Shown here: piece by piece, positions 1 through 50,396 of the stretch
Layout: every line of letters starts with the position of its first letter
Numbering within the stretch: the stretch's first letter is position 1
Assembly: GCA_902776725.1 (NCBI GenBank)
Contig: CACYQX010000007.1
Coordinates: 1 to 50,396, forward strand
DNA from: an uncultured Eubacteriales bacterium
GTDB taxonomy: Bacteria; Bacillota; Clostridia; Peptostreptococcales; Anaerovoracaceae
Length of the DNA stretch: 50,396 bases
Reading direction: 5' to 3'
The notes under the pieces: generated by a model
The model's input: the letters and a program-made list of their open reading frames with translations, nothing else
What the model was told of the DNA's origin: nothing
The model's database searches: none
Made by a program: the position numbers and the translations under genes

Positions 1-32
1 GTAAAGGAAACTCTCGTTTTATTGCCAAACAT
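1..32 (-). CDS. Start of an unidentified gene, cut by the window edge
   Basis: An ATG at 32 (minus strand) opens a frame reading MFGNKTRVSF up to the window edge. It sits about 6 bases after a strong ribosome-binding site, GGAGGTG, whose complement is at about 41-47. The start is convincing because of this site and the candidate promoter at 55-84, but ten residues are too few to name a family. Confidence 0.5.
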   Translation of the reverse strand, partial: MFGNKTRVSF

Positions 33-54
33 TCTTATCACCTCCGTTAAATAG

Positions 55-84
55 ATAATACATTACTCAGACTACCCAAAACAA
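55..84 (-). promoter_or_regulatory. Candidate promoter for the partial gene at 1-32
   Basis: On the minus strand TTGTTT (79-84) is followed after 18 bases by TATTAT (55-60), about 23 bases before the ATG at 32. Both boxes are near consensus, but the spacing is one base long, so this is tentative. Confidence 0.35.
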
Positions 85-96
85 ATGTGTGAAAAG

Positions 97-183
97 TTCG
101 CTCCGATCCCTTGGAGCAGAACCGCAAACTTCCCAAGTTTTTTATTGGGAAGTGGGGTCTTGTATGCACTCAAGCGACCTCCA
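97..183. ncRNA. Possible structured RNA or leader, three consecutive hairpins
   Basis: Three hairpins follow one another. The first pairs GTTC-CTCC with GGAG-GAAC (about 97-122). The second has a perfect ACTTCCCAA/TTGGGAAGT stem (128-153). The third pairs GGGGTCTTG with CAAGCGACCTCC (155-182). No protein frame covers them. I could not match them to a T-box (no GGTGGNACCGCG), the SRP RNA apical loop, tmRNA, RNase P or 6S RNA. The strand is unknown. They lie between a minus-strand terminator (195-236) and the promoter candidate at 55-84, so either a separate small RNA or an upstream leader is possible. Confidence 0.35.
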
Positions 184-194
184 TGTGCACCTAT

Positions 195-236
195 AAAAAA
201 TGGCTGAAGCTGTTGATACTACTTGCTTCAAGCCAT
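195..236 (-). terminator. Rho-independent terminator, second in tandem
   Basis: On the minus strand an ATGGCTTGAAGC stem (225-236) pairs with GCTTCAGCCAT (200-210) and is followed by six T (195-200). It lies downstream of the tRNA-Gly terminator at 245-282 and may act as a backup for it. Confidence 0.7.
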
Positions 237-244
237 ATTTGTTG

Positions 245-282
245 AAATTAAAAGGCCTAACCGTTTTTCAACGTTTTAGGCC
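245..282 (-). terminator. Rho-independent terminator after tRNA-Gly
   Basis: The minus strand reads GGCCTAA, an inner CGTT/AACG pairing, then TTAGGCC and TTTTAATTT. The 7-bp outer stem (254-260 with 276-282) ends a few bases after the tRNA 3' end, as expected for the tRNA transcript terminator. Confidence 0.75.
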
Positions 283-288
283 CTGGCG

Positions 289-362
289 TGGAGCGGGCGA
301 TGGGAATCGAACCCACGCTTGCGGCTTGGGAAGCCGCCGTTCTACCATTGAACTACGCCCGC
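289..362 (-). tRNA. tRNA-Gly (anticodon CCC)
   Basis: The 74-nt minus-strand sequence folds as a tRNA. The acceptor stem pairs GCGGGCG with CGCCCGC. The D-loop region is TAGTTCAATGGTAGAA. The anticodon stem GCGGC/GCCGC encloses the 7-base loop TTCCCAA, which gives anticodon CCC. The T arm contains GGTTCGATTCC. The discriminator is T and CCA is encoded in the DNA (289-291). It reads glycine GGG codons. It lies directly downstream of the rnf operon and is flanked by hairpins on both sides. Confidence 0.95.
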
Positions 363-390
363 ATGCAAAGGCGCTCAGAAGAGCGCCTTT
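363..390 (-). terminator. Hairpin between rnfB and tRNA-Gly
   Basis: A perfect 10-bp stem AAAGGCGCTC/GAGCGCCTTT with a 4-base loop (367-390) lies between the rnfB stop and the tRNA 5' end. The minus-strand T run after it is only three bases long, so it may terminate rnf transcripts weakly or act as a processing or 3'-stabilising hairpin in an rnf-tRNA co-transcript. Confidence 0.55.
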
Positions 391-417
391 ATTGCTATAT
401 CATATTTTGCCTTCGGC

Positions 418-1254
418 TTATGCGTTTGCCGCTTCACCTGCAGCAGCCTTCTCCTTCAGCTTTGCGAGCTGACGAAGATTTATGATTGCTCCCGTCGGGC
501 AAACCTTGGCGCACATGCCGCAGTTCTTGCATGTCGCAGGATCAATCGAAGCAAGATTGTTCTCTACGTGTACCGAGTCGAATTTGCATGCCTTTTCGCA
601 CTGCTTACATCCGATACATCCTACGGAGCAGACCTTACGTGTCTTTGCTCCCGCATCGCTGTTGTGACAGAATACGACTACCTGATTTGATTCAGGAGCG
701 ATTCTGATGAGTCCCTTAGGACAAGCCTTGGCACAAGCACCGCAGGCAACGCATGCATTTCTGTCAACCTTGGCAACTCCGTCAACAACTTTGATGGCTC
801 CGAACTCGCAGGCCGCTACGCAATCACCTAGTCCCATGCATCCGAACTGGCAGGCCTTGAGGCCGCCGAACAGCTGAGCCGCAGCCTTGCAGGACTGCAT
901 GCCTTCGTATTCCATGAGCGTTCCCGCAACTTCGCAGCGTCCGTTACACTGGACGACCGCAACTTCCTTTTCTGCGGATCCTGCTTCGACTCCGAGAATC
1001 TCCGCGAGCTTAGAAGCAACAGACGGACCGCCTACCGGACATTTGTTGCAAGGTGTGTCGTGGTTTGCTGCAAGCTGGTTTGCATAGTCGTCGCATCCTG
1101 CAAATCCGCATCCGCCGCAGTTTGCTCCTGGAAGAACTTCACGGAGAGCTGCCGCGGTTTCGTCAACCGGAACGTAGAAAACCTTGGAGGCAATGGTCAG
1201 CATGACTGCGCATACGAGACCAACCGCAACTACCAGAATAATAGGTACTGCCAT
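418..1254 (-). CDS. rnfB: Rnf complex subunit B, multi-[4Fe-4S] ferredoxin-like protein
   Basis: RnfB is the proposed electron entry point of the Rnf complex, taking electrons from reduced ferredoxin and passing them into the membrane part that reduces NAD+ and pumps Na+ or H+. The 278-residue protein begins with a hydrophobic anchor (residues 1-28). The Fe-S domain CGGCGFAGC...CNKC follows near residues 46-72. Ferredoxin-type CxxCxxCxxxCP clusters come after it, including CVACGACAKACP and the C-terminal CKNCGMCAKVCP. It ends with an Ala/Glu/Lys tail. The start follows GGAGG by 8 bases. It is the last gene of rnfCDGEAB, 15 bases after rnfA, the usual clostridial order. The family assignment is secure. 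Confidence 0.96.
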   Translation of the reverse strand: MAVPIILVVAVGLVCAVMLTIASKVFYVPVDETAAALREVLPGANCGGCGFAGCDDYANQLAANHDTPCNKCPVGGPSVASKLAEILGVEAGSAEKEVAVVQCNGRCEVAGTLMEYEGMQSCKAAAQLFGGLKACQFGCMGLGDCVAACEFGAIKVVDGVAKVDRNACVACGACAKACPKGLIRIAPESNQVVVFCHNSDAGAKTRKVCSVGCIGCKQCEKACKFDSVHVENNLASIDPATCKNCGMCAKVCPTGAIINLRQLAKLKEKAAAGEAANA

Positions 1255-1269
1255 AATCGAGCCTCCTTT

Positions 1270-1848
1270 CTACGAGAACAGTCCGCTGAATCCCATGAAT
1301 GCTAGGGACAGAATAGCGGACGACAGGAGAACTAACGGAACTCCTCTGAAGGCTACAGGCACGCCATCGTCATTTGCGAGCTTGCCGCTTCTTACGCCGG
1401 CAAACAGCACAAGCGCAAGTGTGAATCCGACTGCCGCACCAAAGGAATTGGCAAGCGACTGAATGAATCCATAACCTTCATCGATGTTTGCGATACATAC
1501 GCCGAGTACGGCGCAGTTTGTCGTGATGAGCGGAAGATATACGCCGAGCGCGCTGTATAGCGAAGGCATAAACTTCTTCAGCATCATCTCAACGAGCTGT
1601 ACAAGTGCGGCGATAACCAGGATGAATACCACCGTCTGCATGTATCCTATTTCAAAACTGTTTAGTATCTGCTGAATCGGCCATGTAACAGCGGTAGCGA
1701 GAACCATTACAAAGATTACCGCTCCACCCATACCTACTGCCGAATCAAGTTTCTTGGATACTCCGAGGAACGGACAAATTCCAAGGAACTGCGCCAATAC
1801 GTAGTTATCTACAAGGATCATACTTATGATTATTGCTATTATCTTCAT
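1270..1848 (-). CDS. rnfA: Rnf complex subunit A, membrane protein
   Basis: RnfA is a six-helix membrane subunit, homologous to RnfE and NqrE, that with RnfE forms the core for electron transfer across the membrane and ion translocation. The 192-residue protein is hydrophobic throughout. Conserved sequence is visible in VDNYVLAQFLGICPFLGVSKK near the N-terminus and in TTNCAVLGVCI around residue 110; the cysteines in these two segments correspond to the pair known to bind an intramembrane Fe-S centre between RnfA and RnfE. Length matches the family. It starts 2 bases after the rnfE stop, so translational coupling is likely. Confidence 0.96.
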   Translation of the reverse strand: MKIIAIIISMILVDNYVLAQFLGICPFLGVSKKLDSAVGMGGAVIFVMVLATAVTWPIQQILNSFEIGYMQTVVFILVIAALVQLVEMMLKKFMPSLYSALGVYLPLITTNCAVLGVCIANIDEGYGFIQSLANSFGAAVGFTLALVLFAGVRSGKLANDDGVPVAFRGVPLVLLSSAILSLAFMGFSGLFS

Positions 1849-1850
1849 AA

Positions 1851-2609
1851 CTATTCTCCTTTCTCTTCTTTAACTACTTCTGCAGCGGCTTCAGCGTTAG
1901 CTGCTTCCTTGGCGGCTGCTGCCTTTGCTGCGGCAGCTTCCTTTTCTGCAGCCTTGGCGCTTGCGATTATTGCGGCATCCTCTTCACCAAAGTCTCTGAC
2001 CTTTACGGACTTGTCTTTGGTAAGATGATTTACCAATGCTACGAGCACTGCGAATGTGAAGAATCCACCCGGAGGAAGATTCATAATGCCTACTCCCGGA
2101 ACGCTTTCCGGAATAACCCTCATTGTAAAGAGCGTTCCCTTGCCTATGAATTCTCTTATGAGACCCATGGCTACGAGCACAACCGTATAACCGATGCTCA
2201 TTCCAACGCCGTCGAGGAAGGAATCAAAGATTCCGTTCTTGCTGGCAAACATCTCCGCACGTCCGAGGATGATGCAGTTTACTACGATTAGCGGAATGAA
2301 CAGTCCGAGCGACTGATACAGCGATGGAGCAAATGCCTGAACCATCATCTGAACCACGGTTACAAAGCCCGCAATTACTACTATGAAGCAAGGTATACGA
2401 ACATTGTCCGGAATGATTTTTCTGATTGCGGAAATAACTATGTTAGACATAATCATTACCGCCGAGAATGCCACGCTCATACCCAGCGCGTTTATCGCAT
2501 CGGAACTTGTGGCCAGTACCGAACAGCAACCGAGAAGGAGAACCAATACCGGATTCTCTTTGATGATGCCGTTCGTTAGAATCGAAAGCTTACTTTTCTT
2601 TTCTTCCAT
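1851..2609 (-). CDS. rnfE: Rnf complex subunit E, membrane protein with charged tail
   Basis: RnfE is the inverted-topology partner of RnfA in the Rnf core. The hydrophobic body (about residues 15-195) contains NPVLVLLLGCCSVLATS and VVNCIILGRAEMFA, the segments that carry the intramembrane Fe-S cysteines in this family. The protein then continues with a roughly 50-residue tail of Ala, Lys and Glu (from about residue 205) that the common short RnfE lacks; it looks like a soluble helical extension. The ATG overlaps the rnfG stop codon (TAATG), and GGGAGG lies just upstream. RnfE is 252 residues here, against about 200-230 usual for the family. Confidence 0.94.
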   Translation of the reverse strand: MEEKKSKLSILTNGIIKENPVLVLLLGCCSVLATSSDAINALGMSVAFSAVMIMSNIVISAIRKIIPDNVRIPCFIVVIAGFVTVVQMMVQAFAPSLYQSLGLFIPLIVVNCIILGRAEMFASKNGIFDSFLDGVGMSIGYTVVLVAMGLIREFIGKGTLFTMRVIPESVPGVGIMNLPPGGFFTFAVLVALVNHLTKDKSVKVRDFGEEDAAIIASAKAAEKEAAAAKAAAAKEAANAEAAAEVVKEEKGE

Positions 2610-3181
2610 TACTGAGCACCTCCCATCTGACTAAACTGCTGGAGCGCTGCGTAGATTCCGTAGTGGACGGCATCCGATGATACGGAGGCTCCCGATACGT
2701 GATCCACTGACGGTTCTGATTTGGCGGCTGTTGCCGTAAGCGACGACAGACCGATGTATTGACTCAGGTGCGCTTCTGTCATCGCGTTGGTTCCTACACC
2801 GGGCGTATCCGCATGTGAGCTGACCTGAATACCCGTTATTGCGCCGTCGGAACCTATTCCTACCATTTCTACAAGCGGACCACCGAAGGAAGCGGTCGAA
2901 ACCGTAACAACGATTCCGCTTCCGTTATCCGCGACATATACTTCCTGTACGGAAACCTTGTTGTCCTCAGAATGCCAGAGGTCGCCGTCGAATTCCGTAA
3001 ATGACTCAGCCGCAGGAAGAAGTACCTGTCTCGCCGCATCCGCATCAGCCTTGGCTCTGCCCTCAATAATAGGACTCGTGATTCCGTATGTTGCAGCGAG
3101 CGCAGCGGATACCACTAGGCATATTCCGACCAGCACTATGATAGGCTTAATAAATTGTTGGAAAGCACTATTGTTATTCAT
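2609..3181 (-). CDS. rnfG: Rnf complex subunit G, covalent flavin-binding subunit
   Basis: RnfG carries a covalently bound FMN on the outer face of the membrane and passes electrons within the Rnf complex. The 190-residue protein has one N-terminal membrane helix (about residues 13-33) and an FMN-binding domain with the flavinylation motif SGASVS at residues 163-168. The usual motif ends in Thr (SGATxT), so here the FMN acceptor would be Ser168. I chose the ATG at 3181 rather than an upstream ATG at 3208: it is preceded by GGAGGAGG and overlaps the rnfD stop by 8 bases. No apbE flavin transferase gene is in the window. Confidence 0.94.
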   Translation of the reverse strand: MNNNSAFQQFIKPIIVLVGICLVVSAALAATYGITSPIIEGRAKADADAARQVLLPAAESFTEFDGDLWHSEDNKVSVQEVYVADNGSGIVVTVSTASFGGPLVEMVGIGSDGAITGIQVSSHADTPGVGTNAMTEAHLSQYIGLSSLTATAAKSEPSVDHVSGASVSSDAVHYGIYAALQQFSQMGGAQ

Positions 3182-4169
3182 CTTTCTTAGCACCTCCTCC
3201 GTAAGCAAGCCTTATGCAAAGCATATCTATAAGCGGCGTCATAATATTCATGAGAAGAATCGAGAACGAAACGCCTTCGGGATAACCGGCCCAGAACCTG
3301 ATTACCATTGTGAAGAGTCCACACCCTATGCCCATGATTATTTTTCCGAGCGGCATTATCGGACTAGTTACATAGTCCGTAGCCATAAATACCGCACCGA
3401 GCATTACGCCACCTGCCATCACGTGATAAAGTCCCATGTGAGCGGCGGAAACTCCTTTGATTGGGTTTGCCATATAGTATAGGAACGCGAATACGAATAC
3501 CGTTCCAACAAAGGCGACCGTCGTATGCGGTACGATTATCTTCTTCCAAACGAGAATCGCAAATCCTATGAGAAGAGCGATTGTGCTCACCTCACCTATT
3601 GAACCGCCGATAGTTCCGATGAAGAGATTCATGAGGCTCGGAAGTCCTCTTGCAACTCTTACTGTTCCTACTACCGCGAGCGGTGTCGCTCCAGTTGTTG
3701 CGTCAGCGGTCTGCTGAGCAATAGGAAGCGGCCATGTGGTCATCTGTGTTGCAAACGAAACCAGAAGAACTATTCTTGCAACGATTGCAGGGTTTGCAAA
3801 GTTTCTTCCGAGACCACCGTAGAGCTGCTTAACGAGAACTATTGCAACAAAGCATCCGATAACCGCCATCCAAATCGGAAGTGTCGAAGGAACGTTGAAC
3901 GCAATCAGCGTTCCCGTAACGACCGCCGATAGATCCTTAACGGTGTTCGGCTTCTTCATCAGTTTCTCATAAGCCCATTCAAAGAATACACAAGAAGCGA
4001 TGCAGACTACCGTCATGATGAGCGCGTTTATTCCGAATACATAAACGCCCATTGCGAGTGCCGGAGCAAGAGCTATAAGCACCCACATCATCGTCTTCTG
4101 CGTATCCATCTTTGTGACAAGATGCGGCGAAGAGGATACTGTCAAATTATCGTAATAAACTTTTTCCAT
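3174..4169 (-). CDS. rnfD: Rnf complex subunit D, covalent flavin-binding membrane protein
   Basis: RnfD, a homologue of NqrB, is a polytopic membrane subunit with a covalent FMN that takes part in coupling electron flow to ion transport. The 331-residue protein has many hydrophobic helices. It has the flavinylation motif TGAT at residues 159-162 within ADATTGATPLAVV, with Thr162 the expected attachment site, and the GGLGRNFANPAI segment near residue 118. Its ATG overlaps the rnfC stop by one base (TAATG), typical of tight coupling in the operon. Length and motifs match the family. Confidence 0.96.
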   Translation of the reverse strand: MEKVYYDNLTVSSSPHLVTKMDTQKTMMWVLIALAPALAMGVYVFGINALIMTVVCIASCVFFEWAYEKLMKKPNTVKDLSAVVTGTLIAFNVPSTLPIWMAVIGCFVAIVLVKQLYGGLGRNFANPAIVARIVLLVSFATQMTTWPLPIAQQTADATTGATPLAVVGTVRVARGLPSLMNLFIGTIGGSIGEVSTIALLIGFAILVWKKIIVPHTTVAFVGTVFVFAFLYYMANPIKGVSAAHMGLYHVMAGGVMLGAVFMATDYVTSPIMPLGKIIMGIGCGLFTMVIRFWAGYPEGVSFSILLMNIMTPLIDMLCIRLAYGGGAKKDE

Positions 4170-5482
4170 TACAGACCAGCCTCCTTTACTACGCCCTTTG
4201 AGAGCTTATTTATAAAGGCTAGCGGCCTTCTTGCAGGACATACAAACGAGCAACTTCCGCATTCCATGCACTGCATTATCTTGAGATAGGAAAGCTTCTC
4301 AGCATCATTTGCCTGATACGCGTCCGCAAATGCCGTCGGAAGAAGTTTGAAAGGACAAGCCTTGTGACATCTTCCGCAGTTGATGCAAGCTGTTTCTTCA
4401 GGAATGTATGCCTGCTCTTTGCTGAATGCGAGGATTGCATTGTTGGCCTTTAATATCGGCATTGCGTCAGACGGTACTGCTCTTCCCATCATCGGTCCGC
4501 CCATGAGAATCTTCTTCGGATCCTCTTTGTAGCCACCGCAGAATGCGATTACGTCGCTTATCAAGCTTCCGATTGGAGCCTCGATATTCTTCGGTTCTGC
4601 CACGGCGTCTCCGTCTACGGTCATGCGCTTATTGATTAGCGGAACTCCCGTGCGGAAGTACTGACCAACAAAGGCAACCGACGTTACGTTGGAAAGAATT
4701 ACTCCAAGGTCGGCAGGAAGAACTCCCGCGTCCATCTTCTTTCCCGTAATCTCGTATACGAGAACGCGCTCGGCACCCTTTGGATATCTTGCCTTGAGCG
4801 GGAACGTGTGAAGATTTGTAAGCCCCTGCTTTGCAAACTCCTCGTTAAGCTTGGCAATTGCGTCCTGCTTATTGTTCTCGATTCCGATATAGCCCTCATC
4901 CAAATTGAGATGCTTCATAATCAGGAGCATACCGTCAATGATGTCCTGTGTGTCCTCAAGCATAGTACGATGATCCGAAGTAATAAAAGGCTCGCACTCT
5001 GCTCCGTTAACGATCAAAGTGTGTACCTCATCGATGTTCTTTGGATTGTACTTGATATGCGTTGGGAATGATGCGCCGCCCAGACCAACAAGACCGCTGG
5101 CTCTGACGGCTTTGACAAACTCCTCAAGATTGTTTGCTTCAGGAACCTTGATTGCAGGATCCATTTCTTGAGCTTTGTCCGTTTCGATCACCACGAGCGT
5201 ATCCTGTCCACCCATTGCGTTGCGCTGGGTTTCTATGTCCTTGACGGTTCCGGACACGCTGGAGTGAATTGGTGCGCTTACAAAAGCATCTGTATCTCCT
5301 ATAAGCTGACCCACTAGCACCCTGTCGCCTTTCTGAACGAGAGGATTACACGGTGCGCCGATATGCTGCGACATAGAAATCTTAACTATGTCCGGAATCG
5401 GCATCGTCTGGGTAGCAGAAGATGCGGTGTTTTTATAGTGACCCGCGTCAATGCTCGGCAAGTGCTTGGCACTTGAACTCAT
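4169..5482 (-). CDS. rnfC: Rnf complex subunit C, NADH-binding Fe-S subunit
   Basis: RnfC is the cytoplasmic subunit where NAD+ is reduced. The 437-residue protein has an N-terminal lipoyl-like region (APIHSSVSGTVKDIE), the NAD/FMN-binding fold with GLVGLGGASFPTHIK and NGAECEPFITSDHR, then two [4Fe-4S] motifs near the C-terminus, CINCGRCHKACP and CMECGSCSFVCP. The frame stays open 72 bases further upstream, but the ATG at 5482 has a GAAAGGAAGG ribosome site and gives the family-typical N-terminus, so I start there. It is the first gene of the rnf operon, about 45 bases after a TATAAT box. Confidence 0.95.
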   Translation of the reverse strand: MSSSAKHLPSIDAGHYKNTASSATQTMPIPDIVKISMSQHIGAPCNPLVQKGDRVLVGQLIGDTDAFVSAPIHSSVSGTVKDIETQRNAMGGQDTLVVIETDKAQEMDPAIKVPEANNLEEFVKAVRASGLVGLGGASFPTHIKYNPKNIDEVHTLIVNGAECEPFITSDHRTMLEDTQDIIDGMLLIMKHLNLDEGYIGIENNKQDAIAKLNEEFAKQGLTNLHTFPLKARYPKGAERVLVYEITGKKMDAGVLPADLGVILSNVTSVAFVGQYFRTGVPLINKRMTVDGDAVAEPKNIEAPIGSLISDVIAFCGGYKEDPKKILMGGPMMGRAVPSDAMPILKANNAILAFSKEQAYIPEETACINCGRCHKACPFKLLPTAFADAYQANDAEKLSYLKIMQCMECGSCSFVCPARRPLAFINKLSKGVVKEAGL

Positions 5483-5525
5483 ACCAGAAACCTTCCTTTC
5501 ATTGTATTTAAAAACATACATATTT

Positions 5526-5531
5526 ATTATA
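5526..5531 (-). promoter_or_regulatory. -10 box of the rnf operon promoter
   Basis: A perfect TATAAT on the minus strand lies 44 bases before the rnfC start. No good -35 hexamer is visible at 16-18 bases, so the promoter may need an activator. Confidence 0.45.
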
Positions 5532-5613
5532 CAACAAAGAAGGTCTTTAGGCATTAAGAATTTCGCGTTTTTTCGATTGTTCTGCGCTTTTCGGAGTCCG
5601 CTAAAAAAGCACC

Positions 5614-5650
5614 AAAAAAGAGCTATAGCACCCGCAAAGCGAATGCTATA
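5614..5650 (-). terminator. Terminator of the six-gene operon ending in the decarboxylase
   Basis: The minus strand has TATAGCA (5644-5650), an inner CGC/GCG pairing, then TGCTATA (5624-5630) and GCTCTTTTTTGG. The stem plus six T form a rho-independent terminator, about 140 bases after the decarboxylase stop. Confidence 0.7.
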
Positions 5651-5786
5651 ACCCTTCCTAATGCCTTAGTATAGATACCCTTTGGGGAGATCTATCTCCC
5701 TTGTATTGTCCTACACTCAGTGTGCTAATTGTGTTACAGGGTGTTTTCGTTGATATTTCAACGTTTATCAGCATTTTGCACGCTGC
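5651..5786 (-). other. Structured 3' region or possible small RNA
   Basis: These 136 bases between the decarboxylase stop and its terminator hold no gene but several short inverted repeats: CGTTGA/TCAACG (5748-5763), ACACT/AGTGT (5713-5723) and GGGAGAT/ATCTCCC (5685-5700). In addition AGGCATTA around 5660 is complementary to TAATGCCT around 5547, beyond the terminator. It could be a structured 3' untranslated region or a small RNA. I found no match to a known RNA family. Confidence 0.35.
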
Positions 5787-7241
5787 TTATATGCTGTTTT
5801 TATAGGCTTTAACCGTGAAATTTTCAGTAATTCCAAGGATTTTTCCACCCTTTTTCTTGAACTCTTTCGCCCAAAGAAGACTCTCCTCATCCATAACTTC
5901 GCCGGCCACTATGAGGGGAACTCCGGGTGGATATGGCGTAATGCTCTCAGCCGCGATAAGCCCCGCAGCTTCATCGATATGCTTCCACTCCCAATCTTTT
6001 GGGATATCATTTTGCTCGCGCTTTTTATTCATCAAAGCCGCGATGCCGCCATGTGCATCATCGTCTATCGTTTCACCCTGACTTCTAACTGTACATCCCG
6101 CGCGCTCATTTTTAATATCGGTAATCGCATCCACCAGTCGCTCGTAGTCGCCCTTGCCGTTTCCAATTCCCGTCATGCACATGGAAAAATTGCCGCTGTC
6201 GAGTTCTGTGATTATTCCCCTGTCTTCGAGTTCACCGCTTAACTCGTCACCCGAAAAACCAAATATACTCGCATCTATTAGTATTTTGCTCCTATCGTGC
6301 ATGAGATTTCCAAAACACCCTACTCCGATTTCTTCTAGCGCATCGTAGGTTCTGTCCAAATTCATCCTCCACGACTCGAACAAATCATCGCCGTATTTTT
6401 CCATGAGCTCCGCATTTAAATCGAGGGACTTCATAAGCATATACGATGGACTCGTCGTCTGAAGCGTTTTGATTTTTGATCCGACTATATCGACGAGCTC
6501 TTTGTTATATACATTTACAATCGCTGTCTGCGTAAATGAAGCCAGAGTCTTATGCGTACTTTCAACGACTATGTCGGCACAGCTTTCTCCATCCGCGATA
6601 TCTGCAGAAAGCCGCGGCTCCAAGAATCTCAAATGTGCGCCGTGCGCCTGATCAACGATTAGAATCGCACCGTGCTCATGCACTACTCTTGCAATTTTCT
6701 TTATCGGACTGCAGATTCCATAATAATTGGGGCTCGGTATAACAATCGCGCTTATACGCACGCCCTTCGTTTCCGCCTGAATAAATGCATCTTCAACGGC
6801 ATTGCAATTAATACTTCCGACAAGGCCCTCTGCCAAAATCTCCGGATAAATGTATATGGTTTTTGCTCCGGCAAGCGCAACTCCGTTAAATACAGACCTA
6901 TGGCTGTTACGCGCAATCGCTATCGCAGTTTCGCTTATATCATGACCATCGCATGCCGCAAGAATCGATGCCATAAGTCCGAGCGAACTTCCTCCAACAG
7001 AAATAAAAGTTTCCTCACTTCCGTAGAGAATTCTGTACCTATTCATGACGTCGCGAATTATTCCCTGTGGTTCCAGAATATTATCCGCGCCCGGAATCTC
7101 CGTAATATCGCCTGACACCAAATCATCTATCGCATCTCCGAGTCCGTGCACATCAAAAATACGCCTTCCCTTATGACCCGGCATATGGAAGGAAACCGTA
7201 TCCTTTGATATATGGTTTTCCAAAAACTCGGTGAACCTCAT
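5787..7241 (-). CDS. Orn/Lys/Arg decarboxylase family protein (PLP enzyme)
   Basis: This is a fold-type I PLP decarboxylase of the short Gram-positive type (484 residues; like the lysine/arginine decarboxylases of Bacillus, without the N-terminal wing domain of the E. coli enzymes). It shows SFHMPGHKGR at residues 17-26, GDITEIPGADNI at 44-55, the Asp that binds the PLP pyridine nitrogen in VDQAHGAH (Asp197), and the Schiff-base lysine in ESTHKTL (Lys231). The C-terminal domain includes ITPYPPGVPL, conserved in this family. It makes a polyamine precursor from lysine, arginine or ornithine; the substrate cannot be told from the sequence. It is the last gene of the operon, 12 bases after cardiolipin synthase. 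Confidence 0.9.
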   Translation of the reverse strand: MRFTEFLENHISKDTVSFHMPGHKGRRIFDVHGLGDAIDDLVSGDITEIPGADNILEPQGIIRDVMNRYRILYGSEETFISVGGSSLGLMASILAACDGHDISETAIAIARNSHRSVFNGVALAGAKTIYIYPEILAEGLVGSINCNAVEDAFIQAETKGVRISAIVIPSPNYYGICSPIKKIARVVHEHGAILIVDQAHGAHLRFLEPRLSADIADGESCADIVVESTHKTLASFTQTAIVNVYNKELVDIVGSKIKTLQTTSPSYMLMKSLDLNAELMEKYGDDLFESWRMNLDRTYDALEEIGVGCFGNLMHDRSKILIDASIFGFSGDELSGELEDRGIITELDSGNFSMCMTGIGNGKGDYERLVDAITDIKNERAGCTVRSQGETIDDDAHGGIAALMNKKREQNDIPKDWEWKHIDEAAGLIAAESITPYPPGVPLIVAGEVMDEESLLWAKEFKKKGGKILGITENFTVKAYKNSI

Positions 7242-7253
7242 ATGTATCCCCAG

Positions 7254-8786
7254 TTATAGAAGTGGACTCAGCGCGCGCAAGAAACTGTCTACCAGGACGC
7301 CGAAGAATCCCGGCTTGATTTCGTGCAGCTCTATTTGATCCGAAACCTTGAAGGTCTCCTCGCAATCATCTTTTAACCCGCGGAGCGCTTTTGATCCAAT
7401 CATCAATGTGCCGCACTCAAAATGCAGGTATAGACTTCTGTAATCCAAATTGATTGTACCTACTACACCGATCTTTCCATCCGCAACAAAACTCTTGGAA
7501 TGGATAAAGCCCGGAGTGTATTCATAGATTTTGACGCCGTCCTCAATAAGCGGTCTGTAATACGAACGAGTAACTCTGAAGACTATCTTCTTATCCGGTA
7601 TCTTTGGAGCAACTATTCTTACATCGACACCGCGTTTTGCCGCAAGCCTCAGGCACGACAGCATTTCGTTATTCAAAATCAAATATGGAGTGAAAATATA
7701 TATGTAATCCTCTGCCTGATTAATAATTTCAAGATAAATGTTTTCTCCGAGCGCCTCATCATCGAGCGGCGAATCGGAAAACGGCTGTACGATGCCATCG
7801 CTATCAAAGAAATCCGGATGATATACATGCGGAGCAAAAGGCGCGTAATTGGCCTCCGTCGGTCTAAACGCATTCCACATATCGAGGAATGTCACGGTGA
7901 AATTCCATACCGCCTCGCCCTCGATTCTGATTCCGCTGTCCTTCCAGTGTCCGAACCTTTCGTATTCATTTATATACTCATCCGCGAGATTGTATCCGCC
8001 GGAGTGCGCGATATATCCATCGATTACGCAGATCTTTCTGTGGTCTCTGTTGTTATATACGAGAGAGAGAATAGGTCTAAGCGGATTGAATACTATCGTC
8101 TTTATTCCCTCTTCCTCCATCTTTCCGGGGAATCCGATTGGAACTCTTCCCATACTTCCGACGTCATCGTAGATGAGACGGACATCGACACCCTGCTTGG
8201 CTTTTTCGACAAGTATTTCATGTACGGCATCCCACATCTTGCCTCGTCCGATTATAAAATACTCCAGGAAAATAAAATGCTCTGCCCTCTTCAGATCCTC
8301 GAGAAGATCGGGGAACGCATCATCACCAAGTTTATAATACTTTGTCGCGGTTCCATCCCATGCAGGAAAAGGACCTTTGTCGGAAATATAATCCACGGTT
8401 CTCTGCAGGCGACTGCTCTGGAGTTCTCTCGTGGTATAAACCTGCTTTAAATCAACCTTATGCGCCTCTATTACGGGATTCAGTTTATCTCTTATTCTTC
8501 GCGATGGTCTCTTGTTGCCAAAGAATAGATACATTAGCGCTCCAAAAATCGGTATGAGCAAAATAAGAAGAATCCATCCAAGCTTGTATGCGCTCGTATC
8601 ATTTCTGTATATAACAAAGAGAACAAGAAACATTGAAAGCACTGTAAAACCAATCTCAAGAAACTCCGCATAGTCGCGAAGCCTCAGAATGAGCAGCGCA
8701 AACCACGCCGCCTGAATCAGGATTACGACGGCGGTGATTGTGAATCGCCCGAATAGCTTTCCGAAAAAGTGTTTTATGGCTTTCAT
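7254..8786 (-). CDS. cls: Cardiolipin synthase, phospholipase D family
   Basis: The enzyme joins two phosphatidylglycerol molecules into cardiolipin and glycerol at the membrane. The 510-residue protein starts with two or three membrane helices (about residues 12-75), followed by two phospholipase D domains. Their HKD motifs are visible as HRKICVIDGYIAHSGGYN (first half) and HSKSFVADGKIGVVGTIN (second half). Length fits ClsA-type proteins. I chose the ATG at 8786, which reads MKAIKHFFG, over an upstream start at 8831, because GTGAG precedes it and the longer version would nearly reach serS. An inverted repeat lies just upstream (8799-8826). Confidence 0.92.
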   Translation of the reverse strand: MKAIKHFFGKLFGRFTITAVVILIQAAWFALLILRLRDYAEFLEIGFTVLSMFLVLFVIYRNDTSAYKLGWILLILLIPIFGALMYLFFGNKRPSRRIRDKLNPVIEAHKVDLKQVYTTRELQSSRLQRTVDYISDKGPFPAWDGTATKYYKLGDDAFPDLLEDLKRAEHFIFLEYFIIGRGKMWDAVHEILVEKAKQGVDVRLIYDDVGSMGRVPIGFPGKMEEEGIKTIVFNPLRPILSLVYNNRDHRKICVIDGYIAHSGGYNLADEYINEYERFGHWKDSGIRIEGEAVWNFTVTFLDMWNAFRPTEANYAPFAPHVYHPDFFDSDGIVQPFSDSPLDDEALGENIYLEIINQAEDYIYIFTPYLILNNEMLSCLRLAAKRGVDVRIVAPKIPDKKIVFRVTRSYYRPLIEDGVKIYEYTPGFIHSKSFVADGKIGVVGTINLDYRSLYLHFECGTLMIGSKALRGLKDDCEETFKVSDQIELHEIKPGFFGVLVDSFLRALSPLL

Positions 8787-8798
8787 AATAAACTCACA

Positions 8799-8826
8799 AG
8801 GGCGATATTCATCCGAACACCGCCCT
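8799..8826 (-). repeat. Inverted repeat in the serS-cls gap
   Basis: AGGGCG (8799-8804) and CGCCCT (8821-8826) form a 6-bp stem with a 16-base loop in the only longer gap (49 bases) of the operon. There is no T run after it, so it is not a clear terminator. It may attenuate transcription, stabilise mRNA ends or affect cls translation. Confidence 0.4.
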
Positions 8827-8835
8827 AACACATTA

Positions 8836-10107
8836 TTATTTACTTATGATATCGACACCCATGTATTTGCGAAGCGCCTCAGGAATAATTACGCTGCCGT
8901 CTTCCTGCTGGAAGTTTTCGAGGATCGCGGCAACTGTTCTTCCGACAGCGAGTCCGGAGCCGTTAAGCGTATGAACGAATTCCGGTTTTTCCTTTCCGCG
9001 ACGGAATCTGATATTTGCGCGTCTCGCCTGGAAGTCTTCAAAGTTACTGCAGGAGCTTATTTCAACATAGCGACCATAGCTCGGCATCCAAACTTCGATG
9101 TCGTAGGTCATGGCACTGCTGAAACCGAGATCGCCAGAACTCAGTCTTACGACTCTGTACGGAAGATTGAGTCTCTTGAGAACTTCTTCTGCATCGGCCG
9201 TGAGTTTTTCCAGTTCGTCATAGGATGTCTCCGGCTTAACAAATTTAACAAGCTCAACCTTGTTGAACTGATGCTGACGGATGAGTCCTCTCGTATCTCT
9301 TCCCGCGGATCCCGCCTCTGCTCTGAAGCACGGCGTGTATGCGGTATAGTAAACAGGAAGTTCTTCTTCGTCCATGATTTCCTGCGCGCGCATATTTGTA
9401 ACAGGAACTTCTGCGGTCGGAATCAGGAAGAAATCCTTCTGCGGAAGATAGAACATGTCATCTTCAAACTTCGGGAGCTGTCCTGTTCCCGTCATGGCAG
9501 CCCTATTAACCATAAACGGCGGAAGAATCTCGGTATATGTTTGCTCCATAGTGTGGAGATCCAGCATGAACTGAATGCATGCTCTCTCAAGCCTTGCTCC
9601 GAGACCTTTATAAATTGTGAATCTGGTTCCCGCAATCTTTGTTGCTCTCTCTACATCGAGAATATCGAGCACCTCGCCCACTTCCCAATGTGGCTTGGGC
9701 TCAAAGGAAAACTCCGTCGGCTCAAGATACTTGCGCATCTCAACATTGGCCGCATCGTCATCGCCGTACTGTACATCCTTATACGGTGTGTTTGGCACAT
9801 TGAGTATAGCTATCCTGAGATTGTCCTCTACTTCCGAAACCCTCGCATCAAGCTCCTTGATTTCCTCAGAGAGCTGCTTCATCTCAGCCATAATCTCCGT
9901 CGTGTCCTCGCCCGCCTGTTTCATCTTTGGGATTTCCCTTGAAACAGTATTCTGCTTATTTTTCTTTGCTTCAACATCGGCAAGAAGAGTTCTTCTCTTT
10001 TCGTCAAGTTCTTTGACTCTATCGAGACCAAAGTCGCCCTTGCCCCTGAATTCAACTCTTTCTTTTACGCCTTCAAAGTCTTCTCTTATTCTTTTAATGT
10101 CCAGCAT
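8836..10107 (-). CDS. serS: Seryl-tRNA synthetase
   Basis: Class II synthetase that charges tRNA-Ser (and tRNA-Sec) with serine. The 423-residue protein has the N-terminal helical arm (about residues 30-100, rich in Lys/Glu) that contacts the long variable arm of the tRNA. The catalytic core contains motif 2 [21 protein letters not shown] and motif 3 [18 protein letters not shown]. Length is standard. It starts 10 bases after the glutamine synthetase stop, so it is co-transcribed; no T-box leader is visible. Confidence 0.97.
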
Positions 10108-10117
10108 GGCTCTACCT

Positions 10118-12040
10118 CTACATTATATTTTTCTTATATGCTTCATACATATCGAGCAAAGTCGATACCTTTTCCTGCGTCTTGATTTGCAGCTTGGACG
10201 CTTTCTTGTAATCGTTTTTGTCGAGTGCGTTCTTTACTTCTGTCAAAAGGCAGGTGTGTTTATCCGTGTTCTTTCCTATCTCACGGCGCAGCGCATCAAT
10301 CTTCTCCCAATTCTTCTTATCGAGTTTGGAATGCGGATCCGAATCATCGTGAATCTTCTTGCAACTTCTTATCGTATTCATATGCGCCGGAATTATTCTG
10401 TCGTGAAGTTCCGTCTTCCACTGCGAAAGAACTTGCTCCCTATATGAAGCGAGTGTGAGGTCGTCGATTACATCGCCCTCTTTCAGAACCTTGAGCTTTT
10501 CGGGATGCTCATCAAATGCCTTCAGATTCTCCCAAACCGTTGCCGGCGCACGACCAAAGAGTTTATCTCTTTCAGCCTGCGTATAATCCGTAAAGATATT
10601 GTTCTCACTTCTGTACTCTCTATCCTTTTCAAGATAGAAGTCTTTCTTTCCGCATTTCTTGGAAATTGACTTTTCAAGTTCTTCAGGCGTCTTGCCCGCC
10701 TTGAGAACACTCTTTATTCCATCCATGCAAGCCATATATGATGCCGCAAGAACCAAATACGTATTGCTCTTTACGTTCGGCGATCTAAGTTCAAAGCGCG
10801 TAGCCATACTGTTCGCAGCATCTCTTATAAGTCCGGCAAGAACGGTTCTGTTTCTCGAAGGTTCCGTCGTAGACTTTCCGAGCGAAGTAACAATGCAGAC
10901 AGGCGCTTCATAGCCCGGCTTTAATCTGTTAAACGCATCGTTCGTTGCGCTTACGAACGGATTTACAACCTCGTAATTCTTGAGGAGGCCCATAAGCGCA
11001 CCGAAACCAACGGGGCTCATAAAGTCCTTTTTCATATCCTTTGGCGAGAAAAGATTTATCAGCTTTCCGTTTTTAAGCTTCGCGGAAAGTCCGATATGCG
11101 TATGCTCTCCGCTTCCGGCAACGCCCGGGAAAGGCTTTGCCATGAACGTAACGTCGAGTCCGTGCATTGTGAATATATCTCTTACGACATACTTGATTTG
11201 ATTCTCGTTGTCCGCCGCCTGAATCGCATCGGCATATTTCCAATCGATTTCGAGTTGCTCCATAACGTGGTCGTAGTGGCCGCTCGTTCCCATATGAGCC
11301 TTTACGCCGCCTACTTCCTTATGTCCCATCTCGACGCCAAAACCATATTTATCGAGAATCTTGAGCGTGTCCTCGAGCGCGGTTCTAACCTCACCGTAGG
11401 TTCTCTTCCAATACTGTTCCTTGAGAACCTGCGATGCAAAGAGTTGCTCTCTGTCGCCTTTGTCGTCCGGAGTCTTAACCCAGAACTCGAGCTCGGTCGC
11501 GGACGTTATAAGGATTTCTTCTATATCGTTTACGCTCTTTGCTTCAGGAATGTATTTGAACGCATAAGGATGCGCCTTAAGTTCAGCGCGTAGCGTCTTC
11601 TTGAAATACTCGATCGCATCCCTAAGGATTACCCTTGAACCGCATTCATAGTTGTCGTTATGAACGAGGTAGGAAGGAATCCTCAGCGTCCCAACGGGAA
11701 GTCCTGTCGCGGTATCCATATTCCTATAGTTATAATCGACATACCAATTAACCGAGAGGTCCGGAACGATTGTAACCTTGGCGTTGTTCAGCTCCGCAAT
11801 CCCGGGAAGCGATACGGAGGATCCGTCGGTCTGTACTCCCTGCGCGAGCATATCTTCTATGTCGCTCATAAAAAGAGCAACGGGAATTTTCTCATCCGTG
11901 TCATGTCCGCCGATATCGATTCCAACAAAGGAAACATACTGAACCTCCGGATGCTTCTTTAAAACCGAAATTATTCTCTTGTTGTCGTGCTCACCTGCAG
12001 GGATGGTAAAAAGCATCTTTTCAATGTCAAATCCCAACAT
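10118..12040 (-). CDS. glnA: Glutamine synthetase, extended clostridial form
   Basis: Makes glutamine from glutamate, ammonia and ATP. The 640-residue protein has a beta-grasp N-terminal domain with [17 protein letters not shown]. The catalytic domain carries the ATP-site segment [21 protein letters not shown], the [21 protein letters not shown] segment, and the Arg-rich [13 protein letters not shown] segment. Type I enzymes are about 440-470 residues and type III about 700. Here a Lys-rich helical tail of about 130 residues follows the core (from about residue 505). The tail could be a regulatory or oligomer contact; its role is unknown. It is 15 bases after the UPF0182 gene and 10 before serS. 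Confidence 0.88.
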
Positions 12041-12055
12041 AAGCGTCCTCCTTGA

Positions 12056-14914
12056 TTATTGGTTACCTTCAAGCGCCTTGAGCGCCTGCTCAAGTTCTTC
12101 CATATATCTTCCGTATGCTGACCAGTCGCCTTCTTTGAGCGCCTCCTGTGCCCTCTCGTAAGCGGCTACAGCCTTTGCTATAAGTTCTTCCTGTGTCGTC
12201 TCGCCCGAGATTTCGGAACCCGAGCCTTCTCCGGAAGATCCACCCGAACCGCTTCCTCCCGTTAGGCCCGGAATGTCTCCAAAGAGACTTCTCAGCGCCT
12301 CCGTAAGCGTCGGCTCGTACGCAATCTTATCTCCGTAAGCTACGATTACCCTCTTAACCTCAGGTATAGCAGAATTCGATGCCTCCAGGTAAATCGGTTC
12401 CACATAGAGAAGCGAATTCTCAATCGGAATTACAAAGAGGTTTCCTCTGCTGTATCTCGAACCCGCCTGACTCCAAAGCGAGAAGTCCTGCGAAATCTTT
12501 GTATTCTGATCTATCTGAGCCTCTATCTGCATCGGCCCGTAGATAGTCTTGCTCTTTGGATAGCGATAGAGAACGAGTTCTCCGTAATGCTCGCCGTCAC
12601 TTCTGCTGATTAGCTGCGCGGTCATATTCTGTTTTCCACGCGGCGTATACGGCAGCGAACTTACAAATTCAGCGCTCGTCTCGCCCGGAAGCTTAAGAAC
12701 AAAGAAGTTTGAAGTCATCTTCTTTTCTTCCGTTCCATACATCTCGTGTGCGACAGACCAGATATCTTCTTCCTGATAGAATACGTTTACGTCGTTCATG
12801 TGATAGCGTCCGTAAACGTCCGCCTGAATCTGGAAGAGCGCATGCGGATATCTCATATGCTCGCGGAGCGCCTCAGGCATCTCATCAAAATTCTTAAAGA
12901 GATCCGGATAGATCTTCTGATATGTGAGCGCAATCGGATCCTCTTCGTCCACGATGTAGTAGTCGATAGTTCCGTTGTATGCGTCCACGATTATCTTGAT
13001 TGAGTTTCTGAGATAATTCGTCGTTCCTATATATCCGCTGTACGGCTCCGAATACGGATAGTATGAGCTCGTCGTATATGTATCGATTACCCAGTATATC
13101 TTTCCGTCAACGAGAACGGCATACGGGTCATCCTCATAAGAGAGATACGGCATGATGAGCTGCACCCTATCGTTGATATTTCTGTTTATGATAATGCGAG
13201 ACTCGCTGTTTACGTTGGTGCTGACGAGAAGTTTCATGCTTCCTTCTCTAATCGCAAACATAAGTCGATTGAGGAAGTTTAGCTTGATTCCCGCAGTTCC
13301 TTCGTATGCAGTATATTTATTCTCCTGTCCGTCAGGATAGTCAAACTCGGTCTCATTGGTGCCGACGATTATATAGTCGGAGCTCAGTTCTCCAAAGTAA
13401 ATCTCAGGCTGAGTAACGGCAAGTTCGCCGTAAGTCGTCTGCGGCGGAATATTCTTTACGATTACGCTCGGCTGACCGTTTGCCGTAATCGTATCTACCC
13501 TCGAAACCGCAACACCGTATCCGTGCGTATATTTGATATGCCTGTTGAGCCAGGTATCGTTAACTTTGTTCTCGTCGATTTCTCTTACGGCAAGATATGT
13601 CTGCGTATACTCGCCGTCCAAGATATATCTATCCACGTCGACATCGTTGAACGCATAATACTGTCTTATGCTCTGCGTCTGATTGTAGAATGTATTTACC
13701 GGCGGATAGTCGTTGATTCTTATATTGGTCAGTGTCTCAAGATTGTTTCCGAGGAGTTCTGCCGTAAGTGACTGATCGGCAACAAAGTCTCTAACGTCGA
13801 CATCATCTATATCGTAGGCGTACTGAGTGAACTTGATATTGTTCGCAAGATACTCAGACTCTTTATTAATCTCGTCCGGAGAAACTATCATATTCTGAAC
13901 GAGCTGCGCAACGGCACCGCTCGCTATAAATACGATGGCCATCGCTGCCGGCACAAGAAGAAGCCTTTTGTACTTCTTTTGTTTGATGAATATCGCGGTG
14001 AGTATCGCGCCGATTACAGAAAGTCCAATAAGGATTCTATAAGCCCAGAGCGTAACGTTTACGTCGGTATAGCCCGCACCATACACCACTCCGGTGTGCG
14101 CGTGGAGAAGATCGAACTGACGCAGGAAGAAATGCACTCCGAGCATCAGGAAAAATATCACACCGAGCATAATCAGTTGTCCGCTCGCCATCTTTGCAAG
14201 TTCCATAAGATTCTGTTTGGACATGCCGGCCTTTATAGGTCTTCCGTGCTCATCTAGCGGAATGGCCTCGTCCTTATCGAACATATCCGGGCTATGCATT
14301 ATGAGAAGGATTCCGTAATACACAACCGTCGCGATAACAAAGAGAACTATCACGCCAAGCAGAAGTTGATTGAGTTCGTTTAAGAATTCAAATTTGAAAA
14401 TATAGAACGATACGTCAAGTCCAAACAGCGGATCCGTTATTCCAAAATCCGTGCTGTTCACAAACTGCAGGAGCTGGAACCAAAGATTGCTGACAAAGTA
14501 AATCGAAATCACTATACCGAACACAACCGAGAGCGCAGCGGTATATCTTCCGAGCTTCTTCAGGTTGGTGTCTTCTTTGGACTCTATGCGTTTAAAATAA
14601 TTCTTCTTGAGCGCCGAGAGATAAAGCCACATTAAAACGGAAAGTACCGCTGCTAGCGGCACTCCGAACTTAAGCCTTGTGAAAAGGCGCTTAAAGAATA
14701 CATTTACATATCCGACTTCCTTGAACCAGAGCCAGTCGGTCAAGAAATTGACCGCCAAAAGAAAAGCCAGGACAACTACAATCAGTATGAGAATTAGCAG
14801 GGATAAACCCGTACGTTTCTTGTCGCTGACCTCCTTCTTTTCCTTCTTTTCTTTTTTCACCTTGACTGTCTTGCCTTTTGCAAGTATGTCATTTAAGTTA
14901 ATCGGTTTAATCAA
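12056..14914 (-). CDS. UPF0182 family large membrane protein
   Basis: This 952-residue protein belongs to the UPF0182 family of unknown function. A Lys/Glu-rich cytoplasmic stretch (residues 13-33) precedes about seven membrane helices (about 35-345), including the conserved FLTDWLWFKEVGYVNVFF and FGLDVSFYIFKFEFLN segments. A large extracytoplasmic domain (about 350-870) follows, with KYTHGYGVAVSRVDT and LPYTPRGKQNMTAQLISR. A Gly/Ser/Glu linker and a short helical tail (about 890-952) end it. The gene starts 9 bases after the zinc-ribbon membrane protein, suggesting that the two products act together at the membrane. Confidence 0.93.
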   Translation of the reverse strand: MIKPINLNDILAKGKTVKVKKEKKEKKEVSDKKRTGLSLLILILIVVVLAFLLAVNFLTDWLWFKEVGYVNVFFKRLFTRLKFGVPLAAVLSVLMWLYLSALKKNYFKRIESKEDTNLKKLGRYTAALSVVFGIVISIYFVSNLWFQLLQFVNSTDFGITDPLFGLDVSFYIFKFEFLNELNQLLLGVIVLFVIATVVYYGILLIMHSPDMFDKDEAIPLDEHGRPIKAGMSKQNLMELAKMASGQLIMLGVIFFLMLGVHFFLRQFDLLHAHTGVVYGAGYTDVNVTLWAYRILIGLSVIGAILTAIFIKQKKYKRLLLVPAAMAIVFIASGAVAQLVQNMIVSPDEINKESEYLANNIKFTQYAYDIDDVDVRDFVADQSLTAELLGNNLETLTNIRINDYPPVNTFYNQTQSIRQYYAFNDVDVDRYILDGEYTQTYLAVREIDENKVNDTWLNRHIKYTHGYGVAVSRVDTITANGQPSVIVKNIPPQTTYGELAVTQPEIYFGELSSDYIIVGTNETEFDYPDGQENKYTAYEGTAGIKLNFLNRLMFAIREGSMKLLVSTNVNSESRIIINRNINDRVQLIMPYLSYEDDPYAVLVDGKIYWVIDTYTTSSYYPYSEPYSGYIGTTNYLRNSIKIIVDAYNGTIDYYIVDEEDPIALTYQKIYPDLFKNFDEMPEALREHMRYPHALFQIQADVYGRYHMNDVNVFYQEEDIWSVAHEMYGTEEKKMTSNFFVLKLPGETSAEFVSSLPYTPRGKQNMTAQLISRSDGEHYGELVLYRYPKSKTIYGPMQIEAQIDQNTKISQDFSLWSQAGSRYSRGNLFVIPIENSLLYVEPIYLEASNSAIPEVKRVIVAYGDKIAYEPTLTEALRSLFGDIPGLTGGSGSGGSSGEGSGSEISGETTQEELIAKAVAAYERAQEALKEGDWSAYGRYMEELEQALKALEGNQ

Positions 14915-14923
14915 TTGTCACTC

Positions 14924-17221
14924 CTATTGAACATAAGCAACGTCAATTATCTTCATTGCGTTATCGCTGTTGGCCTGCATGTGTATGAGTTCTTTTGTGA
15001 CCTCTGTCGCCTCTGCATTGCTTGCCTTTTCCGCAACGCTTACCAATACGTAGAAGTCGTTTGAATTCGATCTGATTTCTCCTACCTTGAGGCTTTCTAT
15101 TGTATAGGACACTTCAGAATCTGCAGACATTGCGCTGAGAACTCCGTAAAGCGCCGAATCCTCGGCAACCAGGTCCAGAACAGCATTGTCGTCGTTATTC
15201 TTTTTGTCCGTCAGCTTTGAGTAGTAGTCGATTACTGTACCGACAACAGCGTCAACATATGTCACACTCTCTCCGGAATCCGACTTATACCATTCAACAT
15301 TTGTAAACGGCGTAGCCTGCTCCACTCCTTCAATACCGTAATCCGTTCCTGAAGCAAAGATAAGTGTCGGATCCTCCGAAACAGCACCGAGCTTTGCAAC
15401 GCTACTTCCAGCCTTGGTAATGGCGGCTGCCGTATCGGAAACGGTCGGCTCCGGTTCCGGTTCCGGCTCTTCCGCCTGCGCCTGCTCTTCCGGCTGCGTC
15501 TGCTCTTCCGGCTGTACGATTTCTTCAATCACTCCCTGGTTGAAGAACGGTATATAGCTCTTTATCTTCTTTGATACCGCATGATCCGGAAGGAAGATAA
15601 GTAGACATGATAATGCAACAAGCAGAATCAGAATTACAATTATGATGTCCAGAAGGAGCGTTCTGCATCCGCCTCTCTTCTCGTCATAATCATCGTCGTC
15701 ATCTTCGTCGTCAAAGATTTCGTCGTATCTCTTTCTTCTGCTATCCTCTACGATTTCCTCTTCTACTTCGTCATCGTCATAGATACCGGCTTCAAGCCTT
15801 GCAGCCTCTGCCTCGAGAGCTCTGTGGGAAGCGTTTAGCTTTTCCAATTCCGCATCGATTGCGGCTTCCTCGAGAGCGAGCTTTGCCGCTTCTTCTGTAA
15901 GCGCAGCTTTTACTCCGAGTTCGGCATCAATATCCGCAACCTCTTCTATGTCCGTTAGATCCTCTATCTCTTCAATGTCGGCAAGTTCCGCCTCTGCAGC
16001 AAGCGCGGCTTCCTCTGCAGCCTTTGCTTTTAAAGCGGCCTCTTCTGCAGCCTTTAGCTTTGCTTCGATATCTTCTTCGGCGATTCTTGCGGCTTCCTCT
16101 TCGGCGGCAATTCTCGCGGCCTCTTCTTCGGCAAGTCTGGCGGCTTCTTCTGCAGCCCTAGCCTCTTCCTCTTCCATAGCCTTTAGGGCTTCCTCTGCGG
16201 CCTGAGCCTCAGCAGCAGCCTTTGCAGCAGCCTCTTCTGCAGCCTTTGCTCTTGCTTCTGCCTCTGCGGCGAGACGCTCAGCCTCTTCCGCAAGTCTCTC
16301 AGCCTCATCGGCCTCAGCCTCTGCGGATGCCTTTGCCACCTCTCCTCTTGTCATAGGAGCGGCTTCTGCGATCGGAGCTGCTTCTTCCGAAACTACAGCT
16401 TCCTCTGCAACTTCGGCTTCAGGTACCAAAGCGCTCTTGAGTTCCTCGAGCTCGGTCTGCTCCTGAACCTTCTGACGGATTCTCTCGTACTCCTGATCCA
16501 AGAGAGCTTGGAACTCTTCGTTCTTGCGGTTAAATGTATAGAATTTTTCTATTTTCCTTCTGGCCTGCGGTGGCTGAGCCGTTTTCTGCGGCTGGTTCAC
16601 GTTTATTCCGAGCGCGGCATAATCTCTTTCCTGTATTCCCGCAGCTTCGGTTGCGGCCTCTTCTATTTCGCTCTTGTCAATTCTGTCTATCACGACAGTT
16701 CCCTTTGATTGCGGCGCAATGCTGTCGCTCGACGCCATGCTCTCATAGCTGTCCGCAGTGTTTAGCGGAGGTATAAAATCAACCGAGAACAATTCTTCAT
16801 CGTCCTCGTGGAACAGCGAAAGCTCAGAACGTCCGGCTCTGTCGAGTCTCATTGTATGAACCAAATCCCAGTCGAACTCATTGTTGTGGCGATCCGACTG
16901 TATGCGCTCATATATGTCATCCTCTGTCATTGAGATTGCGCGTCTACGCTCTTCTGCGGCCTTCCTTTCCTTGCCCTCAAGCACGGAAGCCCAGTCAAAA
17001 TCCACGCGGTCGGTCTTCTTTTCGTCCGTCGGATATCCCTCAAGATCCCAATTCATGCCGTCCATGTGGAAACTTGCCTTACTAAATGTAAAGCCATCGT
17101 CTTCAGATCTTGCTGCATCATTTGGTGTCGAAAGAACGTCTGAATAATCAATCGGGTTTCCGCAATCACTGCAGAATTTCTCGGTTCCTTCTAGCTTTTT
17201 GCCGCAAACTTTACAATACAT
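14924..17221 (-). CDS. Zinc-ribbon, Ala/Glu-rich coiled-coil membrane protein
   Basis: Function unknown. The 765-residue protein begins with a zinc ribbon CxxC...CxxC (Cys3, Cys6, Cys17, Cys20), as in many zinc-ribbon membrane proteins of Bacillota. The middle (about residues 270-480) is a long Ala/Glu-rich heptad region, probably coiled coil, followed by an Asp-rich stretch with seven acidic residues in a row or nearly so. One membrane helix (about 525-548) leads to an extracellular part with an EQ/PEP-rich stalk and a globular C-terminal domain (about 590-765) resembling the small alpha+beta domains that follow such helices. The start has GGGAGG 6 bases upstream. It is the first gene of the operon with a near-consensus promoter. 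Confidence 0.75.
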   Translation of the reverse strand: MYCKVCGKKLEGTEKFCSDCGNPIDYSDVLSTPNDAARSEDDGFTFSKASFHMDGMNWDLEGYPTDEKKTDRVDFDWASVLEGKERKAAEERRRAISMTEDDIYERIQSDRHNNEFDWDLVHTMRLDRAGRSELSLFHEDDEELFSVDFIPPLNTADSYESMASSDSIAPQSKGTVVIDRIDKSEIEEAATEAAGIQERDYAALGINVNQPQKTAQPPQARRKIEKFYTFNRKNEEFQALLDQEYERIRQKVQEQTELEELKSALVPEAEVAEEAVVSEEAAPIAEAAPMTRGEVAKASAEAEADEAERLAEEAERLAAEAEARAKAAEEAAAKAAAEAQAAEEALKAMEEEEARAAEEAARLAEEEAARIAAEEEAARIAEEDIEAKLKAAEEAALKAKAAEEAALAAEAELADIEEIEDLTDIEEVADIDAELGVKAALTEEAAKLALEEAAIDAELEKLNASHRALEAEAARLEAGIYDDDEVEEEIVEDSRRKRYDEIFDDEDDDDDYDEKRGGCRTLLLDIIIVILILLVALSCLLIFLPDHAVSKKIKSYIPFFNQGVIEEIVQPEEQTQPEEQAQAEEPEPEPEPTVSDTAAAITKAGSSVAKLGAVSEDPTLIFASGTDYGIEGVEQATPFTNVEWYKSDSGESVTYVDAVVGTVIDYYSKLTDKKNNDDNAVLDLVAEDSALYGVLSAMSADSEVSYTIESLKVGEIRSNSNDFYVLVSVAEKASNAEATEVTKELIHMQANSDNAMKIIDVAYVQ

Positions 17222-17291
17222 ATATACCTCCCATGCGCCTCCTCAGGGCGCAAGCTAATTCTTAAGCAGAATTAATAAAATAGTCCGTAAT

Positions 17292-17320
17292 ATTATACAA
17301 TATATGTAGAAATTTCACAA
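17292..17320 (-). promoter_or_regulatory. Promoter of the six-gene operon
   Basis: On the minus strand TTGTGA (17315-17320), exactly 17 bases and TATAAT (17292-17297) form a near-consensus housekeeping promoter 71 bases before the zinc-ribbon gene. A GCGCC/GGCGC hairpin (about 17236-17252) sits in the leader just before the ribosome-binding site. Confidence 0.75.
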
Positions 17321-17390
17321 TGGGATAAGCTTTCGCAGGGCTCACTTTACCTCAATAAAGCAAAACTCGCTTCTCCCGCAAAAAAGGCGT

Positions 17391-17417
17391 AAAAAAGACG
17401 TCGCTACGGGCGACGCC
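17391..17417 (-). terminator. Terminator after the first M3 oligopeptidase
   Basis: The minus strand reads GGCGTCGC, a 5-base loop, GCGACGTC and six T. It directly follows the peptidase stop at 17432 and separates it from the downstream promoter at 17292-17320. Confidence 0.8.
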
Positions 17418-17431
17418 TCTTAATTTCAGTT

Positions 17432-19147
17432 CTAATTATCCGATATATATTCCTCCAGAACCTTCTTTACGAAGCCTATGGCCTTTGCCACAGCTCCGTC
17501 CTGATATGGCGGCGTTAGATTTGCGGCCTTCAGAGTGTCGAGATATCCTCTGCTTCCTCCCATATCCGCTAGCGCCAGATAGTCCTGCCAGGCGGTTCCC
17601 GGATGGTTTACAAACTTCTTGTACATCTCCATCGCATTAATCGTTGCAAACGGATACTCGATATAGTAAAGCGGATAAAGGAATATATGCTGCTTATGAT
17701 ACCAATAGCCGCCGTTTTCCATAAACTCATCGTCGGCATCGTATTTGCGCCACGGCATATACTTCTTTTCGAGCTCGCGCCACGCGAGGTTTCTTTCCTT
17801 TGGTGTCATATCCGGGTTCGCATAGCAGATATGCTGGAACTCATCCACAGCCACGCCAAACGGTATGAACGTCATAAGGTCGTGCAAATTATATCCTTCG
17901 TATTTTCCCGCATCCTCACCAAAGAACCTCTCCGCATACTCGTTGGAGAACTGCGTCATGGACATAACGTGTATTTCCATGATATCCGCAGATGAAGAAT
18001 AGTATTCTTCAATCGGTTGCTTACGTGATGATCTATAGGTCGCAAAGGCGTGTCCCATGCTTCCCACAATATTCTTTAGACTCTTGGCCGATCCGTCGAA
18101 GAAAGAGAATACGAACGGCGCTTTCTTTGATTCAATAATAGTCGCATACTCTCTTGCAGCCTTGCCGACACGTTTGCTGTCCTTGTCTATCAACTCATGC
18201 TCCAGCATAAAGTCGATGAACTCATCCGTTTCGGGGCTCAATTCGCGGAACATTTCGACGAGCTGATCCCACATATATTCCTCGTCGCCAACAGGTCTTG
18301 CATTTCCGTCCGGGAAGAATATCGTTTCGTCATACGCCATTACCTCATCGACGCCAAGCCTCTTGCCCTGAGCCTCAAAGAGCTTTTTGCAGAGCGGAAC
18401 TATTTCCTTGAGAACCTGGTTTCTGAAGTTTTCAATCTCCGCCTGCCCGTATACCACGCGCCCGCGCTTGAGATAACCAACCGGTAGGAAGTTGTCATAC
18501 CCGAGGTTTATTCCCATTTGGTTTCTTATCTTGATTAGTTCATCCCAAATTTCGTCGAGCCTTCCGGAAACACTCTTTAGGAAATCCGAGAATGCCTTGA
18601 AGGCTTCCTTTCTTATCTTCCTATCCTCATGTGTAAAGAGCCTCTGCAGCTCCATGAAGTTTCTTTCTTCACCGTCAATTACAACCCTGCACTCCGCTAT
18701 CAATTTTTGATACTCGGCCGCAAGCTCTGCCTCCTTTTGCGTAAGCGGAATATTTTCTTCGCAGAAAAGCTTCTTTGAGATATCCTTTTTGAAGAAGTAC
18801 ATCGGCCCAAGTCGCTCTTCGATATAGCTCTTATACGGGCTGTTGTAGAGCACGTCATAGAACTCAACCCTGGCCTTCTCAAAAAGCGGGCTCATCTCAT
18901 TGGCCCATAAATACCCTTCCGCATATTCCTCGTCGGTTGTGTCGATGGAATATTTAACAAACATGACCTCCAACAAGTCATTTATCCTGCGCAGGAGTTG
19001 ATTGTGCTCAAAAATAACCTCAAGCACACCCTCTCCGTCTTGGGCTTCCTCTACTCTCCTTATGGCATCCTCGTTCATGTCAACAAAAGCCCTCAGATCC
19101 GGCTTGGGAAATTTAAGCTCATTGAATGTCCATGTTTCTTTGCTCAT
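17432..19147 (-). CDS. M3 family oligoendopeptidase (paralogue 1)
   Basis: A cytoplasmic metallopeptidase of family M3 that breaks down oligopeptides. The 571-residue protein matches the 'M3, not PepF' group in length and in the conserved end ANPDMTPKERNLAWRELEKKYMPWRKYD. The zinc-site region reads VDEFQH (Asp435-Glu436-Phe-Gln-His439), so the first His of the classical HExxH motif is Asp. The paralogue at 25921 has the same change, which suggests a feature of this subgroup rather than damage. I start at the ATG at 19147, which follows AGAGAGG, rather than the ATG 18 bases upstream. It is a single-gene unit with its own terminator. Confidence 0.9.
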   Translation of the reverse strand: MSKETWTFNELKFPKPDLRAFVDMNEDAIRRVEEAQDGEGVLEVIFEHNQLLRRINDLLEVMFVKYSIDTTDEEYAEGYLWANEMSPLFEKARVEFYDVLYNSPYKSYIEERLGPMYFFKKDISKKLFCEENIPLTQKEAELAAEYQKLIAECRVVIDGEERNFMELQRLFTHEDRKIRKEAFKAFSDFLKSVSGRLDEIWDELIKIRNQMGINLGYDNFLPVGYLKRGRVVYGQAEIENFRNQVLKEIVPLCKKLFEAQGKRLGVDEVMAYDETIFFPDGNARPVGDEEYMWDQLVEMFRELSPETDEFIDFMLEHELIDKDSKRVGKAAREYATIIESKKAPFVFSFFDGSAKSLKNIVGSMGHAFATYRSSRKQPIEEYYSSSADIMEIHVMSMTQFSNEYAERFFGEDAGKYEGYNLHDLMTFIPFGVAVDEFQHICYANPDMTPKERNLAWRELEKKYMPWRKYDADDEFMENGGYWYHKQHIFLYPLYYIEYPFATINAMEMYKKFVNHPGTAWQDYLALADMGGSRGYLDTLKAANLTPPYQDGAVAKAIGFVKKVLEEYISDN

Positions 19148-19227
19148 TTTTTCCTCTCTGTTCAATAGATCTTCCTAAGCTATCATTGTAACACATTTTT
19201 CACGGATAAAAAAGATTGGGATTGCTA

Positions 19228-20604
19228 CTATTTGGCTCTTTTTCCGACTTTGTTTATCAGGAAAAGCAGGACAACCAGGTAAATTGCCGCCAAAGCGAGC
19301 GTCACAAGGCACATCACATCGCTCTTTGGTGCAAGCCCGACTAAAACGAGCACCGGAGCGCCGAGCAGAATACCAAAGCTGCTTCCCGTAATAAGATTAT
19401 TCGCCGCGGGCGTTTTCATTCCCGGGTCTATCTCGCGCAGCAGAATTACGCCGGAACTTATCGTTCCCGTAAGCATACCAAACATAGAAATGAGCCCCTC
19501 GTAGTAGTAATCCTTGTACACCTTCTTGCATACGCGTGTAAGATGAATCCAAGTAACGATTGCTCCGACAACCGATAGAAGAACAAACGGAACTACGAGA
19601 CCGCGGATATCTTCAATATTTATTCCCGCAATTCCCGCGACAATCATAATATCAAAGAACGCACCCGACAGCCTGTTGAGTAGATAGTTATTCTGATACT
19701 GCCTTTTGATTACACCGCCGCCCCTTAGTTTCTCAAGAATTACTCTGAGAAGAATCGCAAGAGCCGATCCGATTATAAAATTGAATCCCCAGATCAAAGT
19801 GTTGACCGTCGACGCAAGTCCTTCGCTGATTGCAGAGAGACCACTCGTAATTCCATGCGATACGAGATATGTAACCACATAGACTAAAACCATCATGGCG
19901 AGCTGCACGCTCAATTTATCTACAGACTCTGAAACGGATATTTCATCCTTGCTATAGAAGTAGTCGGCGCTGTATTCTTCGTCCACTTCGGTTGACGAAG
20001 CCACTCCCGCCTTTCCTTTCTTGCGGAGAATATTCAGCATGATTACTCCGACAACGCAGGCTATTACATAACCCATGGCGGCAATCGCAAGACCAAAGCT
20101 ATGTCCGCCTTCAAAGCCAAGCGACTGATAGCTCGCGCCTATATTATTGGCCTGTCCGGGACCCTGACCAAATCCCATCGGAAGGAGAAGTCCCGCTGCC
20201 TTGAACATCTTTGGCATTACGGTATAGCCGAGAAGAATCGTGATAATAAGACCGGCAACACCCTGCACCATATATGTGCTCACTATTACGGCACCGGATT
20301 TAAAGCCTGTACCCTTCTGCGTTTCCTTCATCGCCTTATCAGGGACGCGAAGACTCATCGCGATAAACCCGAGCGCAATTCCGTGATAAGTCAGAATCTC
20401 CATAAAGCTCTGATCGATTTTGGCGATTCCGATATACTTTGCTATCAGGAGCAAAAATCCCGCGAGCACCGCAACCGGCATCATGGTTTTTCTCACAAAG
20501 GAAAACCTGCGCCTCACAAAGTTCGCAATAAGTATTACCGCTGCAATATAGCCAAATTGGATGACTACATTCCATACCATATTATTTGATGCAGAATAAT
20601 CCAA
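19228..20604 (-). CDS. gltS: Sodium/glutamate symporter family protein (GltS type)
   Basis: A membrane transporter of the glutamate:Na+ symporter (ESS) family, likely taking up glutamate with sodium. The 458-residue protein has about 10-12 hydrophobic helices and a loop with GFGQGPGQANNIG (about residue 145), close to the family's conserved re-entrant loop; a central hydrophilic loop with an acidic patch (about 205-225) separates the two halves. The start codon appears to be TTG at 20604, directly after the acyltransferase stop (TAA TTG), with GGAGG eight bases before it, so its translation is probably coupled to that gene. Substrate specificity is inferred. Confidence 0.85.
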   Translation of the reverse strand: MDYSASNNMVWNVVIQFGYIAAVILIANFVRRRFSFVRKTMMPVAVLAGFLLLIAKYIGIAKIDQSFMEILTYHGIALGFIAMSLRVPDKAMKETQKGTGFKSGAVIVSTYMVQGVAGLIITILLGYTVMPKMFKAAGLLLPMGFGQGPGQANNIGASYQSLGFEGGHSFGLAIAAMGYVIACVVGVIMLNILRKKGKAGVASSTEVDEEYSADYFYSKDEISVSESVDKLSVQLAMMVLVYVVTYLVSHGITSGLSAISEGLASTVNTLIWGFNFIIGSALAILLRVILEKLRGGGVIKRQYQNNYLLNRLSGAFFDIMIVAGIAGINIEDIRGLVVPFVLLSVVGAIVTWIHLTRVCKKVYKDYYYEGLISMFGMLTGTISSGVILLREIDPGMKTPAANNLITGSSFGILLGAPVLVLVGLAPKSDVMCLVTLALAAIYLVVLLFLINKVGKRAK

Positions 20605-21897
20605 TTACACTTCCTCCGTATTATTCGCTGACTCGCGCGACTTCTGCCACGCAACCAAATATTTTCTCAAGTTTATCCGCCCCTTTAAATCATGGGGCTT
20701 AATTTCATAATACAGGTCATTTGCAGAAAAAACAATGCGGTTTGCAAGAATCATAGCCATGGCAGATATCTCCGAAAGCTCAAATCTCGCGCCTGCGACA
20801 TCGATATATAGCTTATTACCTTCTACGCCGTCTGTATCGGCATTTGATCGAATCAATGCGAGTTTCCCGTCAGCGACTTTTCGTTCCGTATGATCGTTTG
20901 CTATTTCGGAAAGCACAAATCCCTCGTTAGAAAACATTTCTGTGCTCGCCCCTCCGGCTTCTGCAAATTCACCATCTCCGTCGGCACCGCTATTCACCGT
21001 ACCACGTGTGCCGTCTTGCTCAATCATCTTCCCTAGCAAATCATCCTGCCAATCGCTCCACTCCGCTATTGTCTCAAACGGCTCCGCAGGATCAAGGAAC
21101 CCCGTCTCCGTAAACCTCGTCTTGAATCCGCATGCGCATTCTATTTCATCGCCATGCGACTTAAGAGTTCCAAGCGCCTTGCACATAGGACATATATACA
21201 TCATCCTCTCAAGGCCTTCCGCAAGTCCCCCTTCTGCCGGGATATACTTATACATACCGCCATCTGCTTCAGCTTCTCGCTGCCACTCCCAGATGTCAAA
21301 ATATATATCGCGGTTTATTGCGTCGTTTACTTCTTCGGGCGACATGGATGCAAGCTGCTCAGGAGTGTATACGTTTACATGATGCACATAGATTTTCCCG
21401 CGGCGTGTGTTTTCCGCCCAACGCGGCTTCGCAAGATACCCTCCGTCGATCCTCATTGTCACAAGAGTGGCGCCGCTCTTCTTTATAAGCTTTCCCGTAG
21501 AATTGACGACAGGTTTTGTCCTTCCGTCCCACGTCTGCTCACCTTCACTCGCGATAAAGATGGATTCGCCCTTCTTGATTCTCTGCAAACATTCGCGGAC
21601 GCTTCCGGTTCCGCCACCCGCCTTCTTATGAGGTATTACATCAAGGAACTTACCCATCAGCTTGCCGTATTTGGGCATTCTTAGAGTATGCTCGCTCGCA
21701 ACAAAAGCAAGCTGTCGCTCCTGGATGGCAAACCCGATTAAGACCGGATCCCACGCACATACGTGGTTGGTAACGACAAACACAGGCCCTTCTATCGAGT
21801 CGATATCAAAGTCCTCAAATGAATATTCAAATTTTTTGTTGAGCGTTCCTTTGAGAACCTTGCCCGCAAGGTTCCAAAGTCCTCTCGACATATTCAT
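20605..21897 (-). CDS. Lysophospholipid acyltransferase-like protein with zinc ribbon
   Basis: Likely a PlsC-type 1-acylglycerol-3-phosphate acyltransferase. The HxxxxD catalytic motif is NHVCAWD (His45, Asp50), and the second motif is FIASEGEQTWDGRT near residue 115. After the acyltransferase domain (about residues 1-200) comes a CxxC...CxC zinc-ribbon-like segment (MYICPMCKALG...ECACGFKTRF, about 230-260). An unclassified C-terminal part ends the 430-residue protein, which is about twice the size of a minimal PlsC. It directly precedes the symporter. The extra domains suggest a regulatory or non-standard substrate role. Confidence 0.78.
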   Translation of the reverse strand: MNMSRGLWNLAGKVLKGTLNKKFEYSFEDFDIDSIEGPVFVVTNHVCAWDPVLIGFAIQERQLAFVASEHTLRMPKYGKLMGKFLDVIPHKKAGGGTGSVRECLQRIKKGESIFIASEGEQTWDGRTKPVVNSTGKLIKKSGATLVTMRIDGGYLAKPRWAENTRRGKIYVHHVNVYTPEQLASMSPEEVNDAINRDIYFDIWEWQREAEADGGMYKYIPAEGGLAEGLERMMYICPMCKALGTLKSHGDEIECACGFKTRFTETGFLDPAEPFETIAEWSDWQDDLLGKMIEQDGTRGTVNSGADGDGEFAEAGGASTEMFSNEGFVLSEIANDHTERKVADGKLALIRSNADTDGVEGNKLYIDVAGARFELSEISAMAMILANRIVFSANDLYYEIKPHDLKGRINLRKYLVAWQKSRESANNTEEV

Positions 21898-21950
21898 TCA
21901 GCGTATCCTTCCTGAACGCGTGCGCACCAAATCACGCAAAAACGTGCACA

Positions 21951-21983
21951 AAAATAGTAGCCAATATTCTCAGCTACTATTTT
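21951..21983 (-). terminator. Terminator after the amino-acid ABC permease
   Basis: An 11-bp stem AAAATAGTAGC/GCTACTATTTT, with further T after it on the minus strand, begins 4 bases beyond the permease stop. Confidence 0.75.
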
Positions 21984-21986
21984 ACA

Positions 21987-22658
21987 CTATCTTTCGCTCA
22001 AACGCATTCTCTTTTCGGCAACCGAAATGCCTCTTGTAAGTATGAAAATCAGGACAAAATAGATTATTCCCGCAATGGTGAGAGCCGGTATCGGAAGGAA
22101 GGTCGCCGACTGTACCGTCTTGAACGACGTCATGAGCTCGGGGATAAAGAAAGTCGACGCCAATGCCGTTTCTTTGATCATGATGATGAACTCATTTCCC
22201 ATCGCCGGGAGTATATTTTTAATTGCCTGCGGGAGTATTACCTTGATGAACGTATCACTCCGCGAAGTTCCAAGCGATAGCGCTGCCTCGGTCTGAGACT
22301 TGTCTACCGCCTGAACCCCCGCACGTATTACTTCCGCAACATATGCGGTCGCATTTATTATCAAAGCCACGACTATCGCCTGCGTATCCGTAACCTCAAA
22401 CGGCATATAGCGCGGCAAGATTAGCCAGAAGAAATACATCTGGAGAAGCATGGGCGTTCCGCGGATCGCTTCGATGTATGCGTTTACAATTCCTTTGATG
22501 ATTTTTACGCGAGACATCTTTAGAATTGCGATGATCGTTCCGAGAACCGATGCTATGACAATAGTCAGCGCAGAGATCCAAAGTGTTCCCCACAGACCCT
22601 GCGCATAGACATATCCGTATTTTTGAAGTATTCCAAATATCTGCTGAAAAAAACTCAT
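21987..22658 (-). CDS. Polar amino-acid ABC transporter permease
   Basis: Membrane component of a HisM/GlnP-type amino-acid importer. The 223-residue protein has about five helices. It has the HAAA-family signature with the EAA-like loop (EAALSLGTSRSDTFIKVILPQAIKNILPAMGNEF, about residues 135-170, seen here as QTEAALSLGTSRSDT and ILPQA), and GTPMLLQMYFFW near residue 67. Its ATG overlaps the TGA of the substrate-binding gene (ATGA), so the two are coupled. No ATPase gene lies next to it; an ATPase from elsewhere would be needed. Confidence 0.92.
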   Translation of the reverse strand: MSFFQQIFGILQKYGYVYAQGLWGTLWISALTIVIASVLGTIIAILKMSRVKIIKGIVNAYIEAIRGTPMLLQMYFFWLILPRYMPFEVTDTQAIVVALIINATAYVAEVIRAGVQAVDKSQTEAALSLGTSRSDTFIKVILPQAIKNILPAMGNEFIIMIKETALASTFFIPELMTSFKTVQSATFLPIPALTIAGIIYFVLIFILTRGISVAEKRMRLSER

Positions 22659-23578
22659 AGCCCAAGCGAAGCCGCATACTCCGCATATTCACTGAACCAA
22701 GCCTCGTACTGTCCGGACTCGTTCACTTCTTCCAAGATTGCATTAACAAATTCTATAAGTTCGGTTTCACCCTTTGGTGCACCTATTCTCTCTCCGCCAA
22801 ACTCGGCATCGATTGTAAAGTAGAAGCTATCCAAAACCATGAGACCACAGTCCGGGTTGCTGTCGATATAGAGCTGGGCATTCTCGCAGGAAACCGCAGC
22901 CGCATCGGCCTTACCTTCCTGAACAGACAGGAAGGCATCCGGGCTCATCGAACTTACCTTCTTGAATTCCTTGTATGCAGGAATCTGCGCAAGCACGAGT
23001 GCTTCCTGAATCGATCCACTCTGCGTAACTACAATCTTGTCCGCAAGATCTTCGGGTCCCTTTATGGTATCCGCATCTTCTTTTCTTATCAGAAGACCAT
23101 AGGTCTTACTCTCGTCCGTAAAGTGGTAGCCTATCGAAAGCTCCATAGCCTCTGCACGCTCCGCAGTATATGCAAGCGCTGAAATCGCGAGATCGTATTT
23201 GCCCTCGACAACAGATGTGATTACCGGTCCAAATTCAAGAGGAACGATTTCAAGTTCAACTCCCATGCGCTCAGCGATGAGTCTGGCGAGTTCCATATCG
23301 GAACCGACAAATTGATCCTGTCCGGTCTTGCTCGGATCGATAAATTCCTCCGGCGCAAAATAAGGCTCCGTCGCAACCGTGAGCTTACCGGCATCTCTTA
23401 TTGCACCGAGACGTCCGCCGGCGTCGGCAGGGATTCCACCCTCGCTTGTGGTAGGAACGTCTACCTCGTTCTCCTTCTTGGTACATCCGGACATCATTCC
23501 TATTACGAGAACCAGTGCAAGCACAATCAAGAGCAGACGCACCAGTAACCTTTTCTTTCCTTCTTTTCTGAATAACAT
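22655..23578 (-). CDS. Amino-acid ABC transporter substrate-binding lipoprotein
   Basis: A periplasmic-binding-protein-type lipoprotein (family 3, SBP_bac_3) that captures a polar amino acid for the permease that overlaps it. The 307-residue precursor has a lipoprotein signal: basic N-terminus, hydrophobic core and a lipobox-like MSGC with Cys32. The mature part contains GKLTVATEPYFAPEEFID, the membrane-proximal GSDMELARLIAERMGVELE segment, and EGKYDLAISALAYTAERAE, all typical of the family. Its promoter at 23632-23660 is near consensus. Ligand unknown; glutamate, glutamine or cystine are possible. Confidence 0.92.
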   Translation of the reverse strand: MLFRKEGKKRLLVRLLLIVLALVLVIGMMSGCTKKENEVDVPTTSEGGIPADAGGRLGAIRDAGKLTVATEPYFAPEEFIDPSKTGQDQFVGSDMELARLIAERMGVELEIVPLEFGPVITSVVEGKYDLAISALAYTAERAEAMELSIGYHFTDESKTYGLLIRKEDADTIKGPEDLADKIVVTQSGSIQEALVLAQIPAYKEFKKVSSMSPDAFLSVQEGKADAAAVSCENAQLYIDSNPDCGLMVLDSFYFTIDAEFGGERIGAPKGETELIEFVNAILEEVNESGQYEAWFSEYAEYAASLGL

Positions 23579-23631
23579 TTTATTTTAACTCCTTCGTTTT
23601 CGGCTTTGCTTTATTACTCTAACGCTTTACT

Positions 23632-23660
23632 ACGATAACACATAAAAGCATACTTGTCAA
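23632..23660 (-). promoter_or_regulatory. Promoter of the amino-acid ABC genes
   Basis: On the minus strand TTGACA (23655-23660), 17 bases and TATCGT (23632-23637) stand 54 bases before the lipoprotein start. The -35 box is a perfect match to consensus. Confidence 0.75.
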
Positions 23661-23675
23661 CCCCCTTTTGCCCAA

Positions 23676-23700
23676 ACAAAAACGCACCCTTTCGGGTGCG
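23676..23700 (-). terminator. Terminator after proA
   Basis: CGCACCC, a GAAA loop, GGGTGCG and TTTTTGT on the minus strand form a 7-bp stem with a T run, 19 bases after the proA stop. Confidence 0.85.
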
Positions 23701-23718
23701 TCCAGGCTATAAAATCCG

Positions 23719-24981
23719 CTATTTTCGGGTTTGGCCGGTGCCTCTTATTACATATTTGTAGCTTGTGAGCTCCGGAAGCCCCATCGGTCCCCTCGCGTGG
23801 AGTTTCTGCGTGCTTATTCCTATCTCGCCGCCGAATCCGAACTCAAATCCATCGGTAAATCTAGTTGACGCATTCACATATACGCATGCCGCATCGACTT
23901 CATTTAAGAATTTCTCAGCGTTTTTCTCGTCGCTCGTCACGATCGTTTCAGAGTGACCGGTGTTATATTTATTGATATGCGAAATCGCGGCATCGACATT
24001 TTCCACAATATTTATAGAGATTATACTTCCAAGGAATTCCGTTCCCCAATCCTCTTCGGTGCCGTGCAAAAGAAGATTCTCCGAAACCTTTCCCTCGAGT
24101 ATTTCGTACGCCTTCTCATCGCAGCGCAGCTCTACATTATGCTCCGCGAGAGCAGCCGCCAAAATAGGAAGTGCGGCTTCACTTATCTCCTTATTTACAA
24201 GCAGCGATTCGCAGGCATTGCAGACGCTGTTTCTCTGCGTCTTTGCATTCACGAGAATCGACTTTGCCATCTCAATATCCGCGCTCTTGTCAACATATAC
24301 ATGGCAATTTCCCGAGCCTGTTTCAATAACCGGCACCGTGCTGTTCTCAACGACGGTCTTGATGAGCCCCGCGCTTCCTCTGGGAATCAGAACATCGATA
24401 TATCCGTTCAGCTTCATGAAGTCCCTGGCGGTTTCACGCGATGTATCCTCTATTAAGAGAAGTGCATCCGGATTAACGCCACATTCCTTAATTGCATTTC
24501 TCATAATACTAACGATTGCAATATTGCTCTCTATTGCATCGCTCCCGCCCTTTAGTACGACTGCGTTTCCCGCCTTAAAACAAAGACCGAACGCATCCGA
24601 CGTTACATTTGGACGCGCCTCATAGATAATTCCAACAACTCCAATCGGAACTCTTTTCTTTTCTATTATGATACCGTTGGGCCTCTTTGTTTCGGAAAGA
24701 ACCTCACCAACCGGATCTGCGAGTTCAATCATTTCGAGAATGCCTTCAGCCATGCCCTTTATTCTGTCATCGCTTAGCATGAGCCTGTCCTGAAGGTTTT
24801 CGGGCATTCCTTTTTCCCTGCCGCGAGTTATATCCCTATCGTTCGCAGCGATTATCGAATCTTTATTCGCAAGCAAAGCGTCCGCGCACGCACGCAGCAC
24901 CGCGTTCTTCTCTTCCGTTGTCAGCTTCGCAACTTCCCTTGAAGCAATCTTTGCTTTTTCGCCTATCTCAATCAAATTCAT
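23719..24981 (-). CDS. proA: Glutamate-5-semialdehyde dehydrogenase (gamma-glutamyl phosphate reductase)
   Basis: Reduces gamma-glutamyl phosphate to glutamate-5-semialdehyde with NADPH, the second step of proline synthesis. The 420-residue protein has the aldehyde-dehydrogenase-like fold with [20 protein letters not shown], and the catalytic Cys region [19 protein letters not shown]. Length is typical. It lies 28 bases after proB, so the two form a proBA operon. proC is not present here. Confidence 0.96.
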
Positions 24982-25009
24982 CTCTCGTGCCGTTTCTATA
25001 CTTTCACAA

Positions 25010-25843
25010 TTATTCTATATATGCTTTGAGATCGAAGCCTTCATCTCTATTCCCTACAAAGAGAGTTCCGACTTCTTCGCCGCTCGTTATGCGATGAATG
25101 TTTCTAAAGTCCTCTCCGCTTCCTATAACCATATCGGTTCCGGATGCCATAGCAATCTTTGCTGCCGAGAGCTTTGTTGCCATGCCGCCTGTTCCGGCAT
25201 TGGAACCCGTAGTGCTCTTTCCCATCGACATGATTTGGCTGTCCAGGTTTTCTACAACCCTTATGAACTTGGCCTCGGGATCCGTATGTGGGTCCGCCGT
25301 ATAGAGACCGTCGATATCCGAAAGCAGAATGAGAAGATCAGCGCCGACAAGATTGGAAACAACAGCAGACAATGTATCGTTATCTCCGAACACATCAAGC
25401 GACTCTATTTCGGAAGTCGCAACGCTGTCGTTTTCGTTTACGACAGGAATCACTCCGAGATTAAGAAGCTCGTTAAAGGTATTATGCGCATTGTTCCACG
25501 ACGTGTCGTTAAGCACCATGTCCTTGGTAATCAGAATCTGACCGCAGACCTGATTGTATTCGGCAAAAAGTTTTTGGTACATCATCATGAGACGTGCCTG
25601 ACCGACTGCCGCACACGCCTGCTTCTCATCGATTCTTTCCGGACGCGCATCAAAACCGAGCGCTGTCCGCCCTACCATGATCGCTCCCGATGTTACAAGG
25701 ATGACGCGATGACCGCTGTTTCTGAGATCTGTGAGTTCCCTGACCAGGACCTCAAGTTTAATTAGATCGAGACCTCCGCTCTCCGCATGAGTGAGAGACG
25801 ATGATCCCACTTTGACAACTATTGTTTTATAATCCTTCTTCAC
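25010..25843 (-). CDS. proB: Glutamate 5-kinase, short form without PUA domain
   Basis: Phosphorylates glutamate to gamma-glutamyl phosphate, the first step of proline synthesis. The 277-residue protein has the amino-acid-kinase fold: [10 protein letters not shown] at the N-terminus, [11 protein letters not shown] near residue 50, [11 protein letters not shown], and [12 protein letters not shown] near 165. It has no C-terminal PUA domain, which the 367-residue E. coli form has; the short form is known in other Bacillota. The start codon is GTG at 25843, with only a weak ribosome-binding site before it. It is first in proBA. Confidence 0.95.
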
Positions 25844-25920
25844 TTTTCACACACTTTCTTTATATTCGCAATTGCTCCGTTGAAATTGCCCTGTCTATTC
25901 TTTGATTAAACTGTCCCGAG

Positions 25921-27630
25921 CTAAAATATCGGCTTTTCGAGATATTCTTCCATCACTTCTTTGGCGTAACTCATCGCCTGCTTGACCGCCCCCTCTTGGA
26001 ACAAAGGAGTGAGCCCTGCCTTTTCAATGATCTCCTTGTAATTCAGTTTTCCGCCTTGCTCGATGAGCTCCATAAAGTTCTGCCAGGTGCCCTTTGGGTC
26101 CTCTGCATATTTCTTTTTCATCTCAAGCGCATGAACCCTCGCCAATGAATATCCTATATAGTAAAGCGGATAGATGAATATATGAGGTACGCTGTACCAA
26201 TAGCCACCGCGCTCCATAAATTCTTCGTCGTATTTTCTCCACGGCATATATTTCTTTTCAAGCCTACGCCACTCCGCGGTACGTTCCTTTGGCGTCAAAT
26301 CCGGATTCGCATAGCAGATATGCTCAAACTCATCCACCAGGCAAGCCGAAACTATTACGCTTATGAGATCCTGCATATTATAGAATCTGCATCTGTCCGC
26401 TTCTTCACCAAAGAGTATTTCAGCATAATCATAGGCGAACTGTCCCATCGACAAAGCATATGTTTCCAATACCTCTGTTGACGGATCGTAGTATTCTTTA
26501 ATCTGCTGTTTGTTGGAAGCGACATAACGCACGAACGCTTCTCCGATATCGCCCGTGGCAACCTGGAAATCCGCGCTCGTTCCGTTGAAACGAGTAAAGA
26601 CGAACGGAGCCTTCTTTGCAAGCAGAATGATTCCATACGATATCGAAGCCTTGCCCGGCCTGTCCTCGTAGTCGATCAGCTCATGCTCAAGCATAAAGTC
26701 GATAAACTCTCCGGTCTCGGGACTTAAGGCATGATATAACTCCGCAGTCCTCTGCATCATCTCCTCGGCGTTTCCGATGCCGTGGATATTACCGCCCGGG
26801 AATACCGCCTTCTCGTCATATGTCATGAGTTCATCAAGACCGAGTCGCTCTTGCTGCGCCTTATAGAGTTTTTCACAGAGAGGAACGAGCTCCTCTACAA
26901 CCTGATTGCGGAAGACCTCTACATCTTCCGGCGTATAATAGAGATGTCTATTGTCCAAATATCCCGCAGTGATATAGTTTTCGTGCCCGAGATTTTGTCC
27001 TATCTGATTGCGCACCTTGATTAGTCCATCCCAGATTTCTTCTAGCCTTGCCTCGTTTTTCTTCAAATGCTTTGCCAACGCATCAAAGGCTTCTTTTCTG
27101 ACAGACCTATCCTCATGCCCAAAAAGAGCCTTGAGTTGATTTAGGTCGCGATTTTCACCCAGGATTTCCACTTCAATAGATTCAAGAATTGCTTGGTATT
27201 CCGTGGCCAGCTCCCCCTCTTTTTGATAGAGCTCAATGCAGTCCTCGGAAAAAGTCTTGCGCTGTATGTCCGCATCGATAAAGTATTCCGCCCCCAGCAT
27301 CTCTTCTATATAACCTCTGAAGGCGCTATTATATACCGCATCCTTGAACTTGAGCACCGCCTCGTCATAATAGATCATATTCTCGTCGAACCAGCGCTGC
27401 TGTTCCATATAGAAAGGATTCTTCGTATCCATGGTGTTGCGTATGAACGCGACGCGCACCAAATCATCAGCTCTGCGAGACATCTCATCTACCTCAAGGA
27501 TGGTCTGCAAGACTTCCTCTCCTTCGGTAGCTTCCTCGACGCGCCTGGCAGAGTCTTCAAACATAGCCTGATAAACCCTCAGATCCGGCCTCGCATATTT
27601 AAGTTCGCTAAATTTCCATGCATCGTTCAT
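25921..27630 (-). CDS. M3 family oligoendopeptidase (paralogue 2)
   Basis: A second M3 oligopeptidase, 569 residues and clearly related along its length to the one at 17432-19147 (both start W.F.ELK....DLR and share ANPDLTPKER...RRLEKKYMPWRKYD). The zinc-site motif is VDEFEH (Asp433-Glu434-Phe-Glu-His437), again with Asp in place of the first His. I start at the ATG at 27630, with AGAGGTGG upstream, rather than the ATG 9 bases earlier. The two copies flank gltS, the ABC genes and proBA, so this chromosomal block looks centred on peptide and glutamate use. Confidence 0.9.
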   Translation of the reverse strand: MNDAWKFSELKYARPDLRVYQAMFEDSARRVEEATEGEEVLQTILEVDEMSRRADDLVRVAFIRNTMDTKNPFYMEQQRWFDENMIYYDEAVLKFKDAVYNSAFRGYIEEMLGAEYFIDADIQRKTFSEDCIELYQKEGELATEYQAILESIEVEILGENRDLNQLKALFGHEDRSVRKEAFDALAKHLKKNEARLEEIWDGLIKVRNQIGQNLGHENYITAGYLDNRHLYYTPEDVEVFRNQVVEELVPLCEKLYKAQQERLGLDELMTYDEKAVFPGGNIHGIGNAEEMMQRTAELYHALSPETGEFIDFMLEHELIDYEDRPGKASISYGIILLAKKAPFVFTRFNGTSADFQVATGDIGEAFVRYVASNKQQIKEYYDPSTEVLETYALSMGQFAYDYAEILFGEEADRCRFYNMQDLISVIVSACLVDEFEHICYANPDLTPKERTAEWRRLEKKYMPWRKYDEEFMERGGYWYSVPHIFIYPLYYIGYSLARVHALEMKKKYAEDPKGTWQNFMELIEQGGKLNYKEIIEKAGLTPLFQEGAVKQAMSYAKEVMEEYLEKPIF

Positions 27631-27678
27631 ACTGTCCACCTCTGTTGATACGATATTGTACCATACTTCTCGCGAATT

Positions 27679-27707
27679 AAAAAGGCGGTCTGCTTTAGCA
27701 AACCGCC
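27679..27707 (-). terminator. Terminator after purC
   Basis: A 10-bp GGCGGTTTGC/GCAGACCGCC stem, nearly perfect, is followed by TTTTTAATT on the minus strand. It begins 15 bases after the purC stop. Confidence 0.85.
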
Positions 27708-27722
27708 GTTTTGAGCACCCTT

Positions 27723-28403
27723 TTATTTGAAGAACATCTCCGCCAAATCCATCGGCTGAATATACTGTCCGTCTTTGTATACGCGCATATTGCCTGAAGC
27801 GATTTCGTCGATCAGCATTACATCCCCACTTTCGTCAAATCCATATTCGAATTTGATATCGTAGAGTTCCATTCCTCTGGCTTCCATTTCCTTGGCAACG
27901 ATATCGGTAATCTTAACCGTCATCGCTTTGATGTCCTCGTACTGCTTATCACTCATAACATTAAGTGCAATTAGTCCATCCTTTGTGATAAGCGGATCGC
28001 CCTTGGCGTCATCCTTGAGCGTCATCTCTACGTATGAGTCGAGCTTGGCACCTTCTTCGATATAATCGCAGTATCTGCGGAAGAAGCTTCCTACTGCTCT
28101 CAGGCGGCAGATTACCTCGAGACCTTTTCCGAAAACCTTGGCAGGTTTTACTTCCATTGTGGTGTCTTCAAAATTGGCTTTTACGAAGTGGGTATAGATT
28201 CCTGCATCGTTTATCTTCTGGAAGAAATAGTCGGTCATTCTGAGGTTGATGTCGCCAACTCCTTCAATCGTGAGACCAACGCTGTTCTCACCCGGATCGA
28301 ATACTCCGTCTTTTCCCGTAACATCGTCTTTGAACTTCAGAAGATAGTTTCCGTTCTCCAACGCAAAAACATCCTTTGTTTTTCCGCTATAGACTAATTG
28401 CAT
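27723..28403 (-). CDS. purC: SAICAR synthase (PurC) family protein
   Basis: Joins CAIR and aspartate with ATP, the eighth step of purine synthesis. The 226-residue protein begins YSGKTKDVF, matching the family's nucleotide-binding start (usually YEGKAKxxF). It has an ATP/AIR-binding region with [12 protein letters not shown] (about residue 110) and ends [13 protein letters not shown]. PurC of bacteria is usually about 235-240 residues. Other pur genes are absent nearby, so it is a lone locus. Confidence 0.87.
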
Positions 28404-28443
28404 CGTTTTTCTCCTTTTTTGTTAACAATAAGTTTACTGCGTA

Positions 28444-28471
28444 ATTATATCACAATAGCCACCTTTTCCAA
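28444..28471 (-). promoter_or_regulatory. Candidate purC promoter
   Basis: TTGGAA (28466-28471), a 16-base gap and TATAAT (28444-28449) on the minus strand stand about 40 bases before the purC start. A GGCCACTT/AGGTGGC hairpin overlaps the -35 side and may be the terminator of the gene upstream. Confidence 0.5.
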
Positions 28472-28484
28472 GTGGCCGTTTGAA

Positions 28485-29084
28485 TTATTCGTCTTGATTT
28501 TCCTCTTCCTCTACTCCATGAATTATATTCCAAGCTTTTTTCGCAATCGCCGGAAGGAGATCGTAGACTATCATCAAGTCCCCGTTCTTGAGGGCGAGCG
28601 TTTTCTCGGTAATCGGGATATATGTGAGATCGTTTTCGCCGTCTTTCTTCGGGAGTGCGTTGCTGAACACTTCCCACGCGGCTTCCTCCAAGGCATCTTC
28701 GTTTGAAAGCACGCTGTACTCCTCGCGCTTGACCTTGGCATTCCTAAGTCTTGAGAAGCTGCCCATTATACCGCACGCAATAGCCGCAGCGCCCATCATA
28801 AGAAATATTTTATCTCTTCCAAGCCCAAAGGCGCAGAGGAAAACGCCTATAAGAAAGATTATTATAAACGGCGCAAGGCTCTTCACCGGAAAGGTTTGGT
28901 TTTCTATCTGACCAAGCTTCTTGGCAGCACAAGCTTTGCAAACGCAGCCACTACCCGTTTCTCCGAGTGCCTGTACGCGCTTTTCTCCCGTGAGATCTCT
29001 TATGTGCAAGGTCTGCACCTCTAGATAATCGAAAGCGTATTCACTTTCACTTTTTCCGCAAATTATGCATTTATCTTTTTCCAT
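28485..29084 (-). CDS. Hypothetical membrane protein with two cysteine pairs
   Basis: Not recognised. The 199-residue protein has an N-terminal CxxC (Cys6, Cys9, in MEKDKCIICGKSESE) and a second CVCKAC motif near residue 50, so it probably binds zinc. Two adjacent hydrophobic helices follow (about residues 70-105), then a C-terminal acidic cytoplasmic domain ending in EEEENQDE. Nothing in the neighbourhood points to a role. It has no homologue I can name. Confidence 0.55.
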   Translation of the reverse strand: MEKDKCIICGKSESEYAFDYLEVQTLHIRDLTGEKRVQALGETGSGCVCKACAAKKLGQIENQTFPVKSLAPFIIIFLIGVFLCAFGLGRDKIFLMMGAAAIACGIMGSFSRLRNAKVKREEYSVLSNEDALEEAAWEVFSNALPKKDGENDLTYIPITEKTLALKNGDLMIVYDLLPAIAKKAWNIIHGVEEEENQDE

Positions 29085-29103
29085 ATTTCAATTTTATAAC
29101 AAG

Positions 29104-29136
29104 AAAAAAGGCGTTGCAATAACGCAACGCCTTTTT
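29104..29136. terminator. Bidirectional terminator
   Basis: GGCGTTGC/GCAACGCC (29110-29117 and 29124-29131) is flanked by A6 on one side and T5 on the other. It ends the hydro-lyase/malic enzyme/transporter operon on the minus strand. Confidence 0.85.
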
Positions 29137-29145
29137 CTTAATTCA

Positions 29146-30525
29146 CTACAGTAATCCACCGAGCAGTGAAAGCATAAGGCTTCCGATTATCAGTATTATC
29201 GCACCGCCGAGACGCGATGAAATTTGAGCAAATGGCATAAGCTCCATACGCTTAGCTGCAGAGAGTACCGCAACGTCGCCGGTACCGCCCATGTTGGCCA
29301 TGCAGAGACCTGCGGTGATTGCCGCTTCAACAGGATAGAAGCCAACAAGCTTTCCGATAAGTCCTGCACCTATTACAGCACCGATACATGTCAGTACGCA
29401 GAGCAAGAGGTATGTAAGTGTGAATGTCTCGATTACAACATCAAGGCTCAGGTAGCAGAGACCTATACCAACAAGAAGTGTCGGTGTAAGGTTCTTCATG
29501 ATGAACTGGAACCACTGGTAGCAAGAGATTTCGATGTGCTCAGGAAGCAGATTTGCAATCTTGCAAATAGCAACACTTATAATCATCCAAGCATAAGCGT
29601 GAATGCTTACGGAAGGAACGAGCGTGCTCCAGAGTTTTGCAATAATATAACCGAATCCGAAGAAGGAAACTGCTGTAAAGAGACCAACGCCGAGATTTTC
29701 TACCTTTACGTTATCTCTCTTAGCCTGCATCTCAGGGCTGATTTCGAGCTCCGAAGCATCCTGTGAACCTGACTGGATAAGAGCTCCCTGTCCGTTCCAC
29801 TTCTTGTCTACGAGGATCTTAACAATGAGACCTGCTATAACGATTGAAACCGCATTACCGATTGCAACCGCAGGGTTCATTACCGAGATAGCTTCTTCCG
29901 CTGTCATTGTTCCTGTCGACTCAAAGATCTTGCTTAGCGGAACAGCGCCTGCGCCCATGCCGCCGCCCATGATTGGGAGCGCAACGAGAAGCATAGCTCT
30001 TATTGCACCGAATCCTGTAACGGCTCCGCCGAGCATCGCGAGACCAAAGGCAACTACGATACCACCGAAGATTGCCGGGAAGTATCTTGCAGCAGCCTTC
30101 ATGAGGAGCTTACGGTTCATTCCGAGGATGGATCCGCAAATAAGTGCAGCAATATAGAAGTCAAGGAATGCACCGGTTGGCTTGAAGAAAGATTCAATAT
30201 TCTTCATCAGTGTTTCGGTGTAGGTTACTCCATCAGCATTCGGTGATGTAAAAAGATCAAAGAGTCCAAAGAAGTTGAAATAGCGAAGTATTCCCATACC
30301 GAAGATTACTACGATTGCACCACCGCCGAGATATGAGTTTACGAACGGTGTCTTATTTCCGATTTCATTGAGGATTGTTCCAAACACAATCATAAATGCG
30401 AAGCATCCTGCCATACCGGCCGGAAGTACGCCTATCATTGTTGCAAGAAGAACAACTACAGCAAAGATCGCGAAATAATACCAAGGCATGTTGAAAAGTT
30501 TGTAACAAGGTTTTTCCTGTGTCAT
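29146..30525 (-). CDS. 2-hydroxycarboxylate transporter family protein
   Basis: A sodium- or proton-coupled carrier of the 2HCT family (CitS, MleP, CimH group), likely importing citrate, malate or a related hydroxy acid. The 459-residue protein has about 11 helices and two GGxG re-entrant loop motifs, GGGMGAGAVPLSK (near residue 210) and MGGTGDVAVLSAA (near 420). Start chosen at the ATG at 30525 with GGAGGG upstream, in preference to a longer frame overlapping malic enzyme. It is last in an operon with malic enzyme and an aconitase-family enzyme. Substrate not determined. Confidence 0.92.
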   Translation of the reverse strand: MTQEKPCYKLFNMPWYYFAIFAVVVLLATMIGVLPAGMAGCFAFMIVFGTILNEIGNKTPFVNSYLGGGAIVVIFGMGILRYFNFFGLFDLFTSPNADGVTYTETLMKNIESFFKPTGAFLDFYIAALICGSILGMNRKLLMKAAARYFPAIFGGIVVAFGLAMLGGAVTGFGAIRAMLLVALPIMGGGMGAGAVPLSKIFESTGTMTAEEAISVMNPAVAIGNAVSIVIAGLIVKILVDKKWNGQGALIQSGSQDASELEISPEMQAKRDNVKVENLGVGLFTAVSFFGFGYIIAKLWSTLVPSVSIHAYAWMIISVAICKIANLLPEHIEISCYQWFQFIMKNLTPTLLVGIGLCYLSLDVVIETFTLTYLLLCVLTCIGAVIGAGLIGKLVGFYPVEAAITAGLCMANMGGTGDVAVLSAAKRMELMPFAQISSRLGGAIILIIGSLMLSLLGGLL

Positions 30526-30556
30526 GATATTACCCTCCATTGTCACTGGAAACGAC

Positions 30557-31729
30557 TTAGATTCTGGCAACGCCGGATGCCTTTGCGGCCTCAGCTACTG
30601 CCTTTGCGACTGCCGGTCCAACGCGCTTATCAAACGCAGCTGGGATGATGTAATCCGCGGAAAGTTCCTCGTCGGATACGAGATCCGCAAGAGCCTTTGC
30701 GGCAGCCATCTTCATTTCTTCGTTTATATCCGAAGCTCTTACATCAAATGTTCCGCGGAAGATTCCCGGAAATGCCAGAACGTTATTGATCTGGTTCGGA
30801 TAGTCACTTCTTCCTGTTGCGATAACCGCAGCACCACCTGCCTTGGCATCATCCGGGAAGATTTCCGGGGTTGGGTTAGCGCAGGCAAAGATGATTGCAT
30901 CCTTTGCCATTGTCTTAACCATATCCGTTGTCAATGTACCCGGAGCAGAAACGCCGATAAATACGTCTGCTCCCTGGATTGCGTCCGCAAGAGTTCCTGT
31001 TTCCTTCTGAAGATTTGTTTCCTTTGCCATCTCTTCTTTGATCCAGTTGAGATTGTCGCGACCTTCGTAGATAACGCCTGTGCGGTCTGTCATTACGATG
31101 TTCTTAAAGCCCGCTGACAAAAGAAGCTTAACGATTGCGATTGCCGCAGCGCCTGCGCCCGAGGTTACGATCTTTACGTCTTCCTTATTCTTTCCTACAA
31201 CCTTAAGAGCGTTCAATAGGCCCGCGAGTGTGATAACCGCAGTACCGTGCTGGTCGTCGTGGAAAATTGGAATGTCGCATTTTTCTTTGAGCTTTCTTTC
31301 AATCTCAAAGCAACGCGGTGCAGAGATGTCCTCCAGGTTTATTCCGCCAAAGCTTCCGGAAATGTTGTAAACGGTTTCAACAAACTCGTCTACGTCCTTG
31401 GTCTTAACGCAGAGCGGAAGCGCATCCACGTCGCCAAAGGATTTGAATAACACACACTTACCTTCCATAACAGGCATGCCTGCTTCAGGACCAATATCGC
31501 CAAGACCCAGAACCGCCGTGCCGTCAGTGATTACAGCACAAAGATTATGACGTCTTGTGAGTTCGTATGATTTGTTGATGTCCTGCTGTATCGCGAGGCA
31601 TGGCTCTGCAACACCCGGAGTATAAGCAAGGCTGAGATCCTCTTTGCTCTCTACCGGGACCGTAGCAATAACTTCGATTTTTCCCTTCCACTCTCCATGG
31701 AGTCTCAGGGATTCTTTTGCATAGTCCAT
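30557..31729 (-). CDS. Malic enzyme (NAD(P)-dependent, decarboxylating)
   Basis: Converts malate to pyruvate and CO2 with reduction of NAD(P)+. The 390-residue protein is the short bacterial type. It has [14 protein letters not shown] near the start, the metal/substrate segment [23 protein letters not shown], a Rossmann nucleotide site [15 protein letters not shown], and [15 protein letters not shown] chose the ATG at 31729, preceded by GGGAGGAG. It lies 91 bases after the small hydro-lyase subunit and 31 before the transporter. In this context it should be the route from imported or hydrated malate to pyruvate. Confidence 0.95.
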
Positions 31730-31820
31730 AACTAGTCTCCTCCCTTCCATCAATTGTTTTTCGATGATGATTTATTTGCTATTTCGCATTTGCATACTTA
31801 TCAAATCCGATTATAACCAA

Positions 31821-32324
31821 TTACTCTTTGCCAAAACGCTTGCGCATCATGGGCTTAATTCCGCCGGCCTCCAGTATCTTAAGCGCCTGGTCTCCGAGCT
31901 GATCGCAGTTCATGACTTCTCCGGTTTCCTCGATGGTAACTGTCCCCGCTTCCAAGTCTAGAGCAAGTGTCTGTCCCTCTTTTACTCGTTCGCTTATTCC
32001 CTTACATACAACGGGAACGAGGCCAAGGTTTACTGCGTTTCTAAAGAATATCCTTGCAAAGGATTCTGCAAGAACCGCAGAGGCACCCATATTGAGAAGC
32101 GCTATCGGCGCATGCTCCCTGCTTGAGCCGCATCCGAAATTTCTTCCTGCCACCACTATTCCTCCCTGAGGAAAGTTCGGTGATATATCTTCGCTGATTC
32201 CAAAGAAGCAGTGCTCTCCGATTTGTTTTGGATCCGTAATCGCAAGATAGCAACCCGGGTAAATCTGATCCGTATCTATGTTGTCGCCAACAACTATTGT
32301 TTTTCCTACAATCTTTTTATTCAT
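31821..32324 (-). CDS. Aconitase-family hydro-lyase, small (LeuD-like) subunit
   Basis: The swivelling small subunit of a LeuCD-type hydro-lyase. The 167-residue protein contains VVGDNIDTDQIYPG, FFGISEDISPNFPQGGIVVAGRN and the active-site loop GCGSSREHAPIAL (about residues 60-72). The ATG at 32324, after GGAGGCC, gives the family N-terminus; a longer frame upstream overlaps the large subunit. Length fits 3-isopropylmalate dehydratase small subunits, but homologous pairs hydrate maleate, citraconate or 2,3-dimethylmalate. The operon has malic enzyme instead of leuB, which argues against leucine synthesis. Confidence 0.9.
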   Translation of the reverse strand: MNKKIVGKTIVVGDNIDTDQIYPGCYLAITDPKQIGEHCFFGISEDISPNFPQGGIVVAGRNFGCGSSREHAPIALLNMGASAVLAESFARIFFRNAVNLGLVPVVCKGISERVKEGQTLALDLEAGTVTIEETGEVMNCDQLGDQALKILEAGGIKPMMRKRFGKE

Positions 32325-32335
32325 TTTGCGGCCTC

Positions 32336-33595
32336 CTAAAGATACTCTCTTGGATCTGTTATCTTTCCATTTAGTATGCTTGCCGCAACCGTCGCCGGAC
32401 TCGCAAGATAGATCAGCGATTCGTTGGAACCCATGCGTCCCGGGAAATTTCGGTTGGTGCTTGTGATACAAACCTCACCCGGTGCGATTACGCCTTCGTG
32501 CGCGCCGAGGCAAGCTCCGCATCCCGGAGTGGAGATGGAAGCGCCGGCATCCATAAGGTCTTTGATGTATCCCTTCTCCATGCATTCCTTCATGACTTCC
32601 GCTGATGCCGGAACTATAACCAATCTCGCATAAGGAGGAATATGTTTTCCTTTTAATATTTTGGCTGCGATTTCAAAATCTTCAGTGCGTCCGCCCGTGC
32701 AGCTTCCTATATAGCCCTGATCCAGTTTAACTTCGCCACTCGCGATAACCTCGCTTAGCGGATGCACGTTCTCCACGCTGCTTGGGCAGGCGAGGTTCGG
32801 TTCTATTTTGCTTACATCGAATAGATAACTTTCGCTATATACAAAATCGGGATCTGTTTCCTGAATTTCAAATTGGCGAACAGCCCTTTCCGTAACATAA
32901 TCTATTACTTCTTGGTTGGGCTTCATATATGCGGTCTTTGCGCCCATCTCAACCGCCATATTGCATATCGTCATACGACCTGCGATATTTAGATTCTCCA
33001 CATAACTACCAGTAAAATCGACAGCCTTGTAGACGGCACCGTCCGCTCTGATTTTCCCAAGAACCTCAAGTATAACGTCCTTCGGGAAAACGCCCTTTTG
33101 GGTTTCACCTTCAAGTCTAACCTCGATTATTTCCGGTACTCTGAACCAAAGTTCTCCCGTCATGAGTATGGTCGCCATATCGGTTGCCCCACAGCCGGTT
33201 CCCATAGCACCAAATGCCCCGTGGGTAGTGGTGTGGCTGTCCGTTGCGACAACTATCATTCCGGGATAAATAACGCCCGCTTCCGGCATTACCTGATGGC
33301 ATACGCCACGGTCTATATCAAAGTGGAATTTGAGATTGTTCTTCTGCGCGAACTCTCTCATTTCTTTATGGTTGGATGCACTCTTCACATCCGGACAGGG
33401 CGCATAATGATCAAAAACAAAAGCGCAGCGGGTATTGTCCCACACTTTTTCTCCACCCATCTCATAAAAAGAGTAGACGGTCTGAAGGTACAAATCGTTG
33501 ATCTCGGCAAAGTCGACCTTGGCCACTACGATTTCCCCTGTGTGTACCACATCCCTGCTGCTGTTCTTAGCAAGTATTTTTTCTATTGCGTGCAC
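32336..33595 (-). CDS. Aconitase-family hydro-lyase, large (LeuC-like) subunit
   Basis: The [4Fe-4S]-containing large subunit. The 419-residue protein has DSHTTTHGAFGAMGTGCGATDMA, the cluster cysteines in GSCTGGR and TPGCGACLGAHEG, and TNRNFPGRMGS. These are typical of the group that includes 3-isopropylmalate dehydratase, homoaconitase-like enzymes, 2,3-dimethylmalate dehydratase and maleate hydratase, so the substrate is open. The start codon is GTG at 33595 with AGGAGG before it. It is first in the operon, directly downstream of the palindrome at 33635-33660. Confidence 0.9.
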   Translation of the reverse strand: MHAIEKILAKNSSRDVVHTGEIVVAKVDFAEINDLYLQTVYSFYEMGGEKVWDNTRCAFVFDHYAPCPDVKSASNHKEMREFAQKNNLKFHFDIDRGVCHQVMPEAGVIYPGMIVVATDSHTTTHGAFGAMGTGCGATDMATILMTGELWFRVPEIIEVRLEGETQKGVFPKDVILEVLGKIRADGAVYKAVDFTGSYVENLNIAGRMTICNMAVEMGAKTAYMKPNQEVIDYVTERAVRQFEIQETDPDFVYSESYLFDVSKIEPNLACPSSVENVHPLSEVIASGEVKLDQGYIGSCTGGRTEDFEIAAKILKGKHIPPYARLVIVPASAEVMKECMEKGYIKDLMDAGASISTPGCGACLGAHEGVIAPGEVCITSTNRNFPGRMGSNESLIYLASPATVAASILNGKITDPREYL

Positions 33596-33634
33596 CGGTT
33601 ACCTCCTAAATAATTAGTTTAACGCCGGCCTAAT

Positions 33635-33660
33635 ATTGCATATTGTATACAATATGCAAT
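33635..33660. promoter_or_regulatory. Perfect 26-bp palindrome, probable GntR operator
   Basis: The half-site ATTGCATATTGTA is followed by its exact inverted repeat, with no mismatch. The core TTGTATACAA is the type of sequence recognised by GntR regulators of the FadR/FCD group. It lies about 10 bases downstream of the minus-strand -10 box TATAAT (33670-33675), so binding there would block transcription of the hydro-lyase operon. Confidence 0.8.
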
Positions 33661-33669
33661 TATGATATC

Positions 33670-33675
33670 ATTATA
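33670..33675 (-). promoter_or_regulatory. -10 box of the hydro-lyase operon
   Basis: TATAAT on the minus strand, 75 bases upstream of the GTG start of the large subunit. No clear -35 hexamer is present at 16-18 bases, which would fit an activated or weak promoter. Confidence 0.45.
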
Positions 33676-33683
33676 TTAGGAAA

Positions 33684-33719
33684 ATTGCAATAATTCTTTT
33701 ACTTATATATTGCAATAAT
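33684..33719. repeat. Two direct repeats ATTGCAATAAT, 25 bp apart
   Basis: ATTGCAATAAT occurs at 33684-33694 and 33709-33719. The second copy overlaps the -35 box of the gntR promoter. The first half resembles the ATTGCA of the palindrome, so these may be further binding sites for the same regulator. Confidence 0.55.
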
Positions 33720-33738
33720 CCCTTCAATTTCTTACAAT
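33710..33738 (+). promoter_or_regulatory. gntR promoter
   Basis: TTGCAA (33710-33715), 17 bases, then TACAAT (33733-33738) on the plus strand, 45 bases before the gntR start. The -35 box lies inside the second ATTGCAATAAT repeat, which suggests autoregulation. Confidence 0.6.
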
Positions 33739-33782
33739 GTTAGGGAAATCAACGATTTCAACAGTTTTATTGGGAGAAATAC

Positions 33783-34433
33783 ATGGAAAAATTAGAGATT
33801 CTGCCTATAAGAATGCGTATAGCATCGATAATAAGAAAAGCTATCTATCTTGGCGAGTACAAGAGCGGCGATAAAATCAACCTAAGCGACATAGCCGAGC
33901 AGCTCTATGTCAGCAGAACCCCCGTGCGCGAGGCTCTGCAGGAGCTCGAGTCAGAGGGTCTCGTCACGCTTAGCATGAACAAAAGCGCCATAGTCAATAA
34001 GATAGATAAAAAGTTTATTCAGGATATCTTTGAGCTCCGCTCAATTTTGGAGTCAAAAGCCGCTGCAAAAGCTGCAGAAAACGGCATGGATGCAGATGCC
34101 CTTCTTGGTCGCCTGTATAAATTCCAGGAAGAACTCAAGGATGGCGGCAACATAGATAACGACGAGTATTCTCACCTCAATCAGGATCTCCACTCCGCGA
34201 TCTGGGATGCCGCAGACAGCCATCTCATCAAATCAATTTTGATGCGCCAGTGGAGCGGTGCAAATCATCTCGGCGATATAATCTCCAAGAAGAAACACTA
34301 TGAACAATCCACCAAGGAGCATATAGAAGTTCTGGAGCAGATAAAAGCCGGTAAACCACAGAAGGCCGGAAAAGCTATGGAACAGCACGTCATACGAAGC
34401 ATGAACAATATCCTTTCACTCTACGAGGATTAA
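33783..34433 (+). CDS. GntR family transcriptional regulator (FCD group)
   Basis: A 216-residue DNA-binding regulator with an N-terminal winged helix (about residues 5-70, including KINLSDIAEQLYVSRTPVREALQELESEGLV, typical of GntR) and a C-terminal FCD helical domain (about residues 80-210) that usually binds organic acids through a metal site. GGGAG lies 6 bases before the ATG. It is transcribed divergently from the hydro-lyase operon and directly followed by an AEC transporter, so it likely senses the organic acid handled by this island. The palindrome and repeats upstream are plausible operators. Confidence 0.93.
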   Translation: MEKLEILPIRMRIASIIRKAIYLGEYKSGDKINLSDIAEQLYVSRTPVREALQELESEGLVTLSMNKSAIVNKIDKKFIQDIFELRSILESKAAAKAAENGMDADALLGRLYKFQEELKDGGNIDNDEYSHLNQDLHSAIWDAADSHLIKSILMRQWSGANHLGDIISKKKHYEQSTKEHIEVLEQIKAGKPQKAGKAMEQHVIRSMNNILSLYED

Positions 34434-34448
34434 AGCGGAGCCGGGAAA

Positions 34449-35384
34449 ATGGAAGCAATGATTCTTTCTTTCAATGCTATATTCCCTTTGCTCGCGTTTA
34501 TGATGCTGGGTTATTTTCTCGGACGCATCAAACTTATAGATCAAAATGCGGCAGCAGGCATAAACAAACTCGTATTCAACGTCCTGCTTCCGGCAAATAT
34601 TATAAACAGCATTTACAAAGCTAATTTACAGGACGATTTTGACATAAAGATCGCGCTCTTCGCAGCGTTCATCTGCCTATCGTCCTTTCTTATTATTTCT
34701 TTCGTCGTTAATAAAAAAGAACCGGACAAAACAATAGCCCCCGTAATGGCGCAGGGCATGTTTAAATCAAATTACAATCTTTTGATAATACCTATCGCAG
34801 GCAGTTTCTGCGGCACGGCACTAGGAATGGCGGCGATACTCGTTATGGTTACAACCCCCATCCTCAACACTTGCTCAACCATAGCTTTTGAAACAGCGCG
34901 CGGAAAGGGTGTAAGCGTTCCTCACATCTTAAAAAAGGTTATTCTCAACCCTCTCGTGCTAAGCAGCATAATAGCCGTTCTTATCAATCTTTCAGGTATC
35001 AAAATTCCGGCCGTCATTTCAAGCGGCGTAATAGAAAAGCTATCAAGCATGGCAACACCTGCCGCAATGATAGCTCTCGGAATGGGTTTTGATTTTGAAT
35101 CTATGAAGAAATGGAAAACTCGTCTCAGCATTATCTGTTTCGTTAAACTTATCATAATGCCGATCGTATATGTAAGCATTGCGCTTCTCTGCGGAATCCG
35201 CGGCGCGAATCTAATAGCAATGCTCATCCTCAGCGGAGGTCCAACCGCCGTCAACTCTTATAGCACAGCAGTTGCACTCGGAGGAAACGGCGAGCTCGCC
35301 GGCGAAATCGTCGCCCTAACGTCGCTTCTTTCCGTGCTGAGCCTCTTTGTTTTCTTAACCGCTATTGCGGGCTGGGTGATTTAA
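34449..35384 (+). CDS. AEC family transporter (auxin efflux carrier-type)
   Basis: A 311-residue membrane protein with about ten helices, of the AEC family. In bacteria members include malate and malonate carriers. The N-terminus PLLAFMMLGYFLGRIKLID and the NKLVFNVLLPANIINSIYK segment, with the conserved LPA motif, are typical. It starts 15 bases after the gntR stop, so it belongs to that transcript. It is a second transporter for the same island, probably with a different direction or substrate from the 2HCT carrier. Confidence 0.9.
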   Translation: MEAMILSFNAIFPLLAFMMLGYFLGRIKLIDQNAAAGINKLVFNVLLPANIINSIYKANLQDDFDIKIALFAAFICLSSFLIISFVVNKKEPDKTIAPVMAQGMFKSNYNLLIIPIAGSFCGTALGMAAILVMVTTPILNTCSTIAFETARGKGVSVPHILKKVILNPLVLSSIIAVLINLSGIKIPAVISSGVIEKLSSMATPAAMIALGMGFDFESMKKWKTRLSIICFVKLIIMPIVYVSIALLCGIRGANLIAMLILSGGPTAVNSYSTAVALGGNGELAGEIVALTSLLSVLSLFVFLTAIAGWVI

Positions 35385-35390
35385 TCAATC

Positions 35391-36191
35391 TCACTGTTCG
35401 GCACCGCGCTCTTTACCCCGGTTCTCTCTGCCATCAACCTTCTTGAAAACCCAATAACTAATATGGAAGAGCAATAACACGATTATAAAGAATGCAATAT
35501 ATCTTACAAGTTGTGATTCCGGGAACCATTGGGCAACATTACCTCCCACGGCGCCCCCTTGACTCTCACCGTTTATATACATGAAGTTTGCCCCGGGTTT
35601 TTTTTTGTTTGCTATGACGCAAGGAATAGACAGTAGCGCCAGGCAACCTTGTGCCACCCAGATATCTTTATACTTCGGTCCTTTCCCATGCACGAACATC
35701 ATATAGTAGGTCATAAAAATCGGAAGTTCGTGCTCAAGCCAGAACTGATAATACCTGTAATACGTTGGACCGGTCTTTGTAATCACCGTCGGCATTATCA
35801 AAGGAATCATGCCCAGCGTGAGCGAGAGGAAAAAACAGATCCCAAAGAGCGTGTCGTTCTTACTCATCACCATAAAGACGCAAGCAATGAGCGCCCATTG
35901 ACATACCTGAAGCGGAAGTTTGATCATCAGGCTGTTAATTCCCGACTCATCGCCGACATATAAGAGTCTCCAGAAATACGACATCTCAACAATAATCATG
36001 ATAAATGCCATTATATATCTGAAGCGCCCTTCCCACTTCCATTCTCGTATGCTAGTTCTTTTCTTGTATGTCAAAACAATCCCACATATAAGCAAAACTA
36101 TGGGCAAGAAATGCCAAAATGAATAATACTGAAAATCTCCCGGCTCTCCGTATCCGAAGAAGCCCTCATCGTTAAAAGTGTACACGTTCAA
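35391..36191 (-). CDS. YwaF/TMEM164 family membrane protein
   Basis: An integral membrane protein of about six to seven helices, 266 residues, resembling the YwaF family (TIGR02206-type), of unknown function in bacteria; the eukaryotic relative TMEM164 has been linked to lipid acyl transfer. Visible features are FWHFLPIVLLICGI near residue 26, ELPIFMTYYMMFVHG near residue 156, and a Lys/Glu/Arg tail. The start is uncertain: TTG at 36191 or GTG at 36185, with an in-frame TGA just upstream and no strong ribosome site. It converges with the AEC gene (6-base gap). Confidence 0.75.
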   Translation of the reverse strand: MNVYTFNDEGFFGYGEPGDFQYYSFWHFLPIVLLICGIVLTYKKRTSIREWKWEGRFRYIMAFIMIIVEMSYFWRLLYVGDESGINSLMIKLPLQVCQWALIACVFMVMSKNDTLFGICFFLSLTLGMIPLIMPTVITKTGPTYYRYYQFWLEHELPIFMTYYMMFVHGKGPKYKDIWVAQGCLALLSIPCVIANKKKPGANFMYINGESQGGAVGGNVAQWFPESQLVRYIAFFIIVLLLFHISYWVFKKVDGRENRGKERGAEQ

Positions 36192-36490
36192 TCACGCTTT
36201 CTATATCATTGATAGTCATCTTTTTCTTCTAAGCGAAATATTATTTGTTCAGTCATTAATTGAAGTACGCCTCACGCTTGGCAACACCTCTATATCTAAT
36301 CTATGTGTTTTCCCTATCCGTCATAAGCCTGCAGCGACAAAACAGCGTTCAAAATGTCGTCCACAGAAAACTTATAGTCAAGCACTATATATTTTAACAT
36401 AGACCATTCCGAGAGGCGATATAGAACTATCAACCTTTCCAAAAGCTTCCGCTATCTGTCTTAGCGCACATAGATGAACACACCATTAAA
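36192..36490. other. Intergenic stretch with no convincing gene
   Basis: About 300 bases between the YwaF gene and the giant gene's terminator. On the minus strand a short frame from ATG 36400 to TAG 36314 (28 codons, MLKYIVLDYKFSVDD...) and another fragment containing IAEAFGKVDSSISPLG lie next to it in different frames. They may be the decayed remains of a gene, but neither has a ribosome site or a family I recognise. No promoter of good quality is visible. Confidence 0.35.
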
Positions 36491-36527
36491 CAAACAAAAG
36501 GGGAGGTCATTTCCATGACCTCCCCTT
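36491..36527 (-). terminator. Terminator of the giant surface-protein gene
   Basis: A 13-bp stem AAGGGGAGGTCAT/ATGACCTCCCCTT with a 4-base loop, followed on the minus strand by TTTGTTTG. It begins 15 bases after the stop at 36542. Confidence 0.9.
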
Positions 36528-36541
36528 GCCTGTAGGATCTT

Positions 36542-39500
36542 TTATCTGTTTAGTTTTCTGCGACAGTTTGCAGCGACCATCAAGATCAAAGAAGCTACTA
36601 TGATGATGAACCACAGAATGATGTTTGACTCGTCGCCGGTGTTAGCCGCTGCTTTCGCCTCGGCCGCACCGCTCGCCGCGTCGGCATCATCTGCCGAGGT
36701 TGACGAATCTTCTTTCTCCGGAATTTTGGTATCCTGATAAGCTACCGTATAACCAGAGAAGAGGCTTGATGAAAATTCAAATCTTGTTTCCTCTGTCGGT
36801 CCCGCAAGAACCTTAGTCTCGCCTTCGTGTGCGCGTATAACGATGAACGCTCTTGTGTAACCTTCAGGAGCCGTTCTGAGCTCTTCAGGAACAATAACCA
36901 CAAATGTTATTTCCTCACCTATATCGTGAACAAGCGTAGCAGAATCGTCGCCTATCTGCTTGTAGACTTTGATATCCAGATATATGCACGAAGTGTAACC
37001 CATATTTTTTACGAGTGCAGATGTGATTTCTTCTTCTTCAGCAGTAAGCTCATCCACCTCAGTAATCTCAAGATATACATGGCCTATCTCTCCACCCTCT
37101 TTTACGCGCTCAATCTCTTCCTCTGTGAGCAGGGAAAGGGCCGCCTCTTCACTTAGACCTCTTGCCTCAAACTGCATTCCATGCGAATAGATGTCTGTCT
37201 CTATTATGAGCTCGCCATTACCCTCTTCATAAGTTTCGTTTGAGCCCTCTCTGATCTTCCAATCATGAGTTATTGTAGGCTCTCCATCCTTAACCAGATA
37301 GTTCATAGCCTTCTCGCCTTCAAGAGATACAACTTTAGCCGTATATTTGCCGGAGGCTTTCGCTACGTTCTCAGAATAGAGGATTACTATGCTCTTTTCG
37401 TCAGCATTTACCGCACCCTCCAATGTAGCTGTTATCGATTTCTCCTCTCCGTCAAAATCAAACTTGCTATTCTCCTCGTCCGGCCATTTGAAGCTTACGA
37501 CTTTCGGAGAAACCATGAGCGCTCCGCCTACGTATTCGATTTCGTAGTTTTCTGATGTCAAACCGCTGGCATTGATCGCATATGTTCCGATATCTTCATA
37601 CTGCTTATATCCGATTGTGTATTCAAGAGTTCCTTCAAGTACGCTCTCGTCTTCACCCTCTACAAAGCCATCGTATCTGCATGTTCCTTCGGTAATATCT
37701 TCACCGTAGATGATTTCCTTATCGTCTGCAGTTATTGTAAGCGCCTTCTTATTGATAACAACCTCTTCACTTGCTGCAATCGGCTTGTAGTTTTCGGATA
37801 CTATTAGATAGTAGATAGCAGCCGACTCGTTTACATCCTTAAGCCTTGGGCTCTCCTCGTAAACAACATCACTTAGGTCTCCCTTTGTAATTGTCACTTC
37901 GCCTGTTTGCGGATCCTCTTCTTCTATTTCAGTATCATCAAATCTACCGAGAAGGAGTTCGAGTTTTTCTCCCGTGATATCGTTTGCTAGATCCTCAAGG
38001 AATGCATCTCCGAGAAGTTCTACGAAGGATGTCATGCTGTAGAATACCTTTGCCTCTTCAGCATCTCCCCTTGTTGTTATACCTACCGTGATTCCGTGGG
38101 CCTCGCCATCATACAATGCTTCCCAACCTGCGGCCCGGTAATCAACGTCACCCTTTGTTATGGTATATACACCTTCATCGTATGTGATGTCATAATTGTT
38201 AAGTGCATCTTCGTTTGTTGCTACTAGGTCGATATCGTATGCACCGACTTTCTGGATGTCCGTAATAGCATTTCCTTCTTCGTCAACGCATGTATATGCG
38301 ATTCCGAGGTCGTCTCCCCACACATAGTTTTCCATGGTGTCCTCTGTAATTGTATATGTGAATGGTTCAAGTCCTTCCATATACTTTGAAGTCTTATCGT
38401 CTGCCGCGATTTCTATCTGGGCCTTCTCAATTTCAAATGTTGCATATCCCGAAAGTCCTTTGTAACTATCTGTTTCCTCAACATGTGCCCTTACTGTATA
38501 TTCGCCGGCCTTAGTCGGAACCTCTGCTGTCCAGTCTGCCTCGTCGTCGGAATTGCTCGGACGATATGTAAATGTAACTTCACCGAATTTTGCTTCTGCG
38601 CTTGGTGCATTTGTTGCTTCACCATATGTCCAGCCTTCAATCTCCGGCTCCTCTGTCCAGCTGTTGTCAGCCTGCTCTATTCCCCAGTTCTGAGTGGTGC
38701 TGTCCGCATTCTCATCAAAGGTGTAGTTAACAGCCTTTCCGGATTCAGGAAGTGCAGTTACTCTTGCAGTATAATCGCCTGCATCTATAGCCTTGCCCTG
38801 CTCGTATGTCAGTTCTCCGAGCTCATCTCCGTTAAGAGTTACAGGAACTGCTATAACCTTATGCTCTTCTCCGTCATACTGATATCCAAAGTCAGTCAAG
38901 CTGCCGATTTCACTAATCCATGTGAATGTCAGAACGTGCTTGCCAACAACCAGTTTGCCGGGTGCGTAGATGATATTGTAGTTATTTGACTCAATACCCT
39001 TTGCGGTTACATCATACTCACCAACATTCTGGAATTTGGTGTATGTATAGTCGTAGTCAAGGTTTGTGATAACAAGGTCATCAGTGCAACCTGTCGGAAT
39101 TGTATAGCTGATTCCTTCCTTTGCATCTACAGGCTTTCCTGCGTCAGGCTCCTCACCATAAACGATATGCTGGTCATTTGTAGTAACCGTGAGGTCAGCC
39201 TTGGTGATTGTTACAGTCTTGGATCCCGATACTGCATCTCCCTTGTCAGGATTCTTATCAAAGTTCTCAGACTCGATATAGTAGTAAACGGTCTTTGTTC
39301 CTACGTCTGTGAGCGATACACTCTCAGCAAGTGGATCGTCTGTCTTTTCTGCTGTTTCAATATTCTCTTCTGTAAGTTCTACATCCGAGTACCAAATGGT
39401 TGCATCGTGTAGATGTGGTTCAATGATTTCTACATCGATTCCATGTGGCTGTCCATCATAGACAGCGCTTACATCAGAAGCAGATATATTTAGATATCCC

Positions 39501-42500
39501 TTTGTGATTGAATATGTTCCTTTGCTGATTGTTGCACTATAGTTCGGGTTCTCATCCCAGTTGGCATTGATGTCATATTCACCAACAGAGCTGAGCAGTG
39601 TGGCGTCTGTTGATAGCACGATTCCGAGTTCGTCTCCTTCTACATAGTCACCACTTACTGTATAAGAGAGCGGAAGGAGTGCTGTGCGGTACATGCTTAT
39701 CTTATCATCTGCGCCGATTACAATCTCTGCAGGCTTAATCTGGAAGTCAACCGTTGCTTTGATTTCTCTATAGTTCTCTGTTCCCGGAACCGTTGCACGC
39801 ATGATGTAATTTCCTGCTTCAGTCGGAACTTCGCTTGTATATGAATCAAGGATATGCAGGAGACCTGCCTTCTTGTATTCATAAACCACTGTGTCTTTTC
39901 CAAGTTTAGCTACTGAAGTCGGTATGCTTGCAGTCTTTCCGTATGTCCAATCGCTAATAGCCGGCTCAATATTCCACGCATTATCGCTCTTGGTAATTTT
40001 CCAATTGTGGCTTATGCTCTTTTCGCTTGCGAGCATTACATAGTTTGCAGCATCGCTTCCTGCGATTGAGAGAACCTCTGTAACATAGGCACCAACATTG
40101 GTCTCTTCGTTTCCGTTATAGCTATTTACATTTACATCGTCTCCGTTAAGAGCATTTGCTATTGTAGCGGTAGGTCTATGTGCCTCTGCGTCATAAACGT
40201 AGCTGTTTTCACTCCATGTGAATGTTACAGCCTTTGGTTCTACCGTCATAACGCCACTTACGTAGCTGATCTCGTAGTTGGCGGAGTCGAGTCCAAATGG
40301 GATAATGTCGTATTCACCAACATTGCTTCCCTCTGCATACTCAACGCCAGCCTTCTCATATCTATAAGACAGTGCACCGTCAAGATCGCTTTCGTCTTCA
40401 CCTGCGATGAATCCGCTGTATGTTACACCGGCATTTTCTGCCTCGTCACCGTATGTGATAGTATTTTCATTTGCTGTAACTGTCAGTTCAATCTTGTTAA
40501 CTGTTACATCTACACTTCCTGCGATTGCAGGCTCGCCTTCATAGTATCTGGACTCTACGAAGTAGTAGATAGTCTTTGTTCCGGCGTCTTTTACCGTTAC
40601 GCTCTCAGCTGTTGCTGACTTTGTTCCGACTGTCTTATAGTTCTCAACGGTCAGTTCTTCAGTTGCATAGTAGATAGTTGCCTTTCCTTCTTCGTTAGGA
40701 TCAAGGGTAACCTTGATGCCATGAGCCTTACCATCATAGTTTCCGATATATCCTTCTGCGGATACGCCCATCTTTGCCTTTGTGATGGTGTATGTTCCGT
40801 TTACAGGAGTGATATCGTAGTTTCTTGTGATATGTGCATCATCGCTTGTCGTAACTGTGATTTCGTATTCACCTGCGGCAGCGGTGCTTGCAGCTTCTGT
40901 TGTCAAAACGATACCGAGGTCGTCGGTTCCATAGGCCATTCCGCCGAGCTGGTATGTAAGCGGTTTGAGTGTTTCGCCGTGTGTGGATGCCTTGTTGTCA
41001 GCCTGAACGGTGATTTCTCTCTGTCCGATTACGAACTCGTCTATCGAGAACGAACCTTCATAAAGGTCTGTTCTCTCAAGAGTAGCCTTTACATAATATG
41101 TGCCTGCGTAAGATGGTCTTCCACCTACTGAAGCTGCTCCATCGGCTGCTGTAGTCTTATTCTCGCAAGCTTCATCTGTGAAGAATTCAACTACTGCCTT
41201 GTCTGCATCAAGCTCTGCAGTAACAACTGCTTCGTTTGCCATATCGCCGTATGTCCAATCCTCCACAGAAACGTTTACCATATTGCTGAACGGAACAACA
41301 CTCCATGCATAGCTTGCACTCTCGCTTCCTGTGAGTGTGTAGTTCTTTGCCTTTGCTCCGGTGAGCTCTGTTGCTGTAGCGGTATAATCGCCAACCTCGG
41401 TCTTTGCATTGTTTGTATATGCTGCAACGCTTATAACATCACCGAGGATAGCATTTGTTACTTCAGCAGTTACGCTTCTTTCTGTTCCGTTATAATTGAA
41501 CTCGCTAGGTGTAGTCCACTCAAGTTCTACAACCTTAGGATTAACCGTAAGTGTTCCTGTCTTATATGTAGCTTCGTAGTTATGCTTACCTTCTGCTTCT
41601 TTTAGTCCGGAAGCGGTAATAGCATAAGCCCCTACTTCTGGCTCTTCCGTATAGTTCTGATAGTCAAATGTCATAGCAGACATATCTAGAACATCTTCTG
41701 TCTCGCCTTCTACCAGACCATCTACGGCAATCTTTTCACTTATCTCTGTATCGGCTGTTTCTGCAGGATCGCCATATACAATTGCTCTATCCTTTGCGAT
41801 AACAGTGAGTGCCGCAGGTTTAATTTCTACAGTTTCAGTACCAACGATTACATCCGGCTTGGACTGATCGGTGATTACGATATAGTGAATATCTGCAACC
41901 TGAGCATCGTGCATTACCGGGCTCGTAAGCTCGTAATTCTTTGTTGCGAGAGCTGTCGCAAGTGCTGTGTATGCTGCCTCAAACTCTTCATCACTCTTGT
42001 CATAAGCATCATGAACGTTTGCTACAAGCGCATTGATTTCAGAATCAAAGCCTTCAGCTGCTGTGTAATAAACAGCTGCTCCGCTATCTCCAACAACCTC
42101 TACCGTGATTCCATGGTCGTCATTCTGACCGCCGTAGATTCCGGTATAGCCCTCTGCATTAACAACAGTGTCATTTCTGGTTACTGTGAATGTTCCCTCT
42201 ACAAAGGTTACATTGTAGTTACCCAAAACGTCCGATTCGTTTTTCCAATTGGGGATTGTCTGATACTTTCCTGCCTTTGTGATATCTGCGTCTGTGGATA
42301 CCTCTATCTTTTCGTCAAGAGCCGCACGGTCTGCTTCAACAAAGTCGCCTGCTACTGTATATGTGATAACAGGAAGTGCCTCGCCGTTTCTTACGACCAT
42401 ACCGTCATCAGCAGTAACCTTGATTGTTGCCTTTTCTATTACAAAGGCCTTTGTAGCAGATGCTTCTGCGTAATTTGTTGTCTCAGGAACTGTAGCCCTG

Positions 42501-45500
42501 ACCATATAGTTTCCTGCATTTACAGGAACTTCTACTGTCCAGTTCTCTCCGTCTTCGGAATATGTATAAGCAACACTTTCTTCACCGAACAAAGCCTTGG
42601 CTGTAGGAGCATTTGCGCTCTTTCCGTAGGTCCAACCTGCGATATCTACAGTAACTTCGTTTTCAGTCTTTTTGATTTCAAGTTCTCCGGACTCACCTTC
42701 TGCGATAGCATAGTTCATAGCATCGCTTCCTGTGAGAGCCTCAAGCTTAACCTGATATGTTCCAACATTGGTTGCAACGTTTCCTGTCAGACTTCCGGCG
42801 TTTACTTCCTCTCCGGAAATGATGTCGGACGCATTAAGCTGAACAAGATTCTTGTTATATATCTTTGCTGTTCCATCGTATGTGTATGAGTCTTTCTCAT
42901 ATGTAACATGGATTTCCTTCTTTGTGATAGTAGCCTTTACATCAGTAGGTGCTACGAGCGTGTAGTTTGATGCATCCTTTCCATCAAGAGCAAGTCCGCT
43001 TACCTGAACGCTATGCGTTCCTACATTCTTGTTTGCGCTTACTGCTGAAGCTCCTGCAACATCTACAGTCACTTCATCGCCTGCGCATACTCCTACGAGA
43101 GCCACCTCATTAGCGTCAATTTCTACGCCGGTGGATCCGTTGTATACACGGGTTACACCCTTTATTCCGGAAACTGTAAGAGTCTTAACTGTGATTGATG
43201 CATTAAGTGTTCCGCCAAATGCCTCATAGTTATCCGGAATAATATAGTAGAAATAGATTCCGCTATCAGCTACAGTTTCTACATCGTAGCCGCTATTTGT
43301 GGTAGCGCTTGCTGTCTTCGCTTCTGCGGCAGCCTTTGCTTCAGCCTCAGTCTTGCCGTAGCCAATCTTATATGCGTGGCCCTCGTCCTCTGTCTTTGCT
43401 GTTGCCTTGATTGCATGATTGGTTCCGTCATAGATGCCCGCGTAGTTCTCAGCCTTAACCTCAAAGTATTCAGCATTTGCCTTTACGATATTGAACTCTG
43501 CAGAAACAGATTCTGACTCGGCAAAGTTTCCGCCGGCCTTTGCAACTACTGTTACAGTTGCTGTTCCAACTTTGATATTGTTATTCCATGTCAAAGTGTA
43601 ATCATCTGCGCTTACAACATCGCCGTTCTTATCATAAACGGTGAGCTTCGGCATGATTGCATTTCCGGTATATTTCATATTGGCGATAGCCTTGATATGG
43701 TCAAACTCGTTCTGTTCCCACTGTGCGTAGAGAGTATAGTGTTCAGAAGTTCCGAGGTCTTCGTTCCAAACTGTCTTAACTCCAGCCTTATATGCTGTGC
43801 CCGTTCCGTCAGCCTTTGTATTCCACTCAACAAAGCTGTATCCGGCCTTTGTGTATCCGCACTCTACAGGAGTAATGGTTTTACCTTTAGCGATTGTGGC
43901 AGCCATCTCACCGCCTTCTCCGCCGTTTCCTTCGTAGTAGAGATCCGGATCGAGGTTCCAATGCGCATAGAGTTCTTCGTTATCGCTGAACGCATATTCA
44001 TCACCGGCGTTTCCTACCTTTGTTCCGCCGAATGCTTCTGTAAACCAACCATCAAATGTATAGTTTTCTCTCTCAGGAAGTGCAGGGAGCTTGATAATAG
44101 CATCGTCCCATTTAACTGTGAGAGTCTTTGCTGCTGTGAAATATGTTGCAGCAAATGCAGGAGTTAGCTTTCCGCTTGTAGCGATCAGCATTGTCTCTCC
44201 GTCAAAGTATCCGGCAAATTTTGCATTTGCGGACATATTGTCTGGATCCTGAACGTCGCCATCTGCATTGGCATCAAACGTTACAAGAAGCTCGCGTGAA
44301 GGAACTTCTATAGCATCAAGTTCTATAGCTGCTTCGCTATCTTCAAATACTCCTTCTGCATATTTTTCATAAATCTTTTTTGTGCCTTCTTCGGTAGCTC
44401 CGTTCTGAGATAGAGTAATCTCATATACGGAAGCTTCCCAACCTGCATAGAGGTTTGTTGCCTGTGTATATTTCTCATAGAAGGATTCCGGAATTGTTCC
44501 GTCTGCAGGGATAACAGCTGTTCCTTCAGCATCTGTATTCTCGTAGAAACCTGTGAATGTATAATTTTCACGAGTAGGTACTGTAACAGGGCTTGAGAGT
44601 GCAGTCTTATGCTCTGCGTCCTGATAGTATCCGCTGTTGTCCTTATATGTATAATTGATTTCCTTTGTGTAATCGTTTGTGGCATCAGGTGCAACAAGTA
44701 CAACCGTGATGTCCGCAGCCTTCCATGTGGCTGTCATTGTTACAGAACCACCATTTGCATTCAGCTTTCCAAATGATGTTCCCATAACTGCAGTAAGTTC
44801 TTCTGCCGTTGTCTCTTCGCCACCGGCAATATGAGTTGTACCCGCATCCATTCCGGCGATAGTCCAACCAGTGAACTTGTATCCGGCCTTTGTTGGGTTT
44901 GCAAGATGGAATGTCTTGTTGTAGTCGTATGACTTAACCTCATCCTGAGCAACATCCTCATGAACTCCACCGTTAAGGTCATAGCTTACTTCATATTTAT
45001 CGTCAGCCCAGATTGCAGTAACTTCTACCTCGCCCTTCTGGCCTCTCAGGTTAAGAAGTATAACCTTCTCATCTGCTTCATCTACAGAATATGTATATGT
45101 GTGATCCGTAACTTCTGTTCCTGCTATTACATGGTGGGCTCCATCCATTCCTGTGATCTTCCATCCCATGAATACATAGCCTGCGCGAGTCGGAGCCTTT
45201 ACACTGAATGACTCGTCAAATGTTGCAGCATACGGATTCTCTGTTCCTTCTGCAAGAGTTCCGCCGTTAGCATCGTATCTAACCGTGTATGTATTTGCAG
45301 TCCACTTTGCAACAAAGTTTACTGTTCCTGCTTCAGCACGGAGATTCTTGAATGTCGTTTCAACAACATCATCAGCACTTGCATCAGTACTTGTATGAGT
45401 CCCGATGCTGTGAGTAACTTCGGCTTCCATTCCGCTTATAGTCCAGCCTGCAAATGTATAGCCTTCTCTTACAGGATGATGGAGTGTGAACGTTTCATCA

Positions 45501-48499
45501 AATGTTGCAGTAGCTGTTGCTTCTTCCTCTGTTGAATCGCTGATGCTTGAACCGGCGAGCTTTCCACCGTTTGCATCAAGAGATACAGTATAAGTTTTAG
45601 CAGTCCACTTTGCATAGAGCGTTTTATCCGAAGCAACCTTATGCGGGTTGTTTACAAATGCGCCTGCTGCTGTTATATACTGAGCGCCTGCACCATTTGG
45701 GCTTGCATAGTATCCGCCAAATTCATAGCCTGTGCGAGCAGGCACTTCAATAGATTCAATCTGAGCCTTATGCTCACTATCCGAATAATACTTTGCAGTA
45801 TCAAACGTATAGTAAGCACTCTTTGTTCCTTCGCTTGTTGCGTTCTGTCCGTCAAGAGTGATTACATAATTGTTAGCCTTCCACTGAGCATAGACTGTAA
45901 TCGTTCCACCGTTTGTTGATGTTAGGTTCTTAACGCTTGCGCCGTTTGAATAAGCAGTACCTGTTCCATCCGCCTTGGTGTTCCATCCATTGAAGGAATA
46001 TCCCGTCTTGGTAAAGCCGTTGTTTGTAAGGTTCTTTGCTGTGTCGTAAGTGTGAGTTGACTTAGCTGTGCTTCCGCTTGTGTTTCCGTTTCCGTTGTAT
46101 TCAACATACCAGGTGTTAGCCTTCCACTGAGCGTAGAGTGTAACTGTTCCGCCGTTTGTTGAAGTAAGGTTCTTAACGCTTGCACCATCGGCATAAGCTG
46201 TACCTGTTCCATCAGCCTTGGTATTCCAACCATTGAATGTATAACCCGTCTTGGAATAAGCGTTTGATGTAAGAGCCTTGCTTGCATCATACGTATGGCT
46301 CGAGTTGCTCATTGAGCCTGATGTGCTTTCGTTTCCGTCATATTTTACGGAGTATGTATTTGCTTTCCACTTTGCATATAGATTTACGGTTGCGGCATTG
46401 GTTGTTGTAAGGCAAGTTACCTTCTGCTGGTTAGAATAGTTAGTACCAGTCCCGGAAGAATTTGTATTCCATCCATTAAATGTGTAACCCGTCTTGCTGA
46501 ATGCGTTTGCAGTTAGCGCTGTACCTACCTCCTGCCAAATCTTCTGGCTTGACATGGAGCCACCGGTGTTTCCGTTTCCGTTGAACTTTACATAATAATG
46601 TACACGCTCAAAGATCCAGTCACCCTGTGTGCCCGAGGTTGCATTCCAAAGGTGAATAGCTGTAGCACCGGCTGTGTTACCTCCTTCTGTCTGGAGATGC
46701 ATGCCTGTGTTTGTTCCGTTTGTAATACGGTAGTACTTGCCGTTATCTACACTCTTGAGCCACCACTGGTCAAAATCTTTATAGTTAGAGGATGTCTTGT
46801 ACCACATGTGGACCTTTGTTCCGTTGGAGCTAACATAGCTGGCACCACCCTCCGGGCTCATGATGTAATTAGTATTGTCGCGGAGCTTGATATAGAAATT
46901 GTAATTAATCTTCTGAACTTTAAACTGTCCACTGGAGTCTTCGCGCTTCTCGCCATTACTAAGCACAAATTTGTTTCCGTTCTCAAGAGTGCCGGTATAC
47001 TGTACTATGGATCTCTTTGGATCCTTTCTTAGACGAATAATATATACACCACCATCTACAACGCTATCTGATGTTGTGTTGTATGCTGTTTCAAACTCTT
47101 CGACTTCCTCTTCGGTGGGTTCTTCTTCCTCAGTTGCTTCAGTTCCCATCTGATATTCAGCAATGTCTTTTCCAAGAGAAAGGCCTGCTGCTACCTTTGC
47201 ACTTGCTTCTGATGTAGAGTCTGCGATTGCCCAAGCATCTACATAAGAACCGCTGTTGGAGAAACCGGCGATTTCTCCTTCTGCATTAAGAGCACCAACG
47301 GTGATTGCGGACCATACGTTAGCAGGACAATATCCTGATGCATCAGCAGCATCGTTACCCGCAGCTACAACTACGTAGATTTCTTTAGCGATTGCTTCAT
47401 TAATAATGCTTTCTATAGCAGCACTGTAACCTCTTGCACTGAACGGGAGAACTATGATGTCTACTCCGGATTCAATCGCAAGCTTTACTCCTGCATATAC
47501 AGATGCGACAGAACCTTTTCCGTTTCCGTCGAGAGCTTTAATTGATATTATTTTTGCATTTGGATTTTCTATTGCTATTATCGAGGCAAGACCTGTACCG
47601 TGTCCGTTGCTATCAGCACCGTTATCACCAAGTACAGAGAGAGTTGTAATGACATTGAAACCACCCGCTCCTGTATCAACGAGAGCGATTGTATTCTTAC
47701 CGCTTATTACAGGTGTTGTTTCTTCACTGGCTGCCGCGAGCGGGTTATCGTTTGCAGATGCAGAATCTGCCTGCGCAGATGCAGACGCGGTATCGACATT
47801 GGTTGGAGCAGATTCATTTGTTGATGCGTTTACTGCACCATCTATCGATGCAAAGATTGCTATAGATTCATAATATCTCTGTGCCGCGTTCAGTTCTTCT
47901 GCAGAGTCAAAACCGAGAAGAGCAACATCATCAAATGTTCCGAGAACCGCATCCTCTTCTCTTGTATTGATGCTTCCACCAAAGCCAACAAGCAGTCTGT
48001 ATCTAAACTGCTTGTTTGGGTCTATGCCGTAATCTTCACCCGCAGTTTCTTCCGCTTCTTCGGTAGTCACTTCCTCTGCAGGTACTTCTTCACTGACAGC
48101 TTCAGCAGCAGGGATTTTTTCTTCGGGAGTTTCTTCAGAGGCAGATATCTCTGCTTCTCGAAGCTCTTCCTCCATATTAGTCTCGGATTCGGCAACCGCT
48201 GCATTAAACGCTTCAATTTCTTCAATTGCGTATTCATACGAAGCTTCCGAAGTTACCATTTCCGCAACTTCCTCCGCCGATGCCTCATCGGCTTCATCAG
48301 CTGCCACTATATACTCCTCTGAAACTATTTCTTCAGCAGACTCTCCTTCAGGAGCTGCCACTAGAGTTTCTTCAGCACTCTCTTCTTCACCCTCCAACGC
48401 GGGAACGTCATCGAGAGCAAAGGAATATGTAGGCATCATGCTAAAAATCAGCATGACACACATTACTAAAGCTGTGATTTTCTTTAATTCTCTAGTCAT
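36542..48499 (-). CDS. Giant secreted S8 protease/lectin/InlB-MBG repeat surface protein
   Basis: A 3985-residue secreted protein. Residues 1-33 are a signal peptide, and an acidic Glu/Ala stretch and possible propeptide follow (35-260). The subtilisin-like domain has Asp275 in ALVDTGAGG, His300 in NGHGTGLAS, Asn382 in VAAGND and Ser430 in DSTSEASAKVAAG. A ricin-type lectin domain follows (about 480-630), then about ten InlB-type repeats (about 635-1605, e.g. KTGYTFNGWNTKADGTGTAY). Then comes a long run of MBG/YDG-like Ig domains (about 1605-3755), a C-terminal beta-rich domain, and an anchor: NTGDE at 3953-3957, hydrophobic helix, RRKLNR. It may bind host glycans and process proteins at the cell surface. 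The ATG at 48499 follows GAGGTGA; the frame also opens at a GTG nine bases upstream. Confidence 0.88.
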   Translation of the reverse strand: MTRELKKITALVMCVMLIFSMMPTYSFALDDVPALEGEEESAEETLVAAPEGESAEEIVSEEYIVAADEADEASAEEVAEMVTSEASYEYAIEEIEAFNAAVAESETNMEEELREAEISASEETPEEKIPAAEAVSEEVPAEEVTTEEAEETAGEDYGIDPNKQFRYRLLVGFGGSINTREEDAVLGTFDDVALLGFDSAEELNAAQRYYESIAIFASIDGAVNASTNESAPTNVDTASASAQADSASANDNPLAAASEETTPVISGKNTIALVDTGAGGFNVITTLSVLGDNGADSNGHGTGLASIIAIENPNAKIISIKALDGNGKGSVASVYAGVKLAIESGVDIIVLPFSARGYSAAIESIINEAIAKEIYVVVAAGNDAADASGYCPANVWSAITVGALNAEGEIAGFSNSGSYVDAWAIADSTSEASAKVAAGLSLGKDIAEYQMGTEATEEEEPTEEEVEEFETAYNTTSDSVVDGGVYIIRLRKDPKRSIVQYTGTLENGNKFVLSNGEKREDSSGQFKVQKINYNFYIKLRDNTNYIMSPEGGASYVSSNGTKVHMWYKTSSNYKDFDQWWLKSVDNGKYYRITNGTNTGMHLQTEGGNTAGATAIHLWNATSGTQGDWIFERVHYYVKFNGNGNTGGSMSSQKIWQEVGTALTANAFSKTGYTFNGWNTNSSGTGTNYSNQQKVTCLTTTNAATVNLYAKWKANTYSVKYDGNESTSGSMSNSSHTYDASKALTSNAYSKTGYTFNGWNTKADGTGTAYADGASVKNLTSTNGGTVTLYAQWKANTWYVEYNGNGNTSGSTAKSTHTYDTAKNLTNNGFTKTGYSFNGWNTKADGTGTAYSNGASVKNLTSTNGGTITVYAQWKANNYVITLDGQNATSEGTKSAYYTFDTAKYYSDSEHKAQIESIEVPARTGYEFGGYYASPNGAGAQYITAAGAFVNNPHKVASDKTLYAKWTAKTYTVSLDANGGKLAGSSISDSTEEEATATATFDETFTLHHPVREGYTFAGWTISGMEAEVTHSIGTHTSTDASADDVVETTFKNLRAEAGTVNFVAKWTANTYTVRYDANGGTLAEGTENPYAATFDESFSVKAPTRAGYVFMGWKITGMDGAHHVIAGTEVTDHTYTYSVDEADEKVILLNLRGQKGEVEVTAIWADDKYEVSYDLNGGVHEDVAQDEVKSYDYNKTFHLANPTKAGYKFTGWTIAGMDAGTTHIAGGEETTAEELTAVMGTSFGKLNANGGSVTMTATWKAADITVVLVAPDATNDYTKEINYTYKDNSGYYQDAEHKTALSSPVTVPTRENYTFTGFYENTDAEGTAVIPADGTIPESFYEKYTQATNLYAGWEASVYEITLSQNGATEEGTKKIYEKYAEGVFEDSEAAIELDAIEVPSRELLVTFDANADGDVQDPDNMSANAKFAGYFDGETMLIATSGKLTPAFAATYFTAAKTLTVKWDDAIIKLPALPERENYTFDGWFTEAFGGTKVGNAGDEYAFSDNEELYAHWNLDPDLYYEGNGGEGGEMAATIAKGKTITPVECGYTKAGYSFVEWNTKADGTGTAYKAGVKTVWNEDLGTSEHYTLYAQWEQNEFDHIKAIANMKYTGNAIMPKLTVYDKNGDVVSADDYTLTWNNNIKVGTATVTVVAKAGGNFAESESVSAEFNIVKANAEYFEVKAENYAGIYDGTNHAIKATAKTEDEGHAYKIGYGKTEAEAKAAAEAKTASATTNSGYDVETVADSGIYFYYIIPDNYEAFGGTLNASITVKTLTVSGIKGVTRVYNGSTGVEIDANEVALVGVCAGDEVTVDVAGASAVSANKNVGTHSVQVSGLALDGKDASNYTLVAPTDVKATITKKEIHVTYEKDSYTYDGTAKIYNKNLVQLNASDIISGEEVNAGSLTGNVATNVGTYQVKLEALTGSDAMNYAIAEGESGELEIKKTENEVTVDIAGWTYGKSANAPTAKALFGEESVAYTYSEDGENWTVEVPVNAGNYMVRATVPETTNYAEASATKAFVIEKATIKVTADDGMVVRNGEALPVITYTVAGDFVEADRAALDEKIEVSTDADITKAGKYQTIPNWKNESDVLGNYNVTFVEGTFTVTRNDTVVNAEGYTGIYGGQNDDHGITVEVVGDSGAAVYYTAAEGFDSEINALVANVHDAYDKSDEEFEAAYTALATALATKNYELTSPVMHDAQVADIHYIVITDQSKPDVIVGTETVEIKPAALTVIAKDRAIVYGDPAETADTEISEKIAVDGLVEGETEDVLDMSAMTFDYQNYTEEPEVGAYAITASGLKEAEGKHNYEATYKTGTLTVNPKVVELEWTTPSEFNYNGTERSVTAEVTNAILGDVISVAAYTNNAKTEVGDYTATATELTGAKAKNYTLTGSESASYAWSVVPFSNMVNVSVEDWTYGDMANEAVVTAELDADKAVVEFFTDEACENKTTAADGAASVGGRPSYAGTYYVKATLERTDLYEGSFSIDEFVIGQREITVQADNKASTHGETLKPLTYQLGGMAYGTDDLGIVLTTEAASTAAAGEYEITVTTSDDAHITRNYDITPVNGTYTITKAKMGVSAEGYIGNYDGKAHGIKVTLDPNEEGKATIYYATEELTVENYKTVGTKSATAESVTVKDAGTKTIYYFVESRYYEGEPAIAGSVDVTVNKIELTVTANENTITYGDEAENAGVTYSGFIAGEDESDLDGALSYRYEKAGVEYAEGSNVGEYDIIPFGLDSANYEISYVSGVMTVEPKAVTFTWSENSYVYDAEAHRPTATIANALNGDDVNVNSYNGNEETNVGAYVTEVLSIAGSDAANYVMLASEKSISHNWKITKSDNAWNIEPAISDWTYGKTASIPTSVAKLGKDTVVYEYKKAGLLHILDSYTSEVPTEAGNYIMRATVPGTENYREIKATVDFQIKPAEIVIGADDKISMYRTALLPLSYTVSGDYVEGDELGIVLSTDATLLSSVGEYDINANWDENPNYSATISKGTYSITKGYLNISASDVSAVYDGQPHGIDVEIIEPHLHDATIWYSDVELTEENIETAEKTDDPLAESVSLTDVGTKTVYYYIESENFDKNPDKGDAVSGSKTVTITKADLTVTTNDQHIVYGEEPDAGKPVDAKEGISYTIPTGCTDDLVITNLDYDYTYTKFQNVGEYDVTAKGIESNNYNIIYAPGKLVVGKHVLTFTWISEIGSLTDFGYQYDGEEHKVIAVPVTLNGDELGELTYEQGKAIDAGDYTARVTALPESGKAVNYTFDENADSTTQNWGIEQADNSWTEEPEIEGWTYGEATNAPSAEAKFGEVTFTYRPSNSDDEADWTAEVPTKAGEYTVRAHVEETDSYKGLSGYATFEIEKAQIEIAADDKTSKYMEGLEPFTYTITEDTMENYVWGDDLGIAYTCVDEEGNAITDIQKVGAYDIDLVATNEDALNNYDITYDEGVYTITKGDVDYRAAGWEALYDGEAHGITVGITTRGDAEEAKVFYSMTSFVELLGDAFLEDLANDITGEKLELLLGRFDDTEIEEEDPQTGEVTITKGDLSDVVYEESPRLKDVNESAAIYYLIVSENYKPIAASEEVVINKKALTITADDKEIIYGEDITEGTCRYDGFVEGEDESVLEGTLEYTIGYKQYEDIGTYAINASGLTSENYEIEYVGGALMVSPKVVSFKWPDEENSKFDFDGEEKSITATLEGAVNADEKSIVILYSENVAKASGKYTAKVVSLEGEKAMNYLVKDGEPTITHDWKIREGSNETYEEGNGELIIETDIYSHGMQFEARGLSEEAALSLLTEEEIERVKEGGEIGHVYLEITEVDELTAEEEEITSALVKNMGYTSCIYLDIKVYKQIGDDSATLVHDIGEEITFVVIVPEELRTAPEGYTRAFIVIRAHEGETKVLAGPTEETRFEFSSSLFSGYTVAYQDTKIPEKEDSSTSADDADAASGAAEAKAAANTGDESNIILWFIIIVASLILMVAANCRRKLNR
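37230..43690 (-). repeat. MBG/YDG repeat region with four large units
   Basis: Four copies of a WTYG-containing module lie at 42622-42633, 41246-41257, 39938-39949 and 38631-38642, spaced 1376, 1308 and 1307 bases. Each unit of about 440 residues combines an IxxWTYGxxxN Ig-like module, an ADDK-type MBG module (ADDKISMY, ADDKTSKY), a YDGxxHGI module and an ITYGDE/IVYGEE module with NYEI. The units diverge in sequence but keep the order, which points to old duplications of a whole set of domains. Confidence 0.8.
43690..46600 (-). repeat. InlB-type (Listeria-Bacteroides) repeats
   Basis: About ten modules of 75-120 residues end in WKAN or similar and share TGYTFNGWNTKADGTGT-type centres. Modules two and three are very similar also at DNA level (about 45860-46310), with AACCTGYTFNGW-like blocks recurring at about 216-240 bases, which makes recombination likely. 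Confidence 0.8.
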
Positions 48500-48577
48500 T
48501 TTTCTCACCTCGGTTATCTGTGTCGGTTCATCATAGTAACTTTACCACTGTCAAGACACATTTGTTGTCACCACCTT

Positions 48578-48599
48578 GGTAACGTTTTGGTAACGTTTT
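48578..48599 (-). repeat. Tandem 11-bp direct repeat upstream of the giant gene
   Basis: GGTAACGTTTT occurs twice with no gap (48578-48588 and 48589-48599), about 80-100 bases before the start of the giant gene and about 23 bases upstream of a TTGACA (48550-48555, minus strand). The 11-bp period puts both copies on the same helix face, as for a regulator binding side by side. Confidence 0.55.
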
Positions 48600-48629
48600 C
48601 CCGGGGTGCCATTAGAAAAGTGTTAAATA

Positions 48630-48653
48630 AAAAAGCGGCGCATTTGCGCCGCT
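48630..48653 (-). terminator. Terminator after the phosphotransferase gene
   Basis: An AGCGGCGCA/TGCGCCGCT stem followed by TTTTTTATTT on the minus strand, about 60 bases after the phosphotransferase stop. It separates that pair of genes from the promoter region of the giant gene. Confidence 0.85.
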
Positions 48654-48712
48654 CTATTGCGAATATGTTGCAAACCCTGATGTGAGCTTCATAGAAATCT
48701 TTGCCTTCATAA

Positions 48713-49609
48713 TTATCTTTGATAATCATCAATTTCTGTTGCTAATTTTTCAGCATGTTTCAGATACCAACCGTCTTCATCTTCATCAGCTTCTACAAAT
48801 TCAACATATTCATTCAGTATGGCAAGTTTAATATCATAAAGATACTGCTCATAGTCCGGCTTTATCTGAAGCAACCCATAGACACGATCAATGAAAATCT
48901 TCTTTTGAACATCATTCATATAGAATGGGAACGTGGCTCTATCTTCTGTTGCATGCGCGATAAATCTTGCTATATCAAGAGAGTACGGCATTACCCCACC
49001 AAACCCCCAATCAATTAAATACACTTTATCATTATGATTTACCGCGTTAAACGCAAAATAATCACCATGGGACATGGTTCTTGGGCATGTATGCTGACGG
49101 TCAAGAAATACTTTATAGGCTTTTCCGATAGTCATATTATCTTTGATGAATGAGTATCTTTTTTCAATTCTCTTTATATAAGCATCAAAGCGCTCTGTGT
49201 CGGGACAATTCCAATAGGCATTCTGAATCGCCGCAAGGCTCTCGGCTGATTTCTTGGATAAATCATCTGTCATATCCCGTAAATCATCGCCTTCAACATA
49301 TTCCAAGATAACCCACAAATCTTCTCCATCAATGTATTTGCCGTAGTATTCAGGAACATTGAAATCGTATTTGGAGAGATACTTCTCATAGTTTGAAGCC
49401 TCACGTTCAGAAGCTTTTTTCATTATTCTGGTGTCACTGTGAGTTTTTATTTTATATACATCATACTCGCGAACGTCGTCCTCTTCCTCGCCATATCGCT
49501 CACATATTCTGGAGATTGATTCTATAGTGCCGTCTCCAAGAATCTTTTGAGCAAGTTCGCGTACTTCAGTTTCTACTTCGCTTATTTCAAATGGTCCATA
49601 TTCCATCAT
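48713..49609 (-). CDS. Aminoglycoside phosphotransferase-like (APH/choline kinase) family protein
   Basis: A small-molecule kinase of the protein-kinase-like APH family. The 298-residue protein has VILEYVEGDDL (ATP-side hinge, about residue 105), the catalytic loop HGDYFAFN (His-Gly-Asp, about residue 180) and the metal-binding IDWGFGG (about residue 200). The substrate could be a sugar, choline-like compound, or an antibiotic; the sequence does not say, and resistance should not be assumed. It lies 53 bases after a methyltransferase gene, likely in one transcript, and is AT-richer than most of the window by eye. Confidence 0.78.
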   Translation of the reverse strand: MMEYGPFEISEVETEVRELAQKILGDGTIESISRICERYGEEEDDVREYDVYKIKTHSDTRIMKKASEREASNYEKYLSKYDFNVPEYYGKYIDGEDLWVILEYVEGDDLRDMTDDLSKKSAESLAAIQNAYWNCPDTERFDAYIKRIEKRYSFIKDNMTIGKAYKVFLDRQHTCPRTMSHGDYFAFNAVNHNDKVYLIDWGFGGVMPYSLDIARFIAHATEDRATFPFYMNDVQKKIFIDRVYGLLQIKPDYEQYLYDIKLAILNEYVEFVEADEDEDGWYLKHAEKLATEIDDYQR

Positions 49610-49662
49610 CACATACTCCTCGTCAAAGCCAGATTAGCTTAATTCTTCATTTGGCTAAGAAT

Positions 49663-50280
49663 CTATCTGGATATAATCAGAATGCCTGAACAAAATGATA
49701 TCTTTTCAAATGTCAGATTTGGTAATTCCGCCCTTAATTCCTCGGCGACACAATAGAATTCGTCATCATCCCATTCGTCACCAGCAGCTTCCATGCATGC
49801 ATCAAATTCCTCGCGAGTCTCAAAAGCAACATCCCCAATCAGAATCTTACCGCCTTCATTCAAGTGCGTAAGCAAATCCTTTATGAATACAATCTTTTGA
49901 TTATCTGTCAAATGATGAATGGAATAAGTTGCTACGATGAAATCATAAGTTCGTTCCTTGAGAGGCGCCACTAACCCTTGTGCAAAATCACCTTGATACA
50001 AATGTGCACCAGGCATCCTTTCAGAGGCGAGTTCAATCATTCTCTCAGAGAAATCCTGTCCATAAATATCGCACCCTTTTTCATATAGCTTTGCCGCAAG
50101 CGTTCCTGTTCCAAACCCAATGTCCAGCACCACAGCGTTTTCTTTGTTCATGATTGTGCTATAAATGTTTCCGAGTATTCTTTTATATCCTGCAAATGGA
50201 TATTCATTGTCATCATCGGTAATGCCAACATCCGCATCATATCCATCAGCCCATAAATCAAAACCTTTGTTATCTAACAT
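49663..50280 (-). CDS. Class I SAM-dependent methyltransferase
   Basis: A 205-residue methyltransferase with motif I VLDIGFGTGTLAAKL (about residues 52-66), the acidic residue of motif II after CDIYGQDFSERMIELA, motif III-like YQGDFAQGL, and a later NEGGKILIGDVAF segment. Its target is unknown; the fold fits small-molecule methyltransferases. The start has GAGGT four bases before it. It is the first gene of the likely two-gene unit with the phosphotransferase, and the DNA looks AT-richer than the rest of the window. Confidence 0.85.
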   Translation of the reverse strand: MLDNKGFDLWADGYDADVGITDDDNEYPFAGYKRILGNIYSTIMNKENAVVLDIGFGTGTLAAKLYEKGCDIYGQDFSERMIELASERMPGAHLYQGDFAQGLVAPLKERTYDFIVATYSIHHLTDNQKIVFIKDLLTHLNEGGKILIGDVAFETREEFDACMEAAGDEWDDDEFYCVAEELRAELPNLTFEKISFCSGILIISR

Positions 50281-50313
50281 TTTTACCTCACAAATTTGAA
50301 TTTGTTTAATTTC

Positions 50314-50379
50314 CTAGGCAGAATTGCAATTTTGCTCGTTTATGCATGCATATTTTGCAAAAATGACATTTCTGCCTAG
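50314..50379. repeat. Long imperfect inverted repeat upstream of the methyltransferase
   Basis: CTAGGCAGAA (50314-50323) is exactly inverted at 50370-50379, and the arms continue inward with AATTTTGC/GCAAAAAT-type pairing, for about 22 bases each with a few mismatches. The centre holds TGCATGCA. It could be an operator, a hairpin in a leader, or a short mobile repeat unit. Confidence 0.55.
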
Positions 50380-50396
50380 CAAATCAGCTGTTTTGC

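What the first reader, a model, noticed from the sequence alone, without database searches (positions are those of the whole stretch)
36542..48499. Giant protein joining protease, lectin, InlB and MBG repeats
One 3985-residue chain carries a subtilisin-type protease with its Asp275, His300 and Asn382, a ricin-type lectin domain, about ten InlB-type repeats and a long MBG/YDG region, with a signal peptide and a C-terminal membrane anchor. The domains are known separately; I know of no described protein with all of them in this order. A lectin beside the protease could place cleavage at a glycan-coated surface.
Basis: partly seen in the sequence, partly recalled or inferred. Interest (0 to 1): 0.75.

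Follow-up and report, generated by a model that had tools for sequence, protein, structure and literature searches.

The report
Miniature subtilisin heading a giant adhesin
A gut bacterium encodes a nearly 4,000-residue surface protein whose outer end carries a shortened subtilisin-type protease; relatives of that short protease sit on other large surface proteins, many of them from ruminant-gut bacteria, and look like a group of their own that our searches did not find described.

Summary
In detail: 36542-48499 (minus strand) is one unbroken 3985-residue frame with signal peptide, S8 subtilase, ricin-type domain, nine or ten InlB repeats, seven to ten MBG_2 and two YDG domains, and a sortase-like AANTGD anchor. 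The more interesting part is the protease. It is compact: about 10 residues fewer between Asp and His, about 15 fewer between Asn and Ser, and a remodelled Ser helix (GTSMASP becomes STSEASA). A motif scan of 84,980 species genomes gave 36 similar domains in 31 genomes, in the N-terminal part of large proteins, many with SpaA, ester-bond or thioester domains and LPXTG-like anchors; 16 of 36 records name a ruminant or its gut, 10 more bear rumen-collection codes (recalled). Asp and His are kept in 37 of 37, Asn and Ser in 36 of 37, which favours an active enzyme. In the slot right after the protease this protein alone of 37 has a ricin domain; others have thioester or other adhesive domains there. 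No other member matched its MBG stalk. Best reading: an anchored stalk displaying a self-processing compact protease beside a binding domain. Activity, substrate and sugar binding are untested.

The parts
36542..48499 (-). gene for the 3985-residue giant surface protein (ATG at 48499, stop codon 36542-36544)
48505..48510 (-). Shine-Dalgarno-like AGGTGA five bases before the ATG
   Evidence: read by eye
48416..48499 (-). signal peptide, residues about 1-28
   Evidence: read by eye; no predictor was run
47819..48007 (-). prodomain-like (I9-like) region, residues about 165-227
   Evidence: aligned with homologues; Foldseek matches to pro-subtilisins run through it; no Pfam I9 hit
47153..47698 (-). 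compact S8 subtilase domain, residues about 268-449
47675..47677 (-). catalytic Asp275
   Evidence: 37 of 37
47600..47602 (-). catalytic His300
   Evidence: 37 of 37
47354..47356 (-). oxyanion Asn382
   Evidence: 36 of 37
47210..47212 (-). predicted nucleophile Ser430
   Evidence: 36 of 37
46565..47092 (-). ricin-type domain, residues about 470-645
   Evidence: Pfam RicinB_lectin_2; cocaprin 1 E 0.0033
43670..46582 (-). InlB-type (Flg_new) repeats, residues about 640-1610
37340..43657 (-). YDG and MBG_2 stalk, residues about 1615-3720
36695..37267 (-). C-terminal domain, 38% identical to the end of another large protein of the same genome
36545..36649 (-). AANTGD sortase-like signal, membrane helix, basic tail

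Best explanation
A sortase-anchored giant surface protein: a long InlB/MBG stalk holds an N-terminal compact subtilase away from the cell wall. The I9-like prodomain probably helps the protease fold and is cut off by it; the mature head then cleaves a narrow set of proteins near the surface, while the ricin-type domain next to it holds it on a target. Shown: frame, domains, conserved catalytic residues, family, predicted subtilisin fold, an often adhesive domain in the next slot of relatives. Inferred: catalysis, self-processing, substrate, glycan binding.
For: Asp and His 37/37, Asn and Ser 36/37 in a set whose members are 27-39% identical to this one; the one Ser loss (L087) is in a copy with a further deletion. 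AlphaFold model pLDDT 89.7, pTM 0.86, ten-residue blocks holding the four residues at 95-98. Foldseek top seven are PCSK9 and unprocessed pro-subtilisin E, TM 0.59-0.63 of the query over 331-358 columns; mature subtilisins and proteinase K follow at about 0.5. In the 36 others the catalytic Asp lies 73-468 residues from the first Met of the frame. 20 of 28 complete members, this one included, have an xTG[DGE]-type motif near the end. Thioester or other adhesive domains follow the protease in several relatives. Three sortases in the genome.
Against: About 15 residues before the Ser are missing and the Ser helix is remodelled; the three printed profile alignments to PDB subtilisins end just before the Ser motif, so Ser430 rests on alignment within the family. 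Triad geometry was not measured (no coordinates). Asn and Ser are no better conserved than several structural residues: 26 of 170 columns stand at 36 or 37 of 37. Top Foldseek fits have rmsd 5-11 A. The prodomain aligns only partly or not at all in 10 of 37 members, and its first helix is not predicted here. No biochemical data.
Confidence: 0.5

Rival explanations
1. PCSK9-like: the domain cleaves itself once at the prodomain, the prodomain stays bound, and the head then works only as a binding module.
For: PCSK9 is the top Foldseek match; catalytic residues kept, loops shortened.
Against: The match may only reflect the prodomain-bound state that was modelled; 10 of 37 members do not align fully to the prodomain and L083 seems to lack it.
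Confidence: 0.22
2. Catalytically dead scaffold: a subtilisin fold kept as an adhesive head.
For: Deletions and remodelled Ser helix; one member lost Ser and one changed Asn; structural residues are as well conserved as Asn and Ser.
Against: Asp and His are among the 13 invariant columns of 170, Ser and Asn at 36 of 37.
Confidence: 0.13
3. Acyl-transfer enzyme: the head forms covalent bonds between the adhesin and a target instead of hydrolysing.
For: Position 225 (subtilisin numbering), usually Pro, is Ala in 35 and Ser in 2 of 37; in engineered subtilisin ligases Ala or Ser there gives more synthesis than Pro (PMC7921005 passages). Relatives are fused to SpaA, ester-bond and thioester domains.
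Against: Those ligases use Cys221, here it is Ser; two non-compact subtilases seen here (L098, L176) also lack the Pro, so its loss is not peculiar to this group; argument by analogy.
Confidence: 0.07
4. Ordinary cell-envelope subtilase of the lactocepin/C5a-peptidase kind.
For: Same overall plan of S8, long body and wall anchor (recalled; search listing only).
Against: Asp-His spacing outside the range of the non-compact sequences, other stalk domains, A1-profile scores of 157 bits or more against at most 86. No lactocepin was compared.
Confidence: 0.06

Closest known systems
Peptidase family S8 (subtilisin BPN', aqualysin, proteinase K)
   Same: fold, Asp/His/Asn/Ser order, prodomain-like region before it
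   Different: Asp-His 22-27 residues against 31-42, and Asn-Ser at most 48 against 63-73, in 13 canonical sequences; Ser-helix Pro replaced by Ala/Ser
Cell-envelope proteinases (lactocepin, C5a peptidase; recalled)
   Same: S8 on a long wall-anchored protein
   Different: compact protease; no PA or Fn3 body domains listed by Pfam
Thioester/isopeptide/ester-bond adhesins
   Same: of the 37, 27 have SpaA and 15 TQ in the first 1250 residues or less; TED or TED_2 after the protease in some; LPXTG-like ends
   Different: they bear a subtilase head; the window protein itself shows none of SpaA, TQ or TED
Fibrillar adhesins with catalytic-looking heads on Flg_new stalks (PMC9210967)
   Same: a possible catalytic domain on a Flg_new stalk is described there (passages)
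   Different: those passages name lyase-, lacto-N-biosidase- and immunoglobulin-protease-like or M26 matches, and a protease P-domain, no subtilase head
QhpE subtilisin-like protease (NF049966) and mycosins (TIGR03921)
   Same: weak model matches in 37 and 36 of 37 members
   Different: window member far below the cut-offs (47.6 against 165 bits; 55.8 against 278.75)

Membership tests
Peptidase S8 | Pfam PF00082 above gathering score | tested here: met
   71.4 against 21.8 bits, over profile 48-200 of 288; not listed in longer scans
Peptidase S8 | Asp, His, oxyanion Asn and Ser in order | tested here: met
   sequence level: D275, H300, N382, S430
Peptidase S8 | triad geometry in space | tested here: inconclusive
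   model confident but no coordinates to measure
Peptidase S8 | GTSxAxP Ser motif | tested here: not met
   STSEASA here; Pro at 225 in 0 of 37 compact members, 51 of 63 non-compact rows by a crude scan
Peptidase S8 | proteolytic activity | not testable with these tools
   needs an assay
Ricin B-type lectin | RicinB_lectin_2 above gathering score | tested here: met
   37.3 and 32.9 against 25.6 bits; missed
Ricin B-type lectin | beta-trefoil fold | tested here: inconclusive
   single-sequence model pLDDT 31
Ricin B-type lectin | sugar binding | not testable with these tools
   needs an assay
Sortase-anchored surface protein | LPXTG-type motif, membrane helix, basic tail | tested here: inconclusive
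   AANTGD rather than LPXTG, then helix and basic tail; another protein of the genome ends with PKTGDESN; three sortases
Lactocepin/C5a-peptidase CEP | PA and Fn3 body domains (recalled) | tested here: not met
   none listed by Pfam
TIE adhesin | thioester, isopeptide or ester-bond domains | tested here: not met
   none in the window protein

The most novel reading that the evidence does not exclude
The compact subtilase group is a natural acyl-transfer enzyme: a shortened subtilisin fold, with position 225 fixed as Ala or Ser, that links the adhesin covalently to proteins it meets, an enzymatic partner to the thioester, isopeptide and ester-bond chemistry of the stalks that many relatives ride on.
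Probability: 0.07. Interest if true: 0.85.

Novelty: new variant of a known kind. Interest (0 to 1): 0.5.

Why it matters
It points to a distinct, much shortened subtilase group used as the outer domain of large surface proteins, in some beside a thioester or other adhesive domain, in records labelled from several Clostridia families, Solobacterium and one Coriobacteriaceae MAG. It would make testable how small a working subtilase can be and whether adhesins of gut commensals carry their own tip enzymes.

Tried and rejected
Frameshift or several genes: rejected, one open frame. Phase-variable promoter: in G002, G010 and G007 the gene directly follows a recombinase-like gene (XerD label recalled, no domain search), in G002 behind a NUDIX-like gene (label recalled), which I read as a housekeeping pair; in the window the upstream gene matches APH, and I saw no convincing invertible repeat. 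First genome-contig scan with the single protein: nothing; viral contigs: nothing; plasmids: one Paenibacillus match, 35%. Ricin model failed. A 350-residue scan meant to look for ricin in relatives was not usable because the window's own ricin was missed; it was redone with 176-residue pieces (107 for L063, cut by the contig end). Literature: (listings are capped; 53 and 58 held 220 and 205 papers, 15 listed each; one search lists PMC9637936 with both InlB B-repeat and subtilase, not read). Papers seen as passages only: PMC9210967, PMC12679949, PMC7921005, PMC9549277. One paper search was left unused.

Full report
Observation. The minus-strand frame 36542-48508 is open throughout; from the ATG at 48499 it gives 3985 residues. 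Pfam on pieces finds S8, RicinB_lectin_2, Flg_new, YDG and MBG_2. The whole-length scan lists only MBG_2, Flg_new and YDG, and the 1250-residue piece only Flg_new and Flg_new_2, so S8 and ricin depend on short pieces. Ricin is found in two of the scans that hold all of it and missed in three. A six-frame genome search finds the S8 at 69.8 bits.

The protease is compact. Pfam covers only profile 48-200 of 288. An alignment with six canonical relatives shows a short Asp-His stretch and a missing segment before the Ser. Five of the 12 other genomes of the genus carry the same form, and G003 has a prodomain-like fragment at a contig end. The profile of these six gave 47 loci in genome contigs; that scan uses two degenerate motifs over 84,980 species genomes and is not exhaustive. 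On the A1 profile 36 loci score 157-443 bits (window 347) and the other 11 at most 86. The 36 include the five same-genus contigs, which built the profile, and come from 31 genomes by record name.

Spacing and catalytic residues. In the 37 compact members Asp-His is 22-27, His-Asn 81-84, Asn-Ser at most 48 (median 48), the lowest being L087 with 23; in 13 canonical sequences Asp-His is 31-42 and Asn-Ser 63-73. A wider crude regex scan gave 64 rows, one of them compact (L133). In the other 63 Asp-His is 29-42; Asn-Ser runs 42-87, partly because the regex caught a wrong residue in some rows, so only Asp-His separates cleanly there. Asp 37/37, His 37/37, Asn 36/37 (L075 has Asp), Ser 36/37 (L087 has Asp). 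Of 170 columns 13 are invariant and 13 more stand at 36 of 37, so Asn and Ser share their rank with structural residues. Position 225 is Ala 35, Ser 2, Pro 0; position 222 is Glu in 28 of 37. In one search, 51 of 63 non-compact rows have Pro at 225; of the 12 others nine do not begin with GTS, two (L120, L138) I judge mis-assigned, and L176 is a real-looking exception, as is L098.

Structure. AlphaFold on residues 150-475 with 36 homologues: pLDDT 89.7, pTM 0.86. Foldseek in the PDB: 250 matches at E<=0.001, 50 printed; the first seven are PCSK9 and unprocessed pro-subtilisin E (TM 0.59-0.63, rmsd 5.2-10.8 A), then proteinase K, aqualysin and subtilisins at about 0.5 with rmsd near 2-3 A for many. 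The predicted prodomain lacks the first helix of the usual fold (usual fold recalled; elements). On the A1 profile 27 of 37 members align from position 5 or earlier and 10 later.

Architecture. In the first 1250 residues or less of the 37, Pfam finds SpaA in 27, S8 in 19, TQ in 15, pilin backbone in 4, TED in 4, TED_2 in 4 and Flg_new in 2 (26 families matched, 25 shown). S8 is under-reported there, the window's own included. Only five relatives were Pfam-scanned whole. In the slot after the protease (176 residues; 107 for L063) TED_2 matches 7, TED 4, CHAP 1, a pectate-lyase-like adhesive domain 1 and ricin 1, the window. Blastp of the window's parts against the 36 frames at E<=1e-3: InlB matches L055, L075 and L087; ricin, MBG region and C-terminal domain none. 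Of 28 complete members 21 match the anchor pattern in the last 140 residues; one (L077, at -111) is not an anchor by position, leaving 20. Nine are cut by a contig or locus end. The window protein is the longest complete one; the other 27 frames are 1193-3128 residues, counted stop to stop.

Distribution. By record title 16 of 36 loci name a ruminant or its gut compartment, 10 more bear RUG/RUI codes that I recall as rumen collections, 10 give no habitat. Names are as deposited; MAG contigs can be misbinned. Whole-genome searches with A2, taking 230 bits as the bar: 6 of 349 genomes of the family, all in the window's genus; 4 of 391 in the class, namely own, G639, G477 and G547, where G547's match stops before the Ser and was not examined; 1 of 398 in the phylum sample, the window's own. 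Those searches scored only a few candidates a genome, so they are lower bounds. In a tree the five same-genus sequences group together (100/99) while the window's lies apart, with the canonical outgroup (91/69, not a strong support; long branches, midpoint root). The window gene is therefore either an early branch or has a separate history.

Mechanism. A PCSK9-like single self-cleavage, a dead scaffold and acyl transfer remain. The last rests on position 225: in engineered subtilisin ligases Ala and Ser there give synthesis/hydrolysis ratios of 4.5 and 6.1 against 0.2 for Pro (table passage, PMC7921005), but with Cys as nucleophile.

Novelty. The searches listed no description of this group; listings were capped and most subscription papers are not held. 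Catalytic-looking domains on Flg_new stalks are already described (PMC9210967 passages), and proteases on wall-anchored proteins are known. I file it as a new variant of a known kind.

Noticed in passing
L044:7348-10672 (G000 contig C1): The other S8 protein found in this genome lies beside a second gene; PADLOC models IetS (188 bits) and IetA (116 bits) match the two: a likely IetAS anti-phage defence pair.
   Followed up: partly
L065, L067, L068, L071, L073, L096, C-terminal ends: In five of the six (not L096) an IPKTG motif lies 74 residues from the end; all six end in a similar basic tail, unusual for a sortase substrate.
   Followed up: no
L087 and L075: Apparently decaying copies: L087 lost Ser and part of the domain, L075 changed the oxyanion Asn to Asp.
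   Followed up: partly
176 residues after the compact protease in the 37 members (A5): The domain following the protease varies: TED_2 in 7, TED in 4, CHAP in 1, pectate-lyase-like in 1, ricin in the window only, of 37.
   Followed up: partly
L035, L036, L037: Three same-genus relatives sit directly after a recombinase-like gene (label recalled).
   Followed up: partly
window 35391-36191 (-): TMEM164-family protein downstream of the giant gene.
   Followed up: no
window 31821-33595 (-): Aconitase domains on two neighbouring genes.
   Followed up: no
window 50309-50384: 25-nt inverted repeat, 84% complementary, at the contig end.
   Followed up: no
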